From positions 3,454,501 to 3,518,500 of the forward strand of contig NZ_AP018664.1 of NCBI RefSeq assembly GCF_003967075.1: a stretch of DNA of 64,000 nucleotides. The letters are read 5' to 3'. Made by a program: the position numbers and the translations under genes. The notes beneath the pieces were generated by a model, which saw nothing but the letters and a program-made list of their open reading frames with translations, made no database searches and had not been told where the DNA came from. This DNA is from Sphingobium amiense (GTDB lineage: Bacteria > Pseudomonadota > Alphaproteobacteria > Sphingomonadales > Sphingomonadaceae). Each line of letters opens with the position of its first letter. Positions within the stretch are counted from its first letter, which is position 1. This document shows positions 1 through 64,000 of this stretch, piece after piece.

Positions 1-731
1 ATCCCTTCCATACCTATCATATGGGCGTGACGGCGGAAAATGTCGCGGCCCGCTACGGCATTTCGCGCGAGGATCAGGACGCGCTCGCCTATGAAAGCCA
101 GACGCGCGCCGCCAATGCCATTGCGCAGGGCCGGTTCAGCGATCAGATCGCGCCCGTCGAGGTCATGGTGAAGCGCAAGCCCGTCGCCTTCGACACCGAC
201 GAATATGTGCGCATGAATGCCGCGCCGGAGGATTTCGCCGGCCTCAGGCCCGTGTTCCAGAAGGACGGCACGGTGACGGCGGGCAATGCATCGGGCATCA
301 ATGACGGCGCGGCGGCGGTCGTGCTGGCGAGCGAGGCGGCGGTGAAGGCCCACAACCTCAAGCCCCTCGCGCGGCTGGTGGCCTATGGCCATGCGGGCGT
401 CGATCCCGCCTATATGGGGATCGGCCCGGTCCCGGCGACGCGCAACGCGCTGGAGCGGGCGGGACTTTCGGTGGCGGACCTCGACGTGATCGAATCGAAC
501 GAAGCCTTCGCGGCGCAGGCCTGTGCGGTGGCGCGCGAGCTGGCGTTCGATCCGGCGAAGGTCAATCCCAACGGTAGCGGCATCTCGCTGGGCCACCCGG
601 TTGGCGCGACGGGCGCGATCATCACGACCAAGCTCGCCTATGAACTGCAACGCACCGGCGGCCGCTATGGCCTGACCACCATGTGCATCGGCGGCGGTCA
701 GGGGATCGCCGCAATCTGGGAACGCGTCTGA
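1..731 (+). CDS. Thiolase (acetyl-CoA C-acyltransferase), 3' part
   Basis: The frame is open from base 3 and is cut by the window edge, so only the C-terminal ~240 residues are present; the first ATG at 21 is internal. Thiolases carry out the CoA-dependent cleavage (or condensation) of 3-ketoacyl-CoA. Visible signatures are NASGINDGAAAVVLASE, the SNEAFAAQ segment, the NPNGSGISLGHPVGATG segment with the catalytic His, and CIGGGQGIAAIWE at the C-terminus with the second active-site Cys. The family (degradative FadA-like or biosynthetic PhaA-like) cannot be fixed without the N-terminal half. It converges on a TonB receptor gene across a shared hairpin terminator. Confidence 0.93.
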   Translation, partial: PFHTYHMGVTAENVAARYGISREDQDALAYESQTRAANAIAQGRFSDQIAPVEVMVKRKPVAFDTDEYVRMNAAPEDFAGLRPVFQKDGTVTAGNASGINDGAAAVVLASEAAVKAHNLKPLARLVAYGHAGVDPAYMGIGPVPATRNALERAGLSVADLDVIESNEAFAAQACAVARELAFDPAKVNPNGSGISLGHPVGATGAIITTKLAYELQRTGGRYGLTTMCIGGGQGIAAIWERV

Positions 732-753
732 CGCTTTCATCCTGTTGAAAAAT

Positions 754-791
754 AAAGGCCGGGCGACCCTCAAAGGGGCCGCCCGGCCTTT
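754..791. terminator. Bidirectional intrinsic terminator between thiolase and TonB receptor
   Basis: An 11-base arm AAAGGCCGGGC (754-764) pairs with GCCCGGCCTTT (781-791) around a GC-rich loop that can pair further. Runs of A on one side and T on the other fit termination from both convergent genes. Confidence 0.8.
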
Positions 792-814
792 TCGCGTCAG
801 CCGGCCTTTTCGCT

Positions 815-3800
815 TTAGAAGGTGCCGCGAACGCCGACCAGATACTGCACGCCCGGCTTATACTGGGTGAAGGTCGCGCCCTCATACTGGAAATACTGGC
901 GCAGCTTGGCGTTGCCGAAATTCTGGATATCGACCGTCAACTGTGGCGCGCCGGTCCACCCAAACAGCTTTTCAAGGTCGAAGCTGGAGGAGAAATCCCA
1001 CTGCTGATAATCGTCGCTGTAGAGGGCGGCGGTGGGAATGCCGTTCTGGTTCGCGCCGCTCACCTGCGATCCTTCCCGGAAGGTGGTCGACACGCGCAGG
1101 TTGACGCCGCCATTCTCGTAATAGCCGATCACATTATAGGTGAAGGGCGACACGCCGAAGGCCACCGCCGCGCCGTCGCTGCGCTGATCGACCAGCGTGG
1201 CGTTTGCGTTGAAGCCGAAGCCCTTGATGCCGAGGAAGCGCTCGGTCAGGAAATCGAGCGGCTGAACCCACTGAAATTCAAGCCCGTTGACGATCAGCTT
1301 GTTGGGAACATTGACCTGCGACTGGATCTGCACCGTGGCGGCATTGGGTCCGCCGCGCAGGTTGATCGCATCGCGCTGCGTCGGATTGAGCGAGTCGTAG
1401 GTGATCCCATATTGCGCCAGGAACGAGAAAGGCTGGGTCGTGATCTGGTTGGTGGTGAAGCCCGTCAGCGACTTGCGGAAGGCGTTGACCGAAACCAGCC
1501 CTTCGCGCCCGGTGTAGAGTTCGACGCCGAAGTCCAGATTGTTCGAGAAATAGGGATTGAGCGCCGGGTTGCCGATGGTCGCGGTGGCCGCAGACGGATC
1601 GCCGAAGCCCACGCCCGGCAACTGCGCCGCCGGATCGGGCCGGGTCATCGTCTTGGAATAGGCCGCGCGGATCACCGCCAGGTCGCCGAGATCATAGGCG
1701 AGCGTCGCGGCGGGCAGCCACTTGTCATAGCTGTTCGACGTCCGCACCAGCGTCACGACATTGGGATAGCGCGACCCGTCCGGAATCTGGGTTCCGTTCG
1801 CCAGCGTATTGCGCGGATCGGCGATGGAAACCCGGCCCTCGATCGTCTGGTCGGTCTTCACATAGCGCGCGCCGATGTTGAAGCGCAGGTCGTTGTCGCC
1901 GATCTGCTGCTTGCCGGTCGCCATCAGATAGGCCGCCCACGACTTTTCGCGAATCAGGCCGCCGCTCGCCCCGGTGTTGGAGCCGCCCGATTCCGGCGTG
2001 TTGTCATGGAAGCTGTCATAATTGGACGCCTGCTTGAACTTGTTCCAGTCGATCGTAACGAAGCCCGCGCGGCCGGGCATCAGGAAGTTGGGAAGCTGCC
2101 CCGCCGGGATCAGCGATCCGCCATAGGTGATCGGCGTCGTCTGGCCTGCGGTATAGCCGGTGCCGTAACCCGGATAGGTCGGATAACCCGGCGTGCCCGG
2201 CGCGACCGCAGCTGCGCCAAGGCAGGGCGGCTGGCCGTTGGGACCGGGCAGGAACACGTTGGGGTTGCCGCCGCACACCGCATTCTGCCACGCTTGGCTG
2301 TTGTCATAGCCCCGGATGCGGCGGCTGATGTCGTCATAGTTCGCGCCGGCCTGAAGGCTGAAATTCTCGTCGCCCCAGGTGAGGGCGCCGCGCGCGCCCT
2401 TCGTCTTGTTGAGGCGGCGTTCGTCCTGCATGTTCACGCGGCCGCCGTTCCACACGAAGTTGGCGGGATCGTTAAGGTCGACATTGGCGTCGATCGTCGG
2501 CGCGCCATTGGGATTGGCGGTGTAGTTCACCGTTACGCCCTGACCCAGCGCCGTCACCGGCCCCGCGGTCGGCACCTCGCGGTGGAAAGTGCTGCGCGTA
2601 TAATTGGCCTGCACCGACAGCTTCAGCCGGTCGGCCAGTTCCCAGTCCAGCCCCGGATTGATGCTGTAGAGACGCGTCGTTTCCGTCAGCGGACGATATT
2701 CGAGGAAGAATTGCGAGTTGGCGTAAGTGCCGCTCTGCACCAGACAGCCGGTGCTGCAATCGTCGCGGTCATAGGTGGTGTTCGTCGGGATGACCTGACT
2801 GTTGCGGACGATCCACGCGATATTCTCGCGCGTCAGATCGTTCTTCTTATAGCCATAGAGACCGTCGACATAGAAATGCATCGCATCGCTGGGACGCCAT
2901 TCGGCGCTGGCGATGGCGTTGATACGGTCGCGGCGGCCATATTGCGCGGAAAAGCGGCCGAGGCGCGGCAGCAGGCCGTTGTCGATCTGCTGGATGGTCG
3001 CGCCCGGATTGTTGGCGAGCAGCCAGGCCCGGTCGATGGTCTGGCCCGCCACCGTGCCGCCGCCGGCGCCTGCTGGCACGGCTGCCGGAATCGTCCAGTT
3101 GCCGCCGCCCGTCGTGTTGCAGACATTGCCCGCGCCACACTGCGCCGCCGTCAGGGCGGGATTGGTGTAGCCGATGGTCTCGAACCCGCGCGTATCGGTG
3201 TAGAGCCGCTGGCCCGACACGCCGACCAGGATGCCCATCGTGTCGTTGGTGGTGCTGAAGATCGCGGACCCGCGCGCGCCGACCTTGTCGACGCCGCTCT
3301 GCTTCGTGCCCTGGATATTATAGGTGAAGCGGGTGCCCGCGCGGTCGAACGGGCGGGCCGAGCGCATGTCGATATTGCCCGCCGCGCCGCCTTCCAGCAG
3401 GTTTGCGGTGTAGCTTTTGTTGACCGTCAGCTTGGTGAAGAGATCGGTCGGGAAGAAGCTGAGGTCGACCGACCGGTCCGTGCCCTGGGCGTCGGTCGCG
3501 CCCGAAGAGGAAACCGCGATGGGCGCGCCGTTCAGCGTGACATTGGTGAAATTGGACCCAAGCCCGCGAATCGCGACGTTGACGCCTTCGCCGGTCACGT
3601 CGCGGCTGATGGTGATGCCCGGAATGCGGTTGAACGATTCTGCGATGTTGGTGTCGGGAAACTTGCCGATGTCCTGCGCGAAAATGGAGTCGGTGAAACC
3701 GACCGATACGCGCTTGGAGTTCGTCGAATTCTGCAGCGACGCGCGATAGCCGGTCACGACGATGTCGTTGACGCCCGCTTCATCCTGCGGCGCGACCTGA

Positions 3801-3907
3801 GCGGCCTGCCCCCCGGTCTGCGCCTGCGCGCCGGGAAGCGCGGCCGCCGACACAAGGGCCGTCGCCGTCATGAGAACCGCACGCATGGTAAGATTGCACT
3901 TTCGCAT
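815..3907 (-). CDS. TonB-dependent receptor (large, carbohydrate-type class)
   Basis: Outer-membrane active transporter of about 1030 residues. The start at 3907 is chosen because AGGAGG lies 5 nt upstream (3913-3918); the frame stays open 10 codons further. A signal peptide ending near GAQAQ is followed by a TonB-box-like DIVVTGYRASLQ, then a plug domain (DIGKFPDTNIAESFNRIPG; VAIRGLGSNFTNVTLNG) and a long beta-barrel ending in an aromatic residue (VGVRGTF). This is the sphingomonad/Xanthomonas/Caulobacter type with a long barrel, often used for oligosaccharides or other bulky substrates in this group. The substrate is not visible from sequence. Two LacI-type operators lie just upstream, which favours a sugar substrate (inference). 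Confidence 0.93.
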   Translation of the reverse strand: MRKCNLTMRAVLMTATALVSAAALPGAQAQTGGQAAQVAPQDEAGVNDIVVTGYRASLQNSTNSKRVSVGFTDSIFAQDIGKFPDTNIAESFNRIPGITISRDVTGEGVNVAIRGLGSNFTNVTLNGAPIAVSSSGATDAQGTDRSVDLSFFPTDLFTKLTVNKSYTANLLEGGAAGNIDMRSARPFDRAGTRFTYNIQGTKQSGVDKVGARGSAIFSTTNDTMGILVGVSGQRLYTDTRGFETIGYTNPALTAAQCGAGNVCNTTGGGNWTIPAAVPAGAGGGTVAGQTIDRAWLLANNPGATIQQIDNGLLPRLGRFSAQYGRRDRINAIASAEWRPSDAMHFYVDGLYGYKKNDLTRENIAWIVRNSQVIPTNTTYDRDDCSTGCLVQSGTYANSQFFLEYRPLTETTRLYSINPGLDWELADRLKLSVQANYTRSTFHREVPTAGPVTALGQGVTVNYTANPNGAPTIDANVDLNDPANFVWNGGRVNMQDERRLNKTKGARGALTWGDENFSLQAGANYDDISRRIRGYDNSQAWQNAVCGGNPNVFLPGPNGQPPCLGAAAVAPGTPGYPTYPGYGTGYTAGQTTPITYGGSLIPAGQLPNFLMPGRAGFVTIDWNKFKQASNYDSFHDNTPESGGSNTGASGGLIREKSWAAYLMATGKQQIGDNDLRFNIGARYVKTDQTIEGRVSIADPRNTLANGTQIPDGSRYPNVVTLVRTSNSYDKWLPAATLAYDLGDLAVIRAAYSKTMTRPDPAAQLPGVGFGDPSAATATIGNPALNPYFSNNLDFGVELYTGREGLVSVNAFRKSLTGFTTNQITTQPFSFLAQYGITYDSLNPTQRDAINLRGGPNAATVQIQSQVNVPNKLIVNGLEFQWVQPLDFLTERFLGIKGFGFNANATLVDQRSDGAAVAFGVSPFTYNVIGYYENGGVNLRVSTTFREGSQVSGANQNGIPTAALYSDDYQQWDFSSSFDLEKLFGWTGAPQLTVDIQNFGNAKLRQYFQYEGATFTQYKPGVQYLVGVRGTF

Positions 3908-3952
3908 AAACCCCTCCTCTTTCGACGCTCCCGGCATTCCGGCGAGTCAGAC

Positions 3953-3966
3953 TGATAACGCTACCA
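3953..3966. promoter_or_regulatory. LacI-family-type operator O1 upstream of TonB receptor
   Basis: TGATAACGCTACCA is an imperfect 14-bp palindrome with the central CG typical of LacI-family operators (general form TGnnAnCGnTnnCA). It lies about 46 bp upstream of the receptor start codon, and its right half CGCTACCAGT is an exact inverted copy of O2. Confidence 0.55.
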
Positions 3967-4020
3967 GTCATTTCTTTCCCATGATCGAAGGAGGTTTGTC
4001 AACAGGAGTGTAATTCATAC

Positions 4021-4034
4021 TGGTAGCGATACAT
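4021..4034. promoter_or_regulatory. LacI-family-type operator O2 upstream of TonB receptor
   Basis: TGGTAGCGATACAT has the same CG-centred design as O1. Centre-to-centre distance to O1 is 68 bp, so a looped repression complex is conceivable. No LacI regulator gene is in the window. Confidence 0.5.
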
Positions 4035-4087
4035 TTCGGGGAGGGCCGCCGGGGGAGAAGCGACCGAGAGGTCGGTCGGTGTCGCCG

Positions 4088-4114
4088 TTGACTGTAACAG
4101 GTGTTTGGTATAGT
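4088..4114 (+). promoter_or_regulatory. Candidate promoter for acyl-CoA dehydrogenase
   Basis: TTGACT (4088-4093) and TATAGT (4109-4114) are separated by 15 bp, a short but usable spacing. The expected start of transcription would be roughly 15-20 nt before the ATG at 4136. The palindrome CTGTAACAG lies inside the spacer region. Confidence 0.4.
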
Positions 4115-4135
4115 GGATGGCCGACAGGAGAGGCC

Positions 4136-5872
4136 ATGTTCACCTACACACCCCCGATCGACGACTATCGTTTCCTGCTGACGCACGTCCTCGGCTTTGA
4201 CGAGGCGATGCGCGATCTTGGCAAAGACGTGGACAGCGACCTTGCCGCCGCCGTCCTCGAAGAGGCCGGGCGCATGTGCGCAGACCGTCTGCTGCCCCTC
4301 AACCGCGAAGGCGACGAGCAGGGAAGCCGCCTCACCGCCGATGGCGTCGTCACGCCGTCCGGTTTCGCCGAAGCGTGGCGCGATTTCGCGGCGGCGGGCT
4401 GGGCGGCCCTATCTGCCGAGGAAGAGCATGGCGGGCAGGGGCTGCCCTTCGTCCTGCAGCTCTGGCTGGATGAGATGATGTCGGCGACGAACCTGTCCTT
4501 CGGCCTTTTTCCCGGCCTGACGCGCGGCGCATGCGAGGCGATTGCCGCCCATGCGAGTGAGGAACTCAAGGCGACCTGGCTGCGTCCGCTGGTGAGCGGC
4601 GAATGGACGGGCGCCATGGCGCTGACCGAAAGCGGTGCGGGCACCGACCTTGCGCTTCTCAAGACCAAGGCCGCGCCGCTGGGCGACGGCAGCTACGCGG
4701 TGACGGGCACCAAGATCTTCATTTCGTCGGGCGACCATGATTTCGGCGGCAACATCGTCCATTTGGTTCTCGCCCGGCTTCCCGATGCGCCCGCTGGCGT
4801 CAAGGGGATCAGCCTGTTCCTCGTCCCCAAATTCCTGCCCGACGATGCCGGGGGCTTCACCCGCCGCAACGGCATGTCGGTGGGCGCGCTGGAAAAGAAG
4901 ATGGGCATCCATGCCCAGCCGACCTGCGTCATGAACTATGACGAAGCGGTCGGCTGGCTGGTGGGCGAACCGCATCGCGGCCTGGCCGCCATGTTCACGA
5001 TGATGAATGCGGAACGGCTGATGGTCGGCATTCAGGGTCTGGGCATCGCGGGCGGCGCCTATCAGCAGGCGGCGGCCTACGCCAAAGACCGGTTGCAGGG
5101 CCGCAGCGCCGATGGCGCGCGCAGCCCGGTGGCGATCATCGAGCATGCCGATGTCCGCCGGATGCTCCTGAACGTTCGCGCCTTCGTCGAGGGCGGGCGC
5201 GCTCTCGCCGGGTGGGTGGCGCTGCAACTGGACCGCTCGCGCCATCATCCCGATGCAGCCGAACGGGCGAAGGCCGATGCGCTGGTGGCGCTGCTGACTC
5301 CGGTGGTGAAGGCCGCCTTCACCGATATGGGCTTCGAAGGCGCGGTGCAGGCGCAGCAGGTGTTCGGCGGCCATGGCTACATCCGCGAATGGGGCATGGA
5401 GCAATATGTCCGCGACGCGCGCATCGCCCAGATTTACGAAGGCACCAACGGCGTGCAGGCGATGGACCTTGTCGGGCGCAAGCTGGGCCTTGGCGGCGGG
5501 GCGGTGGTCGATGACTTCCTCGCCATGATCGCTGCCGATCTGGACGGGGCGGGCGGTCTCGTCATTGCGGAGCGCACGCTTGGCGCGCTGGCGCTGCTGC
5601 GCACCGCGACGCAAGCCTTGCGCGGCGCCGAGGCCGACCGCGCCGGAGCGGCGGCGGTCGATTATCTGCGCCTCTTCGCGCTGGTCTCACTGGGCTGGAT
5701 GTGGACGCGCATGGCAGTAGCGGCGGGTCAGGACGACAGCCCGCTGCATCGGGCGAAGCGCGACATTGCGGGCTTTTACGCCCGGCATGTCCTGCCGCAG
5801 GCGCACGGCCTTGCCGACGCGATCGGCGCGGGCGAAGCGTCCGTCATGGCGCTGTCCGCCGACGCCTTCTGA
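4136..5872 (+). CDS. Acyl-CoA dehydrogenase, long DmdC-like class
   Basis: FAD enzyme of 578 residues that introduces a double bond alpha-beta to a CoA thioester. The start MFTYTPPIDDYRF is preceded by AGGAGAGG (4126-4133). Domain order is an N-terminal helical domain, a middle beta domain (MALTESGAGTDLALLKTKA, then GTKIFISSGDHD) and the C-terminal helical FAD domain (QQVFGGHGYIREWGMEQ; QIYEGTNGVQAMDLVGRKL). The Glu in YEGTNG is the expected catalytic base region. A C-terminal extension of ~130 residues is typical of the ~590-residue class that includes 3-methylmercaptopropionyl-CoA dehydrogenase. The actual acyl substrate is unknown. Its stop overlaps the ATG of the next gene (TGATG), so the two are probably co-transcribed. 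Confidence 0.9.
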   Translation: MFTYTPPIDDYRFLLTHVLGFDEAMRDLGKDVDSDLAAAVLEEAGRMCADRLLPLNREGDEQGSRLTADGVVTPSGFAEAWRDFAAAGWAALSAEEEHGGQGLPFVLQLWLDEMMSATNLSFGLFPGLTRGACEAIAAHASEELKATWLRPLVSGEWTGAMALTESGAGTDLALLKTKAAPLGDGSYAVTGTKIFISSGDHDFGGNIVHLVLARLPDAPAGVKGISLFLVPKFLPDDAGGFTRRNGMSVGALEKKMGIHAQPTCVMNYDEAVGWLVGEPHRGLAAMFTMMNAERLMVGIQGLGIAGGAYQQAAAYAKDRLQGRSADGARSPVAIIEHADVRRMLLNVRAFVEGGRALAGWVALQLDRSRHHPDAAERAKADALVALLTPVVKAAFTDMGFEGAVQAQQVFGGHGYIREWGMEQYVRDARIAQIYEGTNGVQAMDLVGRKLGLGGGAVVDDFLAMIAADLDGAGGLVIAERTLGALALLRTATQALRGAEADRAGAAAVDYLRLFALVSLGWMWTRMAVAAGQDDSPLHRAKRDIAGFYARHVLPQAHGLADAIGAGEASVMALSADAF

Positions 5873-6432
5873 TGGCGGACGCCGGGCGGCCGAGCCGCCG
5901 CCGCGAGATATTGGAGATCGCGGCGCAGCTTTTCGCCCGCAAGGGCTATCGCGGCACGTCGATGCGGGACATCGGCGTGGCTGCGGGCGTCCTTGGCGGT
6001 TCGCTCTACCATCACATCAAGTCCAAGGATGCGCTGTTCGTCGAGCTGCACAATGCGGCGCTCGACGCGGCCGAGGAGCGGATCGCACAGGCGGTGGAGG
6101 CGCAAAGCGATCCCTGGGCGAAGCTGGAAGCGGCCTGCGCGATGCTGCTCGACATCCAGCTTGCGCCCGATTCGCTCACCATGCCGATGATGAACGACTT
6201 TCGCGAAGTGCCGCCTGCGGTCCGGGCCGAGCTTGTGGCCCGGCGCGACCGGTTCGAGCAGCTATTTCGCGCGCTGGTCGATCTGTTGCCTCTGCCCCCG
6301 CAGATGGATCGGTCGATCTATCGCAACCTGCTGCTGTCGCAGCTCAATGGCGTAAGCGACTGGTATCGGCCGGGGCGGCTGACGCCCGCGCAGGTCGCCG
6401 CGCAGATCGCGGCCGTCTTTCGCCACGGCTGA
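5872..6432 (+). CDS. TetR/AcrR-family regulator
   Basis: Protein of 186 residues. The start overlaps the stop of the acyl-CoA dehydrogenase by one base. The N-terminal helix-turn-helix reads ILEIAAQLFARKGYRGTSMR followed by DIGVAAGVLGGSLYHHIKSK, a standard TetR DNA-binding domain. The C-terminal ligand domain is variable and gives no ligand clue. Co-translation suggests it represses the acyl-CoA dehydrogenase gene in response to an acyl-CoA or fatty acid, as FadR/PsrA-type TetR proteins do (inference). It converges on the LysR gene with only 6 bp between stops. Confidence 0.9.
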   Translation: MADAGRPSRRREILEIAAQLFARKGYRGTSMRDIGVAAGVLGGSLYHHIKSKDALFVELHNAALDAAEERIAQAVEAQSDPWAKLEAACAMLLDIQLAPDSLTMPMMNDFREVPPAVRAELVARRDRFEQLFRALVDLLPLPPQMDRSIYRNLLLSQLNGVSDWYRPGRLTPAQVAAQIAAVFRHG

Positions 6433-6438
6433 CGGGCG

Positions 6439-7332
6439 TCAGATACCGGCCGATCGCGCCTTAGCAGCCGCAATCGCTTCTTCCAGGAAGGAAATGGTGG
6501 CACGGATGCGGGGCAGCTTTTGCAGATCGGCGTGCATTACCACCCAATAGCTGCGCAGCACTTCCACTTCGTCGGGCAAAAGCCGCACCAGCCGCTCATC
6601 CTGCCCGGCGGCGAACAGGTGCAGCATCCCGATGCCCATACCGGCCGCAACGGCCGCCTGCTGCGCCGCCGCGGAGGTGGACCTGAACCGGACCGGCGCG
6701 CCGGGCAGCAACTGATCCAGCGCGATCATTTCCCGGAAGCCGGCCAGTTCCTCGATATAGGATACAAAATGATGGCGGTGGAGGTCGTCCAGACTGCCGG
6801 GCGTGCCTTCCCGTTCGAGATAGTCGCTCGACGCATAGAGGCCCAGCCGATAGTCGGTGAGCTTGCGCCCGACCAGCCGTCCGCGCGGGGGCATGCTCAG
6901 CATCACGGCGATGTCGGCTTCACGTCTGGCAAGGCTGGTGGAGCGGCTCTCGGTCGCCAGTTCGAGGGTGAGGCCGGGATGCCGCCGCTGCAGCGTCTCG
7001 ATATGCGGGGCGACCAGATAGGCGCCGAACATCTCTGTGGTGGCAAGGCGGACGACGCCCTCCACCACGTCGTCGCGCGCGGCCACGCTGGCGGAGGCGG
7101 CGAGCAGCTCGCTCTCGATCCGCTCGGCATGGCGCTGAAGCGCGAAGGCGGCAGGGGTGGGCGACACGCCGCGGGACGAGCGGTCGAACAGGCGCGCGCC
7201 CAGTTCGCGCTCCAGTGCGGTGAGGCGGCGGGCGACGGTGCTGTGGTCGATGCCCGCCCGTTTGCCCGCCGCGACCATATTGCCTTCGCGCAGGATGGAG
7301 AGGAACAGCATGAGGTCGGCGGACTGGAGCAT
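6439..7332 (-). CDS. LysR-family transcriptional regulator
   Basis: About 297 residues from the ATG at 7332 (MLQSADLMLFLSILREGNMV). A GTG at 7359 in the same frame would add 9 residues and is an acceptable alternative. The winged helix-turn-helix (AAGKRAGIDHSTVARRLTAL, then ERELGARLFDRSSRG) is followed by the periplasmic-binding-like effector domain. It is divergent from mmsA with about 100 bp between start codons, the classic layout in which a LysR protein controls the neighbouring gene. The effector is unknown; a metabolite of valine or beta-alanine-type catabolism would fit the context. Confidence 0.9.
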   Translation of the reverse strand: MLQSADLMLFLSILREGNMVAAGKRAGIDHSTVARRLTALERELGARLFDRSSRGVSPTPAAFALQRHAERIESELLAASASVAARDDVVEGVVRLATTEMFGAYLVAPHIETLQRRHPGLTLELATESRSTSLARREADIAVMLSMPPRGRLVGRKLTDYRLGLYASSDYLEREGTPGSLDDLHRHHFVSYIEELAGFREMIALDQLLPGAPVRFRSTSAAAQQAAVAAGMGIGMLHLFAAGQDERLVRLLPDEVEVLRSYWVVMHADLQKLPRIRATISFLEEAIAAAKARSAGI

Positions 7333-7431
7333 CGGTATATCTGCAAAGCTGATGTGCACCCCTGTGCCTATCCCTGCAAAGCTGGCCTGTCTATAACGCG
7401 TTCAAAGCTCATGCTTAGGAAAGGATGACCC

Positions 7432-8931
7432 GTGCGCGCAATCACACATTTCATTGACGGACAGGATGCCCCCATGGCGGGCGCCCGACTGGTGGACGTG
7501 CTCGACCCGTCGACCGGCGCGGTGCAGGCGCAGGTGGAGCTGGCGAACGCCGCCCATCTTCAGAAAGCCATCGATTCCGCCCGCGCGGCGCAGCCCGACT
7601 GGGCGGCCACCAATCCGCAGCGCCGCGCCCGCGTGATGTTCCGCTTCAAGGAACTGATCGAAGCGAACATGGACGAGATGGCGGCCATGCTGTCCGCCGA
7701 ACATGGCAAGGTGATCGCCGACGCCAAGGGCGACATCCAGCGCGGTCTGGAAGTCGTCGAGTTCGCCTGCGGCATCCCGCACCTGCTGAAGGGCGAATAT
7801 ACGCAGGGCGCAGGGCCGGGCATCGACGTCTATTCGATGCGTCAGCCGCTGGGCATCGTGGCGGGCATCACCCCGTTCAACTTCCCCGCGATGATCCCGC
7901 TGTGGATGAGCGCGATGGCGATCGCCTGCGGCAACGCCTTCATCCTCAAGCCCTCCGAGCGTGACCCCTCGGTGCCGGTGCGCCTCGCGCAACTGGCGCT
8001 CGAAGCGGGCCTGCCCAAGGGCATCCTGAACGTCGTGCACGGCGACAAGGAAATGGTGGACGCGATCCTCGACCATCCCGACATCAAGGCGGTGAGCTTC
8101 GTCGGATCGTCCGACATCGCCAACTATGTCTATCAGCGCGCCGCCGCGAACGGCAAGCGGGCGCAGTGCATGGGCGGCGCTAAGAATCACGGCATCATCC
8201 TGCCCGACGCCGACATGGATCAGGCGGTTGCCGACATCGTGGGCGCGGCCTTCGGTTCGGCAGGCGAACGCTGCATGGCGCTGCCGGTGGTGACGCCGGT
8301 CGGCGAAGCGACGGCGCAGGCGTTCCGCGAAAAGCTGGTCGCGGCCATCGAGACTCTGCGCCCCGGCATCCCCAGCGATCCGCAGGCGCAATATGGCCCG
8401 CTCGTCACCGGTCAGCACAAGGCGCGTGTCGAAAGCTATATCCAGATGGCTGCGGACGAGGGCGCGGAAATCGTCGTAGACGGGCGCGGTTTCAGCCTTC
8501 AGGGCTATGAGGAAGGCTTCTATCTCGCCCCCACCCTGATCGACCGGGTGACGCCGCAGATGAAGAGCTATCAGGACGAGATTTTCGGCCCGGTGCTCCA
8601 GATCCTGCGCGCCGAAACCTTCGAGGAGGCGCTGAGCTATCCCTCGAAGCATCAATATGGCAACGGCGTCGCCATCTTCACGCGCAACGGCGACTATGCG
8701 CGCCGCTTCGCTGCCGAGGTCGAGGTGGGCATGGTCGGCATCAACGTGCCGATCCCGGTGCCGGTCGCCTATCACAGCTTTGGCGGCTGGAAGCGTTCGG
8801 GCTTCGGCGATCTCGACCAATATGGTCTGGACGGCGTGCGCTTCTACACCCGCACCAAGAAGATCACGCAGCGCTGGCCGAGCGGCGGCGCGGTGATCGA
8901 CCAGAGCTTCGTCATTCCGACGATGAAGTAA
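7432..8931 (+). CDS. mmsA: CoA-acylating methylmalonate-semialdehyde dehydrogenase
   Basis: Oxidises methylmalonate or malonate semialdehyde with NAD and CoA to propionyl-CoA or acetyl-CoA, late in valine and inositol breakdown. It has 499 residues, the normal length. The start is GTG at 7432, supported by AGGAAAGGA at 7417-7425; the nearby ATG at 7425 is out of frame. Motifs include GITPFNFPAMIPLWM for cofactor binding, LKPSERDPS, FVGSS, and the catalytic Cys281 in GSAGERCMALPV, which is the MmsA-specific form of the aldehyde dehydrogenase site. It appears monocistronic, ends in a strong terminator, and is probably controlled by the divergent LysR gene. Confidence 0.95.
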   Translation: MRAITHFIDGQDAPMAGARLVDVLDPSTGAVQAQVELANAAHLQKAIDSARAAQPDWAATNPQRRARVMFRFKELIEANMDEMAAMLSAEHGKVIADAKGDIQRGLEVVEFACGIPHLLKGEYTQGAGPGIDVYSMRQPLGIVAGITPFNFPAMIPLWMSAMAIACGNAFILKPSERDPSVPVRLAQLALEAGLPKGILNVVHGDKEMVDAILDHPDIKAVSFVGSSDIANYVYQRAAANGKRAQCMGGAKNHGIILPDADMDQAVADIVGAAFGSAGERCMALPVVTPVGEATAQAFREKLVAAIETLRPGIPSDPQAQYGPLVTGQHKARVESYIQMAADEGAEIVVDGRGFSLQGYEEGFYLAPTLIDRVTPQMKSYQDEIFGPVLQILRAETFEEALSYPSKHQYGNGVAIFTRNGDYARRFAAEVEVGMVGINVPIPVPVAYHSFGGWKRSGFGDLDQYGLDGVRFYTRTKKITQRWPSGGAVIDQSFVIPTMK

Positions 8932-8956
8932 GACCGCATAAAGCGACAGCGATGGC

Positions 8957-8989
8957 AACAGCCGGGCGCGGTTTCAGCGCCCGGCTGTT
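8957..8989. terminator. Bidirectional terminator between mmsA and hppD
   Basis: A perfect 13-bp stem, AACAGCCGGGCGC (8957-8969) with GCGCCCGGCTGTT (8977-8989), and a 7-nt loop. It is followed by a T-rich stretch and sits between two convergent genes. Confidence 0.88.
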
Positions 8990-8998
8990 CCTTTGTTT

Positions 8999-10036
8999 TC
9001 AGGCGTCTACGCTGACCACGCCGCGGCGGATCTGGTCGAGTTCGATGCTTTCGAACAGCGCCTGGAAATTGCCGTTGCCAAAGCCCTCATTGCCCTTGCG
9101 CTGGATGATCTCGAAGAAGATCGGGCCGAACATGTTTTCGGTGAAGATCTGAAGCAGGATGCCCTCGCTTTCGACATCGCCGTCGATGAGGATGCGGTTC
9201 TTTCTGAGGCGCTCCAGATCCTCGCCATGGCCGGGCACGCGCTGGTCGACCAGCTCGTAATAGGTTTCGACCGTGTCCTGCAGCCGCACGCCGCGCGCGC
9301 GCAGTTTCTCGACCGTTTCGTAGATATTGTCGGTCGTCATCGCGAGATGCTGGATACCCTCGCCACGATAGTCGCGGATGAACTCCTCGATCTGACTCCT
9401 GTCGTCCTGGCTTTCGTTCAGGGGGATGCGGATCGCGCGGTCGGGCGCGATCATCGCCTGACTGGTGAGGCCGGTGGCCTTCCCCTTGATGTCGAAGAAT
9501 TTCTGCTCCTCGAAATTGAAGAGCGTGCGGTAGAATTCGCTCCAGACGCGCATCTGGCCGCGGCGGACATTGTGCGTCAGGTGATCCAGCAGGTCGAGGC
9601 CGACGCTGTTGCGCGCCTCCTCCTCGCGCCAGCCGGAAAATTCGGCCCAGTCGGCATAGGGATCGACGCCGTCCTGCATGAAATAGAGGTAGGAACCGCC
9701 GATGCCATGAATGACGGTATCGTCCTCCTGCGTGCGCTGGGCGCCATGGGCGAGCGCCCATTCCATCGCGGCGGTGGGATCGGCCACGCGGAACGCCATG
9801 GCGCTGGCCGAAGGGCCGTGGACGCCGCGAAACTCCGCCACGCGCCCGGCATCGTCGCGATTGAGCATCAGGTTGATGCGGCCCTGCTTGTAGCGGGTGA
9901 TGTTCTTGCGCGGATGGCGGTGGGTGGGCACGAAGCCGAGCGCCAGAAACTGCGCGGCCATGGCTTCGGGATCGGGTGAGGTGAATTCGACAAACTCGAA
10001 GCCGTTGAGGCCGAGCGGATTTTCGGGGGCGGTCAT
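8999..10036 (-). CDS. hppD: 4-hydroxyphenylpyruvate dioxygenase
   Basis: Non-haem iron enzyme that turns 4-hydroxyphenylpyruvate into homogentisate in tyrosine degradation. It has 345 residues in two VOC domains. The iron ligands can be placed as His152 (DHLTHNV), His230 (GIQHLAMTTDN) and Glu309 (FFEIIQRKG). The C-terminal helix region (GFGNGNFQALFESIE) that gates the active site is intact. The start at 10036 follows from the ATGA overlap with phhA; the frame is open well upstream inside phhA, but that extension is a shadow. It is co-transcribed with phhA, so phenylalanine and tyrosine breakdown are linked. The next enzymes, hmgA and fahA, lie 12 kb away. Confidence 0.96.
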   Translation of the reverse strand: MTAPENPLGLNGFEFVEFTSPDPEAMAAQFLALGFVPTHRHPRKNITRYKQGRINLMLNRDDAGRVAEFRGVHGPSASAMAFRVADPTAAMEWALAHGAQRTQEDDTVIHGIGGSYLYFMQDGVDPYADWAEFSGWREEEARNSVGLDLLDHLTHNVRRGQMRVWSEFYRTLFNFEEQKFFDIKGKATGLTSQAMIAPDRAIRIPLNESQDDRSQIEEFIRDYRGEGIQHLAMTTDNIYETVEKLRARGVRLQDTVETYYELVDQRVPGHGEDLERLRKNRILIDGDVESEGILLQIFTENMFGPIFFEIIQRKGNEGFGNGNFQALFESIELDQIRRGVVSVDA

Positions 10037-10908
10037 GGGCGATCCTCTTCTTCTTTCCTTGAGCGGGCATGGGCCTGCGTCCCGCGCGTGATGATGCGAT
10101 CGGTGGGCAGGACGGTGTCGATGTCGAGATCGGATCGCTGCTCCAGCGCGGCATAGAGCGGCGCGAAGTCGGTCTCGACCGTGGCGCGCAGCAGATCGTC
10201 GAAACTGTCGATGACGAAATAGGTCTGCTGATAATCGTCGATGCGATAGCGGGTGCGCATGACACGCCGGAGGTCGAAACCGATGCGGTTGGGCGACGGG
10301 TCTTCGAGCGCGAAGAGCGATTCGGCGTGGGATGATACGATGCCCGCGCCATAGAGCTTGAGGCCGCCGCCATCGCGGACCAGCCCGAATTCCACCGTAT
10401 ACCAGTAAAGCCGCGCCAGCCGGTCGATCGCGCCCAGCGCATCGGCGCGCAGCCCGCCCTGCCCATAAGCCTGCATATAGTCGGCAAAGACCGGGTCGGC
10501 GAGCAGGGGGACATGGCCGAACACATCGTGGAAGACGTCCGGTTCCTGAAGATAGTCGATCTGGTCGGGTCGCCGAATGAAGCGGCCCGCGACGAAGCGG
10601 CGGTTGGCGAGATGTTCGAAGAACAGGCGGTCGGGAACGAGGCCGGGAACGGCGACGACCTGCCAGCCGGTGCGCTGCATCAGCCGCTCGGACAGGCGCC
10701 CGAAATCGGGGATGCCGGGCCTGTCCATCCGCAATATATCCAGCCCTTCGAGAAACTGGGGCGCGACGCGGCCGGGGAGCAGCGCGGCCTGACGCGCGAA
10801 CAGCCGGTCCCACAGCGCATGCTCCGCCGCCGTATAGGCGGACCAGTCCTGCGAAATGGTCCAGTCAGCGGCAGCGCCTTCAGGCGGAGAGGAAGCAGGT
10901 TGGGCCAT
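10033..10908 (-). CDS. phhA: Phenylalanine 4-monooxygenase
   Basis: Pterin-dependent iron hydroxylase converting phenylalanine to tyrosine. It has 291 residues, normal for the bacterial single-domain form. Iron ligands are His127 and His132 (DVFHDVFGHVPLL) and Glu173 (YWYTVEFGLV). It overlaps hppD by 4 bp (ATGA), forming a phhA-hppD operon. A divergent Lrp-type gene starts 91 bp away and is the likely regulator. A pterin-4a-carbinolamine dehydratase (phhB), often its neighbour, is not seen here. Confidence 0.96.
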   Translation of the reverse strand: MAQPASSPPEGAAADWTISQDWSAYTAAEHALWDRLFARQAALLPGRVAPQFLEGLDILRMDRPGIPDFGRLSERLMQRTGWQVVAVPGLVPDRLFFEHLANRRFVAGRFIRRPDQIDYLQEPDVFHDVFGHVPLLADPVFADYMQAYGQGGLRADALGAIDRLARLYWYTVEFGLVRDGGGLKLYGAGIVSSHAESLFALEDPSPNRIGFDLRRVMRTRYRIDDYQQTYFVIDSFDDLLRATVETDFAPLYAALEQRSDLDIDTVLPTDRIITRGTQAHARSRKEEEDRP

Positions 10909-10999
10909 TGGAAGAATATGGCACAGGATCGCGGCAAAACCGTTTCATAGTCGACAGACATTTTGCTATTGATGAAATGAAGCGGGCAAAAAGCGGAGA

Positions 11000-11473
11000 A
11001 TGATGAAACAGGATCGACAGATAGACGCGGTCGACCGCCGCATCCTGTCCGCCTTGCAGCAGGATGCCGCGCTGAGCCATCAGGAGCTGGCGGAGCGGGT
11101 GGGTGCGTCGAGCGCATCCTGCTGGCGGCGGATCAAGGCGCTGGAGCAGGCGGGCCTGCTGACGCGCACCGTCCGGCTGGTCGATCCGGACAGAGTGGGC
11201 CGGGGCGTCAATGTGCTTTGCAACATCCGCATGCGCAGCCACGCCCGCGAGGCGCGCAGCGCGTTCGAGCAGTTTGTCGACGGACGGCCCGAAATTGTGG
11301 AGTGTTTCTCCATGTCGGGGGAGTGGGACTATCTGATCCGCGTGGTGGTGGCGGATGTGGAGGATTATAACCGCTTCCTCATGCAGATCCTGCTGGGGCA
11401 TCCATCGGTCGCCGGGGCAGCATCGCACTTCGCGCTGTCGATGACCAAATATACGACCGCGCTGCCGCTTTAG
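11000..11473 (+). CDS. Lrp/AsnC-family regulator (probable regulator of phhA-hppD)
   Basis: Protein of 157 residues: an N-terminal helix-turn-helix (DRRILSALQQDAALSHQELA, then ERVGASSASCWRRIKALEQ) and a C-terminal RAM ligand-binding domain (SMSGEWDYLIRVVVADVEDY). Lrp proteins sense amino acids. Position divergent from phenylalanine hydroxylase makes phenylalanine or tyrosine the probable effector (inference). ATG at 11000 and ATG at 11003 are both possible starts. Its stop lies 7 bp from that of the convergent outer-membrane efflux gene, with no room for a terminator. Confidence 0.92.
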   Translation: MMKQDRQIDAVDRRILSALQQDAALSHQELAERVGASSASCWRRIKALEQAGLLTRTVRLVDPDRVGRGVNVLCNIRMRSHAREARSAFEQFVDGRPEIVECFSMSGEWDYLIRVVVADVEDYNRFLMQILLGHPSVAGAASHFALSMTKYTTALPL

Positions 11474-11480
11474 GCGCGCC

Positions 11481-12845
11481 CTACTGATCCGTGCCGATCA
11501 CGCGATAGAGGCGGATGCGGTTACTGACCAGTTGCAGGTCGGTGGCGATCGCCGACTGCTGGGCATTGTAGAGCGACCTCTGGCTGGTCAGGGCTGTCAG
11601 GAATGTGTCGATCCCCGCGCGGTAGCGTTGATCGGCAAGCTCATAGGCCTGTCGGCTCGCGGCCACGAGACGGCGCTGCGCGGCCTGCTGCGCGTCGATC
11701 GTGCCTTCGCGGGCGAGGGCGTCGGCGACTTCCTGAAACGCGGTCTGCACCGCCTTTTCATATTGCGCGAGATAAAGGTCGCGCTGCGCCTTGCTGTAGG
11801 CGAGGTTGCCCCGATTGGGGCCGCCGAAGATCGGCAGGCTGGCCGAAGGCGCGGCGGACCAACTGAATGCGCCGCCGCTGAACAGCGAGGACAGCGCCGA
11901 ACTGGCGACGCCGATGGCGGACGTCAGGCTGATGCGGGGGAAGAAAGCGGCGCGCGCCGCGCCGACATCCGCATTGGCGGCCTGCAACTGATGCTCGGCC
12001 TGAAGCACGTCCGGGCGCTGGAGCAGAACGTCCGAGGAGACGCCGGCAGGCACCTTCGCGATGGTGCGCGTCAGTGCGTCGAGCGAATCCGGGAGAAGGG
12101 CGTCCTCAACCGGCGCGCCCGCGAGCAGGTCGAGCGCATTGCGATCCTGCGCGACCTGCGTGATCGTGGCGGCGACATCGGACGCCGCCTGTTCCACCGT
12201 GGTTTCCGCCTGCCGCACGTCGAGCTTGCCTGCAAGGCCTGCTGCATTGAGCGAGCGCACGAGATCGAGCGTGCGCTGCGCGCTCGCCTGCGTCTGGCGG
12301 GAAAGGGCGAGCTGGTCCTGATCGGCGGCGAGGGTGGCGTAGGCCGTTGCCGTTTCGGCGATCAGCGCGATGCGGGTGGCGCGCGCGCCTTCCTCCGTCG
12401 CCAGATAGGACTGGAGAGCGGCTTCGCTCAGGTTGCGCAGGCGGCCGAACAGGTCGATCTCGAACGCGCTGAAGCCCACGTCGGCGCTGTAGCTATTCTG
12501 TCGGCTGTCGTTGCGGCGGGCGAAGCTGGCCGAGGTATCGGCGGTGATCGTCGGAAGCTGGGCCGCGCGCTGGATGCGATATTGGGCGCGGGCGGCCTCC
12601 ACATTGGCGAGTGCGGCGCGCAGATCGCGGTTTCCGGACAGCGCGCGCTGGATGATCGCGGTGAGGCGGGCGTCCTGCACGAGCTGCGTCCAGGGCAGGC
12701 CCGCTTTCGCGTCGGTCTGCGGCGCATAGGATTCGCCGACCGGCAGTGCGGCCGGGACGGGAGGCGTCGGACGAACATAGGGCGAGGCCATGTTGCACCC
12801 CGCCAGCAGCGCCAGTGACAGGGGGGCAAGACGTGCGCGGATCAT
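11481..12845 (-). CDS. RND efflux outer-membrane lipoprotein (NodT/OprM type)
   Basis: TolC-like trimeric outer-membrane channel of 454 residues. The start at 12845 is fixed by an ATGA overlap with the pump gene. The signal peptide ends in the lipobox LLAGC (Cys17), so it is a lipoprotein. Two repeated coiled-coil regions are visible, with typical end motifs GDLAYSKAQRDLYLAQYEK-like and ALTSQRSLYNAQQSAIATDL. It is the third gene of the membrane-fusion, pump, channel operon running leftward. Longer open frame upstream lies inside the pump gene and is discarded. Confidence 0.93.
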   Translation of the reverse strand: MIRARLAPLSLALLAGCNMASPYVRPTPPVPAALPVGESYAPQTDAKAGLPWTQLVQDARLTAIIQRALSGNRDLRAALANVEAARAQYRIQRAAQLPTITADTSASFARRNDSRQNSYSADVGFSAFEIDLFGRLRNLSEAALQSYLATEEGARATRIALIAETATAYATLAADQDQLALSRQTQASAQRTLDLVRSLNAAGLAGKLDVRQAETTVEQAASDVAATITQVAQDRNALDLLAGAPVEDALLPDSLDALTRTIAKVPAGVSSDVLLQRPDVLQAEHQLQAANADVGAARAAFFPRISLTSAIGVASSALSSLFSGGAFSWSAAPSASLPIFGGPNRGNLAYSKAQRDLYLAQYEKAVQTAFQEVADALAREGTIDAQQAAQRRLVAASRQAYELADQRYRAGIDTFLTALTSQRSLYNAQQSAIATDLQLVSNRIRLYRVIGTDQ

Positions 12846-15800
12846 GCAGGCACTCCCGTCTGCGGCAGGGGCGCTTCCGGTTCGTCCTTCGGCCTGTCGC
12901 TGCCGAACAGGCGCGCAATCGTCAGGAAGAAGAGCGGCACGAAGAAGATGGCGAGGACGGTCGCGGTCGTCATCCCGCCGATCACCGCCGTGCCGATGGC
13001 GATGCGGCTCTGCGCCCCCGCGCCCGATGCGATGGCGAGCGGGATACAGCCCGCGATGAACGCCAGCGATGTCATCAGGATCGGCCGGAAGCGCAGCCGG
13101 GCTGCTTCCAGCGCCGCGTCCCACGCATTTTTGCCTTCATAATGCGCAAGTTCGGCAAATTCCACGATCAGGATGGCGTTCTTCGCGGCAAGGCCCATGG
13201 TGGTCAGCAGGCCGACCTGAAAGAAGATGTTGTTTTCCAGCCCCCTCGCCCACACCGCGATGACAGCGCCGATCAGGCCGAGCGGTATGACAAGCAGTAC
13301 GGCGAGCGGGATCGACCAGCTTTCATAGAGTGCGGCGAGGCACAGGAAAACGACCAGCACCGACAGGCCGTAGAGCAGCGGCGCCTGTCCGCCCGAAAGC
13401 TGTTCCTGATAGGAAAGGCCGCTCCAAGCATAGCTGGTGCCGGCGGGCAACTGCTTCTGCAATGCGACCATCCGCTCCATCGCTTCACCCGAGCTTGCAC
13501 CTTCTGCCGCCTGCCCCTGAAGTTCGAAGGACGACAGGCCGTTGAAGCGCGCGACCGTGGTCGGCCCCATGGTCCAGTGCGTCGTCGCAAAGGCGGAAAA
13601 GGGCACCATTTCCCCGGTGCTGTTCGACCGCACCATCCAGTTGTCGAGATCGGTCGGAAGCGCGCGGTAAGGCGCGTCGGCCTGCATGTAGACGCGTTTC
13701 ACCCGGCCCCGGTCGACGAAATCGTTGATATAGGTGCTGCCCCAGGCGGAACTTAGCACGTCGTCGACATCGGCCTGCGTCAGCCCCAGCACGGCGAGCT
13801 TTTCGGAGTCGACGTCGACGCGCAATTGCGGCGTATCCTCCAGCGTCGCCGCGCGCACGCCCGCGAGCGCGGGGTCTTTCTGCGCCGCCGCGATCAACCG
13901 GTCGCGCAGTTCGAGGAAACGCGCGCGGCTGAGGCCGCCGCTGTTCAGCAGTTCAAAGGTGAAGCCGTTCGACTGGCCAAGGCCGCGAATGGCGGGCGGC
14001 GTCATGGCCAGCACCTTCGCGTCGCGGATCGCGGCCAGTTGCTTGCTGGCGCGTCCGGCGATGGCTCCGGCGGTGTTCGCTGCGCCCTTTCGGTCTTCCC
14101 ATGGCGCAAGGTTGATGAAGCCCTGCGCCACATTCTCGCCCTGCCCCTGAAAGCTGAAGCCGGTCATGATGAAGGCGAAGGCGACATTGTCCTTTTCATC
14201 GTTCAGGAAATAATTCTGCACGCGCTCGACCGCCGCGGCAGTGCGGCTGGACTTGGCGCCCGCGGGGAGCGTCACCTGCGCCATCACCTGCCCCTGATCC
14301 TCGACCGGCAGGAAGCTGGTGGGCAGGCGGGTGAAGATCAGGATCAGGAGGGCAAGCACGACGACGTAGAGACCCCAGAACAGCTTGCGGCGGGTCATCA
14401 CCCGTTCGGTGCGGCGGATATAGCCGCCAGTCAGGCGGTCGAACCAGCGGTTGAATTTGCCTGCCCAGCCCCTGTCACGCTTGTGATGGTCGATGGGCCT
14501 CAGCAGCGTCGCGCACAGGGCGGGCGAAAGGATCAGCGCCACCAGCACGGACAGCAGCATGGAAGATACGATAGTGATGGAGAACTGGCGATAGATGACG
14601 CCGGTGGACCCGCCGAAAAAGGCCATGGGCAGCAGCACGGCGGACAGGACCAGCGCGATGCCGACGAGCGCGCTCCCGATCTCCCCCATCGACTTGATCG
14701 TTGCATCGCGCGGGGACAGTCCCTCCTGCTCCATGAGGCGCTCGACATTTTCCACGACGACGATGGCGTCATCGACGAGCAGGCCGATGGAGAGCACCAT
14801 GCCGAACAGCGTCAGCGTGTTGATCGAATAGCCGAAGAGCGCGAGGATGCCGAAGGTGCCCAGCAGCACCACCGGCACGGCGATGGCCGGCACGAGCGTG
14901 GCGCGCCAGCTTTGCAGGAAGACGAACATCACCACGACGACGAGCGCGACCGCCTCGATCAGCGTCTGGATCACTTCGTCGACCGACAGCTTGATGAAGG
15001 GGGTGGTGTCGCGCGGGAAGACCACCTTGTAGCCGTGCGGAAGGTTGCCCGACAGCTCCTGCACCTTGGCCTTCACGAGTTCGGCGGTCTTGAGCGCGTC
15101 GGCGCCGGGCGCGAGCTGGAGCGCGATGCCGGAGGCGGGATGGCCGTTCAGCCGCGCGTTGGTCGAATAGCTTTCATTGCCCAGTTCCACGCGCGCCACA
15201 TCGGACAGGTGGACGATCGACCCGTCGCTCTGCGTCTTGACGATGATGTTGCGGAACTGGTCCGGCGTCTGGAGCCGCGACCGCGCCGTCACGGTCGCGT
15301 TGATCTGCTGCCCTTCGGGCGCGGGATCGGCGCCGATTTGCCCGGCGGACACTTCCACATTCTGCGCCCGGATCGCGCTTTCGACGTCCGATGGCATCAG
15401 CTTGACCGCCGCCAGCCTGTAGGGGTTGAGCCAGATGCGCATCGCATATTGCGACCCGAAAATCTGCGTCGCGCCGATGCCGTCGATGCGGGCGATGGGG
15501 TCCTGCATATTGTTGACGAGGAAGTCGGAAATGTCCGCCTGGCTCGCCGTATCGGTTTCGTCATACAGGCCGACCAGCATCAGGAAGTCGGTCTGCTGCT
15601 TGGTGACGGTCAGCCCCTGCTGCTGCACCGGATTGGGCAGGCGGCTCAGCGCCTGCTGCACGCGGTTCTGCACCTGCACCTGCGCGGTGTCGGGGTTGGT
15701 GCCCTTCTGGAAGGTGACGCTGATCTGCGCGCGCCCGTTCGCCGAGGAGGAAGACGAGAAATACATGAGGCCGTCGAGACCGGTGAGCTGCTGCTCGATG

Positions 15801-15994
15801 ATCTGGGTGACGGCGGTTTCGACGGTTTCGGCGGACGCGCCGGGATAGGTCGCGCTGATGCCTACTCCGGGCGGCGCGATGTCGGGATATTGCGCGATGG
15901 GCAGCGAGAGCATCGAGCCGAGGCCCGCCAGCATGATGCCGATGGCGATAACCCAGGCGAAGATCGGCCGTTCGATGAAAAAGCGGCTGAGCAC
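12842..15994 (-). CDS. RND multidrug efflux permease (HAE1, AcrB/MexB type)
   Basis: Inner-membrane proton-driven drug pump of 1050 residues, full length. It begins MLSRFFIERPIFAWVIAIGI. The proton-relay aspartates are in GLLVDDAIVVVENVERLM (TM4) and the lysine in GLAAKNAILIVEFAELAH (TM10). The porter domain motif GIGATQIFGSQYAMRIWLNP is intact. The gap to the upstream fusion-protein gene is 10 bp, and it overlaps the channel gene by 4 bp. Substrates cannot be read from sequence; the AcrB class usually takes hydrophobic drugs, dyes, bile salts and plant phenolics. Confidence 0.95.
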   Translation of the reverse strand: MLSRFFIERPIFAWVIAIGIMLAGLGSMLSLPIAQYPDIAPPGVGISATYPGASAETVETAVTQIIEQQLTGLDGLMYFSSSSSANGRAQISVTFQKGTNPDTAQVQVQNRVQQALSRLPNPVQQQGLTVTKQQTDFLMLVGLYDETDTASQADISDFLVNNMQDPIARIDGIGATQIFGSQYAMRIWLNPYRLAAVKLMPSDVESAIRAQNVEVSAGQIGADPAPEGQQINATVTARSRLQTPDQFRNIIVKTQSDGSIVHLSDVARVELGNESYSTNARLNGHPASGIALQLAPGADALKTAELVKAKVQELSGNLPHGYKVVFPRDTTPFIKLSVDEVIQTLIEAVALVVVVMFVFLQSWRATLVPAIAVPVVLLGTFGILALFGYSINTLTLFGMVLSIGLLVDDAIVVVENVERLMEQEGLSPRDATIKSMGEIGSALVGIALVLSAVLLPMAFFGGSTGVIYRQFSITIVSSMLLSVLVALILSPALCATLLRPIDHHKRDRGWAGKFNRWFDRLTGGYIRRTERVMTRRKLFWGLYVVVLALLILIFTRLPTSFLPVEDQGQVMAQVTLPAGAKSSRTAAAVERVQNYFLNDEKDNVAFAFIMTGFSFQGQGENVAQGFINLAPWEDRKGAANTAGAIAGRASKQLAAIRDAKVLAMTPPAIRGLGQSNGFTFELLNSGGLSRARFLELRDRLIAAAQKDPALAGVRAATLEDTPQLRVDVDSEKLAVLGLTQADVDDVLSSAWGSTYINDFVDRGRVKRVYMQADAPYRALPTDLDNWMVRSNSTGEMVPFSAFATTHWTMGPTTVARFNGLSSFELQGQAAEGASSGEAMERMVALQKQLPAGTSYAWSGLSYQEQLSGGQAPLLYGLSVLVVFLCLAALYESWSIPLAVLLVIPLGLIGAVIAVWARGLENNIFFQVGLLTTMGLAAKNAILIVEFAELAHYEGKNAWDAALEAARLRFRPILMTSLAFIAGCIPLAIASGAGAQSRIAIGTAVIGGMTTATVLAIFFVPLFFLTIARLFGSDRPKDEPEAPLPQTGVPA

Positions 15995-16004
15995 GTTCCC
16001 GCTC

Positions 16005-17138
16005 CTACTTCGCTGCCGCGACGGCGACGGGCTTTACCGCATCGTTCGGCTTCACCTTGTCGGTGCCCTCGACGATCAGGCGGTCGCCCGCCTTGAGACC
16101 GGAGGTGATGAGCCATTTGTCGCCCATTGCCTGACCCGCCGTGACGGTCCGCCGCTCGACCTTGTTCGCCCGGTTGACGACCAGCGCGGTGGCGTTGCCC
16201 TTGGGATCGCGGCTGATGCCCTGTTGCGGGGCGAGGATCGCGCGCGGCACGATCGCCTGAGGCGCAACGACGCGGACGAACATGCCGGGCAGCAGCAGGC
16301 CGTCCGGATTGGGGAACTGTGCGCGCAGCGTCACTGTGCCGCTGTTTACATCGACAATCGGTTCGGCAAATTCGATCCGGCCGGGAAGCGGATATTCGGT
16401 GCCGTCGTCCAGTTTCAGCCGGATAGTCGCGCTTGCCGGCAGCGTCTGGCCCGACGCGAGAGAGCGGCGAAGCTGAAGGAGTTGCGCGCTCGACTGAGTG
16501 ACGTCGACATAGATGGGGTCAAGCTGCTGGATCGTGGTCAGCGGGCTGGTCTGGCTGGCCGTCACCAGCGCGCCCGGCGTGAAGAGCGTGCGGCCGATCC
16601 GCCCGCTGATGGGCGCGCGGACCAGCGTGAATTCGAGGTTGACGCTGCTGGTCTGGAGGCTGGCGCGCGCCTGCTGAACCGACGCCTGCGCCTGACGGGC
16701 GGCGGCGGTGACGTCATCGCGATCCTGCGCGCTCACCGCTTCGGTCTGGCCGAGAAGCTGATAGCGCCGCGCCTTGGCCTGCGCCGCCACCAGCGTGGCC
16801 TGCGCGCTGGCGAGCGTGGCCTGCGCTTCGTCGCGCGACGCGCGATAGAGGCGGGGGTCGATCCGGTAGAGCGGCTGTCCCGCCGTCACCATCGCGCCTT
16901 CGGTGAACAGCCGTTTCTGGATGAGACCGGCGACCTGCGGGCGCACTTCGGACATCATGGTGGAAACCGTGCGGCCGGGCAGTTCGGTGGAGACCGTCGC
17001 GTCCTGCGCTGTCAGCGTCACCACGCCCACTTCGACCGGCCCCTTCTGCGGCGGCTTCTTGGCGCCGCACCCGGCGATCAGGATGCTGAGGGCAAGGGGG
17101 GCAACGCGCAGGGACGAAAGCATGGATGGCACGGGCAT
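16005..17138 (-). CDS. RND efflux periplasmic adaptor (HlyD/AcrA-type lipoprotein)
   Basis: Membrane-fusion protein of about 377 residues linking pump and channel. The start at 17138 (MPVPSMLSSLRVAPLALSIL) gives a signal peptide with lipobox LIAGC; ATG at 17123 is also possible. Domains follow AcrA order: beta-barrel start, lipoyl half-motif (STMMSEVRPQVAGLIQKRLF), alpha-hairpin, second lipoyl half (TLVRAPISGRIGRTL), beta-barrel and membrane-proximal domains. It is the first gene of the leftward efflux operon; the divergent response regulator 277 bp away is the likely controller. Confidence 0.93.
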   Translation of the reverse strand: MPVPSMLSSLRVAPLALSILIAGCGAKKPPQKGPVEVGVVTLTAQDATVSTELPGRTVSTMMSEVRPQVAGLIQKRLFTEGAMVTAGQPLYRIDPRLYRASRDEAQATLASAQATLVAAQAKARRYQLLGQTEAVSAQDRDDVTAAARQAQASVQQARASLQTSSVNLEFTLVRAPISGRIGRTLFTPGALVTASQTSPLTTIQQLDPIYVDVTQSSAQLLQLRRSLASGQTLPASATIRLKLDDGTEYPLPGRIEFAEPIVDVNSGTVTLRAQFPNPDGLLLPGMFVRVVAPQAIVPRAILAPQQGISRDPKGNATALVVNRANKVERRTVTAGQAMGDKWLITSGLKAGDRLIVEGTDKVKPNDAVKPVAVAAAK

Positions 17139-17294
17139 GTCTCTATGCAGGGTGTCGGCATAACCAGCGGGAGCCTCGCGCCGCATCCGCCCCCGGCATG
17201 GAAGGGGGGAAGGGGTCCGGGCGGCGAACGCGCGCGAGCGCTCCGGCTGGCGTCGGCGGGAGCAACCGACAGCCATGTTCCTTTCCGCTTTTGC

Positions 17295-17374
17295 CTGTTA
17301 CAGGAAAGTGCGACTTGTCGTCGGATTGTCGTGAAGCTCTGTCGGCGGGTATCGCTTTGTATCATACTGTAACA
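17295..17374. promoter_or_regulatory. Candidate OmpR-type direct-repeat operator between efflux operon and two-component system
   Basis: TTGTCGT occurs at 17315-17321 and 17326-17332, exactly 11 bp apart, and a related TGTCG lies at 17340-17344. OmpR-family regulators bind such one-turn tandem repeats. The region is flanked by CTGTTACAG (17295-17303) and CTGTAACA (17367-17374). The rest of the 277-bp gap, 17139-17294, is GC-rich and shows nothing convincing. Confidence 0.4.
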
Positions 17375-17415
17375 TCGTGCCTGCCGGGACAGACTCGATG
17401 GCGGATCGGCGGTAG

Positions 17416-18150
17416 ATGAGACGTATGTCAGACTCCGGCCCCGGCGGCAGGGCGACCGTCATGGTCGTCGATGATGACGCCGACATCCGCAGCCTCATCG
17501 TGGGCCAGTTGCAGCAGGAAAATTATCGCCTGCTGAGCGCCGCCAATCTGGGCGAGCTTCGCCGCGCGTTGCAGGATGAGCCTATCGACCTCATCGTGCT
17601 CGACCTCAATCTGCCCGATGGCGACGGCCTGTCGCTGTGCCGCGAATTGCGGGCCGAAGGATCGCATGTGCAGATCATCATGGTGACGGCGCGGGGCAGC
17701 GCGGTCGACCGGGTGCTGGGCCTGGAACTGGGGGCGGACGATTATCTGACCAAGCCGTTCGAGCCGCGCGAGCTGCTGGTGCGCATCCGCAACCTGCTGC
17801 GCCGGGGCAGGGGCGAGAGCGGCCCGCGACCGGCGGCGCGCTACGCGCATGTGGGGCCGTGGCGGCTCGACCTTCAGCAGCGGCGGCTGGTGGCTCCCGA
17901 TGACCGGCTGGTCATGCTGTCGTCGGCCGAATTTCGCCTGCTCAGCCGCTTCATCGACGAGCCGAACACGGTCCTTGCCCGCGAAATCCTGTTGCCCGAA
18001 CGGCGCGCGACGGCGGCCTTCGACCGGTCCATCGACCTTCAGGTCAGCCGGTTGCGGCAGAAGCTGGCGGGGATCAAGGGTGGAGACGAGCTGATCCTGA
18101 CGGTGCGCGGCGAAGGCTATGTCCTTGCATGCGAAGTCGATTACGCATGA
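17416..18150 (+). CDS. OmpR-family response regulator
   Basis: Protein of 244 residues (ATG at 17425 would give 241). The receiver domain shows the acidic pocket VMVVDDDADIRSL, phospho-acceptor Asp63 (LIVLDLNLPDGDG) and switch/lysine region GADDYLTKPFEPRELL. The winged-helix output domain includes MLSSAEFRLLSRFIDEPN and FDRSIDLQVSRLRQKL. It overlaps the kinase gene by 4 bp and is divergent from the RND operon, its most likely target. The architecture resembles OmpR or TctD; the signal is unknown. Confidence 0.94.
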   Translation: MRRMSDSGPGGRATVMVVDDDADIRSLIVGQLQQENYRLLSAANLGELRRALQDEPIDLIVLDLNLPDGDGLSLCRELRAEGSHVQIIMVTARGSAVDRVLGLELGADDYLTKPFEPRELLVRIRNLLRRGRGESGPRPAARYAHVGPWRLDLQQRRLVAPDDRLVMLSSAEFRLLSRFIDEPNTVLAREILLPERRATAAFDRSIDLQVSRLRQKLAGIKGGDELILTVRGEGYVLACEVDYA

Positions 18151-19505
18151 TCGCGCTGCTGGGCCGCGCGCGCGCCTTTTTCGGCACGATGGCGGGACAG
18201 ATTTTCGTCACGCTGACGCTGGGCATGTCCGTCGCGGCCATCGTCGCCCTGCTGGTGGCGGAGCAGACCCGCCAGCATGATTTCGCGCGGGTGCGGCGGC
18301 AGCGCGTGCTGGCCAGCGCCACCGACATCGCCGCGCGGATGCTGCGCGATCCCGTTCGCGTGGAACGGATGATGGCGGATCACAACATCATCGGCGCCTA
18401 CCCTGCGCCCGAGGGCGTTTCGCTGAGCGAACCCGACGTCGATCTGGAGCAGGCGCTGCGCGAGAGGCTGGGGCCGCAGTCGCAGCCCGAAGCGGCGCAG
18501 GTGCCGATGGGGCTGTGCTTTCCAGACCGGCGCAAGGAACTGGCGGCGGGACTGGTCGATGCGCCACGGCCCGATTGCTGGGTGGTGCGCTATGTCGACC
18601 GGCGGGGGGAGCATCGCGCCATGGCGCTGACCTTCCCGCGCATCGCCAAGCCGCCGAGCACCGTCTTCAATCCGCTCTACCTCATCGTCATCATTGCGGC
18701 GTCGGCGGGCCTCGCCATCCTCGTCGCGCGATCCGTGGCGCGCCCTTTGCGCCGGCTGGAGCGGGCGGCGGAGGCTTTCTCCCTCTCGCTCGACCCCGAG
18801 GAAATACCGGAAAAGGGACCGGAAGAGGTGCGCGCAGCGCTTTCCACCTTCAACCTGATGCAGCGGCGCGCCCGCGCCGGTTTTGCCGAGCGGACGCAGT
18901 TGCTGGCCGCGATCAGCCACGATCTCCAGACACCGCTGACGCGGCTGCGGCTGCGGCTGGAGCTGGTGGACAATGCCGAACTGCGCGAGCGGCTGCTGGC
19001 CGATCATCAGGCGATGCTGACGCTGGTGCGCGAGGGGCTGGACCTCGCCAGCAGCACGGAATCGCGGGAAGACTGGTCGGTGATCGACATTGACTCGCTG
19101 CTCGTCAGCATGGCGGAGGACGCGCAGGATCTCGACCAGCCGGTCCGTTTCGCCAGCGGATGCGGCGGAACGGTGCGGGTCAAGCCCAATGCGCTGATGC
19201 GCTGCATCGGCAATCTGGTCGACAATGCCGTCAAATATGGCGGATCGGCGGAGATAAGCTGCACGCGCACGGCGGGCCGCCTGATGATTCATGTGCGGGA
19301 CGAAGGACCGGGCGTTCCCCCCGACCAGATCGAACAGATGTTCGAACCCTTCACCCGCGGCGCCGAAGGGCAGCCGGGCGGGCGCCACGGCACCGGCATC
19401 GGCCTCACCATCGCACGCGCGCTGGCGATGAGTTTCGAGGCGTCGGTCCGCCTGCGCAACGGCGAGGAGCGCGGAGTGATCGCCACGATCGACATGAAGG
19501 CATGA
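18147..19505 (+). CDS. Sensor histidine kinase (EnvZ-like)
   Basis: Inner-membrane kinase of 452 residues. ATG at 18147 overlaps the regulator stop (ATGA); an in-frame ATG at 18129 is an alternative. Two membrane segments (around residues 15-40 and 180-200) enclose a ~140-residue periplasmic sensor. HAMP follows (ARSVARPLRRLERAAEAFS), then the phospho-acceptor His258 in AISHDLQTPLTRLRLRLEL, the N box (NLVDNAVKYGG), G1 (VRDEGPGVP) and G2 (GTGIGLTIARAL). All catalytic motifs are present. It probably senses envelope or compound stress and controls the adjacent efflux pump. Confidence 0.94.
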   Translation: MIALLGRARAFFGTMAGQIFVTLTLGMSVAAIVALLVAEQTRQHDFARVRRQRVLASATDIAARMLRDPVRVERMMADHNIIGAYPAPEGVSLSEPDVDLEQALRERLGPQSQPEAAQVPMGLCFPDRRKELAAGLVDAPRPDCWVVRYVDRRGEHRAMALTFPRIAKPPSTVFNPLYLIVIIAASAGLAILVARSVARPLRRLERAAEAFSLSLDPEEIPEKGPEEVRAALSTFNLMQRRARAGFAERTQLLAAISHDLQTPLTRLRLRLELVDNAELRERLLADHQAMLTLVREGLDLASSTESREDWSVIDIDSLLVSMAEDAQDLDQPVRFASGCGGTVRVKPNALMRCIGNLVDNAVKYGGSAEISCTRTAGRLMIHVRDEGPGVPPDQIEQMFEPFTRGAEGQPGGRHGTGIGLTIARALAMSFEASVRLRNGEERGVIATIDMKA

Positions 19506-19629
19506 TCGTTATCGCGACACCGATGTAGACAGGTGTAACGCGTATTTTACGTCCCGATCCGGCAGGCTCGCTTTAACCTTTCCCTTCCAGTCCAACCCGT
19601 TACCATGGTCGCGAATCAGGGGAATAGGG

Positions 19630-20229
19630 GTGGCGGCGTTTCTGCTCGCGAGCGAGAATATCGTCTTCGTTTCGGCGATTATGCTGATGTTGCTGATCGG
19701 CCTGGTGCAGGCCATCGGCATCGCGGGCGATTTCGATGCGGATTTCGGTGGCGAAGCCGATCTGCTCGGCTGGCTGGGCGTCGGGCGCCTGCCATTGCTG
19801 ATGCTGCTCGCGATTTTTCTGGCCCTGTTCGGCATGATCGGGCTGATCGGCCAGCATCTGATGCTCGATCTGGCGGGGACGATGGCGTCGCCGTGGATCG
19901 CCGCTCCTGCAGCGGCGGCGGCGTCCTTTCCCCTGACCGGTCTTTCCGCCCGGCTGCTGGCCCCTCTTCTCCCGCGCGACCAGAGTAGCGCGGTCCCGCT
20001 CGACGCGCTGATCGGCGCGGTCGCCCGCATCGTCACCGGGCAGGCGCGCAGCGGCTTTCCGGCAAGAGCGCGGGTCGAGGACGGCTTTGGCCAGACCCAT
20101 TATGTCATGGTCGAGCCGGACAATCCCGGCCAGACGCTGAACGAAGGAGAAGCGGTTCTCCTCGTCCGGCGTGACGACCACCTGTTTCGCGCCATTTCAT
20201 ATGGCGACCACCATCTCCCCCGCCTGTAG
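19630..20229 (+). CDS. yqiJ: YqiJ-like OB-fold membrane protein
   Basis: Protein of 199 residues starting with GTG at 19630, preceded by AGGGGAATAGGG. At least two N-terminal transmembrane segments (IVFVSAIMLMLLIGLVQAIG; LLMLLAIFLALFGMIGLIGQ) lead to a C-terminal OB-fold of NfeD type (IGAVARIVTGQARSGFPARA). It sits 9 bp before a flotillin gene. YqiJ/NfeD proteins form operons with SPFH-domain partners and are linked to membrane-domain organisation and envelope stress. The exact function is not known. Confidence 0.85.
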   Translation: MAAFLLASENIVFVSAIMLMLLIGLVQAIGIAGDFDADFGGEADLLGWLGVGRLPLLMLLAIFLALFGMIGLIGQHLMLDLAGTMASPWIAAPAAAAASFPLTGLSARLLAPLLPRDQSSAVPLDALIGAVARIVTGQARSGFPARARVEDGFGQTHYVMVEPDNPGQTLNEGEAVLLVRRDDHLFRAISYGDHHLPRL

Positions 20230-20238
20230 GAGCGTTTC

Positions 20239-21915
20239 ATGAACTTGCCCGCCGTGCAGCAGAGCTTTTCGATCACGCCCTATCTGGCCATTGCCGGAAC
20301 AGGGCTTCTCCTCCTCGTCGTGCTCGGGATCGTGCTGGCGCGGCTGTACCGGCGCGCGTCCAAGGAAATCGGGTTCGTGCGCACCGGCCTTGGCGGCGAG
20401 AAGGTCGTGATGAACGGCGGCGCGCTGGTGCTGCCGATCTTTCACGAGACGATGCCGGTCAACATGAACACGGTGCGGCTGGCGGTGGAGCGCAAGAATA
20501 ACGACGCGCTGATTACGCTCGACCGGCTGCGGATCGACGTGAAGGCCGAGTTCTACGTGCGGGTGAAGCCCGACGCGCAGTCGATTGCGATAGCGGCGCA
20601 GACACTGGGCGCGCGCACGATGAATCCGGAGATGCTGAAGGAACTGGTCGAGGGCAAGTTCGTCGACGCGCTGCGTTCGGTGGCGGCGGGCATGACGATG
20701 AACCAGTTGCACGAACAGCGCAGCGACTTCGTGCAGAAGGTGCAGCAGGTGTCCTCGGTCGATCTGGCGATGAACGGGCTGGAGCTGGAAAGCGTGTCCC
20801 TGACCGGGCTGGACCAAACGTCGATCGAGCATTTCAACGCCAACAACGCCTTCGACGCGGAGGGTCTGACCAAGCTGACCGAGCAGATCGAACTGCGCAA
20901 GAAGTCGCGCAACGACATCGAGCAGGAAACGCGCGTCCAGATCGAGACCAAGAATCTGGAGGCGGAGCGCCAGTCGCTGCTGATCGCGCGCGACACGGAA
21001 TTCGCGCGGCTGGAGCAGGAGCGCGAGGTCGAGATGCGCCGCGCGGCGCAGGCCGCCGAGGTCGCGCGCGAACAGTCGCTGCGCAGCCAGGAGGCCGATC
21101 AGGCGCGGATCGAGGCCAAGAAGCAGGTCGACAGCCAGCAGATCGAAGCGGATCGCGCGGTGGAGCAGGCGCGGATCGCCCAGGAGCAGGCGCTGGAACT
21201 CGCCCGGCAGGAACAGCAGATCGCGGTGCAGAACAAGAGCCGCGAGGAAAGCCAGGCCAAGGCGCAGGCCGACGAAGCGCGCGCCAAGGCGGTCGCGGCC
21301 GAAGAACAGGTCCAGACATCGCGCCAGACCGAAATCGCCGAGCGCACCAAGCGCATCGAACTGATCGACGCGCAGCGCGAGGCGGAACGCTCCGCCATTC
21401 AGGTGAAGGTGGAGGCCGAGGCGGAGAAACAGGCCGCAGCCGACCGCGCCGAGGCGATGCGGCTTGCGGCGGAAGGTGAAGCAGAAGCGGCCAAGCTGCG
21501 TGCGGAAGCGGACCGGGTGCGGTTCGAGGTGGAAGCCGCGGGTCAGCGGGCGGTCAACGAAGCGGCGAACATCCTGTCGTCCGACCAGATGTCGCTCCAG
21601 ACCAAGCTCGCCCTGCTCAAGGTTCTGCCCGATCTGGTGCGCGAGGCGGCAAAGCCCATGGAGGCGATCGATTCGATCAAGATCGTGCAGGTGGACGGCC
21701 TGACCGGCGGACTGACCGGCGGACAGGGCGACGGCGCGGTCGTGATGGCCGGAGGCGAACAGAATCTGGCCAATGCGGCGGTATCCGCAGCGCTCCGCTA
21801 TCGCGCGCAGGCGCCGGTGATCGACGGGCTGATGAAGGATCTGGGCATCGACGGATCGAGTCTCGATGCGCTGGTCAGAGGGGCGGTCGATCCGGTAACT
21901 GCGCCAGAAAGCTGA
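20239..21915 (+). CDS. yqiK: Flotillin-family SPFH protein (YqiK-like)
   Basis: Protein of 558 residues. One N-terminal membrane helix (ITPYLAIAGTGLLLLVVLGI) is followed by an SPFH/PHB domain (residues ~40-220; MPVNMNTVRLAVERKN) and a very long Glu/Ala/Arg/Gln-rich coiled coil (~residues 220-460) that drives oligomerisation. The C-terminal segment (LALLKVLPDLVREAAKPMEA) is typical of flotillins. It is predicted to form detergent-resistant membrane rafts. It is the second gene of the yqiJ-yqiK operon. Confidence 0.9.
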   Translation: MNLPAVQQSFSITPYLAIAGTGLLLLVVLGIVLARLYRRASKEIGFVRTGLGGEKVVMNGGALVLPIFHETMPVNMNTVRLAVERKNNDALITLDRLRIDVKAEFYVRVKPDAQSIAIAAQTLGARTMNPEMLKELVEGKFVDALRSVAAGMTMNQLHEQRSDFVQKVQQVSSVDLAMNGLELESVSLTGLDQTSIEHFNANNAFDAEGLTKLTEQIELRKKSRNDIEQETRVQIETKNLEAERQSLLIARDTEFARLEQEREVEMRRAAQAAEVAREQSLRSQEADQARIEAKKQVDSQQIEADRAVEQARIAQEQALELARQEQQIAVQNKSREESQAKAQADEARAKAVAAEEQVQTSRQTEIAERTKRIELIDAQREAERSAIQVKVEAEAEKQAAADRAEAMRLAAEGEAEAAKLRAEADRVRFEVEAAGQRAVNEAANILSSDQMSLQTKLALLKVLPDLVREAAKPMEAIDSIKIVQVDGLTGGLTGGQGDGAVVMAGGEQNLANAAVSAALRYRAQAPVIDGLMKDLGIDGSSLDALVRGAVDPVTAPES

Positions 21916-21951
21916 GCTTCCGGTCGGGCGGCGCGATGGGCGGGGCGGCGG

Positions 21952-22428
21952 TCAGACGCGCTTTCCATCGAGCCGGGCGGCCGCCGCCGCGTCGATGCGG
22001 GCCAGCATGTCGTGCAGTTCCCTGATTTCCGACGCCGACAGCGCCGCGGCGATACCCGCTTCCAGTTCCAGCGCCTTGGGCGCGATGCGGTCGAACAGGG
22101 CTTTGCCGGAGGGGGACAGGCGCAGGATGAGCGCGCGGCGATCCGTCCCGCTCGCCGCCCGCTCCAGCAACCCTTTGGCATGGAGCGACTTGGCCGCGCG
22201 GCTGACCATGACCTTGTCCATCCGGGTGCGGTCGCCAATGTCCTGCTGCGATATGCCGGGGCGTTCCGCGACATGCGCCAGCACGCGCCATTCCGCGATC
22301 GAAAGGTCGAAATGGGCGCGATAGGCTTTCGCGATCAGTTCGCTGAGCAACCCAGCCGTGTAGGACAGCCGGTAGGGCAGGAAACGGTCGAGGATCAGCC
22401 CATCGCGGCGCATGGGGAACCGTATCAT
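21952..22428 (-). CDS. MarR-family regulator (probable regulator of hmgA-fahA)
   Basis: Protein of 158 residues. A MarR winged helix is evident (LSIAEWRVLAHVAERPGISQ, QDIGDRTRMDKVMVSRAAKS, wing SGTDRRALILRLSPSGK). ATG at 22413 (MRRDGLIL) is an alternative start. It is divergent from homogentisate dioxygenase with 69 bp between start codons. MarR-type and IclR-type repressors sensing homogentisate-pathway intermediates are known for hmg genes, so homogentisate or a related phenolic acid is the likely ligand (inference). Confidence 0.9.
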   Translation of the reverse strand: MIRFPMRRDGLILDRFLPYRLSYTAGLLSELIAKAYRAHFDLSIAEWRVLAHVAERPGISQQDIGDRTRMDKVMVSRAAKSLHAKGLLERAASGTDRRALILRLSPSGKALFDRIAPKALELEAGIAAALSASEIRELHDMLARIDAAAAARLDGKRV

Positions 22429-22497
22429 TTGACACTATCTGCGGCAAGGCGCATGAAGGGAGACAGTTTCAGATGTAACTAGATGGAGGGAGGGGTG
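22429..22497. promoter_or_regulatory. MarR/hmgA divergent control region
   Basis: It contains TTGACA starting near 22432 in the + direction, a plausible -35, but no good -10 at standard distance. GGAGGGAGG (22485-22493) is a strong ribosome-binding site deciding the hmgA start at 22498. No clear MarR palindrome is visible by eye. Confidence 0.4.
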
Positions 22498-23784
22498 ATG
22501 GACGCACTCTCTTATCTGACGGGCTTTGGCGGGCATTTTTCGACCGAGGCGATGGACGGCGCCCTGCCGGTCGGCCGCAATTCGCCGCAGCGGCCCCCCT
22601 TCGGCCTTTACGCCGAACAGCTATCGGGCACGGCCTTTACCGCGCCGCGCCACGAAAACCGCCGGAGCTGGCTCTACCGGATGCGCCCCGCCGCGCAGCA
22701 TGGCCGCTTCGAGCATTATGCGGGCAACCCTCTGTTCGGGGGCGGCATGTCGGACGCTCCCCTGCCGCCGAACCGGATGCGGTGGGGGCCGGTCGAGGAC
22801 AGCGCGACGGGGACAGACTGGCTCGATTCGATGCGCACCATGATGGGCAATGGATCGGCCGAGCGGATGGAGGGCGTTGCCGTCCATGTCTATGCGGCCG
22901 ACCGCGACATGGTGGATCGCGTCTTCTGCAACGCGGACGGCGAGCTGCTGTTCGTGCCGCAGCAGGGCAGCATCCTGCTGGCGACGGAAATGGGCAGGCT
23001 GGACGTGCCGCCCGGCCATATCGCCGTGGTGCCGCGCGGTGTGCGGTTTCGCGTCATGCTGCCGGAGGGCGGGGCGAAGGGCTATGTCGCGGAAAATCAT
23101 GGCGCGCTGTTCCGCCTGCCCGACCTTGGCCCCATTGGCTCCAACGGGCTGGCCAATGCGCGCGATTTCGAGACGCCCGTCGCCTGGTTCGAGGATCGCG
23201 ATGCGCCAACGCAGGTCGTGCAGAAATTCCTTGGCCGGCTGTGGCAGGTGACGCTGGACCATTCCCCGCTCGACGTGGTGGCGTGGCACGGCAATCTGGC
23301 ACCCTATCGTTACGATCTGGCGCGGTTCAACACCATGAACAGCGTCAGTTACGATCATCCCGATCCGTCGATCTTCACCGTGCTGACGTCGCCGTCTGAA
23401 AGCCTCGGCCGCGCCAATGCCGATTTCGTGATCTTTCCGCCGCGCTGGATGGTGGCGGAGGACACGTTCCGCCCGCCCTGGTTCCACCGCAACGTCATGA
23501 GCGAGGCGATGGGCCTGATCCATGGCGCTTATGACGCGAAGGCGGAAGGGTTCGTCCCCGGCGGTCTCAGCCTGCACAATCTGATGGCCGGGCATGGGCC
23601 GGATCGGGCGAGCTGGGAGGCGGCGAGCCGCGCCGACCTCAAGCCGCACAGGATCGACGGAACCATGGCGTTCATGGTCGAAAGCTGCTGGCCATACCGG
23701 CTGACCGACTATGCCATGGCGCGGGCGCAGGACGATTATGACAGCGTGTGGAACGGATTTGCGAAGGCGGAACTGCCCCGATGA
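22498..23784 (+). CDS. hmgA: Homogentisate 1,2-dioxygenase
   Basis: Iron-dependent ring cleavage of homogentisate to maleylacetoacetate. It has 428 residues, normal length. Iron ligands are readable in the C-terminal half: His and Glu in [14 protein letters not shown] (six residues apart as in the human enzyme) and His in [12 protein letters not shown]. The N-terminal signatures [20 protein letters not shown] and [11 protein letters not shown] are typical. The start is set by GGAGGGAGG 5 nt upstream; an ATG at 22483 sits before the ribosome-binding site. It overlaps fahA by 4 bp. Confidence 0.97.
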
Positions 23785-25058
23785 TCGACGAAACCCACAA
23801 CCCCGCGCTGACAAGCTGGGTGGAGAGTGCGCGGGGTCATCCCGACTTTCCGGTCCAGAACCTTCCCTTCGGCATCTTCTCGCCCTCAGGGGGGGACAGG
23901 CGGCCCGGCGTGGCGATTGGCGACGCCATTCTCGATCTGCGGGGCGTAGCGGGACTCCTTCCCGCCGAAGTGGCCGCCGTGGTGCAGGCGGACAGTCTCA
24001 ACGCGCTGTTCGCCCTGCCCGCTATCGCGCGAAGGGCGCTGCGGCGGCGGATTTCGGAACTGCTGAGCGTCACGGCGTTTCGTGACGCCGTGGCGCCACA
24101 TCTGCATGATGCGGCGGGCTGCACCCTGCATATGCCCACACGGATCGGCGATTATAGCGACTTCTATGTCGGCATCCATCATGCGCGGAATATCGGGGCG
24201 ATGTTCCGTCCCGACAGTCCGCTGCTGCCCAATTATCGGTGGGTGCCGATCGGCTATCATGGCCGGGCGTCGTCGGTCCGCATGTCGGGCGAGCCGGTGC
24301 GGCGGCCAAAGGGGCAGATCAAACCGCCTGACGCGGACGCACCGGTCTTTGCCCCGACCCGCCGCCTCGATTTCGAGCTGGAAATGGGGGTGTGGATCGG
24401 GCCGGGCAATGCGCCGGGCGAACCGGTCCAGATTGACGCTGCGGGCGATCATATCGCGGGCTATTGCCTGCTCAACGACTGGTCGGCGCGGGACATACAG
24501 GCATGGGAATATCAGCCGCTCGGCCCGTTCCTGTCCAAGAGCTTCCATTCCACCATCTCGCCATGGGTCGTCACCGCGGAAGCGCTGGCACCCTTTCGGG
24601 TCGCGCAGGCGGCGCGCGCGGCGGGCGATCCGCGTCCGCTCGATTATCTGTGGAGCGACGCCGATCAGGCGGCAGGCGCGCTCAACGTCGAGCTGGAGGT
24701 GCATCTTTCCTCCCGCGCGATGCGGGAGCGGGGGATGGCGGCGCACCGGATCAGTCAGGGATCGGCGACGTCGATGTACTGGACCCCGGCGCAGATGGTG
24801 ACGCATCACAGTTCCAACGGCTGCAATCTCCAGCCCGGCGACCTGTTGGGAACGGGCACGATTTCCGGGGAGACGCAGGAAAGCTGCGGCAGCCTGATCG
24901 AAATGAGCCGGGGCGGGAAGACGCCGGTCACGCTGCCCGGCGGGGAGACGCGGTCGTTCCTGGAAGATGGCGACGAAGTGACATTATCCGCACGCGCGCG
25001 CGCGGACGGCTTCGTTTCCATCGGGTTCGGCCCGTGCTGCGGGCGGATTGCCGGATGA
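23781..25058 (+). CDS. fahA: Fumarylacetoacetase
   Basis: Hydrolyses fumarylacetoacetate to fumarate and acetoacetate, the last step of tyrosine breakdown. It has 425 residues, normal for the homodimeric enzyme. The catalytic His and metal-binding region appear as [19 protein letters not shown], the metal-binding acids as [10 protein letters not shown], and [19 protein letters not shown] plus LSKSF give the active-site Asp and Lys. The start is the ATGA overlap with hmgA. The isomerase between the two steps (maiA) is not adjacent and is absent from the window. Confidence 0.97.
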
Positions 25059-25171
25059 GACGGCGATAGGGATGGGCCCGCCTGCGTATTCGTATGCATG
25101 GCTTGTCCCCCGGCAGGGATCGTGCAAGCGGAAAGGGCGCGGCGGCGCAAAGGACCGCGCGGGAGGGATGT

Positions 25172-26647
25172 ATGGAAAAGCCACGGCAGGGCTTTGCCGG
25201 ATTGTGGAATATCAGTTTCGGCTTCTTCGGCATCCAGATCGGCTTTGCATTGCAGAATGCGAATATGAGCCGCGTCTTCCAGTCGCTCGGGTCCAGCATC
25301 GACGATCTGTCGGTGCTGTGGATCGCCGCGCCGCTGACGGGCCTGCTGGTGCAGCCGGTGATCGGCCATCTGTCGGATCGGACATGGCTGGGGCGATGGG
25401 GGCGGCGGCGGCCCTATTTCCTTGCCGGGGCGGTCCTGTCCTGCCTTGCGCTGACGGGCATGCCATACAGCCACAGCCTGCTGGCCGCCGCACTGCTGCT
25501 CTGGATGCTGGACGCCAGCCTCAACGTGTCGATGGAACCGTTCCGCGCGTTCGTGGGCGATATGCTGCGCAAGGACCAGCATACGCTGGGCTATGGCGTT
25601 CAGACCGCCTTCATCGGCGCGGGCGCGGTGATCGGGTCGCTGTTTCCCTGGCTGCTCGACCGGGCCGGGGTGTCGAACCTCGCGGCGGCAGGCGACCTGC
25701 CCGATACGGTGCGCTACAGTTTCTGGGCGGGAGGCGCGGCGCTGCTGGGCGCGGTGCTGTGGACGGTGGCGACGACGCGCGAGTTCACCCCCGAGGAAAT
25801 GCGCGGCTTTGCGCAGGAGACGCGGAGCGACCATGCCGGGCCGGACCTTGGCGCGCGTAGCCTTTGGCCCTGCTTCCTGTGGATGGGGGCGGGCACGGTC
25901 GCCGCGCTGCTCGTTCCTGCGTGGGGCATGGAGAAGGAAGTCTATCTGCTCGCTGCGCTGCTGACAGGATATGGCGCAGCGACGCTGGCCGCGATCCTGC
26001 TGGCGCGCCGCGGGCGGAGCGGGACCATGCTGGCGCAGATCGTCGCCGACATGGCCGGAATGCCGCCGGTGATGCGGCGGCTGGCGCTCGTGCAGTTCTT
26101 TAGTTGGTCGGCGCTGTTCATCATGTGGATTCACACGACGCCGGTAGTCGCGCAATATATGTTCGGGTCCGCCGATCCGGCGAGCGCAGCCTATCAGGAG
26201 GGCGGCAACTGGGTCGGCGTGCTGTTTTCAGTCTATAATGGCGTGGCGGCGGTGGCGGCACTGACGATCCTGCCATGGGTGGCGCGGCGGATCGGCAAGG
26301 GCCGCACCCACGCCCTGTGCCTGACGCTGGGCGCGCTGGGCTTTGCGAGCTTCCTTTTCCTGCGCGATCCGCAGATGCTGCTGGTGAGCGAAGTGGGTAT
26401 CGGGATCGCCTGGGCGTCCATCCTCGCCATGCCCTATGCCATCCTGGCGTCGAACCTGCCGGCGGAGAAACTCGGCGTCTATATGGGGGTGTTCAACATC
26501 TTCGTGGTGCTGCCGCAACTGCTGGTCGCGACGGCGATGGGGTCGATCCTGAAGGCGTTCTTTCCGGGCGACCCGATCTGGACCATGGCCTTTGCGGCGG
26601 CGACGCTGCTGGTGGCGGCGGTAGCGACGCTGCGGATCAGGGCGTGA
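25172..26647 (+). CDS. MFS sugar transporter, SLC45/sucrose-symporter-like
   Basis: Twelve-helix major facilitator of 491 residues starting at ATG 25172 (GGGAGGG at 25161-25167); upstream in-frame codons are non-coding. Hallmarks of the SLC45/GPH-like sugar group are LWNISFGFFGIQIGFALQNAN in helix 1, GHLSDRTWLGRWGRRRPY in the first loop, and NVSMEPFRAFVGDML in helix 4. Related carriers import sucrose, maltose or other disaccharides with protons. It follows fahA by 113 bp but is functionally unrelated. The nearby secreted GH35 galactosidase could supply its substrate (inference). Confidence 0.85.
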   Translation: MEKPRQGFAGLWNISFGFFGIQIGFALQNANMSRVFQSLGSSIDDLSVLWIAAPLTGLLVQPVIGHLSDRTWLGRWGRRRPYFLAGAVLSCLALTGMPYSHSLLAAALLLWMLDASLNVSMEPFRAFVGDMLRKDQHTLGYGVQTAFIGAGAVIGSLFPWLLDRAGVSNLAAAGDLPDTVRYSFWAGGAALLGAVLWTVATTREFTPEEMRGFAQETRSDHAGPDLGARSLWPCFLWMGAGTVAALLVPAWGMEKEVYLLAALLTGYGAATLAAILLARRGRSGTMLAQIVADMAGMPPVMRRLALVQFFSWSALFIMWIHTTPVVAQYMFGSADPASAAYQEGGNWVGVLFSVYNGVAAVAALTILPWVARRIGKGRTHALCLTLGALGFASFLFLRDPQMLLVSEVGIGIAWASILAMPYAILASNLPAEKLGVYMGVFNIFVVLPQLLVATAMGSILKAFFPGDPIWTMAFAAATLLVAAVATLRIRA

Positions 26648-26669
26648 CGGCCGCCTGAGCGCTTGCCGA

Positions 26670-26810
26670 TCAGTCCTGACGCGACGGGGCGGCCTTACGA
26701 CGATCGTGCCGGGCCAGCGGGCAAATCAGCGTATTGACGCGCGTCTCATTCTCGACGCCCGACGCAAGCATCGCGCACAGCCAGTCCAGACACCGTGCCA
26801 GTAACAGCAT
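26670..26810 (-). CDS. Small ORF, 46 residues, function unknown
   Basis: A short reading frame of 47 codons including stop, starting MLLLARCLDWLCAMLASGV and ending in a basic tail (HDRRKAAPSRQD). A purine-rich ribosome-binding site (GGAGAGAGTGGAGAG) precedes the ATG. Upstream, GATAA-A-TTATC (26835-26845) is a perfect 11-bp palindrome in an otherwise AT-rich promoter-like stretch. The N-terminus could be a short amphipathic or membrane-associated helix with two Cys. No family recognised. It fills the gap between the convergent sugar transporter and the GH35 gene; remaining bases 26811-26919 hold only this palindrome. Confidence 0.4.
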   Translation of the reverse strand: MLLLARCLDWLCAMLASGVENETRVNTLICPLARHDRRKAAPSRQD

Positions 26811-26919
26811 GGTTCTCTCCACTCTCTCCTTACCGATAAATTATCACAGCGACGTCGGGAGAAAAGATGGATTCTGGGGTTTCGGTAAAATGATACGGGG
26901 CGGTACGGATGCGCGGGCG

Positions 26920-28533
26920 TCAGCGATAATGGCCCATCGCCACCCTGAGCCACACCGGCCTGTCGGTGAAGTTGAGGCCATAGTCGGTCTGGTCGCCATT
27001 CCAGACGCGGTCGAATATCCAGCGCTCGCCTTCGAAATGACCTTCTTCCACGCGCACGACGAGACCGTTGGGCTTACCGCCCGCGCGCGGGGCGAAGGTC
27101 ATGCGGACATGATCCCCCGCGACGAGAAATTCATCATCGCCAAGCTGCGCGACGATGCCGCCGCCGACCGGCTCGCTGTCGATGGCGGGGCGGCCCGCTT
27201 CGGCGAACCATTCGCGCCGGCCGAACTGCCATTCGCCAAAGCTCGCGGTGATGGTCCACTCGCCCATGGTCGTGACGACCGGCGCGCCGTCATCGGGCTT
27301 TGCGACGCCCCATGTCGGGTGCGTGAAGGCGATCTTCGCCCAGGCGCGCATGGCCTGTCCGACGAAGCGATATTTGACGGCGAAGGCGTCGAGCGTCGCG
27401 TCGTCCAACGTCTTCGCGCCGAGCGGATGGTTGAAATAGCCCGTGTCGTCCATGCCGAAGGGAGAAAAGCCGATCGCTCCCTTCCCCAGCGCGGCCCAGA
27501 AATAGCGGGCATATTCCCGCGCATTGCCGATTTCCGGAATCAGCAGCGCATTGTCGGGACGCGTGTAGAGGTCGAGATGCTTCATCACATTGCGGCTGGC
27601 GCGATCGTAAATGTCGGGAGCCTCGACATCCACCGAGGGAGCCGCCGCCTTCCAGATCGCGATGACATCGCCCTGCGGGCCGCCGCTGGAGATTTTCACA
27701 GGGTCGGGAACGGCGAACGGATCGGAGGCGAGCGCGGCGTTGACATACATGGGAAGCGGTTTGACCGCCTTGCCCGCCGCCGCCAGCGCCTCGACATAGC
27801 GGGCGGTGTGCCATGTATTGAACGCGCGGTCGGCCCGATCGCCGAAGACCGCGCGCCAGTTGCCCGCTGCCTTGCCCAGAGCGCGGGTCAGGGCGGCGGG
27901 AACGGGGCCGTCGAAGAGCCGCTGCGCCTCCGGGCTGTAGTCGCGCGGGTTGCTATAGCTGCCGGTCTCATTCTCCGGCTGCACCATGATGATGCGGTGC
28001 GTCGGATCATGGTCGCGCACATAGGTCATCAGCGCCACGAAGGCGCGCCTGTCCGCCGCCAGAGTCGCTGCGCCATGGGGCGAGAGCACGTCATGATCGC
28101 TGCCGTCCGGCTTCTTCATGCGGGGAAAGCGCCGGTTGTCGAGCTTCACCCAGCCGGGCGTGTAGGACAGGCCGGTATTCTTGTAGGCTCCGAACCACAG
28201 AAGCACGATGCGCCTGTCATGCGCCTGCGCCTCATCGAGCAGGGTCTGGACGAAGGAAAAATCGAACTGTCCCTCGCGCGGTTCCACCTGTTCCCATGCG
28301 ACCGGCATTTCGAGCGTGTTCGCGCCGATGCGGTCGAGCACGGGCCAGACCTGCTTCAGGGGGCGCGCATAGTTGCTGCTGTTGTTCGCCTGTCCGCCAA
28401 GAATCAGGAAAGGCGCGCCGTCGACCATCAGCGCATGGCGGCCGTCGCGGCTTTCGATGCGGGGGAGAGCCGTCTGCGCGATTCCCGGCGGGCAGAAAAG
28501 GAGCGCGGCTGCGAGGGCGGCGATGATGCGCAT
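26920..28533 (-). CDS. Secreted GH35 beta-galactosidase with DUF5597-type C-terminus
   Basis: Protein of 537 residues with a Sec signal peptide (MRIIAALAAALLFCPPGIAQ). The catalytic TIM barrel holds GQANNSSNYARPLKQVWPVL, the acid/base region MVQPENETGSY and the nucleophile region LLIPEIGNAREYAR, characteristic of the GH35 subfamily with a DUF5597 beta-sandwich C-terminal domain (residues ~400-537). Characterised relatives release galactose from xyloglucan or galactosides. It is predicted periplasmic or outer-membrane-associated. It is divergent from a TonB receptor gene, so the pair may handle a galactose-bearing plant glycoside or hemicellulose fragment. Confidence 0.88.
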   Translation of the reverse strand: MRIIAALAAALLFCPPGIAQTALPRIESRDGRHALMVDGAPFLILGGQANNSSNYARPLKQVWPVLDRIGANTLEMPVAWEQVEPREGQFDFSFVQTLLDEAQAHDRRIVLLWFGAYKNTGLSYTPGWVKLDNRRFPRMKKPDGSDHDVLSPHGAATLAADRRAFVALMTYVRDHDPTHRIIMVQPENETGSYSNPRDYSPEAQRLFDGPVPAALTRALGKAAGNWRAVFGDRADRAFNTWHTARYVEALAAAGKAVKPLPMYVNAALASDPFAVPDPVKISSGGPQGDVIAIWKAAAPSVDVEAPDIYDRASRNVMKHLDLYTRPDNALLIPEIGNAREYARYFWAALGKGAIGFSPFGMDDTGYFNHPLGAKTLDDATLDAFAVKYRFVGQAMRAWAKIAFTHPTWGVAKPDDGAPVVTTMGEWTITASFGEWQFGRREWFAEAGRPAIDSEPVGGGIVAQLGDDEFLVAGDHVRMTFAPRAGGKPNGLVVRVEEGHFEGERWIFDRVWNGDQTDYGLNFTDRPVWLRVAMGHYR

Positions 28534-28642
28534 GACGGGCCTTTCCGATGCTGGCCGCAGCGTCGCGGGCCGGTATGCGAAATCCTAATCGCTGGCCGCG
28601 CCCCGGCAAAGGCCGCTATGGTCGTAGGCGAGGGCGGCTGGG

Positions 28643-28717
28643 TTCACGGCGGCATTTCTCAAAACTATAATTAGCATTCGTATATGGCTTGACGTTGCGA
28701 CAAAGCGTTATTAAAAC
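28643..28717 (+). promoter_or_regulatory. Two tandem candidate promoters for the TonB receptor at 28769
   Basis: P1: TTCACG (28643-28648), 17 bp, perfect TATAAT (28666-28671). P2: TTGACG (28689-28694), 17 bp, TAAAAC (28712-28717). The 10-mer AACTATAATT (28663-28672) around the P1 -10 is identical to part of the palindrome before the GMC dehydrogenase operon. The rest of the 235-bp gap shows nothing clear. Confidence 0.5.
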
Positions 28718-28768
28718 CATCATTGCAATTCTCAATGGCTACCCGATAAGCCGCGAAGGGGAGGAAAT

Positions 28769-31090
28769 ATGATGTATCTCAACCGCATGTCAGCACTCAT
28801 GGCCGGAGCGGCGCTCGTCGCGCTGGCCGGCTCCGCCCATGCCCAGCAGGCCGCGCCTGCTGCGGCGGGCGACGATGCTTCCGCCGACATCATCGTCACG
28901 GCGCAGAATCGTCAGCAGTCCGTGCAGGACGTGCCCATCGCGATTGCCGTGATCTCCGCTGAGCAGCTCGCCGCCGCGGGCGTCACCAGCGTCGCGTCGA
29001 TCGAGAAAATCTCTCCCTCGCTCCAGATCACGAGCGACACCACCGCGACCCGCGTCACCGTGCGCGGTGTAGGCACGCTGAGCAACGGCGAAAGTCAGGA
29101 CCAGTCGATTGCCGTCAACATCGACGGCGAATATATCAACCGCCCCACCGTGCTGAACGCCGCGATCTTCGACATCGAGCGCGTCGAGGTGCTGCGCGGC
29201 CCTCAGGGCACGCTCTACGGGCGCAACTCGACCGGCGGCGCTGTCAACTTCATCGCCCGCAAGCCCGGTGACGAATTTGCGGTCAATGCGTCGGCGACCT
29301 ATGGCAATTATAATCAGGTGATCCTGGACGGCGGCGTGACCGTTCCGCTCGGCGACATTGGCGGCATTCGCGTGTCCGGCATCTTTTCGGACCACAAGGG
29401 CTATAACAAGCATAACGGCCCCTATCTGAGCCTGCCCTATTTCAAAGCCGTCCCCGGACGGCGCAGCGGCGACGACCATACATGGGGCGGCCGCGCATCG
29501 ATTCGCCTGAAGCCGGTCGACGGCCTTGTCGTCGATGCCGCCTATGAGCATATCGAACAGGAAATCGTGCCTGCCACGCAGGCATCGGTGAACCTCAATC
29601 TGCCCGCCAACGGGCCGGGCGCCAATTGCCAGCTCAACGGCTTCATCGAGGTCGGTCCCAACACGCCGGGCGTGCAGTGCATTCCGCAGAACACGCATTT
29701 CCTGCCGGGTATCAACCGCCACACCTATGACGCAGCACTGACCGGCACGGGCATCTTCAACCTTCAGTCGGACGCCGTTCGTGGCCGCATCGCCTATGAT
29801 TTCGGCGCGGCGACACTGACCTACACCGGCGGCTATCGTTCGACCCATAATGACGGCAGCCTCGGTCTGCCGCCCGCCTATTTCTTCCGCAACTGGGGTT
29901 CGAGCGTGAAGACGCAGAGCCACGAAATCCGCCTGAATGGCGACATGAACGGCATCCAGTGGCAGACCGGCGCTTTCTACTTCAAGGAAAAGCAGAACAC
30001 GAACACCGGCCTCTACAACCCGTTCGTCGGTCCGCCGGTCGGGAATGTCGGCAGCTACATCAACTATTTCCGCCGCCCCACCACCAGTGAGAGCTGGTCG
30101 GTCTTCGGTCAGGTCGAAGTGCCCATTACCGACGAGTTCACGGCGGTCGGCGGCGCGCGCTACACCAAGGACAAGCGGCACGCGGTCTATAATAATTACG
30201 GCTTCCAGTTCAATTCGGGCCTGGTCGAAATTCCGGGGCCGGCCGCCAATCCGCTCAACCTGCGCTACAGCGGCGACCGGGTGAACTATCTGGCAGGCCT
30301 CAACTACAAGCCCAACCGCGACATGCTGATCTATGCGAAGGTGTCGTCGGGCTACAAGGCCGGCGGTTTCGACGCGGTGGGCGTGTTCAAGCCCGAAACC
30401 AACACCGCCTACGAAGGCGGCGTGAAGCTCAACTTCGGTCCGGGGTCGCGCAACCAGTTCAACGTCACCGGATTCTATTACGACTATAAGGATCTGCAGA
30501 ACGACGTGCTGCTGGATTCGGCTCTGGGCGCCCAGACCTTCAATTCGGGCAAGGCGACGATCTGGGGCGTCGAGGCTGAAGCTGTCGTCAACCTGTCGCG
30601 CAACGACCGCTTCGCCGGCACGTTCAATTATTTGAGCGCAAAATATGACGAGTTCACGGCGTCCTATGCGGTGCTGAATCCGGCCGTCCCGAACCAGACC
30701 ACGCTGCTGGCGATCGACAACCCGAGTCTGGCGGGCAACCGCCTGCCGCAGACGCCCAAATTCGTCATCGGCCTTGAATATCAGCACATCTTCCGTCTGG
30801 GTTCGGCGGGTAATCTGACCGCCAATGCCTCCACGCGGTTCAAGAGCGACTATTACATGACCTTCTTCAACTTCCGCGACTCGCGTCAGGAAGCCTATAC
30901 CCAGTCGGACTTCAGCCTCGAATGGCGGCCTGAAAGTGACAAGTTCGGCGTGCAGGCGTTCGTCCGCAATCTGGAGAATGTCCGGCCGCTCACCTACGCC
31001 GGTTATACGGCGGCGGGACCGGACGACATCTTCAACTTCCAGTTCGGCACGCCCCGGACCTATGGTGTGCGCCTGTCGGTCGATTTCTGA
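28769..31090 (+). CDS. TonB-dependent receptor (sphingomonad aromatic/glycoside class)
   Basis: Protein of 773 residues with a signal peptide ending AGSAHAQQ. A TonB-box-like SADIIVTAQNRQQSVQDVPI, plug domain (VEVLRGPQGTLYGRNSTGGA) and 22-strand barrel ending in RTYGVRLSVDF are all present. GGGGAGGA precedes the start; ATG at 28772 is also possible. This compact class is greatly expanded in sphingomonads and often adjoins genes for aromatic or glycoside use. It lies directly upstream of a GPH transporter and near the GMC dehydrogenase operon, so it is a candidate outer-membrane uptake route for the glycoside degraded by this locus (inference). Confidence 0.93.
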   Translation: MMYLNRMSALMAGAALVALAGSAHAQQAAPAAAGDDASADIIVTAQNRQQSVQDVPIAIAVISAEQLAAAGVTSVASIEKISPSLQITSDTTATRVTVRGVGTLSNGESQDQSIAVNIDGEYINRPTVLNAAIFDIERVEVLRGPQGTLYGRNSTGGAVNFIARKPGDEFAVNASATYGNYNQVILDGGVTVPLGDIGGIRVSGIFSDHKGYNKHNGPYLSLPYFKAVPGRRSGDDHTWGGRASIRLKPVDGLVVDAAYEHIEQEIVPATQASVNLNLPANGPGANCQLNGFIEVGPNTPGVQCIPQNTHFLPGINRHTYDAALTGTGIFNLQSDAVRGRIAYDFGAATLTYTGGYRSTHNDGSLGLPPAYFFRNWGSSVKTQSHEIRLNGDMNGIQWQTGAFYFKEKQNTNTGLYNPFVGPPVGNVGSYINYFRRPTTSESWSVFGQVEVPITDEFTAVGGARYTKDKRHAVYNNYGFQFNSGLVEIPGPAANPLNLRYSGDRVNYLAGLNYKPNRDMLIYAKVSSGYKAGGFDAVGVFKPETNTAYEGGVKLNFGPGSRNQFNVTGFYYDYKDLQNDVLLDSALGAQTFNSGKATIWGVEAEAVVNLSRNDRFAGTFNYLSAKYDEFTASYAVLNPAVPNQTTLLAIDNPSLAGNRLPQTPKFVIGLEYQHIFRLGSAGNLTANASTRFKSDYYMTFFNFRDSRQEAYTQSDFSLEWRPESDKFGVQAFVRNLENVRPLTYAGYTAAGPDDIFNFQFGTPRTYGVRLSVDF

Positions 31091-31095
31091 CAATG

Positions 31096-31121
31096 CATGT
31101 CCGCCGGTTGCGGCGGGCATG
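31096..31121 (+). terminator. Hairpin after TonB receptor
   Basis: CATGTCCGCCG (31096-31106) pairs with CGGCGGGCATG (31111-31121) around a GTTG loop, with one G-T wobble. There is no strong T-run, so it may be a terminator or an mRNA-stabilising structure. Confidence 0.55.
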
Positions 31122-31132
31122 ACCAGATAAGG

Positions 31133-31168
31133 CAGGGCGGTTCCGGCCACACCGGCGGGACCGCCCTG
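31133..31168 (+). terminator. Second hairpin after TonB receptor
   Basis: CAGGGCGGT (31133-31141) pairs perfectly with ACCGCCCTG (31160-31168), with an inner CCGG/CCGG pairing. Together with the first hairpin it separates the receptor from the downstream transporter, although read-through is possible. Confidence 0.5.
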
Positions 31169-31213
31169 TCAGTTTCCGCAGCCATCGGTGCCGGGTGAAG
31201 GAGGGAAAGCGCA

Positions 31214-32590
31214 ATGACGACCGCAGCCGTCGCCGTCGACCATGATGGAGCCTTTCCGCCCGGCGCCGGAGCCGACCGGCTGCGGCCCTGGGAAAAGGTT
31301 AGCTACGGCATCGGCGATTTCGCCTGCGGGCTGAGCTGGAATGTCGTCGGCGCGTTCCTCCTCTATTTCTACACCAATGTCGCGTTGCTGCCCGCCGCTG
31401 CCGTAGGCACGCTGTTCCTGCTGTCGCGGCTGTTCGACGCGGGCGTCGATCTGGGCGTCGGGTTGCTGGTGGACCGGACGCGGACACGCTGGGGCCGGAC
31501 CCGGCCCTATTTCCTGTTCACCGCGATCCCCTTTTCCGCCCTGCTGGTGCTGACCTTCACGACGATCGAGGGATCGACGGGGGCGAAGCTCGCCTATGCC
31601 TATGTGACCTTTTCGCTGCTCGGCATCCTCTATTCCTTCCTTGCGGTGCCCTTTTCGGCGCTGATGCCGATGATGACGCGCGATCATGGCAGCCGGATGC
31701 AACTGGGCAGCGCGCGGGCCATCGGCACGTCGGTGTCGGTCATTCTGGCAACCGCGGCGACCATGCCACTCGTCGGCCTGTTGGGTCGCGGTAATGAGCG
31801 GCTGGGCTTCGCACTGGTCGCGGGCGTCTTCGCGATCCTGACCGTGGCGGCGCTGCTCAACCTGTTCGCCAGTTGCAGGGAACGCTATCATGACGAAGCG
31901 CCGCGCGGCGAGGCGGTCGGGCCGCAGATCGGCAAGATGCTGCGCAACCGCGCGTGGCTCGTCACTTTCCTGTTCTGCACGCTCAATTTCCTGCGGTTCG
32001 GCTGCGTGATCTCCGTCACGGCCTTTTTCGCCATTGAGGTCATGAGAGCGCCGTGGATGATCGGCATCCTGCTGCCGGCGGTGTCGGGCACGCTGCTGCT
32101 GAGCGCCTTCATCGCGCCGATGATCTTCCGGCGGACGGGCATCCGCAAGGGCTGCATCGCCGCGCTCGCCGCCGCCATCGCGCTGCACGGCGTGCTGCCG
32201 TTTATCGAGGAGCAGCATGGGCTGTTCCTCGGCGTTTTCCTGATCGCGGCGATACTGGTCAGCCTGACGATGACGGCGATCTTCACCATGGCGGCGGATG
32301 CGGTCGATTATCACGAGCGGATCTTCGGCCTGCGCAACGAAGGGCTGCTGTCGTCGGGCATCAGCCTGTCGACAAAGATCGGCATGGCGGTAGGCACGGC
32401 GATCATCGCCTATGTTCTGGGGATGGCCGGCTATGATCCCAAGGCCGTGTCGGACGGCGCGCGAGCGGCGATCCGCTGGTCCTATTATGGCTGGCCCGTC
32501 GGCATCATGCTGGTGCAGATCGCGGTGATCGCCTTCTGGCCGATGGACGGCAAGCATGAGCGCATCCGCCGGGAAATCGGCGAACGATAA
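31214..32590 (+). CDS. GPH-family glycoside/cation symporter
   Basis: Twelve-helix transporter of 458 residues in the glycoside-pentoside-hexuronide family (MelB/XylP-like). Evidence: WEKVSYGIGDFACGLSWNVV at the start of helix 1, the conserved loop VDRTRTRWGRTRPYFLF between helices 2 and 3, and Asp-bearing helix 2 (LFDAGVDLGVGLLVD). It imports a sugar or glycoside with H+ or Na+. An AAGGAGGG ribosome-binding site precedes ATG 31214. It sits between the TonB receptor and the convergent GMC operon and fits import of the oxidised or intact glycoside across the inner membrane. Confidence 0.9.
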   Translation: MTTAAVAVDHDGAFPPGAGADRLRPWEKVSYGIGDFACGLSWNVVGAFLLYFYTNVALLPAAAVGTLFLLSRLFDAGVDLGVGLLVDRTRTRWGRTRPYFLFTAIPFSALLVLTFTTIEGSTGAKLAYAYVTFSLLGILYSFLAVPFSALMPMMTRDHGSRMQLGSARAIGTSVSVILATAATMPLVGLLGRGNERLGFALVAGVFAILTVAALLNLFASCRERYHDEAPRGEAVGPQIGKMLRNRAWLVTFLFCTLNFLRFGCVISVTAFFAIEVMRAPWMIGILLPAVSGTLLLSAFIAPMIFRRTGIRKGCIAALAAAIALHGVLPFIEEQHGLFLGVFLIAAILVSLTMTAIFTMAADAVDYHERIFGLRNEGLLSSGISLSTKIGMAVGTAIIAYVLGMAGYDPKAVSDGARAAIRWSYYGWPVGIMLVQIAVIAFWPMDGKHERIRREIGER

Positions 32591-32600
32591 GGGCTGAGGA

Positions 32601-33431
32601 TCAGAACATCGGGTGCGCGTTGCGCGACGTTTCCGGCAGCGGCTGGAACATGTCCCAATGTTCGACGATCATGCCCCGGTCGTCGAAGCGAAAAATCTCG
32701 ACGATGGCGGCCCCCCTGTCCTCAGTGGACAGTCTGCCGCGATAATGGACCGCGGCGAAGGCGCCGTCGACCAGGATGCGCTGCACTTCAAATGCAGCGC
32801 CGGGCGCCGCGCGCAGGGCTGTGATCCCCGCCACGGCATCGGCCCGCCCCTGCCCCATGCGGCTGTTATGCTGGATCAGATCGGGCGCGACGAAGCGATC
32901 ATAGGCGGCGGCGACATCGCCTCTCGCGAAGAGCAGGTCGATGAAGGCGGTGAACGCCCTGCGATTGCGTGCGGTGTCGCCCGGTCCGCGCGGGTGCGCC
33001 GCCATCGCCAGCGGATCGCTGCCCGGCGCGGCAGGCTGGATCACGTCCCAATGCTCGACGATCCTGCCGTCCTTCAGCCGGTAGATGTCGGCCACCGCCG
33101 CGCCGCTCGTGCCGGGCTTGCCCTGACCGAACAGATGCACCAGCGCCAGATCGCCGTCGACCAGCACATGCTTCACGTCGAAGCGGGAGCCGGGCGCCGC
33201 GAACATCGGGGCGAGCGCCTCGACGGCGGCGGAAGCGCCATCGGGCAGGCCGGGATTGTGCTGGATATAATCGGGCGCGACATGCGCGGCGAAAGATCCC
33301 GCCACGTCGCGCCTGTCGTAGAAGCGCTCGACGAAATCGCGCACGATGCCCCGATTGTCGATCGTTCTGGCGGCGAGCGGCGCGGCGAGGGCCAGCAGCG
33401 CCACGCCGGGCACAGCCCATACCGCCTTCAA
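32601..33431 (-). CDS. Secreted protein with two NTF2/SnoaL-like domains
   Basis: Protein of 276 residues: signal peptide (MKAVWAVPGVALLALAAPLA) followed by two similar SnoaL-type cone domains, residues ~28-140 and ~155-270. The repeat is visible as APDYIQHNPGLPDGASA against APDLIQHNSRMGQGRAD and as IVEHWDVIQP against IVEHWDMFQP. Each copy keeps the His-Asn and Glu-His-Trp-Asp motifs that line the pocket in SnoaL-like aldol cyclases and hydrolases. It overlaps the GMC dehydrogenase gene by 4 bp, so it is made with it and acts in the same compartment. The function is unknown; a role in isomerising or hydrolysing the 3-keto product is a guess. Confidence 0.85.
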   Translation of the reverse strand: MKAVWAVPGVALLALAAPLAARTIDNRGIVRDFVERFYDRRDVAGSFAAHVAPDYIQHNPGLPDGASAAVEALAPMFAAPGSRFDVKHVLVDGDLALVHLFGQGKPGTSGAAVADIYRLKDGRIVEHWDVIQPAAPGSDPLAMAAHPRGPGDTARNRRAFTAFIDLLFARGDVAAAYDRFVAPDLIQHNSRMGQGRADAVAGITALRAAPGAAFEVQRILVDGAFAAVHYRGRLSTEDRGAAIVEIFRFDDRGMIVEHWDMFQPLPETSRNAHPMF

Positions 33432-35110
33432 AGCGCGCCCTCCTTCATCAGCGACACCGCATGGTCGCAGGCGCGCGCGGTGAGCGCCATATAGGTGAGC
33501 GACGGATTCTGGCAGGCGGACGAGCTCATCTGTGCGCCGTCGGTGACGAACAGGTTGGGCACGTCATGCGCCTGGCTCCAGCGGTTGAGCACGGAAGATT
33601 GGGGATCGTGGCCCATGCGCGCGCCGCCCATCTCGTGAATCGCCGATCCGCCGATGCCCGGCTCATCGAAGCCCATGATGACATGGCCGCCCGCAGCCTC
33701 CATCATCGCCGCCGCTTCCTTCTTCGCGTCGGTCAGCGCACGGCGTTCATTGTCGCCATGCTCGAAATGGATATTGAGCATGGGCAGCCCCTGCGGATCG
33801 AGTTTGGACGGATCGAGCGTCAGCCGGTTGGTGACGCGGGGCAGGCTTTCGGCGAAACCGACGAACACCATGCGCCACGGGCCGACCTTGTGCGTCTGTT
33901 CCTTGAAATCCTTGCCGATACCCGCCGAGCGCTTTGCAGCGGTCCAGCCGCTCTGAAGCGCGCCGCCCTGAAAGCTGTAGCCGCGCGTGAAGTCGCCGTC
34001 CTTGCGGTCGAGGTTGCGGAAACGGGGAATGACCACGCCTGTGGGCCGGTTGCCGAAGGTGGTGCGATCGTCGAACCCCGGCATGATCGCCATGGTGGAC
34101 AGGGTCGAGGCGTGATCCATGATGTGCGTGCCGAGCACGCCGCTGCTGTTGGCAAGGCCGTTCTGAAACGATTCCGAGCGCGAGCGCAGCAGGATGTGCA
34201 CGCTGTTGAACGCCCCGGCATTGAGGAAAACGATCCGCGCGCCATAGCGGGTCCGCGCCCCGGTCTTCACGTTGAGCACGCGGACGCCCGACGCCTTTTT
34301 GCTAACCGGATCATAGTCCACCGCCTCGACCAGCGAGTCGGTGATGACGGTCAACCGCCCAGTCTTCTGCGCGGCGGGCAGGGTGGAGCTTTGCGTGCTG
34401 AAATAGGCGCCATAGGAACAGCCGCGCGCGCAGATGGAGCGATACTGGCAGGGCGCGCGGCCTTCCTTCGGCGCCGTCAGATTGGCCGTGCGGCCTACCG
34501 TCAGGCAGCGGTCGGGCCATTTCTGCGCGATGGCCTTGCGCACATGCTGTTCCACGACATTGAGAGCCATGGGGGGCAGGAATTTGCCATCGGGCAGCGA
34601 GGGCAGCCCCTCCGCAGCGCCCGATACGCCGATGAAATCCTCCACATGGTCGTACCATGGCGCGACATCGGCGTAGCGGATCGGCCAGTCGGTGCCATAG
34701 CCGTCCGCCTTGTTTGCGCCGAAATCATAGTCCGACCAGCGGTAGCTCTGCCGCCCCCAGGTCAGCGACCGTCCGCCCATCTGGTAGCTGCGCCACCAGT
34801 TGAACTGCGTGCCCTCCGCCACGGCGTAAGGATTGTCCTTGTCGTTGACGAAGTGATTCTGGGTAAATTCGGTGAAATGGCGGTTCAGCCGCTGCACTGG
34901 ATATTCGCGGGCATAGAGTTCGGCATCGCCTTCGCCCCGAAACTCCATTTCCCACGGCGCCTTGGTTTCCGTGACATAGTCGGTGCCATGTTCGATCATG
35001 CGTCCCCGCTCGATCATCAGCACCTTGAGGCCTTTTTCCGTGAGTTCCTTCGCAGCCCACCCGCCGGTGATGCCCGAACCCACCACGATCGCGTCGAAAT
35101 CCATGCTCAT
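33428..35110 (-). CDS. GMC-family FAD sugar/glycoside dehydrogenase, large subunit
   Basis: Protein of 560 residues. FAD-binding Rossmann motif AIVVGSGITGGWAAKELTEK (residues ~7-26). Catalytic pair is His492 (SAIHEMGGARMG) and Asn535 (CQNPSLTYMAL). Cys221, Cys227 and Cys231 form a C-x5-C-x3-C cluster (APCQYRSICARGCSY), matching the place where FAD glucose/glucoside dehydrogenases bind an iron-sulphur cluster. There is no signal peptide; it probably crosses the membrane bound to the Tat-exported subunit 3 encoded just upstream (4-bp overlap). Relatives include gluconate 2-dehydrogenase, glucoside 3-dehydrogenase and the C-glycoside 3-oxidase CarA. Glycoside C3 oxidation is favoured by the CGD-like genes nearby, but the reaction is inferred. 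Confidence 0.9.
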   Translation of the reverse strand: MSMDFDAIVVGSGITGGWAAKELTEKGLKVLMIERGRMIEHGTDYVTETKAPWEMEFRGEGDAELYAREYPVQRLNRHFTEFTQNHFVNDKDNPYAVAEGTQFNWWRSYQMGGRSLTWGRQSYRWSDYDFGANKADGYGTDWPIRYADVAPWYDHVEDFIGVSGAAEGLPSLPDGKFLPPMALNVVEQHVRKAIAQKWPDRCLTVGRTANLTAPKEGRAPCQYRSICARGCSYGAYFSTQSSTLPAAQKTGRLTVITDSLVEAVDYDPVSKKASGVRVLNVKTGARTRYGARIVFLNAGAFNSVHILLRSRSESFQNGLANSSGVLGTHIMDHASTLSTMAIMPGFDDRTTFGNRPTGVVIPRFRNLDRKDGDFTRGYSFQGGALQSGWTAAKRSAGIGKDFKEQTHKVGPWRMVFVGFAESLPRVTNRLTLDPSKLDPQGLPMLNIHFEHGDNERRALTDAKKEAAAMMEAAGGHVIMGFDEPGIGGSAIHEMGGARMGHDPQSSVLNRWSQAHDVPNLFVTDGAQMSSSACQNPSLTYMALTARACDHAVSLMKEGAL

Positions 35111-35748
35111 CCGAAATCCACCGCTGTCCAGTCGCTCGACCAGGAGCGATTATTGGGGGGGAGGGGAAGGTCCGGCTCCCAGCGGCCCGGCACCAGTTCA
35201 TATTGCAGTTCGCGGCTCGCCCCGACTTCGGAGGTGTAATAGCCGGTGAGAATCAGCGCCTTGAGCTTCTTCCACGGATGATCTTGCCGCTCGCCGCCAA
35301 ATGCGTCCGCATCGTAGGCCGCGAGCACCGCATGCTGACGGTCGGGCCTGAGGCTGAGGAAATCGCCCGCCGCTTGCCTATTGAGGTCGCGCGCCACCTG
35401 CTCCAGCACCGAAAAGCCGCCGCGATAGCCCGCCATCCGGACTGTGCCGGAGACCGGGGGCGCGGTCTCGTCGAGACCGTGGAGCAAAGCGAGTTCAACG
35501 AAGGCGGGGACGCCGACGGCGACGGCACCGGGCGTATCGGTCGTCGGGATGACGAGATCGGACAGACGGGCAAGGAGAAGCTTCTCCGAATCGCTCGCCC
35601 CGCCATCCGCGCCGTCACGAACCTGCTGCCAGGCGTAGAGGGGCAGCCCGACGAGCACACCCAATATCGCCGCGCCGCCGACGACCTGCCGCCGATCCAC
35701 CGCACCTGTCGCGGCCCTTGCCGCATCGCCTGTCTGGCTTTCCGCCAT
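35107..35748 (-). CDS. Gluconate 2-dehydrogenase subunit 3-like Tat protein
   Basis: Protein of 213 residues, first gene of the leftward three-gene operon. The N-terminus has a Tat signal: twin arginines in DRRQVVGG followed by a hydrophobic stretch (AAILGVLVGLPLYAW). The mature part matches the small subunit that accompanies GMC dehydrogenases (LARLSDLVIPTTDTPGAVAV; FVELALLHGLDE; PWKKLKALILTGYYTSEVGA). It is thought to stabilise and export the large subunit. A promoter, a palindromic operator and a UUCG hairpin precede it. No cytochrome c subunit gene follows, unlike the classical three-subunit enzymes. Confidence 0.9.
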   Translation of the reverse strand: MAESQTGDAARAATGAVDRRQVVGGAAILGVLVGLPLYAWQQVRDGADGGASDSEKLLLARLSDLVIPTTDTPGAVAVGVPAFVELALLHGLDETAPPVSGTVRMAGYRGGFSVLEQVARDLNRQAAGDFLSLRPDRQHAVLAAYDADAFGGERQDHPWKKLKALILTGYYTSEVGASRELQYELVPGRWEPDLPLPPNNRSWSSDWTAVDFG

Positions 35749-35759
35749 TTCCTCTCCCC

Positions 35760-35777
35760 GACCGGTCGAAACCGGTC
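35760..35777 (-). promoter_or_regulatory. UUCG-capped leader hairpin before GMC dehydrogenase operon
   Basis: On the transcribed strand, GACCGGT-TTCG-ACCGGTC is a perfect 7-bp stem with the extra-stable UUCG tetraloop. It ends about 12 nt before the start codon and just upstream of the GGGGAGAGG ribosome-binding site, so it could stabilise the mRNA or affect translation. Confidence 0.6.
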
Positions 35778-35782
35778 TTGAA

Positions 35783-35808
35783 ATGAACTATAATTCTATT
35801 TCATTATC
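35783..35808. promoter_or_regulatory. Operator site S2 and -10 element of GMC dehydrogenase operon
   Basis: ATGAACTATAATTCTA (35783-35798) has the GAA-N6-TTC palindrome shared with sites near 37360, 37451 and 42386. On the minus strand GATAAT (35803-35808) resembles a -10, with TTGCGG 15 bp further upstream as a weak -35. The operator would cover the transcription start, which fits repression. Confidence 0.5.
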
Positions 35809-35838
35809 GCATGCATGAGCCTGCCGCAAGCGGTTCGC

Positions 35839-37356
35839 TCAGGCGGAAGCCGTCTTGCCACGAATCTGAAGCTGGCGGGGAATGAAAAGCGCCAGCAGCG
35901 CCGTCAGCGCTAGGATGACGCCGATCACGCCCGCCGACATGGTGAATGCGTCTATGGCGTCGGCGCTGGCCATATCCTTTTCAGGCTGAACGAGGAAGAA
36001 GAGCGTGCCGATCGCGGCGGTTCCGACTGCCGCGCCAAGCTGCTGCGTCGCCTTGAGCGTGCCGGACGCCGCTCCGGCATGGTCCACGTCCACTTCCGAT
36101 AGGGTGCAGGGCGGCAACGGACCGCCGGTCAGTCCCATGCCAAGGCCCATCGACAACAATGGCAGCGCCAGCAGCGGCGGCGCCTGCGCGATCAGGTCCG
36201 GTGCGTGGAAGAGCCACGTCAGGGCGGCAAGGCCCGCGACCATCAGCATCGCGCCCCAGCTTATGATGACGGGTCCATAGCGGGGCAGAGCCTTGCGCGA
36301 CAGCATGCCGATCGCAAAGGACGCGCCGAAGGCATAGGGCACATGCGCAATGCCCACCTGCGCGGCGCTAAAGCCCAGCCCGCGCTGCATCGCCAGCGTC
36401 AGCGTGAACATGAGGCCGCCGGTCGCCGTCTGGAACAGGAGCGTGGTCAGCAGACCGAAGGAGAAGCCGCGCGCGCGGAACAGTTCGGGCACGATCAGCG
36501 CCGATCCGTCCCGCGCCATCCGCGTCCGGCTGTAGCGCATCAGGATGAGCGCGACCGGAATGGCGGACCCCATCAGCACGAAGCCCCACAGCGGCCAGCC
36601 ATAATCGCGGCCCTGGATCAGCGGAAAGATGAGGGCGAAGAGCAGCGCCAGAACCAGCCCCGTTCCGACCACATCGAGGCGCGGGCTGCGCGCCGATTTG
36701 CCGGAAGGCAGGATGCGCGCCGCGAGGATCAGCGCGGCGATGCCGATGGGCAGATTGACGAGGAAGATCGGCCGCCAGCCGAGACCGAAAAGGTTGGCGC
36801 TCAGCAGGAACCCGCCGATGACCGGACCCAGAACCGCCGCCAGACCGCCCAATATCCCGAACAATGCGAGCGCCGAAACCCGCTCATGAGGTGGATACAT
36901 GATCTGGGTGAGCGACATGACCTGCGGCAGCATGATCGCCGCCGCAGCACCCTGAAGCAGGCGCCCGGCCACAAGCTGACCCGGCGTCTGCGCGATGCCG
37001 CAGAACAGGGAGGTGAGCGTGAAACCGGCGACCCCGATGAGGAAGGCGCGACGGTATCCGGCAATGTCGCCCAGCCGCCCGCCGGTGATCAGCAGCAGGG
37101 AAAAGATGGTCGAATAGCCCGCGACCATCCACTGCACCTCCGCGTCGCTCGCGCCGAGCTGCGCCTGCAGGGTCGGGACGGCGACGTTGATGATCGTCAT
37201 GTCGACAAGGTCGAGAACCATGGCCGTCGCGACGATGGCGAGCGCGAGGCTGCGTTGCTTCGGACTGAGCAGAGCGGCGGATTCCAGAGCGCTTTGTTGC
37301 GGCGCGCCGCTGATCCGTGCGCTGCCCTTCCCCTCTTCCCGCATCTTCTCTCTCAT
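35839..37356 (-). CDS. DHA2-family MFS efflux transporter (EmrB/QacA type)
   Basis: Protein of 505 residues with 14 predicted membrane helices. Markers are MVLDLVDMTIINVAVPTLQA in helix 1, GGRLGDIAGYRRAFLIG in the first loop, and GRLLQGAAAAIMLPQVMSL in helix 4 (motif C-like GPVIGGFLLS follows). The DHA2 class exports hydrophobic drugs and phenolics by proton antiport. The start may instead be ATG 37344, because a -10-like TATAAA overlaps the 37356 ATG. A palindromic operator lies directly upstream. In this locus it may expel a toxic aglycone or intermediate (inference). Confidence 0.88.
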   Translation of the reverse strand: MREKMREEGKGSARISGAPQQSALESAALLSPKQRSLALAIVATAMVLDLVDMTIINVAVPTLQAQLGASDAEVQWMVAGYSTIFSLLLITGGRLGDIAGYRRAFLIGVAGFTLTSLFCGIAQTPGQLVAGRLLQGAAAAIMLPQVMSLTQIMYPPHERVSALALFGILGGLAAVLGPVIGGFLLSANLFGLGWRPIFLVNLPIGIAALILAARILPSGKSARSPRLDVVGTGLVLALLFALIFPLIQGRDYGWPLWGFVLMGSAIPVALILMRYSRTRMARDGSALIVPELFRARGFSFGLLTTLLFQTATGGLMFTLTLAMQRGLGFSAAQVGIAHVPYAFGASFAIGMLSRKALPRYGPVIISWGAMLMVAGLAALTWLFHAPDLIAQAPPLLALPLLSMGLGMGLTGGPLPPCTLSEVDVDHAGAASGTLKATQQLGAAVGTAAIGTLFFLVQPEKDMASADAIDAFTMSAGVIGVILALTALLALFIPRQLQIRGKTASA

Positions 37357-37359
37357 TTA

Positions 37360-37375
37360 TAGAACCATTATTCTA
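37360..37375. promoter_or_regulatory. Operator site S3 before DHA2 transporter
   Basis: TAGAACCATTATTCTA is the best copy of the locus palindrome, with perfect 5-bp arms TAGAA and TTCTA and a 6-bp spacer. It lies a few bases upstream of the transporter start codon. Confidence 0.6.
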
Positions 37376-37424
37376 GTCCGATACCGGGGGCCGGCCCCGC
37401 CGTCAAGGCCGGGGACGCGGACGC

Positions 37425-37466
37425 TTGACAGCCCTGTCGCCAACCAATAGACGAATGATAGTTCTA
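37425..37466 (+). promoter_or_regulatory. Promoter and operator site S4 of the CGD-like operon
   Basis: TTGACA (37425-37430), 17 bp, then TAGACG as a weak -10. ACGAATGATAGTTCTA (37451-37466) overlaps the -10 and matches the reverse complement of S3 at 12 of 16 positions. TCTAATTAGA (37463-37472) adds a perfect 10-bp palindrome. A repressor here would block the transporter and deglycosidase genes. Confidence 0.5.
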
Positions 37467-37513
37467 ATTAGAGACGGCGCACGAGTCGTCCGGCCCAGAG
37501 GAGCCAAGGCGCA

Positions 37514-38743
37514 GTGCGTTCCATCGTCGATTTCTTTCGCCGCCTGACAATGGTGCCGCAGGGCGCGACCATCGTGTTCGCAGGCTTCCTGCCGATCTTC
37601 GCGATCGTGTCGATGTTTCCCGCGATTCCGGCCATCATCGACCATTTCGCCGCCGATCCCGACGCACGCTGGAAGGTGCCGATGATGGTGTCCGCGCCGG
37701 GCCTTACCATCGCGCTGATCGCGCCGTTCGCCGGTTTCTTCGTCGACCGTTTCGGTCGCCGCCCTCTGCTGATCGGCGCGACCCTGCTCTATGGCATTGT
37801 CGGCACCTCGCCCTTCTTCCTCGACAGCCTCAACGCCCTTATCGCCTGCCGCCTGCTGCTGGGCGTGGCGGAGGCTGCGATCCTGACCATCGTCAACACG
37901 CTGATCGCCGATTATTGGGACGACTGGGGTCGCAAGGACTGGCTGTTCCTTCAGGGCGTGTGCGGCCCGTTTCTCGCCTCGGGCGTCATCCTGATGTCGG
38001 GCGCGGCGTCGGCGGTGCGGTGGAACGGCATCTTCCTCGTCTACGCCGTCGCCTTCCCGATCTTCGTCGCGATGATCCTGTGGCTGTTCGAGCCGCGCCG
38101 CGCCGACGGCGCCACCATCGCGCAGATCGCGCAGAAGGAGACGGCGGCGCGCACGCCCTTCCCGATTGCGTCCATCGTCCTGATCGGCGGCACGACGCTG
38201 GTCGCTTCAGCGCTCTATTATGTCTTCATCATCAGCGGCTCGCTCGCCTGGCGTGAGGTCGGTGTTATGGACTCCGCCCGCATCGGCCAGCTTACCGCCA
38301 TTCCCAGCCTGTTCGTGATGCTCGGCGCGCTGATCTTCCGCCTGATGGGCGGCATGTCGCACAGGACGAAGCTCGCGACCTTCTTCGGCCTGCTGGGCAT
38401 CGGCCTTGCCGGGATCGGCCTTGCGCCGGACTGGCGCTGGCTGACGGCAGCGCTGATCGTGCAGCAGACGGGCGCGGGCATGGCTGTCGCCACCATCATC
38501 CTGTGGGCGCAGAGCATGCTGCCGTTCGAACATCGCGGCCGCGGCATGGGCGTGTGGACCGCCTGCTTCTTCTTCGGCCAGTTTTCCAGCCCCTGGCTGG
38601 TGCATCAGGCCGAAACCATCGTCGGCACCATGCAGGGCGCGTTCCTTGCGGCGGGTCTGGCAGGGATCGTCGCCGCCATCATCATCATCGGCCTCATGCG
38701 CGAACCGCGCGCCCCGGCTCCTTCCATCGCTCCTGCGGAGTAA
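37514..38743 (+). CDS. MFS transporter, first gene of CGD-like operon
   Basis: Twelve-helix major facilitator of 409 residues starting with GTG at 37514 (AGAGGAG at about 37498-37504). Conserved loop DRFGRRPLLIGATLLYGIVG between helices 2 and 3 and RLLLGVAEAAILTIVNTLIA in helix 4 place it in the drug/organic-solute MFS group. Only 3 nt separate it from the deglycosidase alpha gene, whose ribosome-binding site lies within its last codons. It probably imports the substrate, for example a 3-keto-glycoside or a phenolic glycoside; direction of transport is not proven. Confidence 0.88.
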   Translation: MRSIVDFFRRLTMVPQGATIVFAGFLPIFAIVSMFPAIPAIIDHFAADPDARWKVPMMVSAPGLTIALIAPFAGFFVDRFGRRPLLIGATLLYGIVGTSPFFLDSLNALIACRLLLGVAEAAILTIVNTLIADYWDDWGRKDWLFLQGVCGPFLASGVILMSGAASAVRWNGIFLVYAVAFPIFVAMILWLFEPRRADGATIAQIAQKETAARTPFPIASIVLIGGTTLVASALYYVFIISGSLAWREVGVMDSARIGQLTAIPSLFVMLGALIFRLMGGMSHRTKLATFFGLLGIGLAGIGLAPDWRWLTAALIVQQTGAGMAVATIILWAQSMLPFEHRGRGMGVWTACFFFGQFSSPWLVHQAETIVGTMQGAFLAAGLAGIVAAIIIIGLMREPRAPAPSIAPAE

Positions 38744-38746
38744 ATC

Positions 38747-39757
38747 ATGACAAGCGATATCAAGCGGGGCGTCAGCCTCTACAGTTTCCAGCACGAAACC
38801 TTTCAGGGAAAGATGACCCTTGAGGATTGCTTCAGGACGTGCGCCGACATGGGCGCTCTGGGCATCGAGGTCATTGGGGAGCAGACCTTCTGGGGCTGGC
38901 CCGAAGCCACGGTCGACGAGGCGAAAATCGAGGAATGGCACGCGCTCATCGGGAAATATGGCGCGACCCCCGTCTGCCACGACTTCATGCTCGACTATAA
39001 ACGCTACAAGGGCAGGATGATGTCGCTTGAGGAGCAGGTCGCCAGCGTGAGGAAGGATCTGGATTTCGCGTCGCGGCTCGGCGTGAAATATGTGCGCGCT
39101 CTGGTTTCGATCGCGCCCGAAGTGCTGGTGGCCGCCGCGCCCTATGCGGAGGAAAAAGGCCTCAAGATCCTGATCGAGGTGCACGCCCCGCTGCATTTCG
39201 ACCATCCCTGGATCATCCGCCACGCCGAAGCCTTTGAAAAATCCGGCTCCGACGCGCTCGGGTTCCTGCCCGACATGGGCATGTTCCTGTTCAAATTTCC
39301 GCCGGTTTGGAAGGAGCGCTTCATTCGCAACGGCGTGCCGCGGAACATCGCCGACTATATCGAGAAGGCTTATGAAGACCGTGTTCTTTCCGAATATGTG
39401 ATCCTGAACGTGCGCGAGATGGGCGGCGAAGGCCCGGCGCTGGGCATGGCGGAAACGCTGCGCCACAATGCCGCGTTCGAACCCAAACGGATGCTCGATT
39501 ACATGCACCGCATCCACAATATCCATGGCAAATTCTACCAGATGGATGAAAATCTGGTCGAGCCGTCCATTCCCTATGACGAGATCGTCCGGGTGCTGAA
39601 GCAGGGCGGTTACAAGGGCTATATCTGCTCCGAATATGAGGGGAACCGCTGGATCGAGGACGCGCAGGAGGTCGATTCGGTCGAACAGGTTCGCCGCCAG
39701 CAGGCAATGCTCAAAGGCCTGATCGGCGAACCCACCCCCACCGCGCTCGCCGCCTGA
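38747..39757 (+). CDS. TIM-barrel sugar isomerase/epimerase-like protein, probable C-glycoside deglycosidase alpha subunit
   Basis: Cytoplasmic protein of 336 residues with the xylose-isomerase-like TIM-barrel fold. Metal ligands can be placed as Glu144 (LIEVHAPLHF), Asp176 (LPDMGMFLF), His260 (IHGKFYQMD) and Glu296 (CSEYEGNRW); His146 beside Glu144 is a candidate base. In known deglycosidases (DgpC, CarC, Arthrobacter CGD) such an alpha subunit pairs with a small DUF6379 beta subunit and cleaves the C-C bond of 3-keto C-glycosides by metal-assisted elimination. The next gene is exactly such a DUF6379 protein. Activity on O-linked 3-keto-glycosides is possible too. The subunit assignment is inferred from pairing and motifs. 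Confidence 0.82.
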   Translation: MTSDIKRGVSLYSFQHETFQGKMTLEDCFRTCADMGALGIEVIGEQTFWGWPEATVDEAKIEEWHALIGKYGATPVCHDFMLDYKRYKGRMMSLEEQVASVRKDLDFASRLGVKYVRALVSIAPEVLVAAAPYAEEKGLKILIEVHAPLHFDHPWIIRHAEAFEKSGSDALGFLPDMGMFLFKFPPVWKERFIRNGVPRNIADYIEKAYEDRVLSEYVILNVREMGGEGPALGMAETLRHNAAFEPKRMLDYMHRIHNIHGKFYQMDENLVEPSIPYDEIVRVLKQGGYKGYICSEYEGNRWIEDAQEVDSVEQVRRQQAMLKGLIGEPTPTALAA

Positions 39758-39770
39758 GGAGATACGAGAC

Positions 39771-40163
39771 ATGTTCGACAAGATGATGCTGTGCGACGAG
39801 GGTTTCGAGAATGTCGTCGAAGATGGCGAAGTGACCGGTTTTTCCCTGCTCGCCCGTCTCCCTTATTATCGCGGCCTTGGCCTTTCGATGATCGAGGATA
39901 TCGGCCTCACCATCGACGGCGAGCCGGTGGCGCGCGAGGACATCCGCTTTTCCGTGCGGGGGCGGAGCTGGACGCTGGACGAGATGGAGACCGTCTATGA
40001 CGATCGCTGGAACTTCGGCGAAAAGGCGAAGGTCATGGTGCGGCGCCCCGGCGGCCTGACGCCCGGCGCGCACAGGGTCGACATCGCGGTGCGGATGCGG
40101 GTGTCCTACCTGCCCTTCGTCCCCACCACGAAGACCGGGCGCGAACTGCAACTCGCCGCCTGA
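39771..40163 (+). CDS. DUF6379-type small protein, probable C-glycoside deglycosidase beta subunit
   Basis: Protein of 130 residues, no signal peptide. Sequence features are MFDKMMLCDEGFENVVEDGE at the N-terminus, YYRGLGLSMIEDIGLTIDGE, and FSVRGRSWTLDEMETVYDDR; these match the beta-sandwich subunit (DgpB/CarB-like) that packs on the TIM-barrel partner to close the active site. It lies 13 bp after the alpha gene with its own ribosome-binding site (GAGGAGA). A 12-bp hairpin follows its stop. I recognise it by family resemblance and by the tell-tale pairing with the TIM-barrel gene. Confidence 0.8.
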   Translation: MFDKMMLCDEGFENVVEDGEVTGFSLLARLPYYRGLGLSMIEDIGLTIDGEPVAREDIRFSVRGRSWTLDEMETVYDDRWNFGEKAKVMVRRPGGLTPGAHRVDIAVRMRVSYLPFVPTTKTGRELQLAA

Positions 40164-40166
40164 TCG

Positions 40167-40201
40167 GGAGGGGTGCGGGCCGGGGGCCGCCGCACCCCTC
40201 C
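40167..40201 (+). terminator. Strong hairpin after deglycosidase beta gene
   Basis: GGAGGGGTGCGG (40167-40178) pairs perfectly with CCGCACCCCTCC (40190-40201), loop of 11 nt. No U-run follows, so it may be a partial terminator or a 3' stabiliser that sets the stoichiometry of downstream genes. Confidence 0.6.
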
Positions 40202-40252
40202 TCATATCTACAATAGAAGCGGCGCGACCGGCACCGGATCGGGCGCGCGCAA

Positions 40253-40261
40253 AACTATCAT
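40253..40261. promoter_or_regulatory. Operator half-site S5 before esterase gene
   Basis: AACTATCAT is the exact reverse complement of ATGATAGTT in site S4. The other half is poor, and the spot lies just before the ribosome-binding site GGGAGCAAGGG, so this is a weak candidate. Confidence 0.3.
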
Positions 40262-40274
40262 ATGGGAGCAAGGG

Positions 40275-41189
40275 ATGCGGCAGGCCGCCTATTCGCTGTT
40301 GATCGCCGGCACACTCTGCGCCTGTGCTGCCGGAGCGCAGGCGCAACCCGCCTTTCGCTTCGAAGCCATGGCCCAGCCGGCGCAGACAGACGCGATCCCG
40401 CTCGACACCGGTCCGCAGGCGCCCGATGTGCCGCCCGAACACTGGTTCCGCATGGACGGCGCGGTCAACGTCCGCAACGTCTCCCGTGCGACGCTGACGC
40501 CCTATCTGCCCGCCAGTCGGAAGGCGACGGGCACTGCCGTCATCGTCGCGCCCGGTGGCGGCTTTCTAGGCCTCGCCATGGAGGTCGAGGGAACGCGCGT
40601 CGCGCAATGGCTGGCCGGCCACGGCGTCGCTGCGTTCGTGCTCAAATATCGGCTCGTCCCGACACCCGCCGATTTCAGGGATTTCACAGACGGCATGACG
40701 GCCACGCGTAGCGGCAGGCCTTCCACCGTGAAGCCGCCCGCCGACACGCCGGACTTCGCCATTCAGGATGGTCTGGCCGCGCTGTCGCTGGTGCGCACGC
40801 GCGCGAAACTATGGAAGGTCGATCCGGCCCGCATCGGCATGATGGGCTTTTCCGCAGGCGCGTTCACCACGATCGGCGCCAGCCTTGCAGCCCGTCCGGG
40901 GGAGCGGCCCGCCTTCATCGCGCCGATCTACGGGCGTCTTACCGCACGCGACGTTCCGGCGGACGCGCCGCCCATGTTCGCGGTGCTGGCCAGCGACGAT
41001 CATTTCTTCGCGTCGCAGGGCTTTGGCTTGGTCGATGCGTGGATCAGGGCGAAGCGGCCCGTCGAATTTCATCTCTATCAGGACGGCGGCCATGGTTTCG
41101 GTCTCGGCCGTCCCGGAACGACGAGTGACGGGTGGATTGGCCAGTTCATGACATGGCTGCGCGCCAATCGCCTGATTCCGGCACGATGA
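40275..41189 (+). CDS. Secreted alpha/beta-hydrolase esterase (acetyl-xylan/feruloyl esterase-like)
   Basis: Protein of 304 residues starting at ATG 40275, after GGGAGCAAGGG. A signal peptide ends near GAQAQP, so it acts in the periplasm. Catalytic elements are the nucleophile Ser193 in GFSAGAF, Asp in LASDDHFF and His in DGGHGFG; the oxyanion region is VAPGGGFLGLAMEVEG. It resembles the BD-FAE/Axe-type esterases that remove acetyl or hydroxycinnamoyl groups from sugars. In this locus it may deacylate glycosides before C3 oxidation. It overlaps the next gene by 4 bp. Confidence 0.85.
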   Translation: MRQAAYSLLIAGTLCACAAGAQAQPAFRFEAMAQPAQTDAIPLDTGPQAPDVPPEHWFRMDGAVNVRNVSRATLTPYLPASRKATGTAVIVAPGGGFLGLAMEVEGTRVAQWLAGHGVAAFVLKYRLVPTPADFRDFTDGMTATRSGRPSTVKPPADTPDFAIQDGLAALSLVRTRAKLWKVDPARIGMMGFSAGAFTTIGASLAARPGERPAFIAPIYGRLTARDVPADAPPMFAVLASDDHFFASQGFGLVDAWIRAKRPVEFHLYQDGGHGFGLGRPGTTSDGWIGQFMTWLRANRLIPAR

Positions 41190-41683
41190 GCGAGGAAGTC
41201 TGGCTCGCGCCCGCCGCCGTGGTGGTGCAGGAGCGCGGCGCGGAGTGGATGGAGCCGGTCGACGACAGGCCATGGTCGTCCGACAGCGGCTTCCATCGCG
41301 GTTTCTGTTCCAGCTTTCGCATCCGGTCCGGGCGGCAGGTCTGGTTCCACTTCCCGTTCCAGCTTCCGGCGGGGCGCGTGGTGGATGGAGCCTCGCTTCT
41401 GTGGGAAACCGGCGAGGGTGCGACGCTGACCTGGGCCTGTGTCCATCATGGCGGACTGGAACGGCAGCATCTGTGCGAACCCGGCGTTCCGATCGCGGGC
41501 GTGCCCGAGCCGTTCGACCCGCCGGAACAGTGGCGGCATTATTATCCGGACCATGCGCGGCTGCGCACCGATCTGGCCGTTGCGCCTGTCGCCGTGCGCT
41601 TCGGCGTCCAGCTCTGCATTCTTGCGGACGGCCCCGGCGTGGTGCGATTCTACGGTGCGGGGCTGCGGCTCGCCACCGCGTGA
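41186..41683 (+). CDS. Conserved-looking protein of unknown function, 165 residues
   Basis: The start at 41186 overlaps the esterase stop (ATGA), so it is translationally coupled to it. There is no signal peptide or membrane helix. The sequence is rich in Trp, His and aromatic residues (GRQVWFHFPFQLPAG; WACVHHGGLERQHL; WRHYYPDHARLR), which suggests a beta-sandwich or lectin-like fold able to bind sugar or aromatic rings. No family is recognised. It converges with the TetR gene, with 3 bp between stops. Confidence 0.8.
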   Translation: MSEEVWLAPAAVVVQERGAEWMEPVDDRPWSSDSGFHRGFCSSFRIRSGRQVWFHFPFQLPAGRVVDGASLLWETGEGATLTWACVHHGGLERQHLCEPGVPIAGVPEPFDPPEQWRHYYPDHARLRTDLAVAPVAVRFGVQLCILADGPGVVRFYGAGLRLATA

Positions 41684-41686
41684 GGG

Positions 41687-42367
41687 TCAGCCTTTCGCGC
41701 GCAGGAAGGCGGGGCACATGATCGCGAGATCTTCCTTCAGCTCTTCCCAATTGCCCTGATTGGCGGCTTCGGGCGAGGAGCCGAGACCGAGGAAGCGGGC
41801 GAGCGTGTAATAGATCATGCGGAACACGTTGCCGACCAGCCGCTCATGATCCGGCCGGCCGAATTCATCGGCGAAACGCATCATCTGCGCTTCTGCCTCC
41901 CGCACCAGATTTTCGGCGGAATTCTTGCCCAGCGCCGACATCGACTGATCGTAGATGGCGCGGAACATGATGGGGCGCAGCACCGGGCTGAAGCGCTTGA
42001 GCAGTTCGGCATAAGCTTCCACGAACTGCCGCGCGAACTCGTCGAGCGTGGACGCATTCTGACGGATCTGCTGCATCATCGCGTCCTGTTCCTCGCCGAT
42101 CTGGGTCAGCACGCGGCCATGGACGGCGCGGATCAGATCGTCCTTGCTGTCGAAGCGCAGATAGATGGAACCGATGGAAACCTTCCCCGCCTTGGCCACC
42201 TCGGTCAGCGTGAAGTCGTCGTTACCGCGCTTCACCATCAGCTTTTCGGCGGCAGTCAGCATCCGTTCGTAGGAAGCGCGGCTCCGCCCCTGTTGAGGCA
42301 CGCGCGACGCTTCGGTCGCAGCGGAAATAGAATCAGACTTCGCTTTCGTGGTTGACATCGCCGCCAT
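41687..42367 (-). CDS. TetR-family regulator, candidate master regulator of the glycoside locus
   Basis: Protein of 226 residues (ATG at 42358 would give 223). DNA-binding domain: SYERMLTAAEKLMVKRGNDD, then FTLTEVAKAGKVSIGSIYLR and FDSKDDLIRAVH. The C-terminal domain is long and helical, as in ligand-binding TetR proteins. It is the only local regulator amid the glycoside genes, and a copy of the GAA-N6-TTC-type palindrome lies between it and the divergent monooxygenase gene. Autoregulation and control of the GMC, transporter and CGD-like units are inferred. Confidence 0.9.
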   Translation of the reverse strand: MAAMSTTKAKSDSISAATEASRVPQQGRSRASYERMLTAAEKLMVKRGNDDFTLTEVAKAGKVSIGSIYLRFDSKDDLIRAVHGRVLTQIGEEQDAMMQQIRQNASTLDEFARQFVEAYAELLKRFSPVLRPIMFRAIYDQSMSALGKNSAENLVREAEAQMMRFADEFGRPDHERLVGNVFRMIYYTLARFLGLGSSPEAANQGNWEELKEDLAIMCPAFLRAKG

Positions 42368-42385
42368 GATGGCCCTATCAGTAAT

Positions 42386-42401
42386 AATAACATTGGTTCT
42401 A
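42386..42401. promoter_or_regulatory. Operator site S6 between TetR and monooxygenase genes
   Basis: AATAACATTGGTTCTA keeps the right half of the locus palindrome (TGGTTCTA) exactly as in the reverse complement of S3; the left half is degenerate. The surrounding 119-bp gap is AT-rich (TAATAATAAC; TAATTTATAGC) and probably holds both divergent promoters. Confidence 0.45.
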
Positions 42402-42486
42402 ATTTATAGCTATTCTGACGGCATCGGCAGCCAATGTAAACCGGCCGTCATATGAGCGCCAACTATTTGCGCCGCTGGAGGGGATA

Positions 42487-43599
42487 ATGCGCTTTTCCGT
42501 GTTTCTGAACGCCCGGTCGATGGCACCCGAGGAAGATCGCCAACTGATCCGCGATCTGACCGACCATGCGACGAAGGCGGAGGCGCTGGGCTTCGACGCG
42601 ATCTTCATGCCGGACCATCATTTCAACGGCTATATGCCGATTGCGTCCGACAGCTTCATGTTCGCATCCTATCTGGCGGCGAAGCTGCCGCGCATGCATT
42701 TCGGCTTTTCGGTCGTGTCCGTGCCGCTGCACCACCCCGTCCGCTTCGTCGAGCGCATCAACATCCTCGACCAGTTGACCGACGGCAAGCTGATGGTCGG
42801 CGTCGGCAGCGGCACGACGCCCGAGGAGATGATCGGCTTCGGCGTCAACTACAAGGATGCGGGCGCGGTGTCGGACGCCAATCTGGCGCTTGCCGAACGG
42901 CTCTGGGCCAAGGGCATGGAAGATCCCGCGATCGAGATCGACAACGGGCCGCACAAGGGCCGCGTGCTCCAGCGCATCGCACCGGCGCAATATACCAAGG
43001 GTCACGCGCCGCTGATGCCCGTCGCCATGAAGGAAACGAGCGCGCGCCGCGCCGCCGAAAATGGCTGGCCCGCCTTCATTCCCGCCTTCACCCCGCCGCA
43101 GATCGGCGGCACCGAACCGATGAAGCATGTCGCCAAATATTTTGGCATTTACCGTGATATGCTGGAAGGAGCGGGCCACGCGCCGGAGGTCGTCGCAAGG
43201 GCGCTCGACTGGACGACGCACACCTACCAGTGCGTCCATGTCGCCGAAACCGACGAGCAGGCGCGCGAGGAGCTGGAAGTCATCCTGCGCTCCTATCAGG
43301 ACGCCATCGAGCGCGAGGCGGAATTCAACGCCCGCGCCGAATCCGACAGCGCCAACAGGAAGACCGACCGGACGCCCAACGCGCTGACCGAGGACTGGAT
43401 CGGCACCTGGTGCCTCTACGGCTCGCCCGAAACGGTGATCGAGCATCTGAAACCCTATGAGGAACTGGGCATCGGCAACATCCTGTGCGGCACCACCACC
43501 GGGCCGCTGAGCGAGGAAAGGCTGCGGCTCGGCAACCAGACGCTGCAACTGCTGTCCGAGAAAGTGATGCCTGCGTTCAAGGTGCGCGAACCGGCGTGA
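42487..43599 (+). CDS. Luciferase-like (LLM-class) FMN-dependent monooxygenase
   Basis: Protein of 370 residues with a TIM barrel of the bacterial luciferase family (FDAIFMPDHHFNGYMPIASD; FGFSVVSVPLHHPVRFVERI; GKLMVGVGSGTTPEEM). Such enzymes use reduced FMN supplied by a separate reductase to hydroxylate aromatics or to carry out Baeyer-Villiger oxygenation. An FMN reductase gene follows 56 bp downstream. GGAGGGGATA precedes the ATG. Upstream of an extradiol dioxygenase, it likely hydroxylates a phenolic aglycone to a catechol-type diol (inference). Confidence 0.88.
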   Translation: MRFSVFLNARSMAPEEDRQLIRDLTDHATKAEALGFDAIFMPDHHFNGYMPIASDSFMFASYLAAKLPRMHFGFSVVSVPLHHPVRFVERINILDQLTDGKLMVGVGSGTTPEEMIGFGVNYKDAGAVSDANLALAERLWAKGMEDPAIEIDNGPHKGRVLQRIAPAQYTKGHAPLMPVAMKETSARRAAENGWPAFIPAFTPPQIGGTEPMKHVAKYFGIYRDMLEGAGHAPEVVARALDWTTHTYQCVHVAETDEQAREELEVILRSYQDAIEREAEFNARAESDSANRKTDRTPNALTEDWIGTWCLYGSPETVIEHLKPYEELGIGNILCGTTTGPLSEERLRLGNQTLQLLSEKVMPAFKVREPA

Positions 43600-43655
43600 T
43601 GCCGTCGACCGGTGCGCGGTCCATCAGAAGGCCGCGCATCAACAAGGAGTGACAA

Positions 43656-44231
43656 ATGCCTGATCGTCCCAAGCGGATCGTGGGCCTGGGCGGAACATTC
43701 CGGCAGGCGTCGTCGAGCGAGCGGCTCGTGCGCGCCGTGCTGGCGCAGTGCGCCGCCATGGGCGCGGAAACCGCGATGTTCGATGGACCCGCGCTGGCGC
43801 GCCTGCCCCACTTCAATCCCGAACATCCCGACCGCACCAACGAAGAGCGTGCGCTTGTCGAGGCGATCCGCGCCTGCGACGGCATCGTGATCGGCAGTCC
43901 GGGCTATCATGGCGGCTATTCGGGCCTCGTCAAAAATGCGGTGGACCTGCTGGAGGATCTGCGCGGCGACGCGCGCGTCTATTTCGACGGACGGCCGGTC
44001 GGGCTGGTCGTCACCGCCGCGGGATGGCAGGCATGCGGGACCACGCTGTCCGCCCTGCGCGATGTCGTCCATGCGATGCGTGGGTGGCCGACGCCGGTCG
44101 GCATCGCCGTCAATTCCGTCGAGCAGCGCCCCTTCGGCCCGGACGGGGCCATCATCGACGAAGCCATCGCCGGAGCGATCCATGCGCAGGCGCGGCAGAT
44201 CATGGCCTTCGCCATGGAGACGATTATATGA
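43656..44231 (+). CDS. NADPH-dependent FMN reductase
   Basis: Flavodoxin-fold reductase of 191 residues. Phosphate-binding region LGGTFRQASSSERLVRAVL and the flavin motif GIVIGSPGYHGGYSGLVKNA are typical of NAD(P)H:FMN reductases (SsuE/ArsH-like). AAGGAG precedes the ATG. It probably supplies FMNH2 to the luciferase-like monooxygenase just upstream, making a two-component oxygenase. It overlaps the GH3 gene by 4 bp. Confidence 0.9.
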   Translation: MPDRPKRIVGLGGTFRQASSSERLVRAVLAQCAAMGAETAMFDGPALARLPHFNPEHPDRTNEERALVEAIRACDGIVIGSPGYHGGYSGLVKNAVDLLEDLRGDARVYFDGRPVGLVVTAAGWQACGTTLSALRDVVHAMRGWPTPVGIAVNSVEQRPFGPDGAIIDEAIAGAIHAQARQIMAFAMETII

Positions 44232-46615
44232 CCGACACACTGACCCTGGAAGAACAGCTCGCGATGACGGCGGGCGCGGCCATGTGGTCGACGGTCGGCT
44301 ATGAGAAGGCGGGCATCCCCGCCCTCTCCATGGCGGACGGTCCCATGGGCATCGCCAGCGGCCGCGTGGACGAGCGCGACATCGCTCTGCTGACGCCCTG
44401 TCCCACTGCGCTGGGCGCAAGCTGGGACGTCGAACTCAATGCGCGGGTCGGCGCGCTGGTGGGCGGCGAGGCGATCCGCATGGGCGTGGACATGGTGCTC
44501 GCGCCCAACGTCAACCTCGCCCGCAGCCCGCTCGCCGGGCGGGCCTTCGAATATTTCTCCGAAGAGCCGGTGCTGGCCGGTGTGCTGGGCGCGGCCTGGA
44601 CGACCGGCCTGCAATCGACCGGCACCGCGTCGGTGGTCAAGCATCTGGTCTGCAACGACAGCGAAACAGACCGCGACCGGATGAATGCCGTGGTGGACGA
44701 ACGCACGCTGCGCGAAGTCTATCTGCTGCCCTTCGAACTGTGTGCGCAGGCGGGGGCGGGCGGCATGCTGGCGGCCTATAACCGGGTGAATGGCGACTGG
44801 TGCGCGGAGCAGCATCACGTCCTCACCACCATCGTCAAGGGTGAGTGGGCCTATCCCGGCCTCATCATGAGCGACTGGTTCGGCACGCATTCGACCGCGG
44901 CGACGCTGCATGCTGGGCTGGATCTCGAAATGCCCGGCCCGGCGCGCTTCCTCGGCTTCAGGGCGAATGAGGCGCTGGCAAAGGGAGACCTCGATACCGG
45001 CCGGATCAGGGACGCCGCCGCGCGGGTGACGCGGGCTGCCCTGCGCTTCAGGCAGGACAAGACTGCGCCCATCGTGGGCAGGGACGCCGACAATCTGCTG
45101 GTTGAGGCGGCGGCGGCAGGATTCGTCATGCTGCGCAACGAAGGCGGCCTGCTTCCCCTTGTTCCCGGACGCGACAGGCATATCGCCATCATCGGGCCGA
45201 ACGCCGCAGCGCCCTGCTATCAGGGCGGCACCTTCGCCAAAATCGCCGTGTCCCCCCAAGCCGCGCGCCCGCTCGAAGCGATCATGGCGCGCTTCGCGGA
45301 TCATGCGCGTGTCGATTATGAACCCGGTGTCGATCCCCAGCCGCGCCTGCCCTCCATGCCGGTGACGCCCTGTCGCGACCTTGGCGACGGCTTCGCAAGC
45401 GGCATGACCATCGACTATTATGACGGTCAGCAGGCTGACGCGCGCCTGATCGCCAGCGAAACGCGGGACACCAATTCGCTGGTCTGGTTCGCGGGCGTGC
45501 ATGACGATGTCGCGATGCTCGGCCAGCCTGCGCGCATCGTTGCGCGCGGCATCTTCCGCGCCGAACAGGATGGCGATCATATTTTCTATCTCGGCGCGAC
45601 CGGCCCTGTCGTCATGCGCGTCGATGGCGCCGAGGTGCTGGCGCAGCAGGAGCCGATCCCGTCCTCCGATGTCATGGGCAAGCTCAAGAGCGGAGACGCG
45701 CGCAGCGTTTCGCTTGCGCTGCGAGCCGGTCAGGAAGCGGCGGTCGAGGTCGAGTTCACCTATGATCCCGCGCGCGTTCACGGCCTCTGGTATGGCATCC
45801 GCCGCCCCGACACGCCCGAAGCGATGCTGGCCCGCGCGGTGGCGCTCGCAGGGCAGGCGGACGCGGTGATCCTGATGGTCGGCGAAACCTCCGACGCCAG
45901 CGTCGAGAGCAAGGACCGAGGGGACACGCATCTCCCCGCCGAGCAGATCGCGCTGATCGAAGCGGTCACGGCGGCCAATCCCCGGACGGCGGTCGTGGCG
46001 AATGTCGGCCACGCTTTCGATACCCGCTGGGAAGACCGGGCCGCCGCGCTGCTGATCGCATGGTATCCGGGCGAGGGCTTCGGTGAGGCTATCGCTCAGG
46101 TGCTGGCGGGCGACCGCGAACCGGGCGGTCGTATGCCCGTCGCCATTGCGCGCGAGGAAAGCGACTATCCCGCATTCTCCCTCACCCCCGACGCGAACGG
46201 CGATCTCGCTTATGCCGAAGGCACGCGGATCGGCTATCGCGGCATGGCCGATCCCCGGCACACGCTGGGCGAAGGATCGGGCTATGCCGACATCGCGCTG
46301 CTGGCCGCTCGCGTCGAGCTGGGCGACGATGGCGGGCTGGTCGTGCGCGCCACGGTCGAAAACCGGTCCGACCGCGCCGGCAGCGACGTGATCCAGATCT
46401 ACCGCCGCGCGCCCGAGCTGGCGCTGTGCGGCTTCGCCAAGGCCCATCTCGCGCCGGGCGAGCGGCGCGACATCCTCATACCCATCGCCCGCCGCCGCCT
46501 GCAATCATGGCGGGACGGCTGGGTGGATATTGAAAATCCGGGCCTGTTCGCGGGCCGATCCGCCCGCGACATCGCCTTCGACCTTTCCCTTCCTGCGCTG
46601 GAGCCGATCGCATGA
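44228..46615 (+). CDS. GH3 beta-glucosidase with inserted PA14 domain
   Basis: Protein of 795 residues, no signal peptide, so cytoplasmic. The GH3 N-terminal barrel ends in the nucleophile region GLIMSDWFGTHST; the substrate-binding KHLVCNDSETDRDR and the (alpha/beta)6 domain with VILMVGETSDASVESKDRGD (acid/base loop) follow. A PA14-like insert (residues ~395-520; GIFRAEQDGDHIFYLGATGP) and a C-terminal fibronectin-III-like domain are present. GH3-PA14 enzymes hydrolyse aryl beta-glucosides and short glucans. The start overlaps the reductase stop, and its stop overlaps the dioxygenase start (both ATGA). It would process O-glucosides, while the CGD-like pair handles C-glycosides. Confidence 0.92.
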   Translation: MTDTLTLEEQLAMTAGAAMWSTVGYEKAGIPALSMADGPMGIASGRVDERDIALLTPCPTALGASWDVELNARVGALVGGEAIRMGVDMVLAPNVNLARSPLAGRAFEYFSEEPVLAGVLGAAWTTGLQSTGTASVVKHLVCNDSETDRDRMNAVVDERTLREVYLLPFELCAQAGAGGMLAAYNRVNGDWCAEQHHVLTTIVKGEWAYPGLIMSDWFGTHSTAATLHAGLDLEMPGPARFLGFRANEALAKGDLDTGRIRDAAARVTRAALRFRQDKTAPIVGRDADNLLVEAAAAGFVMLRNEGGLLPLVPGRDRHIAIIGPNAAAPCYQGGTFAKIAVSPQAARPLEAIMARFADHARVDYEPGVDPQPRLPSMPVTPCRDLGDGFASGMTIDYYDGQQADARLIASETRDTNSLVWFAGVHDDVAMLGQPARIVARGIFRAEQDGDHIFYLGATGPVVMRVDGAEVLAQQEPIPSSDVMGKLKSGDARSVSLALRAGQEAAVEVEFTYDPARVHGLWYGIRRPDTPEAMLARAVALAGQADAVILMVGETSDASVESKDRGDTHLPAEQIALIEAVTAANPRTAVVANVGHAFDTRWEDRAAALLIAWYPGEGFGEAIAQVLAGDREPGGRMPVAIAREESDYPAFSLTPDANGDLAYAEGTRIGYRGMADPRHTLGEGSGYADIALLAARVELGDDGGLVVRATVENRSDRAGSDVIQIYRRAPELALCGFAKAHLAPGERRDILIPIARRRLQSWRDGWVDIENPGLFAGRSARDIAFDLSLPALEPIA

Positions 46616-47514
46616 GCCGTGTCACGGAAATACGTTATGTGGGTTATGGGTTGCCGGATGTGGAGGCGGAGCGGGCTTTCTATAATGACCAGTGGAAGCT
46701 GGTGGAGGCGGGTTCTGGGGACGGGATGGTGTATTTCGCGGCCGATGGCGGAGCGGAGGGCTATGTGGTCCGGCTGCGGCAGGCGGACGAGAAGCGGGTT
46801 GATGTGATCGCGCTGGCGGCGGACAGCCGGGCCGATGTCGATGCGCTTCACGGACAGGTGGCGGCGTCGGGATGCCGCATCATCTTTGCGCCCAGGGATC
46901 TCGACACGCTGGGGGGCGGCTATGGCTTCCGCTTCTTCTCGCCCGACGGTCTGCCCTTCGAAGTGTCGAGCGACGTGCATGTCCGCGTGCCACGGACGCT
47001 GGAGCGCTGGGAAGGCGTGCCGCAGAAGATCAGCCACATCGTGCTGCATTCGCCCGACCACAAGGCGCTGGTGCAGTGGTTCTGCGACGTGCTGGGCTTT
47101 AAGGTTTCGGACTGGCTGGGCGACTTCATGGGCTTCCTGCGCTGCAACGCGGCGCATCACCGCATCGCCGTGCTGCCGGGACCGCCCTGCCTCAACCATG
47201 TCGCCTATGACATGCTCTCGGTCGACGACATGATGGTGGGCATCAACCGCCTGAAGCAGAAGGGCACCGACCTGCGCTGGGGTCCGGGGCGGCACACGGC
47301 GGGCAACAACACCTTCAGCTATTTCACCACGCCCGCAGGCTTTGCGGTCGAATATACCTCGGAACTGGAGGAAGTGGACTTCGAGGCCCATGAGGCGAAG
47401 GTCCATGTGCCCGGCCCCAAAGTGATGGACCAGTGGGGCATCGGCGTTGGCGGACCGCAAACCATGCCGCATCCGGAGGCCGACAGCGGCCTGTTCACGG
47501 GCGGGGAGGTGTAA
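46612..47514 (+). CDS. Extradiol (type I, VOC-fold) ring-cleavage dioxygenase
   Basis: Protein of 300 residues with two VOC domains. The iron ligands of the 2-His-1-Glu triad are His142 (KISHIVLHS), His196 (LNHVAYDML) and Glu247 (FAVEYTSELEE), spaced like those of biphenyl-2,3-diol and catechol 2,3-dioxygenases. It should cleave a catechol or trihydroxy ring next to the hydroxyls. The first ~80 codons use many codons rare in its neighbours (ATA, TTG, GGG, TCT), hinting at a recombined 5' end. It is embedded in the operon after GH3 and before the hydrolase, so the substrate is probably the hydroxylated aglycone. Confidence 0.92.
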   Translation: MSRVTEIRYVGYGLPDVEAERAFYNDQWKLVEAGSGDGMVYFAADGGAEGYVVRLRQADEKRVDVIALAADSRADVDALHGQVAASGCRIIFAPRDLDTLGGGYGFRFFSPDGLPFEVSSDVHVRVPRTLERWEGVPQKISHIVLHSPDHKALVQWFCDVLGFKVSDWLGDFMGFLRCNAAHHRIAVLPGPPCLNHVAYDMLSVDDMMVGINRLKQKGTDLRWGPGRHTAGNNTFSYFTTPAGFAVEYTSELEEVDFEAHEAKVHVPGPKVMDQWGIGVGGPQTMPHPEADSGLFTGGEV

Positions 47515-47519
47515 GCCCC

Positions 47520-48677
47520 GTGGCGCTCTACGAACCCTTCCCCAACTATATCTGGAACCTCTCGGTCGCGATCGCGCTGGAGAGCGGCGGGCGCATCGGC
47601 GAGATCGTCGACATGTGCCAGCCGATCCTCGACGCCGCCGCCAGCGGCGCGGACGCGGGCACGCCCATGTTCATGAAGGCATGGGCGGGCATGGGCGACA
47701 GGCTGCTGGACCTTGCCGCCGAGGATGAGGGCAGGGGCCGCGCCTACTCCGCCTCGAACAAGCTGGAGCGCGCATCGCTCTACCTCTTCGTTGCCGAACG
47801 GATGCAGGGCCATGGCGCGCCGGGCCGCGCGGAAACCTATGCGAAGGCGCGCGCTGCCTTCGACCGTTCGACGAAGCTCGGGCGGATCAATCGCGAGCGG
47901 GTCGAGATCCCGCTCGATACCGGCACCATGCCCGCGCTGTTCACCCGCGCGCCGGGCGAAGGGAAAAAGCCTGTCGTCGTCTTCTGCAACGGTCTCGATA
48001 GCTGCAAGGAACTGCTCTACTGGACGGGCCTTCCGGTCGAACTGGCGCGGCGGGGCATCTCCACCCTGTGCGTCGACCAGCCGGGCTCCGGCGAAGCGCT
48101 GCGGCTCCAGAACCTCCCCGTCGATCCGCACAGCGAAAGCTGGGCGAGCAAGGCGGTGGACTGGCTGGAGCAGCAGAGCGACGTGAACCCCGGGGCCATC
48201 GGCATGACCGGCATATCGCTCGGCGGCCATTTCGCGCCGCGCGCGGTCGCCTATGAGCCGCGCTTCGCCAGCGGCGCGGTGTGGGGCGCGAACCACAACT
48301 GGCGCGAGGTGCAGGACAGGCGCATGGCGCGCGAGGGCGAGAACCCGGTCCCGCATTACTGGGCGCATGTCCACTGGGCCTTCGGCGCAAAGGATCAGGA
48401 CGACTTCCTCGCCAGGTCGGAGGCCATGAACCTCAACGGTCATATGGACCGGATCAAGGTGCCCTTCCTCGTCACCCATGGCGCCAGCGACCGGCAGATC
48501 AGCCCGTCCTACGCCGACGATCTCTACGACCAGCTCATCAACTCCCCCCGCCGCGAGAAGATGATCTTCACCCCCCGCGAAGGCGGTGTCGAACATGTCG
48601 GCGCCGACAACATGGCCTACGGCCGCGACCTCCTCGCCGACTGGTTCGCCCAAACATTGGGCGGAACCACGGGGTGA
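47520..48677 (+). CDS. Alpha/beta hydrolase of the dihydropseudooxynicotine-hydrolase/FrsA-like type
   Basis: Protein of 385 residues starting with GTG at 47520, with GGGGAGG at 47503-47509. A ~120-residue N-terminal helical cap precedes the alpha/beta core. Nucleophile Ser233 lies in MTGISLGGHFAPR, Asp in THGASDRQISPS and His in GVEHVGADN. The fold type includes 2,6-dihydroxypseudooxynicotine hydrolase, which breaks a C-C bond next to a ketone. It follows the extradiol dioxygenase by 5 bp, so it probably hydrolyses the ring-cleavage product or an aryl-ketone side chain (inference). Confidence 0.85.
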   Translation: MALYEPFPNYIWNLSVAIALESGGRIGEIVDMCQPILDAAASGADAGTPMFMKAWAGMGDRLLDLAAEDEGRGRAYSASNKLERASLYLFVAERMQGHGAPGRAETYAKARAAFDRSTKLGRINRERVEIPLDTGTMPALFTRAPGEGKKPVVVFCNGLDSCKELLYWTGLPVELARRGISTLCVDQPGSGEALRLQNLPVDPHSESWASKAVDWLEQQSDVNPGAIGMTGISLGGHFAPRAVAYEPRFASGAVWGANHNWREVQDRRMAREGENPVPHYWAHVHWAFGAKDQDDFLARSEAMNLNGHMDRIKVPFLVTHGASDRQISPSYADDLYDQLINSPRREKMIFTPREGGVEHVGADNMAYGRDLLADWFAQTLGGTTG

Positions 48678-48726
48678 TGCTGCGGTGATCCCTCTTTCCG
48701 AAACACAGGCTCGCCCGCCTGTCATG

Positions 48727-48778
48727 CCGCCGGTCCGCCGCGCCTTCCTCTCCTGGCGCGACAGACCGGCGGGCTTTT
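48727..48778 (+). terminator. Intrinsic terminator between hydrolase and cyclase genes
   Basis: CCGCCGGTC (48727-48735) pairs with GACCGGCGG (48764-48772); an inner CGCGCC/GGCGCG stem and a C-rich loop follow, and the outer stem leads into CTTTTATT. It splits the long rightward gene run into two transcription units or attenuates the second. Confidence 0.8.
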
Positions 48779-48800
48779 ATTCCGTGCCGGAGTTGCGTCC

Positions 48801-49580
48801 ATGACCCGCCGTTTCGTCGATCTGTCGATCACGCTCTGCAATGACGTGGTGAGCGATCCTCCCTTCCTGAAGCCGGAAATCATTTACCAGACGCATATGG
48901 ACACAGCGCCCGAGCTGGACATATTCTTTCCCGGCGTGACGGCGAAGGACACCCCGGATGAAGCCGGATTCGCGGCATCGGAATGGGTGAAGCTCACCAC
49001 CCACAGCGGCACACATCTGGACGCGCCCTATCATTTTCACCCCACCATGAATGGCGGCGAGCGCTCGATCACCATCGACGAGGTGCCGCTCGACTGGTGC
49101 TTCCGGCCCGGCGTGAAGCTCGACTTCCGGCATTTCGCCGATGGCTATGTCGTGACCGCGCAGGATGTGGAGAACGAGCTTGCGCGCATCGGCCATGACC
49201 TCCAGCCGCTCGACATCGTGCTGGTGAACACGGCGGCGGGCATGGCGCTGGGGCGGCCCGACTATGTCAATGTGGGTTGCGGCATGGGCTATGAGGCGAC
49301 CATCTATCTGACAAGCCGGGGCGTGCGCGTCACCGGCACCGACGCATGGAGCTGGGACGCGCCCTTCGCGCACACGGCGCGGAAGGTGAAGGAAACGGGC
49401 GACACTTCGCTGATCTGGGAAGGGCATAAGGCAGGCCGCGACATCGGCTATTGCCATCTGGAAAAGCTGCACAATCTGGAAAGCCTGCCCGGCAACGGCT
49501 TCACCGTCAGTTGCTTCCCGCACAAGATCAAGGGCGCGTCGGCAGGCTGGACCCGCGCCGTCGCCATTTTCGAGGACTGA
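48801..49580 (+). CDS. Cyclase-family metal-dependent hydrolase (kynurenine-formamidase-like)
   Basis: Protein of 259 residues. The metal-binding motif HxxxHxDxxxH is exact: His68, His72, Asp74 and His78 in HSGTHLDAPYH. The family (PF04199-type) includes formamidases, isatin hydrolase and polyketide-type cyclases that hydrolyse or close lactam/lactone rings. It is the first gene after the terminator and lies 4 bp before the FAH-like gene. It may hydrolyse a lactone formed from the ring-cleavage product or a sugar lactone (inference). Confidence 0.9.
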   Translation: MTRRFVDLSITLCNDVVSDPPFLKPEIIYQTHMDTAPELDIFFPGVTAKDTPDEAGFAASEWVKLTTHSGTHLDAPYHFHPTMNGGERSITIDEVPLDWCFRPGVKLDFRHFADGYVVTAQDVENELARIGHDLQPLDIVLVNTAAGMALGRPDYVNVGCGMGYEATIYLTSRGVRVTGTDAWSWDAPFAHTARKVKETGDTSLIWEGHKAGRDIGYCHLEKLHNLESLPGNGFTVSCFPHKIKGASAGWTRAVAIFED

Positions 49581-49584
49581 TCCC

Positions 49585-50535
49585 ATGCGCCTTGCCACCA
49601 TCGACAACGGGACAGCCGATGGCGCCCTGATAGCCGTGTCGCGCGATGCCCGGCGCTGCCTCCATGCGGGCGCAACGATGCAGCAGGCGATTGAGCACTG
49701 GGAACAGGTTGAGCCAAGGCTTAGGGCGTTGGCGGCGCGGCTGGAGGAGGGCGAAGGCGAGGCGCTCGACCATCAGCGCCTGCTCGCGCCGCTGCCGCGC
49801 GCATGGCAATGGCTCGACGGGTCGGTTTTCCCCCAGCATGGCGTGCTGATGCAGCAGGCATTTAACCTGCCGCCCATCGAAACGGATCGCCCGCTCATGT
49901 ATCAGGGTCTGTCGGACCGCTTCCTGCCGGGGCATGCGGATGTGCCGCTGCCCAGCGAGGCGGACGGCATCGACTTCGAGGGCGAATATGGCGTCATCAC
50001 CGATGCCGTGCCGATGGGCACAACGCCCGACGACGCCATGGCGCACATCAGGCTCGTCATCCTCATCAATGACTGGTCGCTGCGCGCCATCGCGCCCATC
50101 GAGATGAAGACCGGCTTCGGCTGGGTGCAGGCCAAGCCCGCCTGCGCCGCCGCGCCCTTCGCGCTCACGCCGGACGAACTGGGCGAGGCATGGAAGGACG
50201 GCCGTGTCCACCTGCCCATGCAAGTCGCGCTCAACGGTCAGTGGTTCGGCCATCCGCAGGGCGGCGAAATGGCTTTCGGTTTCCATGAGCTTGTCGCCCA
50301 TGCCGCGCGCTCCCGCGACCTCGTCGCGGGGACGATCATCGGATCGGGCACCGTGTCCAACGCCGATTATGTGCGCGCCGGATCGGCCTGCATTTCCGAA
50401 CGCCGCGCCATCGAGATGATCGACAGCGGCGCGCCGCAGACTCCGTTCATGCGCTTCGGTGACCGCGTCAGGCTCGAAGCGGAAGGCGGCATGTTCGGTG
50501 CGGTCGATCAGAGGGTCGTTGGAGCATTCGCATGA
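49585..50535 (+). CDS. FAH-family hydrolase/hydratase
   Basis: Protein of 316 residues with the fumarylacetoacetase C-terminal fold (DFEGEYGVITDAVPMG; ILINDWSLRAI; GFGWVQAKPACAAAPFALTP; SRDLVAGTIIGSGTVSN). It is shorter than FahA and lacks its N-terminal SH3-like domain, so it belongs to the broad group of C-C hydrolases, oxaloacetate decarboxylases and 2-oxopent-4-enoate hydratases used in meta-cleavage and flavonoid pathways. It overlaps the next gene by 4 bp. A role in the lower part of aglycone breakdown is likely; the substrate is unknown. Confidence 0.88.
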   Translation: MRLATIDNGTADGALIAVSRDARRCLHAGATMQQAIEHWEQVEPRLRALAARLEEGEGEALDHQRLLAPLPRAWQWLDGSVFPQHGVLMQQAFNLPPIETDRPLMYQGLSDRFLPGHADVPLPSEADGIDFEGEYGVITDAVPMGTTPDDAMAHIRLVILINDWSLRAIAPIEMKTGFGWVQAKPACAAAPFALTPDELGEAWKDGRVHLPMQVALNGQWFGHPQGGEMAFGFHELVAHAARSRDLVAGTIIGSGTVSNADYVRAGSACISERRAIEMIDSGAPQTPFMRFGDRVRLEAEGGMFGAVDQRVVGAFA

Positions 50536-51656
50536 CAAAGTTGAAGATGGCGATGGTAGGCGGCGGCCCCGGTGCGTTCATCGGTCCCGTCCACCGCATC
50601 GCCGCCGAACTGGACGGGCGGATCGCCCTCGCCGCGGGCGCGTTCAGCAGCGATGCGGCGCGTTCGAAGGAGGCGGGAGAGCGGTATCGGATCGACGCGG
50701 CGCGGGCCTATTCCGATCTGAATGCTCTTATCGCCGCAGAAACGCAGCGCCCGGACGGGGTCGATTTTCTGGCGATCGTCACGCCCAACCATCTCCACCT
50801 TCCCGCAGCGCGCGCGGCGTTGAAGGCGGGCCTTCCGGTCATCAGCGACAAGCCGGCGACTGCGACGCTCAACGAGGCGCTGGAACTGCGCCGCATCGTG
50901 CGGGCGGCGGGCAAACCCTATGCGCTGACCTACACCTATTCGGGCTATCCGCTGGTGCGGGAGGCGCGCGCCCGGATCGCCGCCGGGGCGCTCGGCACGG
51001 TCCGCAAGGTCGTCGTCGAATATCCGCAGGGCTGGCTGGCGGCGGAAGCCACCGGCAAGCAGGCGGAATGGCGTGTCGACCCCGCGCGTTCCGGCCTTGG
51101 CGGCTGCATCGGGGACATCGGAGTTCACGCCTTCCATCTCGCTGAGTTCGTCACCGGCCTCACCGTCACCGAATTGCTGGCCGATCTGGCGGCGGTCGTG
51201 CCGGGCCGTCTGCTCGACGATGACTGCACCGTGCTGCTGCGGTTCGACAATGGCGCGCGCGGCGTGCTGATGGCGTCGCAGATTTCGGTGGGCGAGCGCA
51301 ACGGTCTGCGACTGCGTGTCTATGGCGAACGAGGCGGCATCGACTGGCGGCAGGAATCGCCCAACAGCTTCGTGCTGCATCATGGCGACGGGCGCACGGA
51401 GATCGTGAAGGCGGGCGACGCCACGCTGGGACCGGACGCCCAGGCGGCAAGCCGCACGCCCGGTGGCCATCCCGAAGGCTATCTGGAAGCCTTCGCCAAC
51501 CTCTACGCCGATTTCGCAAAGCTGCTGCGCGGCGAGGCGGCTCCGCTGCTGCCCGGCATCGACGATGGCGTCCGTTCGATGGCGTTCATCGCCACGGCGG
51601 TCGAAGCCAGCAGAAGCGGCGCGGGCTGGACACCGCTCCTCATTCCCGGAGAGTGA
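50532..51656 (+). CDS. Gfo/Idh/MocA-family sugar dehydrogenase
   Basis: NAD(P)-dependent oxidoreductase of 374 residues. Rossmann start [20 protein letters not shown], cofactor loop [12 protein letters not shown], the catalytic Lys in the EKP-like motif [13 protein letters not shown], and the C-terminal [20 protein letters not shown] with the usual Asp-His pair. Family members oxidise or reduce sugar C3 positions; DgpA, the oxidase of the known C-glycoside system, belongs here. It overlaps the FAH-like gene and is followed at once by a TIM-barrel isomerase gene, a pairing common in ketosugar metabolism. It may reduce the 3-keto sugar released by deglycosylation. Confidence 0.92.
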
Positions 51657-51657
51657 C

Positions 51658-52710
51658 ATGAAGACGATCAAAGGCCCGGCTATCTTCCTCGCGCAGTTCG
51701 CAGGCGACGCCGCTCCGTTCAACAGCCTTGATGCGATCGCACGCTGGGTGGCGGGCCTCGGCTACAGGGGCATCCAGATCCCGAGCTGGGATGCGCGGCT
51801 GTTCGATCTCGCCAAAGCCGCCGAAAGTCAGGATTATTGCGACGAGGTGAAGGGCGTCGTCGCCGCTCACGGCCTGTCGATCACCGAATTATCGACCCAT
51901 CTTCAGGGGCAGTTGGTCGCGGTCCATCCCGCCTATGACGCGCAGTTCGACGCTTTCGCCGCGCCCCATGTGCGGGGCAATCCCGCGGCGCGGCAGCAAT
52001 GGGCGGTGGAGCAGGTCAGGATGGCCGCTGTCGCCAGCCGCCGCCTCGGCCTCACCGCCCATGCGACTTTTTCCGGCGCGCTGGCGTGGCCCTATGTCTA
52101 TCCCTGGCCGCAGCGTCCCGCCGGTCTGATAGAAGATGCCTTCGAGGAACTGGCGCGCCGCTGGACCCCGATCCTCGACTGTTTCGAGGAAAATGGGGTC
52201 GATGCCGCCTTCGAACTGCATCCGGGCGAAGACCTGCATGACGGCATCACCTTCGAGATGTTCCTTGACCGCGTGGGTGGCCATGCGCGCGCCAACATCC
52301 TCTACGATCCCAGCCATTTCGTGCTGCAACAGCTCGATTATCTCGATTTCATCGACATCTATCACGACCGGATAAAATGCTTCCATGTGAAGGATGCGGA
52401 GTTCAGGCCGACCGGGCGCGCGGGCGTCTATGGCGGCTATCAGTCGTGGGTGGACCGCCCCGGCCGCTTCCGTTCGCTGGGCGACGGGCAGGTCGATTTC
52501 CCCGCGATCTTTTCAAAGATGGCGCAATATGACTTTGCCGGATGGGCCGTGCTGGAATGGGAATGCGCGCTCAAGCATCCCGAAGCGGGCGCGGCGGAAG
52601 GCGCGCCCTTCATCGCGCGGCACATCATCGAAGTGACCGAACATGCCTTCGACGATTTCGCCAGCGGCAGCGCCGACCGGGAACTCAACCGCAGGATGAT
52701 GGGCTTCTGA
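51658..52710 (+). CDS. TIM-barrel sugar phosphate isomerase/epimerase family protein
   Basis: Protein of 350 residues starting at ATG 51658 (GGAGAG in the preceding gene's end; only 1 bp from its stop). Putative metal ligands follow the Glu-Asp-His-Glu order: AAFELHPGEDLHDG, ILYDPSHFVL, KCFHVKDAEFRP and VLEWECALKHP. It differs from the first TIM-barrel protein at 38747 and lacks a DUF6379 partner, so it is more likely an isomerase or dehydratase for the freed keto sugar, working with the Gfo/Idh enzyme. It converges on the aldo/keto reductase gene with 21 bp between. Confidence 0.88.
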   Translation: MKTIKGPAIFLAQFAGDAAPFNSLDAIARWVAGLGYRGIQIPSWDARLFDLAKAAESQDYCDEVKGVVAAHGLSITELSTHLQGQLVAVHPAYDAQFDAFAAPHVRGNPAARQQWAVEQVRMAAVASRRLGLTAHATFSGALAWPYVYPWPQRPAGLIEDAFEELARRWTPILDCFEENGVDAAFELHPGEDLHDGITFEMFLDRVGGHARANILYDPSHFVLQQLDYLDFIDIYHDRIKCFHVKDAEFRPTGRAGVYGGYQSWVDRPGRFRSLGDGQVDFPAIFSKMAQYDFAGWAVLEWECALKHPEAGAAEGAPFIARHIIEVTEHAFDDFASGSADRELNRRMMGF

Positions 52711-52731
52711 CGGGAACGCCCGCTCGCCCGG

Positions 52732-53742
52732 TCAGGCGAGCGGCTCGCCCTCCCATGTCTCGGTATCGACCTGCGCCTGCGCGTCGCGGGGGTAGCGCGG
52801 TCCCGACGGCGCGGTGAAGGGGAAGAGCGCGTCCACTGCCGCGATCAGATCGTCGGGCCAGTCGCGCGACAGCGCCGCCAGATCCTCGTCGAGATGGGCG
52901 ATGCTGGTCGTGCCGGGGATGGGCACGACATGCGGCCCCTTCGCCAGCAGCCAGCCAAGGCAAAGCTGCGCGGGCGTGCACCCGGCCTGATCGGCAAGCG
53001 TCCGCAGCTTTTCCACGAGTATGAGATTGGCGGCGAGATTGGGTTCCTGAAAGCGCGGCATCCCGGCGCGAAGATCGCCCGGCATCAGCGCAGCCGCATG
53101 GGAATTGCCCGCCAGCAGCCCGCGCCCCAGCGGCGAGAAGGCCACGAACGCGACGCCAAGATCGGCGCAGGCGTCGAGCACCGCGACTTCCGGGTTGCGC
53201 ACCCAGGGCGAATATTCGGTCTGCATCGCCGCGACCGGATGCACTGCATGGGCGCGGCGCAGCGTCGCGGCGGACATTTCGGACAGGCCGATGGCGCCGA
53301 TCTTGCCGGCTTCCTTCGCCCGGACAAGCGCGCCCACCGACTCCTCGATGGGCACGTTCCGGTCGAGCCGGTGGAGATAATAAAGGTCGATATGGTCGAC
53401 CCGCAGCCGCCGCAGCGAATCCTCCAGCACGCGGGCGATGGCCTGCGGCGATCCGTCGAGGCCACGCCTGCCGTCGATTTCGGCCAGCACGCATTTACTC
53501 GCCAGCGTGAAATCCTGACGCCGGTCCATCAGCGTGCGGCCCAGCAGTTCCTCGTTCGCGCCGAAGCCGTAGAGCGCGGCGGTGTCGAAGAAGGTCACGC
53601 CCGCGTCCAGCGCGTGACGCAGCAGCGCCTCCGCCTGCGCCGCATCCGGGCGCGGCAGATAGGCGTGGGACAGGTTCATGCACCCGAGGCCGATGGCCGA
53701 CACGGTGAAGGGGCCAATAGCGCGGGTGGGGAGGCTGGTCAT
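52732..53742 (-). CDS. Aldo/keto reductase
   Basis: NADPH-dependent reductase of 336 residues. The catalytic tetrad is readable: Asp and Tyr in FFDTAALYGFGANEELLG, Lys in LASKCVL and His in YYLHRLDRNVP. Cofactor region: GCTPAQLCLGWLLAKGPHVV followed by PIPGTTSIAHLDEDL. It lies 2 bp after pobA and is co-transcribed with it. Substrates of such AKRs include aromatic aldehydes, ketones and keto sugars; here an aldehyde by-product of lignin or flavonoid breakdown is plausible. Confidence 0.92.
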   Translation of the reverse strand: MTSLPTRAIGPFTVSAIGLGCMNLSHAYLPRPDAAQAEALLRHALDAGVTFFDTAALYGFGANEELLGRTLMDRRQDFTLASKCVLAEIDGRRGLDGSPQAIARVLEDSLRRLRVDHIDLYYLHRLDRNVPIEESVGALVRAKEAGKIGAIGLSEMSAATLRRAHAVHPVAAMQTEYSPWVRNPEVAVLDACADLGVAFVAFSPLGRGLLAGNSHAAALMPGDLRAGMPRFQEPNLAANLILVEKLRTLADQAGCTPAQLCLGWLLAKGPHVVPIPGTTSIAHLDEDLAALSRDWPDDLIAAVDALFPFTAPSGPRYPRDAQAQVDTETWEGEPLA

Positions 53743-53744
53743 GG

Positions 53745-54914
53745 CTAGAGCGGCAATCCTACATAATTTTCCGCGATCGTCGTCTGCGCCGCGACCGACG
53801 ATGCGATATAGTCGAGGTCGGCGACCTGCATCCGGCGATCAAACGCATCGCTGTCGGGGAAGCGGTGCATCAGCTTCGTCAACTGCCACGAAAAGCGTTC
53901 GGATTTCCAGATGCGCGCCAGCGCCCTGCCGGAATAGCGGGCCACCGCGTCATTGTCATTCCGCTGGAAGAAGGCGCTCAGCGCCTCCGACAGATAATGC
54001 ACGTCCGACGCGGCGAGGTTGAGGCCTTTGGCGCCCGTGGGGGGCACGATATGGGCGCTGTCCCCGGCAAGGAACAGCCGCCCGTGCCGCATCGGCTCGA
54101 ACACGAAGGAGCGCAGCGGAGCGATGGACTTTTCAATCGCCGGGCCGCGCGTGATGTGCGCCGCCGCTTCCGGCCCCAGCCGCACGGCCAGCTCGTCCCA
54201 CAGCCGGTCGTCGGGCCATTCCTCGATCTTCTCGTCGAGCGGCACCTGAATATAATAGCGGCTGCGCGTTTCCGACCGCATCGACGCCAGCGCGAAGCCG
54301 CGCTCGTGATTGGCGTAGATGAGTTCATGGTTGCACGGCGGCACATCGGCGAGGATGCCGAGCCAGCCGAACGGATAGATTTTCTCGTAGGCGGTCGCGA
54401 CCGAAGCGGGAATCGCCTTGCGCGACGGACCGTGGAACCCGTCGCACCCACAGATGAACGCAGCGTCGATGCGATGTTCGGACCCGTCTTTCGTAAAGCT
54501 CAGCCACGGCGCATCGCGGTCCACGTCATGCAGCGCCACATCGGCGGCGTCGTAGATCACTTCCAGCCCCCGCTCGGGCGCGGCAGCCATCAGGTCGCGG
54601 GTGATTTCGGTCTGGCCATAGACCATCACCTGCCTGCCGGTGAGCGCGGCGATGTCGATGCGGATCAGCCGTTCGCCATCGGCGAGGTGAAAACCGTCAT
54701 GCGGCAGCCCTTCGGCCTGCATCCGCGCGCCAAGGCCCAGCCGGTCCATAAGGTCGGTCGTGGTGCGTTCCAGCACGCCCGCGCGGATACGGCCCAGCAC
54801 ATAATCGGGCGAAGCGCGCTCGACCACGACCGCGTCGATCCCTTCCGCGCGCAGCAGATGGCCGAGCAGCAGCCCGGCTGGGCCTGCGCCGATGATCGCG
54901 ACCTGGGTTTTCAC
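53745..54914 (-). CDS. pobA: 4-hydroxybenzoate 3-monooxygenase
   Basis: FAD/NADPH hydroxylase converting 4-hydroxybenzoate to protocatechuate. It has 389 residues, close to the usual ~394. Signatures are IGAGPAGLLLGHLLRAEGID (FAD), CDGFHGPSRKAIP (dual FAD/NADPH DG motif), and RLFLAGDSAHIVPPTGAKGL (GD motif). It is separated from its nearest upstream gene by a 152-bp region with a candidate operator. It connects the 4-hydroxybenzaldehyde route at 58-62 kb to protocatechuate; no protocatechuate dioxygenase genes lie in the window. Confidence 0.95.
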   Translation of the reverse strand: MKTQVAIIGAGPAGLLLGHLLRAEGIDAVVVERASPDYVLGRIRAGVLERTTTDLMDRLGLGARMQAEGLPHDGFHLADGERLIRIDIAALTGRQVMVYGQTEITRDLMAAAPERGLEVIYDAADVALHDVDRDAPWLSFTKDGSEHRIDAAFICGCDGFHGPSRKAIPASVATAYEKIYPFGWLGILADVPPCNHELIYANHERGFALASMRSETRSRYYIQVPLDEKIEEWPDDRLWDELAVRLGPEAAAHITRGPAIEKSIAPLRSFVFEPMRHGRLFLAGDSAHIVPPTGAKGLNLAASDVHYLSEALSAFFQRNDNDAVARYSGRALARIWKSERFSWQLTKLMHRFPDSDAFDRRMQVADLDYIASSVAAQTTIAENYVGLPL

Positions 54915-54981
54915 GGCATCTCTCCCAAACTGATTTCAGGGGAGAAGCTGCCATCGCTCCTGCCGGCGAGCCATGGCTGCG

Positions 54982-54997
54982 CCAACCTTAAATTTGG
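54982..54997. promoter_or_regulatory. Candidate operator upstream of pobA
   Basis: CCAACCTTAAATTTGG is a palindrome with 6 of 8 base pairs matched (arms CCAA/TTGG, centre TTAA), about 70-80 bp upstream of the pobA start. It could bind a PobR-like or other regulator; none is encoded next to it. Confidence 0.35.
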
Positions 54998-55066
54998 ATG
55001 ATCGAACGGCTTTATCTATCCAGCAGCCGGGGAATGGCGATGCGATCCGCCAACTGTCATGGACGA

Positions 55067-57457
55067 TCAGGCGGCCGGAATGCTCAGCACATGGCCGGGC
55101 GCGTCGCGCAGCCGCAGATAGAGCTTGCCCCCCTGCGGTGGCGGTGTCCTGAGCGTTGCGCCGGTATAGCCGTGCGCGACCTGCGCCGCGCCATCCAGCG
55201 TAGGCGTCGCCCCGACCGCGTCGATCAGGAACAGGTCGCGCCCGCGCAGCGTGCAACCCTGTCCGCCGTCGCACGCAACACTCTCTATGCGCGGCAACCG
55301 CGCCAGCGTCACCAGCGGCTGCCAGTCGCTCGCCACCTCGCCCTGCCGCAGGCGGAAGCGCAGCGGGCCGAACAAATTGGGCGCTGCGGCTTTCGGGTCC
55401 AATGTCGCGACCATGACCTGCGGCCCTTCCAGCCGAACGGGGTCGCCCATCGTCAGTCGGATCACCGGCGCTCCGTCCTCGGCGCCCGTCACTTCCAGGC
55501 TGTCGCTGGCGGCGAAGCGGGTCGCGCCCTGCGCCTTGACCGAAAAGATGATGCGGCCCTGATCGGGCAGCAGATCGTCTCCGCTGAGGTCCGGAACGAT
55601 GCCGCCGGTCACGGCAGGCGGCGTGATGCTTTTCGACAGCAGCGCAAGCTGGGGGCGCGGCGCTCCCACGTCGAAGGGCAGGCTGACCGTCCGCCCGTCG
55701 CGCAGCTTCACCCGCGCCACGCCCTCCTGTCCCTCCTGCAACGCACCGCCTTCGCCGTCCGCCAGCAGGCGCAGCCGGTCCACGCTTCCCTCGCGCGTCA
55801 GCCCGTCTGGCCGCATGGTCAGGCCCGCCGCTTCCACGCCCTGCACCTCGTCCAGCCGCTGTCCGCTCAGCACCGCCGATCGGTCGCCCGCGTGAAGCTG
55901 GAGCGCGTCGAGCCGGCTCGCCTGCGCATAGCTGCGCAGCGTCAGCACCGAAGGCTCCGCCATTCCGGCATATCTGACCTCGATGCTCAGCGTTCCGGGC
56001 TTGCGGTCGGCGAGCGGCAGGGTGAGCGTCAGCGCATCGCGGCCTGCCACCTTGTATGCGACGCCCATCGGCGCATCCTTGCCCTGCCGCAGCGTCACGC
56101 TCTCGACGCAGGCAGGCGCGCCGCCCTTCAGCGTCAGCCCATTGTCGCGCCCTACCACGAGCGCAGCCGCATCCCCCTCGATCCGCCAGCCCTGCGCATC
56201 GGGCAACTGCACGGTGAAGTCCGGCCCTTCGAAACGGTCGAAGCCCCACAGGCCATGGAGATGTCCATCCATCGTGCCCTGAAAGGATGTGGGCCACTCC
56301 TGCGGACCCAGCACATAGCCGCCCCGGTCCGCGCGCGCGACGACCGGCACCTCAATGCTCTCGCCCGAGGACGCCTTTACCGTCAACATCATATCGCGCG
56401 CATAACCGGTGGAATAGATCAGCGGCGCGCCCTCGACCGGCAGCAGCCCGCCAGCCCGCGCAAGGCAGATCGGCCCGCCCGCGCCGCTGCGCAGCCGGGG
56501 AGGGGAGTCCGCCTCGATGGAAGGCATCGCCACCACCATGACCGACTTGGGCTTGGCGAAGGACGGCGCGCTGTTCAGCAGCAGCGCCATGTCCGGTCCT
56601 TTCCGCACGGTCAGCGTCGGCAGATAGTCGAAGGACGGATTGCTGAACGCGCCGAAGATCTTCGCCACGTCGCGCACCACAGCGATATAGGGGCTGTAAT
56701 AGCCATAGCCCGCCTCGCGCGTGGCGCTCAGTTGCAGGGCGAGGTCGGTCGGCGCGCCCGTCAGCGTTTCCGCCATGGAACTGGTGTGGACATCGGCCAA
56801 CACCAGCGAATCGCGATTGTCGAGCAGGCAGGCGGCCTGCATCTCGATCACGCGCGACAGGCATTCCTCATTGAGCTTCATCGACAGGCTGCGCGCGAGC
56901 GGCGGGGCGAGCGTGCGGAGAAATTCGGGATGGCTGTTTTCCTGCGCCTTGATCGCGCCCATGAAGGCATCGAGCCGCGACCGGTCGAGCGAGGCCTGAT
57001 TGAGATCCTGCGTCGCGCGGACGAACTCGCCGGGCTTGCCGCGCACCGCGTCCTGCAACGACCCCTCCGCGCCGCCCGTGTCGGGCACGAGGAACAGCAC
57101 CATCTGCCGCGCGCCTTTGGGGACCGCCAGCTCAAGCGAGCGCTTCCTGTCCTTCTTCGCCCACGTTTCGGCAAAGGCGATCCAGTCTTTCGGCGGCGGA
57201 TTGGTCGCGCCGCGCAGGAAGGCCGACACCAGGATGAAGCGCGCGCCCTGATCGGGCGGCAGTTGCGCCGCGATGCTGAGCCGGTCGCCTTCGGCAAGGC
57301 TCGGCACCTCGCCGATGGGCAGCGTCCGCTCGCCTCGCGTCACTATGATGCGCAGCGTCGGTCCCGCCAGTTCGAACGGGGCAGGATCGGCGGCGTAGAG
57401 CGGGCGGCCCGCCACCGTCAGGGCCAGCGCCATCAGGATGTGGCGGAGGCGGATCAT
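55067..57457 (-). CDS. Large predicted periplasmic protein of unknown function
   Basis: About 796 residues from ATG 57457 (MIRLRHILMALALTVAGRPL), giving a signal peptide cleaved near YAADPAP; the frame stays open to 57538 and the exact start is unsure because no good ribosome-binding site is visible. The rest is mostly beta-rich with repeated sandwich-like segments (FELAGPTLRIIVTRGERTLP; LKASS-type strands; RIESVACDGGQGCTLRGRDL near the end). I recognise no family and see no catalytic motif. Two Cys in the C-terminal part could form a disulfide. It sits between pobA and the MarR gene on the same strand. A structural or cell-surface role is possible; function is unknown. Confidence 0.8.
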   Translation of the reverse strand: MIRLRHILMALALTVAGRPLYAADPAPFELAGPTLRIIVTRGERTLPIGEVPSLAEGDRLSIAAQLPPDQGARFILVSAFLRGATNPPPKDWIAFAETWAKKDRKRSLELAVPKGARQMVLFLVPDTGGAEGSLQDAVRGKPGEFVRATQDLNQASLDRSRLDAFMGAIKAQENSHPEFLRTLAPPLARSLSMKLNEECLSRVIEMQAACLLDNRDSLVLADVHTSSMAETLTGAPTDLALQLSATREAGYGYYSPYIAVVRDVAKIFGAFSNPSFDYLPTLTVRKGPDMALLLNSAPSFAKPKSVMVVAMPSIEADSPPRLRSGAGGPICLARAGGLLPVEGAPLIYSTGYARDMMLTVKASSGESIEVPVVARADRGGYVLGPQEWPTSFQGTMDGHLHGLWGFDRFEGPDFTVQLPDAQGWRIEGDAAALVVGRDNGLTLKGGAPACVESVTLRQGKDAPMGVAYKVAGRDALTLTLPLADRKPGTLSIEVRYAGMAEPSVLTLRSYAQASRLDALQLHAGDRSAVLSGQRLDEVQGVEAAGLTMRPDGLTREGSVDRLRLLADGEGGALQEGQEGVARVKLRDGRTVSLPFDVGAPRPQLALLSKSITPPAVTGGIVPDLSGDDLLPDQGRIIFSVKAQGATRFAASDSLEVTGAEDGAPVIRLTMGDPVRLEGPQVMVATLDPKAAAPNLFGPLRFRLRQGEVASDWQPLVTLARLPRIESVACDGGQGCTLRGRDLFLIDAVGATPTLDGAAQVAHGYTGATLRTPPPQGGKLYLRLRDAPGHVLSIPAA

Positions 57458-57575
57458 CGGGCGGGTCGGCAAGGCAGGCTCCTGTCGCGCGTCGTCCAAG
57501 GCATTGCGCCCGCCGCTCTTCCACATTCGCCCGCCCAATCCAAGGGTTGAGCGCGGCGCGTATCGCGAAAGGCGC

Positions 57576-58037
57576 TTAATCCGGGGCGGACTCCCCCTGT
57601 TGCGCGATGATCCGCAGCGCGTCGCGCAAAGCGGCCATGTCCGTTTCGTTCAGCAGAGCCTCAAACCGTGCCTCATGCGCGTCCATGATCGATTCCACCT
57701 GCCTGCGCGCGGCGTCTCCCTCGGATGTAAGGGTCAGCGCGAGCGAACGGCCGTCGACCGGCGTCTTGCTCAACAGCCCCCGCGCGGCAAGGCCTGCCAC
57801 CAGCGGCGCCATATTGGCCCGCTTGATGCCCAGCGTCCGCCCGATGTCGCTCTGGATGCAGCCGGGATTTTCGCCCACCAGAATGAGGATCGTCCCTTCG
57901 ACCGGGCGCAGGGCCATGTCCGCCAGAGCCGCGCCCAGCCCCGCCATCATCACCGCCGACGCGCGCCGCAGCATATAGCCGAGGCGCGGCGCGACCGTGT
58001 CGGAGAGCGGGCTGTCGAGCGAGAGCGATGCATCCAT
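57576..58037 (-). CDS. MarR-family regulator of hydroxycinnamate genes (FerC-like)
   Basis: Protein of 153 residues with a MarR winged helix (LRPVEGTILILVGENPGCIQ; SDIGRTLGIKRANMAPLVAG; wing PVDGRSLALTLTSEGDA). It is divergent from the benzaldehyde dehydrogenase-hydratase/lyase-CoA synthetase operon. In Sphingobium SYK-6 the ferulate genes are repressed by a MarR protein (FerC) released by hydroxycinnamoyl-CoA; the same layout suggests the same control here. Little room and no clear ribosome-binding site precede its ATG, so it may be translated from a short leader. Confidence 0.9.
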   Translation of the reverse strand: MDASLSLDSPLSDTVAPRLGYMLRRASAVMMAGLGAALADMALRPVEGTILILVGENPGCIQSDIGRTLGIKRANMAPLVAGLAARGLLSKTPVDGRSLALTLTSEGDAARRQVESIMDAHEARFEALLNETDMAALRDALRIIAQQGESAPD

Positions 58038-58043
58038 GCGTTC

Positions 58044-58098
58044 GCAATAATGCTATTGTCTATAGCAATCAACGTTGTTATCTCTCATAGCAATAATG
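58044..58098. promoter_or_regulatory. Repeat cluster between MarR and aldehyde dehydrogenase genes
   Basis: GCAATAATG occurs at 58044-58052 and 58090-58098; ATAGCAAT occurs at 58062-58069 and 58087-58094; and ATTG-N7-CAAT (58055-58069) forms a dyad. These are good candidates for MarR operators covering both divergent promoters. AGGAG at 58099-58103 is the ribosome-binding site of the next gene. Confidence 0.5.
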
Positions 58099-58109
58099 AG
58101 GAGTCGGAT

Positions 58110-59561
58110 ATGCCTGAAACCGATATGGCGCTCGTGATCGGCGGCGAATCCCGCGCCGCGTCCCGCACTTTCGAGCGCCGCAATCCCGTCACCGGCGAAA
58201 TCGCCACGCGCGCTGCCGCAGCGAGCGCAGACGATGCCGTTGCCGCCGTGAATGCGGCGCAGGCCGCCTTCCCCGCATGGTCCGCGCTTGGTCCCAATGC
58301 CCGCCGCGCGGCGCTGATGAAGGCGGCCGACGCGCTCGACGCCAGAGCCGGCAACTTCGTTGACGCCATGATGGGGGAGATCGGAGCGACCGAGGGCTGG
58401 GCGCGGTTCAATCTGATGCTTGCCGTTTCGATGGTGCGCGAAGCCGCCTGCCTCACCACGCAGATCAGCGGAGAGGTGATCCCGTCGGACAAGCCCGGCT
58501 GCATCGCGATGGCGATCCGCGAGCCTGCCGGTGTCGTGCTGTCGATGGCGCCATGGAACGCGCCCATCATCCTTGCCACCCGCGCCATCGCCGTGCCGCT
58601 CGCCTGCGGCAACACGGTGGTGCTCAAGGCGTCCGAACAATGCCCACGCACCCATGGCCTCATCATCGAGGCGTTCGTCGAAGCAGGCCTTGGCGGCGGC
58701 ATCGTCAACCTCGTCACCAACGCGCCCGAAGATGCAGGCGATGTCGTGGGCGCGATGATCGACCATCCCGCGGTGCGCCGCGTCAACTTCACCGGTTCGA
58801 CCGCCGTGGGCCGGATCATCGCGCGGCGCTGCGCCGACAATCTCAAGCCGGTGCTGCTGGAACTGGGCGGCAAGGCGCCGCTCATCGTGCTGGAGGACGC
58901 AGACCTCGACGAAGCGGTGAAGGCCGCCGCTTTCGGCGCTTTCATGAATCAGGGGCAGATCTGCATGTCGACCGAGCGGATCATCGTGGTCGATGCTGTC
59001 GCCGACGCCTTTGCGGAAAAGTTCAGGGCGAAGGTCGCCACCATGCCGGTCGGCGACCCGCGCGAGGGCAAGACGCCGCTGGGCGCGGTGGTGGACGCCG
59101 GGACCGTCGCCCATGTCCGCTCGCTGATCGAGGATGCGCTGGCATCCGGCGCGACCCAGCTCAACGGCGGCGAAGCGGACGGCGTCCTCATGCCCGCCCA
59201 TGTCATCGACAGGGTGACGCCCGACATGAAACTGTTCCGCGACGAGAGCTTCGGCCCGGTCGTCGGCATCGTTCGCGCCCGCGACGAAGCCCATGCCATC
59301 GCGCTGGCCAACGACACCGAATATGGCCTTTCCGCATCGGTCTTCACCCGCGACACCGCGCGCGGCCTGCGCGTTGCGCGGCAGATCCAGTCGGGCATCT
59401 GCCACGTCAACGGCCCCACCGTCCATGACGAGGCGCAGATGCCCTTCGGCGGCGTCAAGGCTTCGGGCTACGGCAAGTTCGGCGGCAGAGCGGGCATCGA
59501 CAGCTTCACCGAACTGCGCTGGATCACCATCGAGACGCAGCCCGGCCATTATCCCATCTAA
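58110..59561 (+). CDS. Aromatic aldehyde dehydrogenase (vanillin/4-hydroxybenzaldehyde type)
   Basis: NAD-dependent dehydrogenase of 483 residues beginning MPETDMALVIGG; longer open frame upstream is non-coding. Catalytic residues: Asn in MAPWNAPIILATRA, Glu in LLELGGKAPLIVLE and Cys in NQGQICMSTERI. The C-terminus SFTELRWITIETQPGHYPI is characteristic of the salicylaldehyde/vanillin dehydrogenase group that includes LigV. It oxidises the benzaldehyde released by the hydratase-lyase encoded next to it: vanillin to vanillate or 4-hydroxybenzaldehyde to 4-hydroxybenzoate. It is the first gene of the fer-like operon. Confidence 0.93.
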   Translation: MPETDMALVIGGESRAASRTFERRNPVTGEIATRAAAASADDAVAAVNAAQAAFPAWSALGPNARRAALMKAADALDARAGNFVDAMMGEIGATEGWARFNLMLAVSMVREAACLTTQISGEVIPSDKPGCIAMAIREPAGVVLSMAPWNAPIILATRAIAVPLACGNTVVLKASEQCPRTHGLIIEAFVEAGLGGGIVNLVTNAPEDAGDVVGAMIDHPAVRRVNFTGSTAVGRIIARRCADNLKPVLLELGGKAPLIVLEDADLDEAVKAAAFGAFMNQGQICMSTERIIVVDAVADAFAEKFRAKVATMPVGDPREGKTPLGAVVDAGTVAHVRSLIEDALASGATQLNGGEADGVLMPAHVIDRVTPDMKLFRDESFGPVVGIVRARDEAHAIALANDTEYGLSASVFTRDTARGLRVARQIQSGICHVNGPTVHDEAQMPFGGVKASGYGKFGGRAGIDSFTELRWITIETQPGHYPI

Positions 59562-59581
59562 TCCATCTTCCGGAGGTTTTC

Positions 59582-60442
59582 ATGACCAACATCCTGCATC
59601 TCGAGGGGGTCGATCAGGCCGAACTCGAAACCGTCGCCTTCACCGTCGAGAACGGCGTTGCGTGGGTCAGCTTCAACCGCGCAGACAAGCGCAACTGCAT
59701 GTCGCCCCGCCTCAACCGCCAGATGATGCGCGTGCTCGACGATCTTGAATATCGCGACGATGTGGGCGTGCTGGTTCTGACCGGAGAAGGCACCGCCTGG
59801 TCGGCGGGCATGGACCTCAAGGAATATTTCCGCGAGACCGAGGCGCTGGGCCTGAAAGGCACGCGCGGCGCGCAGCGGGAAAGCTATGGCTGGTGGCGGC
59901 GGCTGCGCTGGTATCAGAAGCCGACCATTGCCATGGTCAACGGCTGGTGCTTCGGCGGCGGCTACGGTCCGCTTTTCGCCTGCGACCTCGCCTTCGCGGC
60001 GGAAGAGGCGCAGTTCGGCCTGTCCGAAATCAACTGGGGCATCCTGCCCGGCGGCGGCGCGGCCAAGGTCGCGACCGAACTCACCAGCTTCCGCCGCGCC
60101 ATGTATCATGCGCTGATGGGTGAGAATATCGACGGGCGCACGGCGGTCGAATGGGGCTTCGTCAACGAGGCGCTGCCGCTGGCGCAGCTCAAGGACCGGG
60201 TCGCCGAGGTCGCGCGGACGCTGCTTGCCAAGAACCCTGTGGCGCTCAAGGCGACCAAGGACGCGATCCGCCGGGTGCGGGAAATGACCTACGACAATGC
60301 CGAGGATTATCTGATCCGCGCGCAGGAAGCGGCCAACAGCTTCGATAATGAAGGCCGCAAGGAAGGTATCAAGCAGTTCATCGACGACAAAAGCTACAAG
60401 CCGGGGCTGGGCGCCTACGACAAGTCGAAGCAGCGCGCCTGA
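59582..60442 (+). CDS. p-Hydroxycinnamoyl-CoA hydratase/lyase (feruloyl-CoA hydratase-aldolase)
   Basis: Crotonase-fold enzyme of 286 residues that adds water to feruloyl- or p-coumaroyl-CoA and splits off acetyl-CoA, giving vanillin or 4-hydroxybenzaldehyde. Diagnostic stretches are ADKRNCMSPRLNRQMMRVLD, WSAGMDLKEYFRE, NGWCFGGGYGPLFACDLAF and FGLSEINWGILPGG, where the Glu of SEINWG is the catalytic residue in HCHL/FerB/Ech enzymes. A CGGAGG ribosome-binding site lies before the ATG. It lies 20 bp after the aldehyde dehydrogenase and 19 bp before the CoA synthetase. Confidence 0.95.
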   Translation: MTNILHLEGVDQAELETVAFTVENGVAWVSFNRADKRNCMSPRLNRQMMRVLDDLEYRDDVGVLVLTGEGTAWSAGMDLKEYFRETEALGLKGTRGAQRESYGWWRRLRWYQKPTIAMVNGWCFGGGYGPLFACDLAFAAEEAQFGLSEINWGILPGGGAAKVATELTSFRRAMYHALMGENIDGRTAVEWGFVNEALPLAQLKDRVAEVARTLLAKNPVALKATKDAIRRVREMTYDNAEDYLIRAQEAANSFDNEGRKEGIKQFIDDKSYKPGLGAYDKSKQRA

Positions 60443-60461
60443 TCGGGAAACGGACACAGGC

Positions 60462-62609
60462 ATGACCGTCGAGACCCTGACCCCGCCCCCGGCGGACGCC
60501 GCCGCCGCCCTGCCGCTCGACCGCCTGCTGCGGCCCCGCTCGGTCGTCATCGTCGGCGCGTCCGACAAGCCCGGTGCGCTGGGCGCGTCGGTGCTCGCCA
60601 ATCTGTTGCGCAACGGTTTTGCAGGTGACATTCACCTCATCAACCCCAAGCGGGCGGAGATTGGCGGGCGACGCTGCCTCCCTTCGGTCGAATCGCTGCC
60701 CCAGGGCGTCGATGCCGCCGTGCTCGCCATTCCGCGCGTCGCAGTGCTCGATGCGGTCAGGGCGCTGGCGGAGCGCGGCGTCGGAGCGGCGGTCATCTTC
60801 TCCGCCGGGTTCGCCGAAGGGGGCGAGGAGGGTCTGGCCGAGCAGCGGGAGATCGCACGCATCGCCGGTCGGGCGAACATGGTGGTCGAAGGGCCGAATT
60901 GCCTTGGCATGACGAACTTCATCGACCGCGTGCCGCTGACCTTCGTGGAAACCGACGCGAGGCCGCTCGGCAACCGCAAGGGCATCGGCATCGTGTCGCA
61001 GAGCGGCGCGATGGCCTGCGTCCTTTCGACCACGCTCGCCAGCCGAGACCTTGGCCTCTCTTTCTCCGTCTCCACCGGCAATGAAGCGGCGAGCGGGGTC
61101 GAGGATTATGTCGATTATCTGATCGCGGACGCCTCCACCCGCGTCATAGCCATGATCGTCGAGCAGTTTCGCAAACCCGCCCGCTTCCTTGCCGCCGCCC
61201 GCCGCGCGCGCGAAGCGGGCAAGACCATCGTCCTCCTCCACCCCGGCAAGTCGAGCGCCGCGCGCGAATCCGCCGCGACGCACACCGGAGCGATGGCGGG
61301 CGACTATCAGCTCATGCGCGCCAAGGTGCAGCGGGCGGGCGTCATTTTCGCCGAAACGCTGGAGGAACTGGGCGACATTGCGGAGATCGCGCTGCGCTGC
61401 CCGGCCATCCCCGCAGGCGGCGTCGCGGTGCTCGGCGAGTCCGGCGCGTTCAAGGCGCTGACGCTCGACCTGTGCGAAGCGCTCGATCTCGACCTGCCGC
61501 CTGTGGATGACGCCAGCGCGCCTGCCCTGCGCGCGGCGCTGCCCGATTTCGTCAGCGTCTCCAATCCGCTCGACCTGACGGCGCAGGGGCTGGTCGATCC
61601 AGACCTCTATTATCGCACGCTCGCCGCCCTGTTTGGCGACGACCGTTTCGGCGCGATCGTCGCGGGCATCATCCAGACCGATCCGGTGACGGTCGGCATC
61701 AAGCTGCCCCCCATATTGCGCGCGGTGGACGATCTTCATCCTCCAAAGCCGCTGATCTTCGCAGGACTCGACGAAGGTGCGCCGGTGTCGGACAGTGATC
61801 TGGCGCAATTGCGCCAGCGCGGCATTCCCTATTTCCCCTCGACCGAACGCGCCTTTCGCGCTCTCAAGCGCCTCAACGATCATGCGCGTCGCGATTTCAG
61901 CGAAGATGCCGCCGCGCCCCTCCCGGCTCCCGGCCTGCCGTCCGAAGGCGGCGTCGTTCCGGAATATCGCGCCAAGCAGATCCTCGCCCCGCTCGGCATT
62001 CCGTTCCCGAAGGGCGCATTCTGCACCGGCATCGACGAAGCCCTCGCCGCCGCCGAAGCGGTGGGCTACCCCGTCGCTCTCAAAGCGCAGTCCGCCGATT
62101 TGAGCCACAAGAGCGATGCGGGCGGCGTGATCCTGAACCTGCGAGACGCGGACGAACTGCGCGCGGGCTGGGATCGCCTCTTCGCCAATGTCGCCGCCCA
62201 TGACGCATCCATCCGTCTCGACGGCGCCCTGCTCGAAGCCATGGGGGAGCGCGGCGTCGAACTCATCATCGGGGCGAAGAGCGACCCCGACTGGGGGCCG
62301 GTCATTCTCGCGGGCTTCGGCGGCGTGACGGCGGAAATCCTTCAGGACGTCCGCCTGCTGACCCCCGACCTGCCGCTGCCGCAGATCGTTGCGGAACTCC
62401 ACAGGCTGAAGCAGGCGGTGCTGCTGCGCGGGTTTCGCGGCGCCCCGGCGCTCGATGTGGAAGCGGTGGCGCGGATCATCGCCACCCTCGGCCGAGTCCT
62501 GCTCGCCGAGCCGTCCATTCGGGAGATCGACCTCAATCCGGTGATCGTCTATCCCGAGGGTAGGGGAGCTGTCGCGCTCGACGCGCTGATGCTGACGGCA
62601 GCCCGATAA
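60462..62609 (+). CDS. ADP-forming hydroxycinnamoyl-CoA synthetase (FerA-like)
   Basis: Protein of 715 residues starting MTVETLTPPPADA. Domain order: CoA-binding Rossmann (RPRSVVIVGASDKPGALGAS), succinyl-CoA-ligase-like domains with the phospho-accepting His274 in ATHTGAMAGDYQL, then a C-terminal ATP-grasp domain (VVPEYRAKQILAPLGIPFPK; KAQSADLSHKSDAGGVIL; REIDLNPVIVYPEG). This is the acetate-CoA-ligase (ADP-forming) superfamily used by sphingomonads (FerA) to activate ferulate and p-coumarate, unlike the AMP-forming Fcs of other bacteria. Its place beside the hydratase-lyase makes the substrate assignment strong. Confidence 0.92.
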   Translation: MTVETLTPPPADAAAALPLDRLLRPRSVVIVGASDKPGALGASVLANLLRNGFAGDIHLINPKRAEIGGRRCLPSVESLPQGVDAAVLAIPRVAVLDAVRALAERGVGAAVIFSAGFAEGGEEGLAEQREIARIAGRANMVVEGPNCLGMTNFIDRVPLTFVETDARPLGNRKGIGIVSQSGAMACVLSTTLASRDLGLSFSVSTGNEAASGVEDYVDYLIADASTRVIAMIVEQFRKPARFLAAARRAREAGKTIVLLHPGKSSAARESAATHTGAMAGDYQLMRAKVQRAGVIFAETLEELGDIAEIALRCPAIPAGGVAVLGESGAFKALTLDLCEALDLDLPPVDDASAPALRAALPDFVSVSNPLDLTAQGLVDPDLYYRTLAALFGDDRFGAIVAGIIQTDPVTVGIKLPPILRAVDDLHPPKPLIFAGLDEGAPVSDSDLAQLRQRGIPYFPSTERAFRALKRLNDHARRDFSEDAAAPLPAPGLPSEGGVVPEYRAKQILAPLGIPFPKGAFCTGIDEALAAAEAVGYPVALKAQSADLSHKSDAGGVILNLRDADELRAGWDRLFANVAAHDASIRLDGALLEAMGERGVELIIGAKSDPDWGPVILAGFGGVTAEILQDVRLLTPDLPLPQIVAELHRLKQAVLLRGFRGAPALDVEAVARIIATLGRVLLAEPSIREIDLNPVIVYPEGRGAVALDALMLTAAR

Positions 62610-62624
62610 AAAGAGGGAGCGGAT

Positions 62625-63185
62625 ATGGGAAGGGATCTCGACCGGCGGCGCGTGATTACAGCCGTTCCCGCTATCGCGCTGGCTTCGGGCGCGACCGGCC
62701 TCCATGCCGCAGAGCCTGTCTCGCTCCCGGTGCCACCGCTCACCTTCGCCATGCGGCTGCACGTGCTGATCGGCGCGCCGCGGGAACTGGGCATGGTGGA
62801 CGGCGTGCGCAAGCGCATCATCCCCATCACCGGCGGCACGGTCGACGGCCCCCGCCTTACCGGCAAGATACTGCCCGGCGGTGCGGACTGGCAGTCGATC
62901 CGGGCGGACGGAACCGCCGACATCCTCGCCCGCTATGCCATCGAAGCGAGCGACGGCACGATCATCTCTATCACCAACCCCGGTTATCGCCATGGCCCCG
63001 CCGCCGTGCTGGCGCGTATCGCGGCGGGCGAGGCAGTCGATCCGGCGCTCTATTATTTCCGCGCAGCCCCGCGGTTCGAGGTGGCGGGAGACGGTCCGCA
63101 CGCATGGCTGGGCAAGACGATATTCCTGTGCAGCGCGGCGCGTTACAAGGATCATGTCCGCCTCGACATCTTCGAGGTGGGCTAG
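62625..63185 (+). CDS. DUF3237-family protein with twin-arginine-like signal
   Basis: Protein of 186 residues. N-terminal RDLDRRRVITAVPAIALASG followed by ATGLHA resembles a Tat or Sec signal peptide, so it is probably periplasmic. The mature part matches DUF3237 (TFAMRLHVLIGAPRELGMVD; RIIPITGGTVDGPRLTGKIL; GADWQSIRADGTADILARYA). The family has a small beta-barrel and no proven activity. GAGGGAGCGG precedes the ATG. It lies 15 bp after the FerA-like gene and 17 bp before an aromatic-acid transporter gene, so it is probably part of the hydroxycinnamate operon. Confidence 0.88.
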   Translation: MGRDLDRRRVITAVPAIALASGATGLHAAEPVSLPVPPLTFAMRLHVLIGAPRELGMVDGVRKRIIPITGGTVDGPRLTGKILPGGADWQSIRADGTADILARYAIEASDGTIISITNPGYRHGPAAVLARIAAGEAVDPALYYFRAAPRFEVAGDGPHAWLGKTIFLCSAARYKDHVRLDIFEVG

Positions 63186-63202
63186 AAAAAAGAGAGAGGG
63201 CG

Positions 63203-64000
63203 ATGGAGCAAGGCACCGACATCAAGAGCCGCTGGGACGAAGCGCCGATGGGGCGGCTCCAGATCGCGGCCATCGCGCTCTGCGTGCTGCTGAACGCGCT
63301 CGACGGGTTTGACGTTCTGGCGATCAGCTTCGCCTCGCCGGGCATCGCGGCGGAATGGGGCATCGACCGCAAGGCGCTGGGCCTCGTCCTTTCGATGGAA
63401 CTGATCGGCATGGCGGGCGGGTCGGTCGCGCTCGGCGCGGTCGCGGACCGGATCGGGCGGCGGCCCACCATCATCGCCTGCCTCGCCATCATGGCAGCGG
63501 GTATGGCCGCCGCGACGCAGGCGCATGACGTCGTGTCGCTTTCCGTCATCCGCCTGCTCACCGGAATCGGTATCGGCGGAATGCTCGCCTGCACCAACGC
63601 GATGGTCGCGGAGCTGGCCAACGCCCGCGCGCGCAGCCTTGCGGTCGCGATCATGGCGGCGGGCTATCCGGCGGGCGCGATCCTGGGCGGCTCCGTCGCC
63701 TCGCACCTGCTGGTCGCGGGAGGGTGGCGCGACGTCTTCCTGTTCGGCGCGATCGTCACCGGGCTGGTCCTGCCGCTGGCGCTGTGGCTGCTGCCCGAAT
63801 CCATCGGCTTCCTGCTGACGAAACGACCGCCCGATGCGCTGCCCCGGATCAATCGCATCCTTGAGCGTATGGGGAAGGCTCCCGCCGACGCGCTGCCGCC
63901 TGCCGATCCGGTGGCCCCGCAACCGTCGCTGTCCGCACTGTTCGCGCCCGATCTCGCGCGGACGACGGTGCTGCTGACCATCGCCTATTTCTGCCACATC
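63203..64000 (+). CDS. AAHS-family aromatic acid:H+ symporter, 5' part
   Basis: The first 266 codons, cut by the window end. It starts MEQGTDIKSRWDEAPMGRLQ after AGAGAGAGGG. The helix 1 motif LLNALDGFDVLAISFASPGI contains the Asp residues essential in PcaK/BenK-type carriers, and the loop GAVADRIGRRPTIIACLAIM has the MFS signature. RLLTGIGIGGMLACTNAMVA marks helix 4. It likely imports hydroxycinnamate, 4-hydroxybenzoate or protocatechuate and belongs with the upstream fer-like genes. Confidence 0.92.
   Translation, partial: MEQGTDIKSRWDEAPMGRLQIAAIALCVLLNALDGFDVLAISFASPGIAAEWGIDRKALGLVLSMELIGMAGGSVALGAVADRIGRRPTIIACLAIMAAGMAAATQAHDVVSLSVIRLLTGIGIGGMLACTNAMVAELANARARSLAVAIMAAGYPAGAILGGSVASHLLVAGGWRDVFLFGAIVTGLVLPLALWLLPESIGFLLTKRPPDALPRINRILERMGKAPADALPPADPVAPQPSLSALFAPDLARTTVLLTIAYFCHI

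Follow-up and report, generated by a model that had tools for sequence, protein, structure and literature searches.

A probable heteromeric C-glycoside deglycosidase in a candidate C-glycosyl-flavonoid utilisation locus of Sphingobium amiense

In the window, the whole 64,000-nucleotide stretch of Sphingobium amiense DNA analysed here, two plus-strand genes separated by 13 bp encode the apparent alpha and beta subunits of a C-glycoside deglycosidase (CGD):

38747..39757, plus strand: CGD alpha subunit (TIM barrel, PF01261), 336 aa, assigned by profile and structure-chain matches
39771..40163, plus strand: CGD beta subunit (PF19906), 130 aa, assigned by profile match

A purine-rich stretch precedes the ATG of each gene. 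Both open reading frames (ORFs) lie where the first-pass annotation had placed them, and the ORFs and their family matches are real, far beyond chance. That annotation had also made its reading depend on a DUF6379-type small protein, and beta, whose relatives are labelled DUF6379 in the PDB, matches the Pfam family PF19906, "C-glycoside deglycosidase beta subunit", at 144.9 bits against a cut-off of 27.6 (E 1e-42), with residues 2-113 covering positions 1-112 of the 112 in the profile. It is the sole PF19906 match in the genome. Alpha matches solved CGD alpha chains, the best being 8qvc_A (E 7e-115), and of the 10 distinct sequences that it matched with E no higher than 1, 8 belong to entries also holding a CGDB chain or domain. 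Alpha shares 53% identity with 8qvc_A and 29-31% with 7bvr, 9m3b, and 7dnm, and the best match of beta among solved chains is the CGD of the 8qvc group. AF2 single-chain models reached a pLDDT of 92.4 for alpha and 90.1 for beta. The earlier reading of the two genes as a CGD alpha/beta pair is supported by these sequence comparisons.

The predicted metal site of alpha consists of E144, D176, H260, K262, and E296, and its predicted catalytic residues are H146 and E298; CGDs are described as having a 1His/2Glu/1Asp/1Lys metal site, and the residue roles are taken from the same source (PMC8563793). All seven residues agree with all four solved chains compared, which represent 4 of the 8 CGD sequences matched by alpha. 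The Glu144/Asp176/His260/Glu296 site proposed previously is present at each named position, but the proposal omitted Lys262, the fifth metal-site residue, as well as His146 and Glu298. In beta, Tyr33 is invariant across 45 of 45 aligned sequences, and we infer that it corresponds to Tyr39 of PuCGE beta, since residues 6-117 of beta match residues 12-123 of 7bvr_B over equal length. For PuCGE, C-cleavage is reported to require both the beta subunit and its Tyr, and a Tyr-to-Phe change is reported to lower O-cleavage just 2.4-fold (PMC10628242). The second pocket tyrosine of PuCGE (Tyr303), as read off the alignment, appears to correspond to Asn300 of alpha, as in 8qvc.

The genes and short elements surrounding the pair are as follows:

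28769..31090, plus strand: TonB-dependent outer-membrane receptor
31214..32590, plus strand: MFS_2 sugar-type transporter, found in 50 of 72 named loci
32601..33431, minus strand: double SnoaL-like domain protein with a hydrophobic N-terminus, relatives in L003, L004, L005, and L110
33428..35110, minus strand: GMC FAD-dependent dehydrogenase large subunit, candidate C3 oxidoreductase
35107..35748, minus strand: gluconate 2-dehydrogenase subunit 3 family protein, with an N-terminal RR and hydrophobic stretch
35839..37356, minus strand: DHA2-like MFS transporter (NCBIfam score under the cut-off), oriented divergently to the CGD operon
37461..37469, plus strand: GTTCTAATT element, before the MFS-CGD operon
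37514..38743, plus strand: MFS transporter, candidate importer, its cluster in 46 of 72 named loci
40275..41189, plus strand: esterase-like alpha/beta hydrolase (NCBIfam scores under the cut-offs)
41687..42367, minus strand: TetR-family regulator, oriented divergently to the luciferase-like monooxygenase gene
42396..42404, plus strand: GTTCTAATT element, between the TetR and luciferase-like monooxygenase genes
42487..43599, plus strand: luciferase-like (LLM) monooxygenase
43656..44231, plus strand: probable NAD(P)H:FMN reductase, paired with the LLM (weak match; relative in L059)
44228..46615, plus strand: GH3 glycoside hydrolase, start set downstream of that of the longest ORF
46612..47514, plus strand: extradiol-type (VOC) dioxygenase, closest among solved structures to the uncharacterised 3b59, followed by 2,3-dihydroxybiphenyl dioxygenase
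47433..48677, plus strand: alpha/beta hydrolase, closest among solved structures to 2,6-dihydroxypseudooxynicotine C-C hydrolase, with its actual start probably at around 47520
48801..49580, plus strand: cyclase-family protein (PF04199)
49585..50535, plus strand: fumarylacetoacetate-hydrolase (FAH) family protein
50532..51656, plus strand: Gfo/Idh/MocA oxidoreductase, candidate 3-keto-glucose reductase
51658..52710, plus strand: homologue of 2-hydroxy-3-keto-glucal hydratase (8ro4)

The candidate importer gene stops 3 bp upstream of alpha, while the GMC genes form a separate operon divergent to that of the CGD. Judged by eye, the N-terminus of the gluconate 2-dehydrogenase subunit 3 protein is a possible Tat signal. 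Two ORFs on the minus strand (31169-32557 and 28790-31150) matched no families, and the plus-strand genes were preferred there. An inverted-repeat search of eight intergenic gaps found no shared operator, with only the short motif RTTCTAATT recurring. This motif, chosen after inspection of the gaps, has two copies in the window against 0.10 expected (1 of 100 shuffles had two), and was seen in the TetR-LLM gap of all 15 other loci inspected.

The alpha-beta arrangement is widely conserved. A single scan gave 72 named loci, and in 71 of these tblastn placed beta 12-117 bp after alpha, with the remaining locus stopping at a contig end; the ORF picker itself had overlooked beta in five loci and alpha in two. 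In a phylum-wide sample of 398 genomes, CGDB scored above its cut-off in 3, each belonging to the window's own family, with one further match below cut-off. The recurring CGD cluster occurs in Sphingobium, Novosphingobium, Sphingomonas, Niveispirillum, Pseudomonas, and others. In Novosphingobium aromaticivorans DSM 12444, the CGD pair is carried on plasmid pNL2, and plasmid pSA2 of Novosphingobium resinovorum has a 31% identical CGD accompanied by a different GMC, with nothing annotated as an LLM in the surrounding 10 kb.

The reading we favour, at a probability of about 0.77, is that 38747-40163 encodes a heteromeric CGD (3-keto-C-glycoside lyase), which would break the carbon-carbon bond joining glucose to plant flavonoids as a single step within a locus for C-glycosyl-flavonoid utilisation spanning about 28769-52710. 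The analysis shows which genes are present, their families, the conservation of active sites and neighbourhoods, and patterns of co-occurrence, while every reaction of the locus, its compartments, and its substrate are inferred. First, the TonB receptor would take the glycoside into the periplasm, where the GMC dehydrogenase and its small subunit would oxidise the glucosyl C3-OH and pass electrons to the respiratory chain. An MFS carrier would then import the 3-keto-glycoside, from which CGD alpha-beta would eliminate the aglycone, leaving 2-hydroxy-3-keto-glucal; in this step, a Mn-type metal would hold the 3-keto sugar while His146 takes the C2 proton and beta Tyr33 holds the aglycone phenolate. 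The putative hydratase, which matches residues 1-348 of the 349 in 8ro4 at 603 bits, would next form 3-keto-glucose, which the Gfo/Idh enzyme would reduce to glucose. Finally, the LLM with its FMN reductase, the extradiol dioxygenase, the C-C hydrolase, the cyclase, and the FAH-type enzyme would degrade the aglycone, probably via its A-ring. The suggestion in the first-pass annotation that a full pathway is plausible is borne out by the neighbours, among them a CGD-linked oxidoreductase clade, a hydratase homologue, a Gfo/Idh enzyme, and a ring-cleavage pair of flavonoid type. The rival readings weighed below are partly compatible with one another.

The LLM co-occurs with the CGD in part of the family. 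Among 397 family genomes (24 with and 373 without CGD), an LLM of at least 77% identity was found in 11 of the 24 CGD genomes, comprising 10 intact cases and G036 in pieces, and in none of the 373 others, where the next best match was 31% (best five candidates per genome scored); the other 13 CGD genomes do not have it. The LLM is also 66% identical to that in the Deinococcus aetherius CGD cluster. A tblastn search with one query, the FAD enzyme of L049, gave no match to an FdeE-type FAD hydroxylase in the window, and the nearest such homologue found in the genome (42%) lies at C1:2011186, 1.5 Mb away. An aglycone other than a flavonoid, such as a xanthone, an anthraquinone, or a C-glucosyl gallate, is unlikely but a serious contender. 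A study of Deinococcus aerius, whose title reportedly names xanthonoids, was counted in its favour. CarBC, moreover, is described as acting on an anthraquinone glycoside, 3'-oxo-carminic acid (PMC8563793). However, the window holds an extradiol dioxygenase and a DHPON-like hydrolase, matched at the family level, and this is the pair reported for an isoflavone A-ring pathway, which fits a flavonoid (PMC11069340).

O-glycosides may be natural substrates here, because PuCGE is reported to cleave 3-keto-O-glucosides as well as 3-keto-C-glucosides (PMC10628242). It is nevertheless rather improbable that the enzyme acts chiefly as a generalist beta-eliminase of 3-keto-O-glycosides with C-glycosides as a side activity. 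Proteins related to the hydratase, the Gfo, and the GMC co-occur in eight CGD-less loci retrieved (the hydratase genome search scored the best five candidates per genome); a 3-keto-disaccharide hydrolase (PF06439) is present in two (L106 and L115) of the four such loci whose proteins were scanned with Pfam. Therefore, the sugar half appears to be common to other 3-keto-glycoside routes, which is compatible with an O-glycoside role. Against this, the beta subunit and the Tyr on which C-cleavage by PuCGE depends are both kept here, and the CGD-linked GMC proteins group apart, with one branch (100/99) splitting 34 CGD-linked from 9 CGD-less rows in a tree that excluded the other GMC types near CGD genes, namely the choline-dehydrogenase type (11 of 72 named loci) and the 641-aa type (3 of 72), save that one of the three 641-aa proteins entered as an outside row. 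A pyranose-oxidase-type label for the 641-aa GMC of L051 proved wrong, its best match being glucose/fructose dehydrogenase.

For the C3 oxidation, the GMC pair is the preferred candidate. Its large subunit has fructose and glucose dehydrogenases as best solved relatives, matching fructose dehydrogenase over full length at about 133 bits, whereas the match to the pyranose-oxidase-like chains 8qve and 7qf8 is confined to query residues of about 420-555 at about 40 bits. On this comparison with pyranose-oxidase-like chains, a CarA/PurA-type oxidase in the window is disfavoured, since the likeness is restricted to the region near the C-terminus. A GMC large subunit with a gluconate_2-dh3 partner was the criterion used here for an FAD-dependent glycoside 3-dehydrogenase of the GlycDH type, and the window pair has this composition, as judged by gene types rather than by GlycDH sequence. 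With the best three candidates per genome scored, a full-length GMC protein of at least 66% identity was found in 21 of the 24 genomes of the family sample that have CGD and in none of the 373 that do not (Fisher p 5e-32, which overstates independence because the genomes are related); the GMC and LLM identity thresholds were set after the gaps were seen. In 19 of these 21 genomes, the GMC gene lies within 16 kb of a CGDB, one same-genus genome (G352) encodes an identical protein, and 3 of the 24 CGD genomes are without the clade. That the Gfo/Idh enzyme at 50532-51656 performs the oxidation instead, with the GMC pair serving another sugar, is improbable. DgpA, which oxidises puerarin, is an NAD-dependent enzyme of the Gfo/Idh type (PMC12724307, PMC11239390), and a Gfo/Idh gene is present in the window. 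However, this protein shows little similarity to DgpA (34 bits against 9m37, compared with 336 against 3v5n), and it is the GMC clade that tracks the CGD. Its gene adjoins that of the putative hydratase, and an Agrobacterium operon is likewise reported to contain a hydratase together with a Gfo that reduces 3-keto-glucose (PMC10628242). A plain sugar isomerase or epimerase is barely conceivable, since the xylose-isomerase-like fold of alpha, after which database records name it, is outweighed by the CGDB partner, the CGD active site, and the 53% identity to a solved CGD alpha chain.

Under the favoured reading of a CGD within a glycoside utilisation locus, Proteobacteria may possess a third, respiratory C-glycoside route, in which an exported GMC/gluconate_2-dh3 pair would oxidise C-glycosyl flavonoids in the periplasm without producing H2O2, import and CGD cleavage would follow, and a dedicated, CGD-tied two-component LLM shared with Deinococcus would start a flavonoid A-ring pathway. 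This wider proposal is tentative, with odds that we place somewhat short of even. C-glycosides resist ordinary glycosidases, and their soil and plant recyclers have been characterised mainly from gut bacteria and Actinobacteria; the recurring cluster would make named, culturable strains testable and offers candidate enzymes for aglycone oxidation and, in Proteobacteria, for C3 oxidation. To the gut and Arthrobacter CGDs used for comparison, the window enzyme shows an identity of just about 30%. Proteobacterial CGD homologues are already in print (PMC8563793, from 2021; PMC12724307), so the window enzyme adds a further member to an established family. The rarity claimed earlier, of few and mostly Gram-positive examples, is accordingly reduced by these homologues and by the 72 loci of one scan, even though the CGD pair itself is real. 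From the sequences compared, the gene-cluster setting looks newer than the enzyme, and the first, oxidising enzyme looks different from those studied so far.

Among known systems, the closest solved sequence is that of 8qvc/8qvd/8umc, which we take to be the Deinococcus aerius CGD and whose active site is alike. The Deinococcus aetherius CGD cluster has relatives of the window TetR, LLM, FMN reductase, GH3, cyclase, FAH, and C-C hydrolase proteins, but has ABC import, and its GMC protein shows no full-length match to that of the window (37% over 71 residues). Its 25-kb stretch carries no Gfo/Idh annotation, and the sole product there named sugar phosphate isomerase is CGD alpha itself. The fde (naringenin) and ifc (isoflavone) A-ring pathways have a glyoxalase-type dioxygenase and a DHPON-like hydrolase as in the window, a family-level likeness set by description rather than from fde/ifc sequences (PMC11069340), but the window has an LLM and FMN reductase and, as far as one query detects, no FdeE-like FAD hydroxylase. 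The Agrobacterium GlycDH-OGE-HYD-Gfo O-glucoside pathway is described as having a hydratase homologue, a Gfo, and a GMC-type flavoenzyme in common with the window, but uses the unrelated lyase OGE where the window has CGD alpha-beta (PMC10628242). In the gut DgpABC/Dfg systems (PuCGD, EuCGD), PuCGD has the metal site and catalytic His of the window enzyme and, by position, the beta Tyr, although alpha is 31% identical to 7bvr and C3 oxidation there is performed by a Gfo/Idh-type enzyme. CarABC/PurABC of soil Actinobacteria resemble the window in placing an alpha-beta CGD after FAD-dependent C3 oxidation (PMC8563793, PMC12724307), but their first enzyme is a C-glycoside oxidase, whereas the window GMC is fructose-dehydrogenase-like, CarA and PurA being set apart by description.

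The paired reading frames proposed as a C-glycoside deglycosidase (CGD) in the first-pass annotation are exact, with 336 residues encoded at 38747-39757 (alpha), 130 residues at 39771-40163 (beta), and 13 bp between them; the stop of an MFS gene lies 3 bp upstream of the alpha start. The claim that the small protein is of the DUF6379 type is borne out by a score of 144.9 bits (cut-off 27.6) against PF19906, titled "C-glycoside deglycosidase beta subunit" in Pfam, and no other protein of this genome matches that profile. The alpha protein matches PF01261, and eight of the ten distinct solved sequences with E ≤1 are CGD alpha chains, led by 8qvc_A (E 7e-115). Pairwise identity is 53% with 8qvc and 29-31% with 7bvr, 9m3b, and 7dnm. 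With alpha closest to solved CGD alpha chains and beta matching PF19906, the reading of this TIM-barrel and DUF6379 pair as a CGD stands. The enzyme adds a member to a known family, whose presence in Proteobacteria is already published.

The metal ligands of AgCGD2 are reported as Glu147, Asp179, His269, Lys271, and Glu305, with His149 as the base and Glu307 in support (Mori et al., PMC8563793). The corresponding columns of the window alpha hold E144, D176, H260, K262, E296, H146, and E298, identical in all four solved chains compared, so that the four residues proposed earlier as a metal site (Glu144, Asp176, His260, and Glu296) all fall at metal-ligand columns. Among 50 aligned sequences, made up of the window alpha with 45 relatives and another four from a divergent paralogue, no variation is seen at E144, H146, D176, K262, E296, and E298, and H260 is conserved in at least 90%. 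In the PuCGE beta subunit, replacement of Tyr39 by Phe is reported to remove >99% of C-cleavage and to lower O-cleavage only 2.4-fold (PMC10628242); its counterpart, Tyr33 of the window beta, stands unchanged in all 45 beta sequences aligned. Single-chain AlphaFold models are predicted with confidence (pLDDT 92.4 for alpha, 90.1 for beta).

A scan of genome contigs for CGD alpha gave 72 loci, mostly from Sphingobium, Novosphingobium, and Sphingomonas, with others in Erythrobacter, Blastomonas, Niveispirillum, Nitrospirillum, Azospirillum, Ideonella, Pelomonas, Pantoea, Pluralibacter, Pseudomonas, Caballeronia, and Paraburkholderia. Beta starts 12-117 bp past alpha in 71 of these, the remaining locus stopping at a contig end. 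Since the beta subunit (CGDB) occurs in 24 of 397 genomes of the window's family, and above cut-off in 3/398 genomes of a phylum sample (all three from that family), CGD is patchy but not rare among sphingomonads. A second, divergent CGD-like pair (alpha ~336 aa, beta ~127 aa), not seen in the window, occurs at the loci L022, L024, L040, L102, L103 (21618-23016), and others (alpha in 19/72 named loci, beta in 15/72). It often adjoins a choline-dehydrogenase-type GMC, and in the rows shown its beta has Trp where YYR would begin with Tyr. Novosphingobium aromaticivorans plasmid pNL2 (L103) encodes both pairs (SARO_RS18730/18735 and SARO_RS18755/18760).

The genes at 28769-52710 recur at other CGD loci and window genes outside that span hardly do so, although flanks of at most 10 kb placed genes past ~52.7 kb hardly within reach of the comparison. 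The main members beside the CGD pair are as follows.

33428-35110, FAD-dependent (GMC) dehydrogenase, candidate C3 oxidoreductase
35107-35748, gluconate_2-dh3 family partner
42487-43599, luciferase-like monooxygenase (LLM)
46612-47514, dioxygenase
47433-48677, putative C-C hydrolase
50532-51656, Gfo/Idh/MocA oxidoreductase (Gfo)
51658-52710, hydratase homologue

Counts over the 72 named loci, all lower bounds, are as follows: for transport, MFS_2 50, MFS 46, and TonB receptor 30; for the proposed sugar route, hydratase 35, Gfo 31, GMC 30, and small GMC subunit 25; LLM 33, FMN reductase 17, and GH3 32; and for the proposed ring route, C-C hydrolase 12, extradiol dioxygenase 11, FAH 8, and cyclase 6. 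At the closest locus (L109, genome G352), the genes running from GMC through hydratase stand in the same order with identities of 83-97%; the two small genes that separate beta from TetR are absent, and the ORF picker called no Gfo there. CGD often has as a neighbor a 258-aa Hyi/epimerase-like TIM barrel (52/72 named loci, for example L053:8760-9536), of which no member was found among the window genes. The element RTTCTAATT occurs twice in the 64 kb (expected 0.10), at 37461 before the MFS-CGD operon and at 42396 between TetR and LLM. It is also present in all 15 of the other TetR-LLM gaps listed, a hint of common control.

The GMC dehydrogenase aligns along its entire length with fructose dehydrogenase (132.9 bits, wild-type chain); matches to pyranose-oxidase-like chains are confined to the region near its C-terminus (~40 bits). 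By analogy, the N-terminal RR motif and hydrophobic stretch of its partner suggest Tat export and respiratory electron transfer. Within the 397 family genomes, full-length copies of at least 66% identity occur in 21/24 CGD genomes and 0/373 others (Fisher p 5e-32, a value that ignores kinship, at a cut-off chosen after the gap was seen and with at most three candidates scored per genome); at 60% the counts are 21/24 and 2/373. The gene lies within 16 kb of CGDB in 19 of the 21, the exceptions being G036 (farther on linear coordinates) and G025 (different contigs). One branch (support 100/99) splits 34 CGD-linked from nine CGD-less rows, in a tree where long branches may mislead and which left out other GMC types found near CGD, except one outside row. 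Three CGD genomes (G119, G157, and G164) lack this GMC; G164 has a 641-aa type beside a CGD of only 31% identity to that of the window, an arrangement similar to that of Novosphingobium resinovorum pSA2. The adjoining gene at 32601-33431 encodes two SnoaL-like domains with a hydrophobic N-terminus and overlaps the GMC gene by four bases.

For the sugar released, 51658-52710 matches the 2-hydroxy-3-keto-glucal hydratase 8ro4 at 603 bits. The Gfo gene directly upstream would be a candidate 3-keto-glucose reductase, as proposed for a Gfo protein of the Agrobacterium O-glucoside pathway (PMC10628242). Hydratases of at least 77% identity occur in 22/24 CGD genomes and 3/373 others, and copies of 70-81% lie in eight fetched CGD-less loci (seven by the ORF picker, L105 from a genome search), with Gfo called in 7/8 and a GMC of 45-53% in 8/8. 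A Pfam scan of nine proteins from four of these CGD-less loci found a 3-keto-disaccharide hydrolase in two of the four. The part of the route that handles the sugar thus looks common to several kinds of 3-keto-glycoside breakdown, the lyase being the part that differs. On Phyllobacterium sp. 628 plasmid p_1 (L122, 8001-10247), a hydratase homologue and Gfo stand beside ABC sugar transporters, and the annotation shows neither GMC nor CGD within 8 kb, suggesting that this pair also serves other routes.

For the aglycone, 42487-44231 encodes the LLM and a probable FMN reductase. LLM copies of at least 77% occur in 10 CGD genomes (one copy, in G025, contains one TGA) and in 0/373 CGD-less genomes; an eleventh CGD genome, G036, carries it in pieces of 74-85%, and the next-highest identity across the sample is 31%. 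The G036 fragments lie at 3345270-3346362 and 9836-10927 of contig C1, and CGDB has three matches in that genome. The dioxygenase matches the uncharacterized 3b59 (486 bits) and a biphenyl-diol dioxygenase (67 bits), and the hydrolase matches 2,6-dihydroxypseudooxynicotine hydrolase (57.5 bits). Since a pair of these families is reported in the isoflavone A-ring pathway (PMC11069340), the analogy favors a flavonoid as the aglycone. The window lacks the FdeE-type hydroxylase that belongs to that pathway, and a 42% homologue of a cluster FAD enzyme (from locus L049) lies 1.5 Mb off in the same genome; thus, the LLM may perform an FdeE-type hydroxylation or act elsewhere. Downstream, 52732-63185 encodes a 4-hydroxybenzoate 3-monooxygenase (635.9 bits, above cut-off), an aldehyde dehydrogenase, an enoyl-CoA hydratase, and an ATP-grasp/CoA-ligase protein, and could be a hydroxycinnamate/4-hydroxybenzoate route handling the flavonoid B-ring. 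A homogentisate 1,2-dioxygenase and fumarylacetoacetase pair lies at 22483-25058.

Among the titles and abstract openings listed by a literature search, in a library with few subscription papers, none dealt with CGD in sphingomonads, with the dehydrogenase variant, or with the link to LLM. The Deinococcus aerius study may already describe the LLM gene. Among clusters elsewhere, a CGD locus of Arthrobacter and another of Enterococcus have no LLM, dioxygenase, cyclase, or FAH annotated nearby, and the former has a distant GH3 relative. The CGD cluster of Deinococcus aetherius, from another phylum, differs from the window in its ABC transport and different GMC, but contains relatives of TetR (38%), LLM (66%), FMN reductase (56%), GH3 (48%), cyclase (41%), FAH (30%), C-C hydrolase (54%), and dioxygenase (22%).
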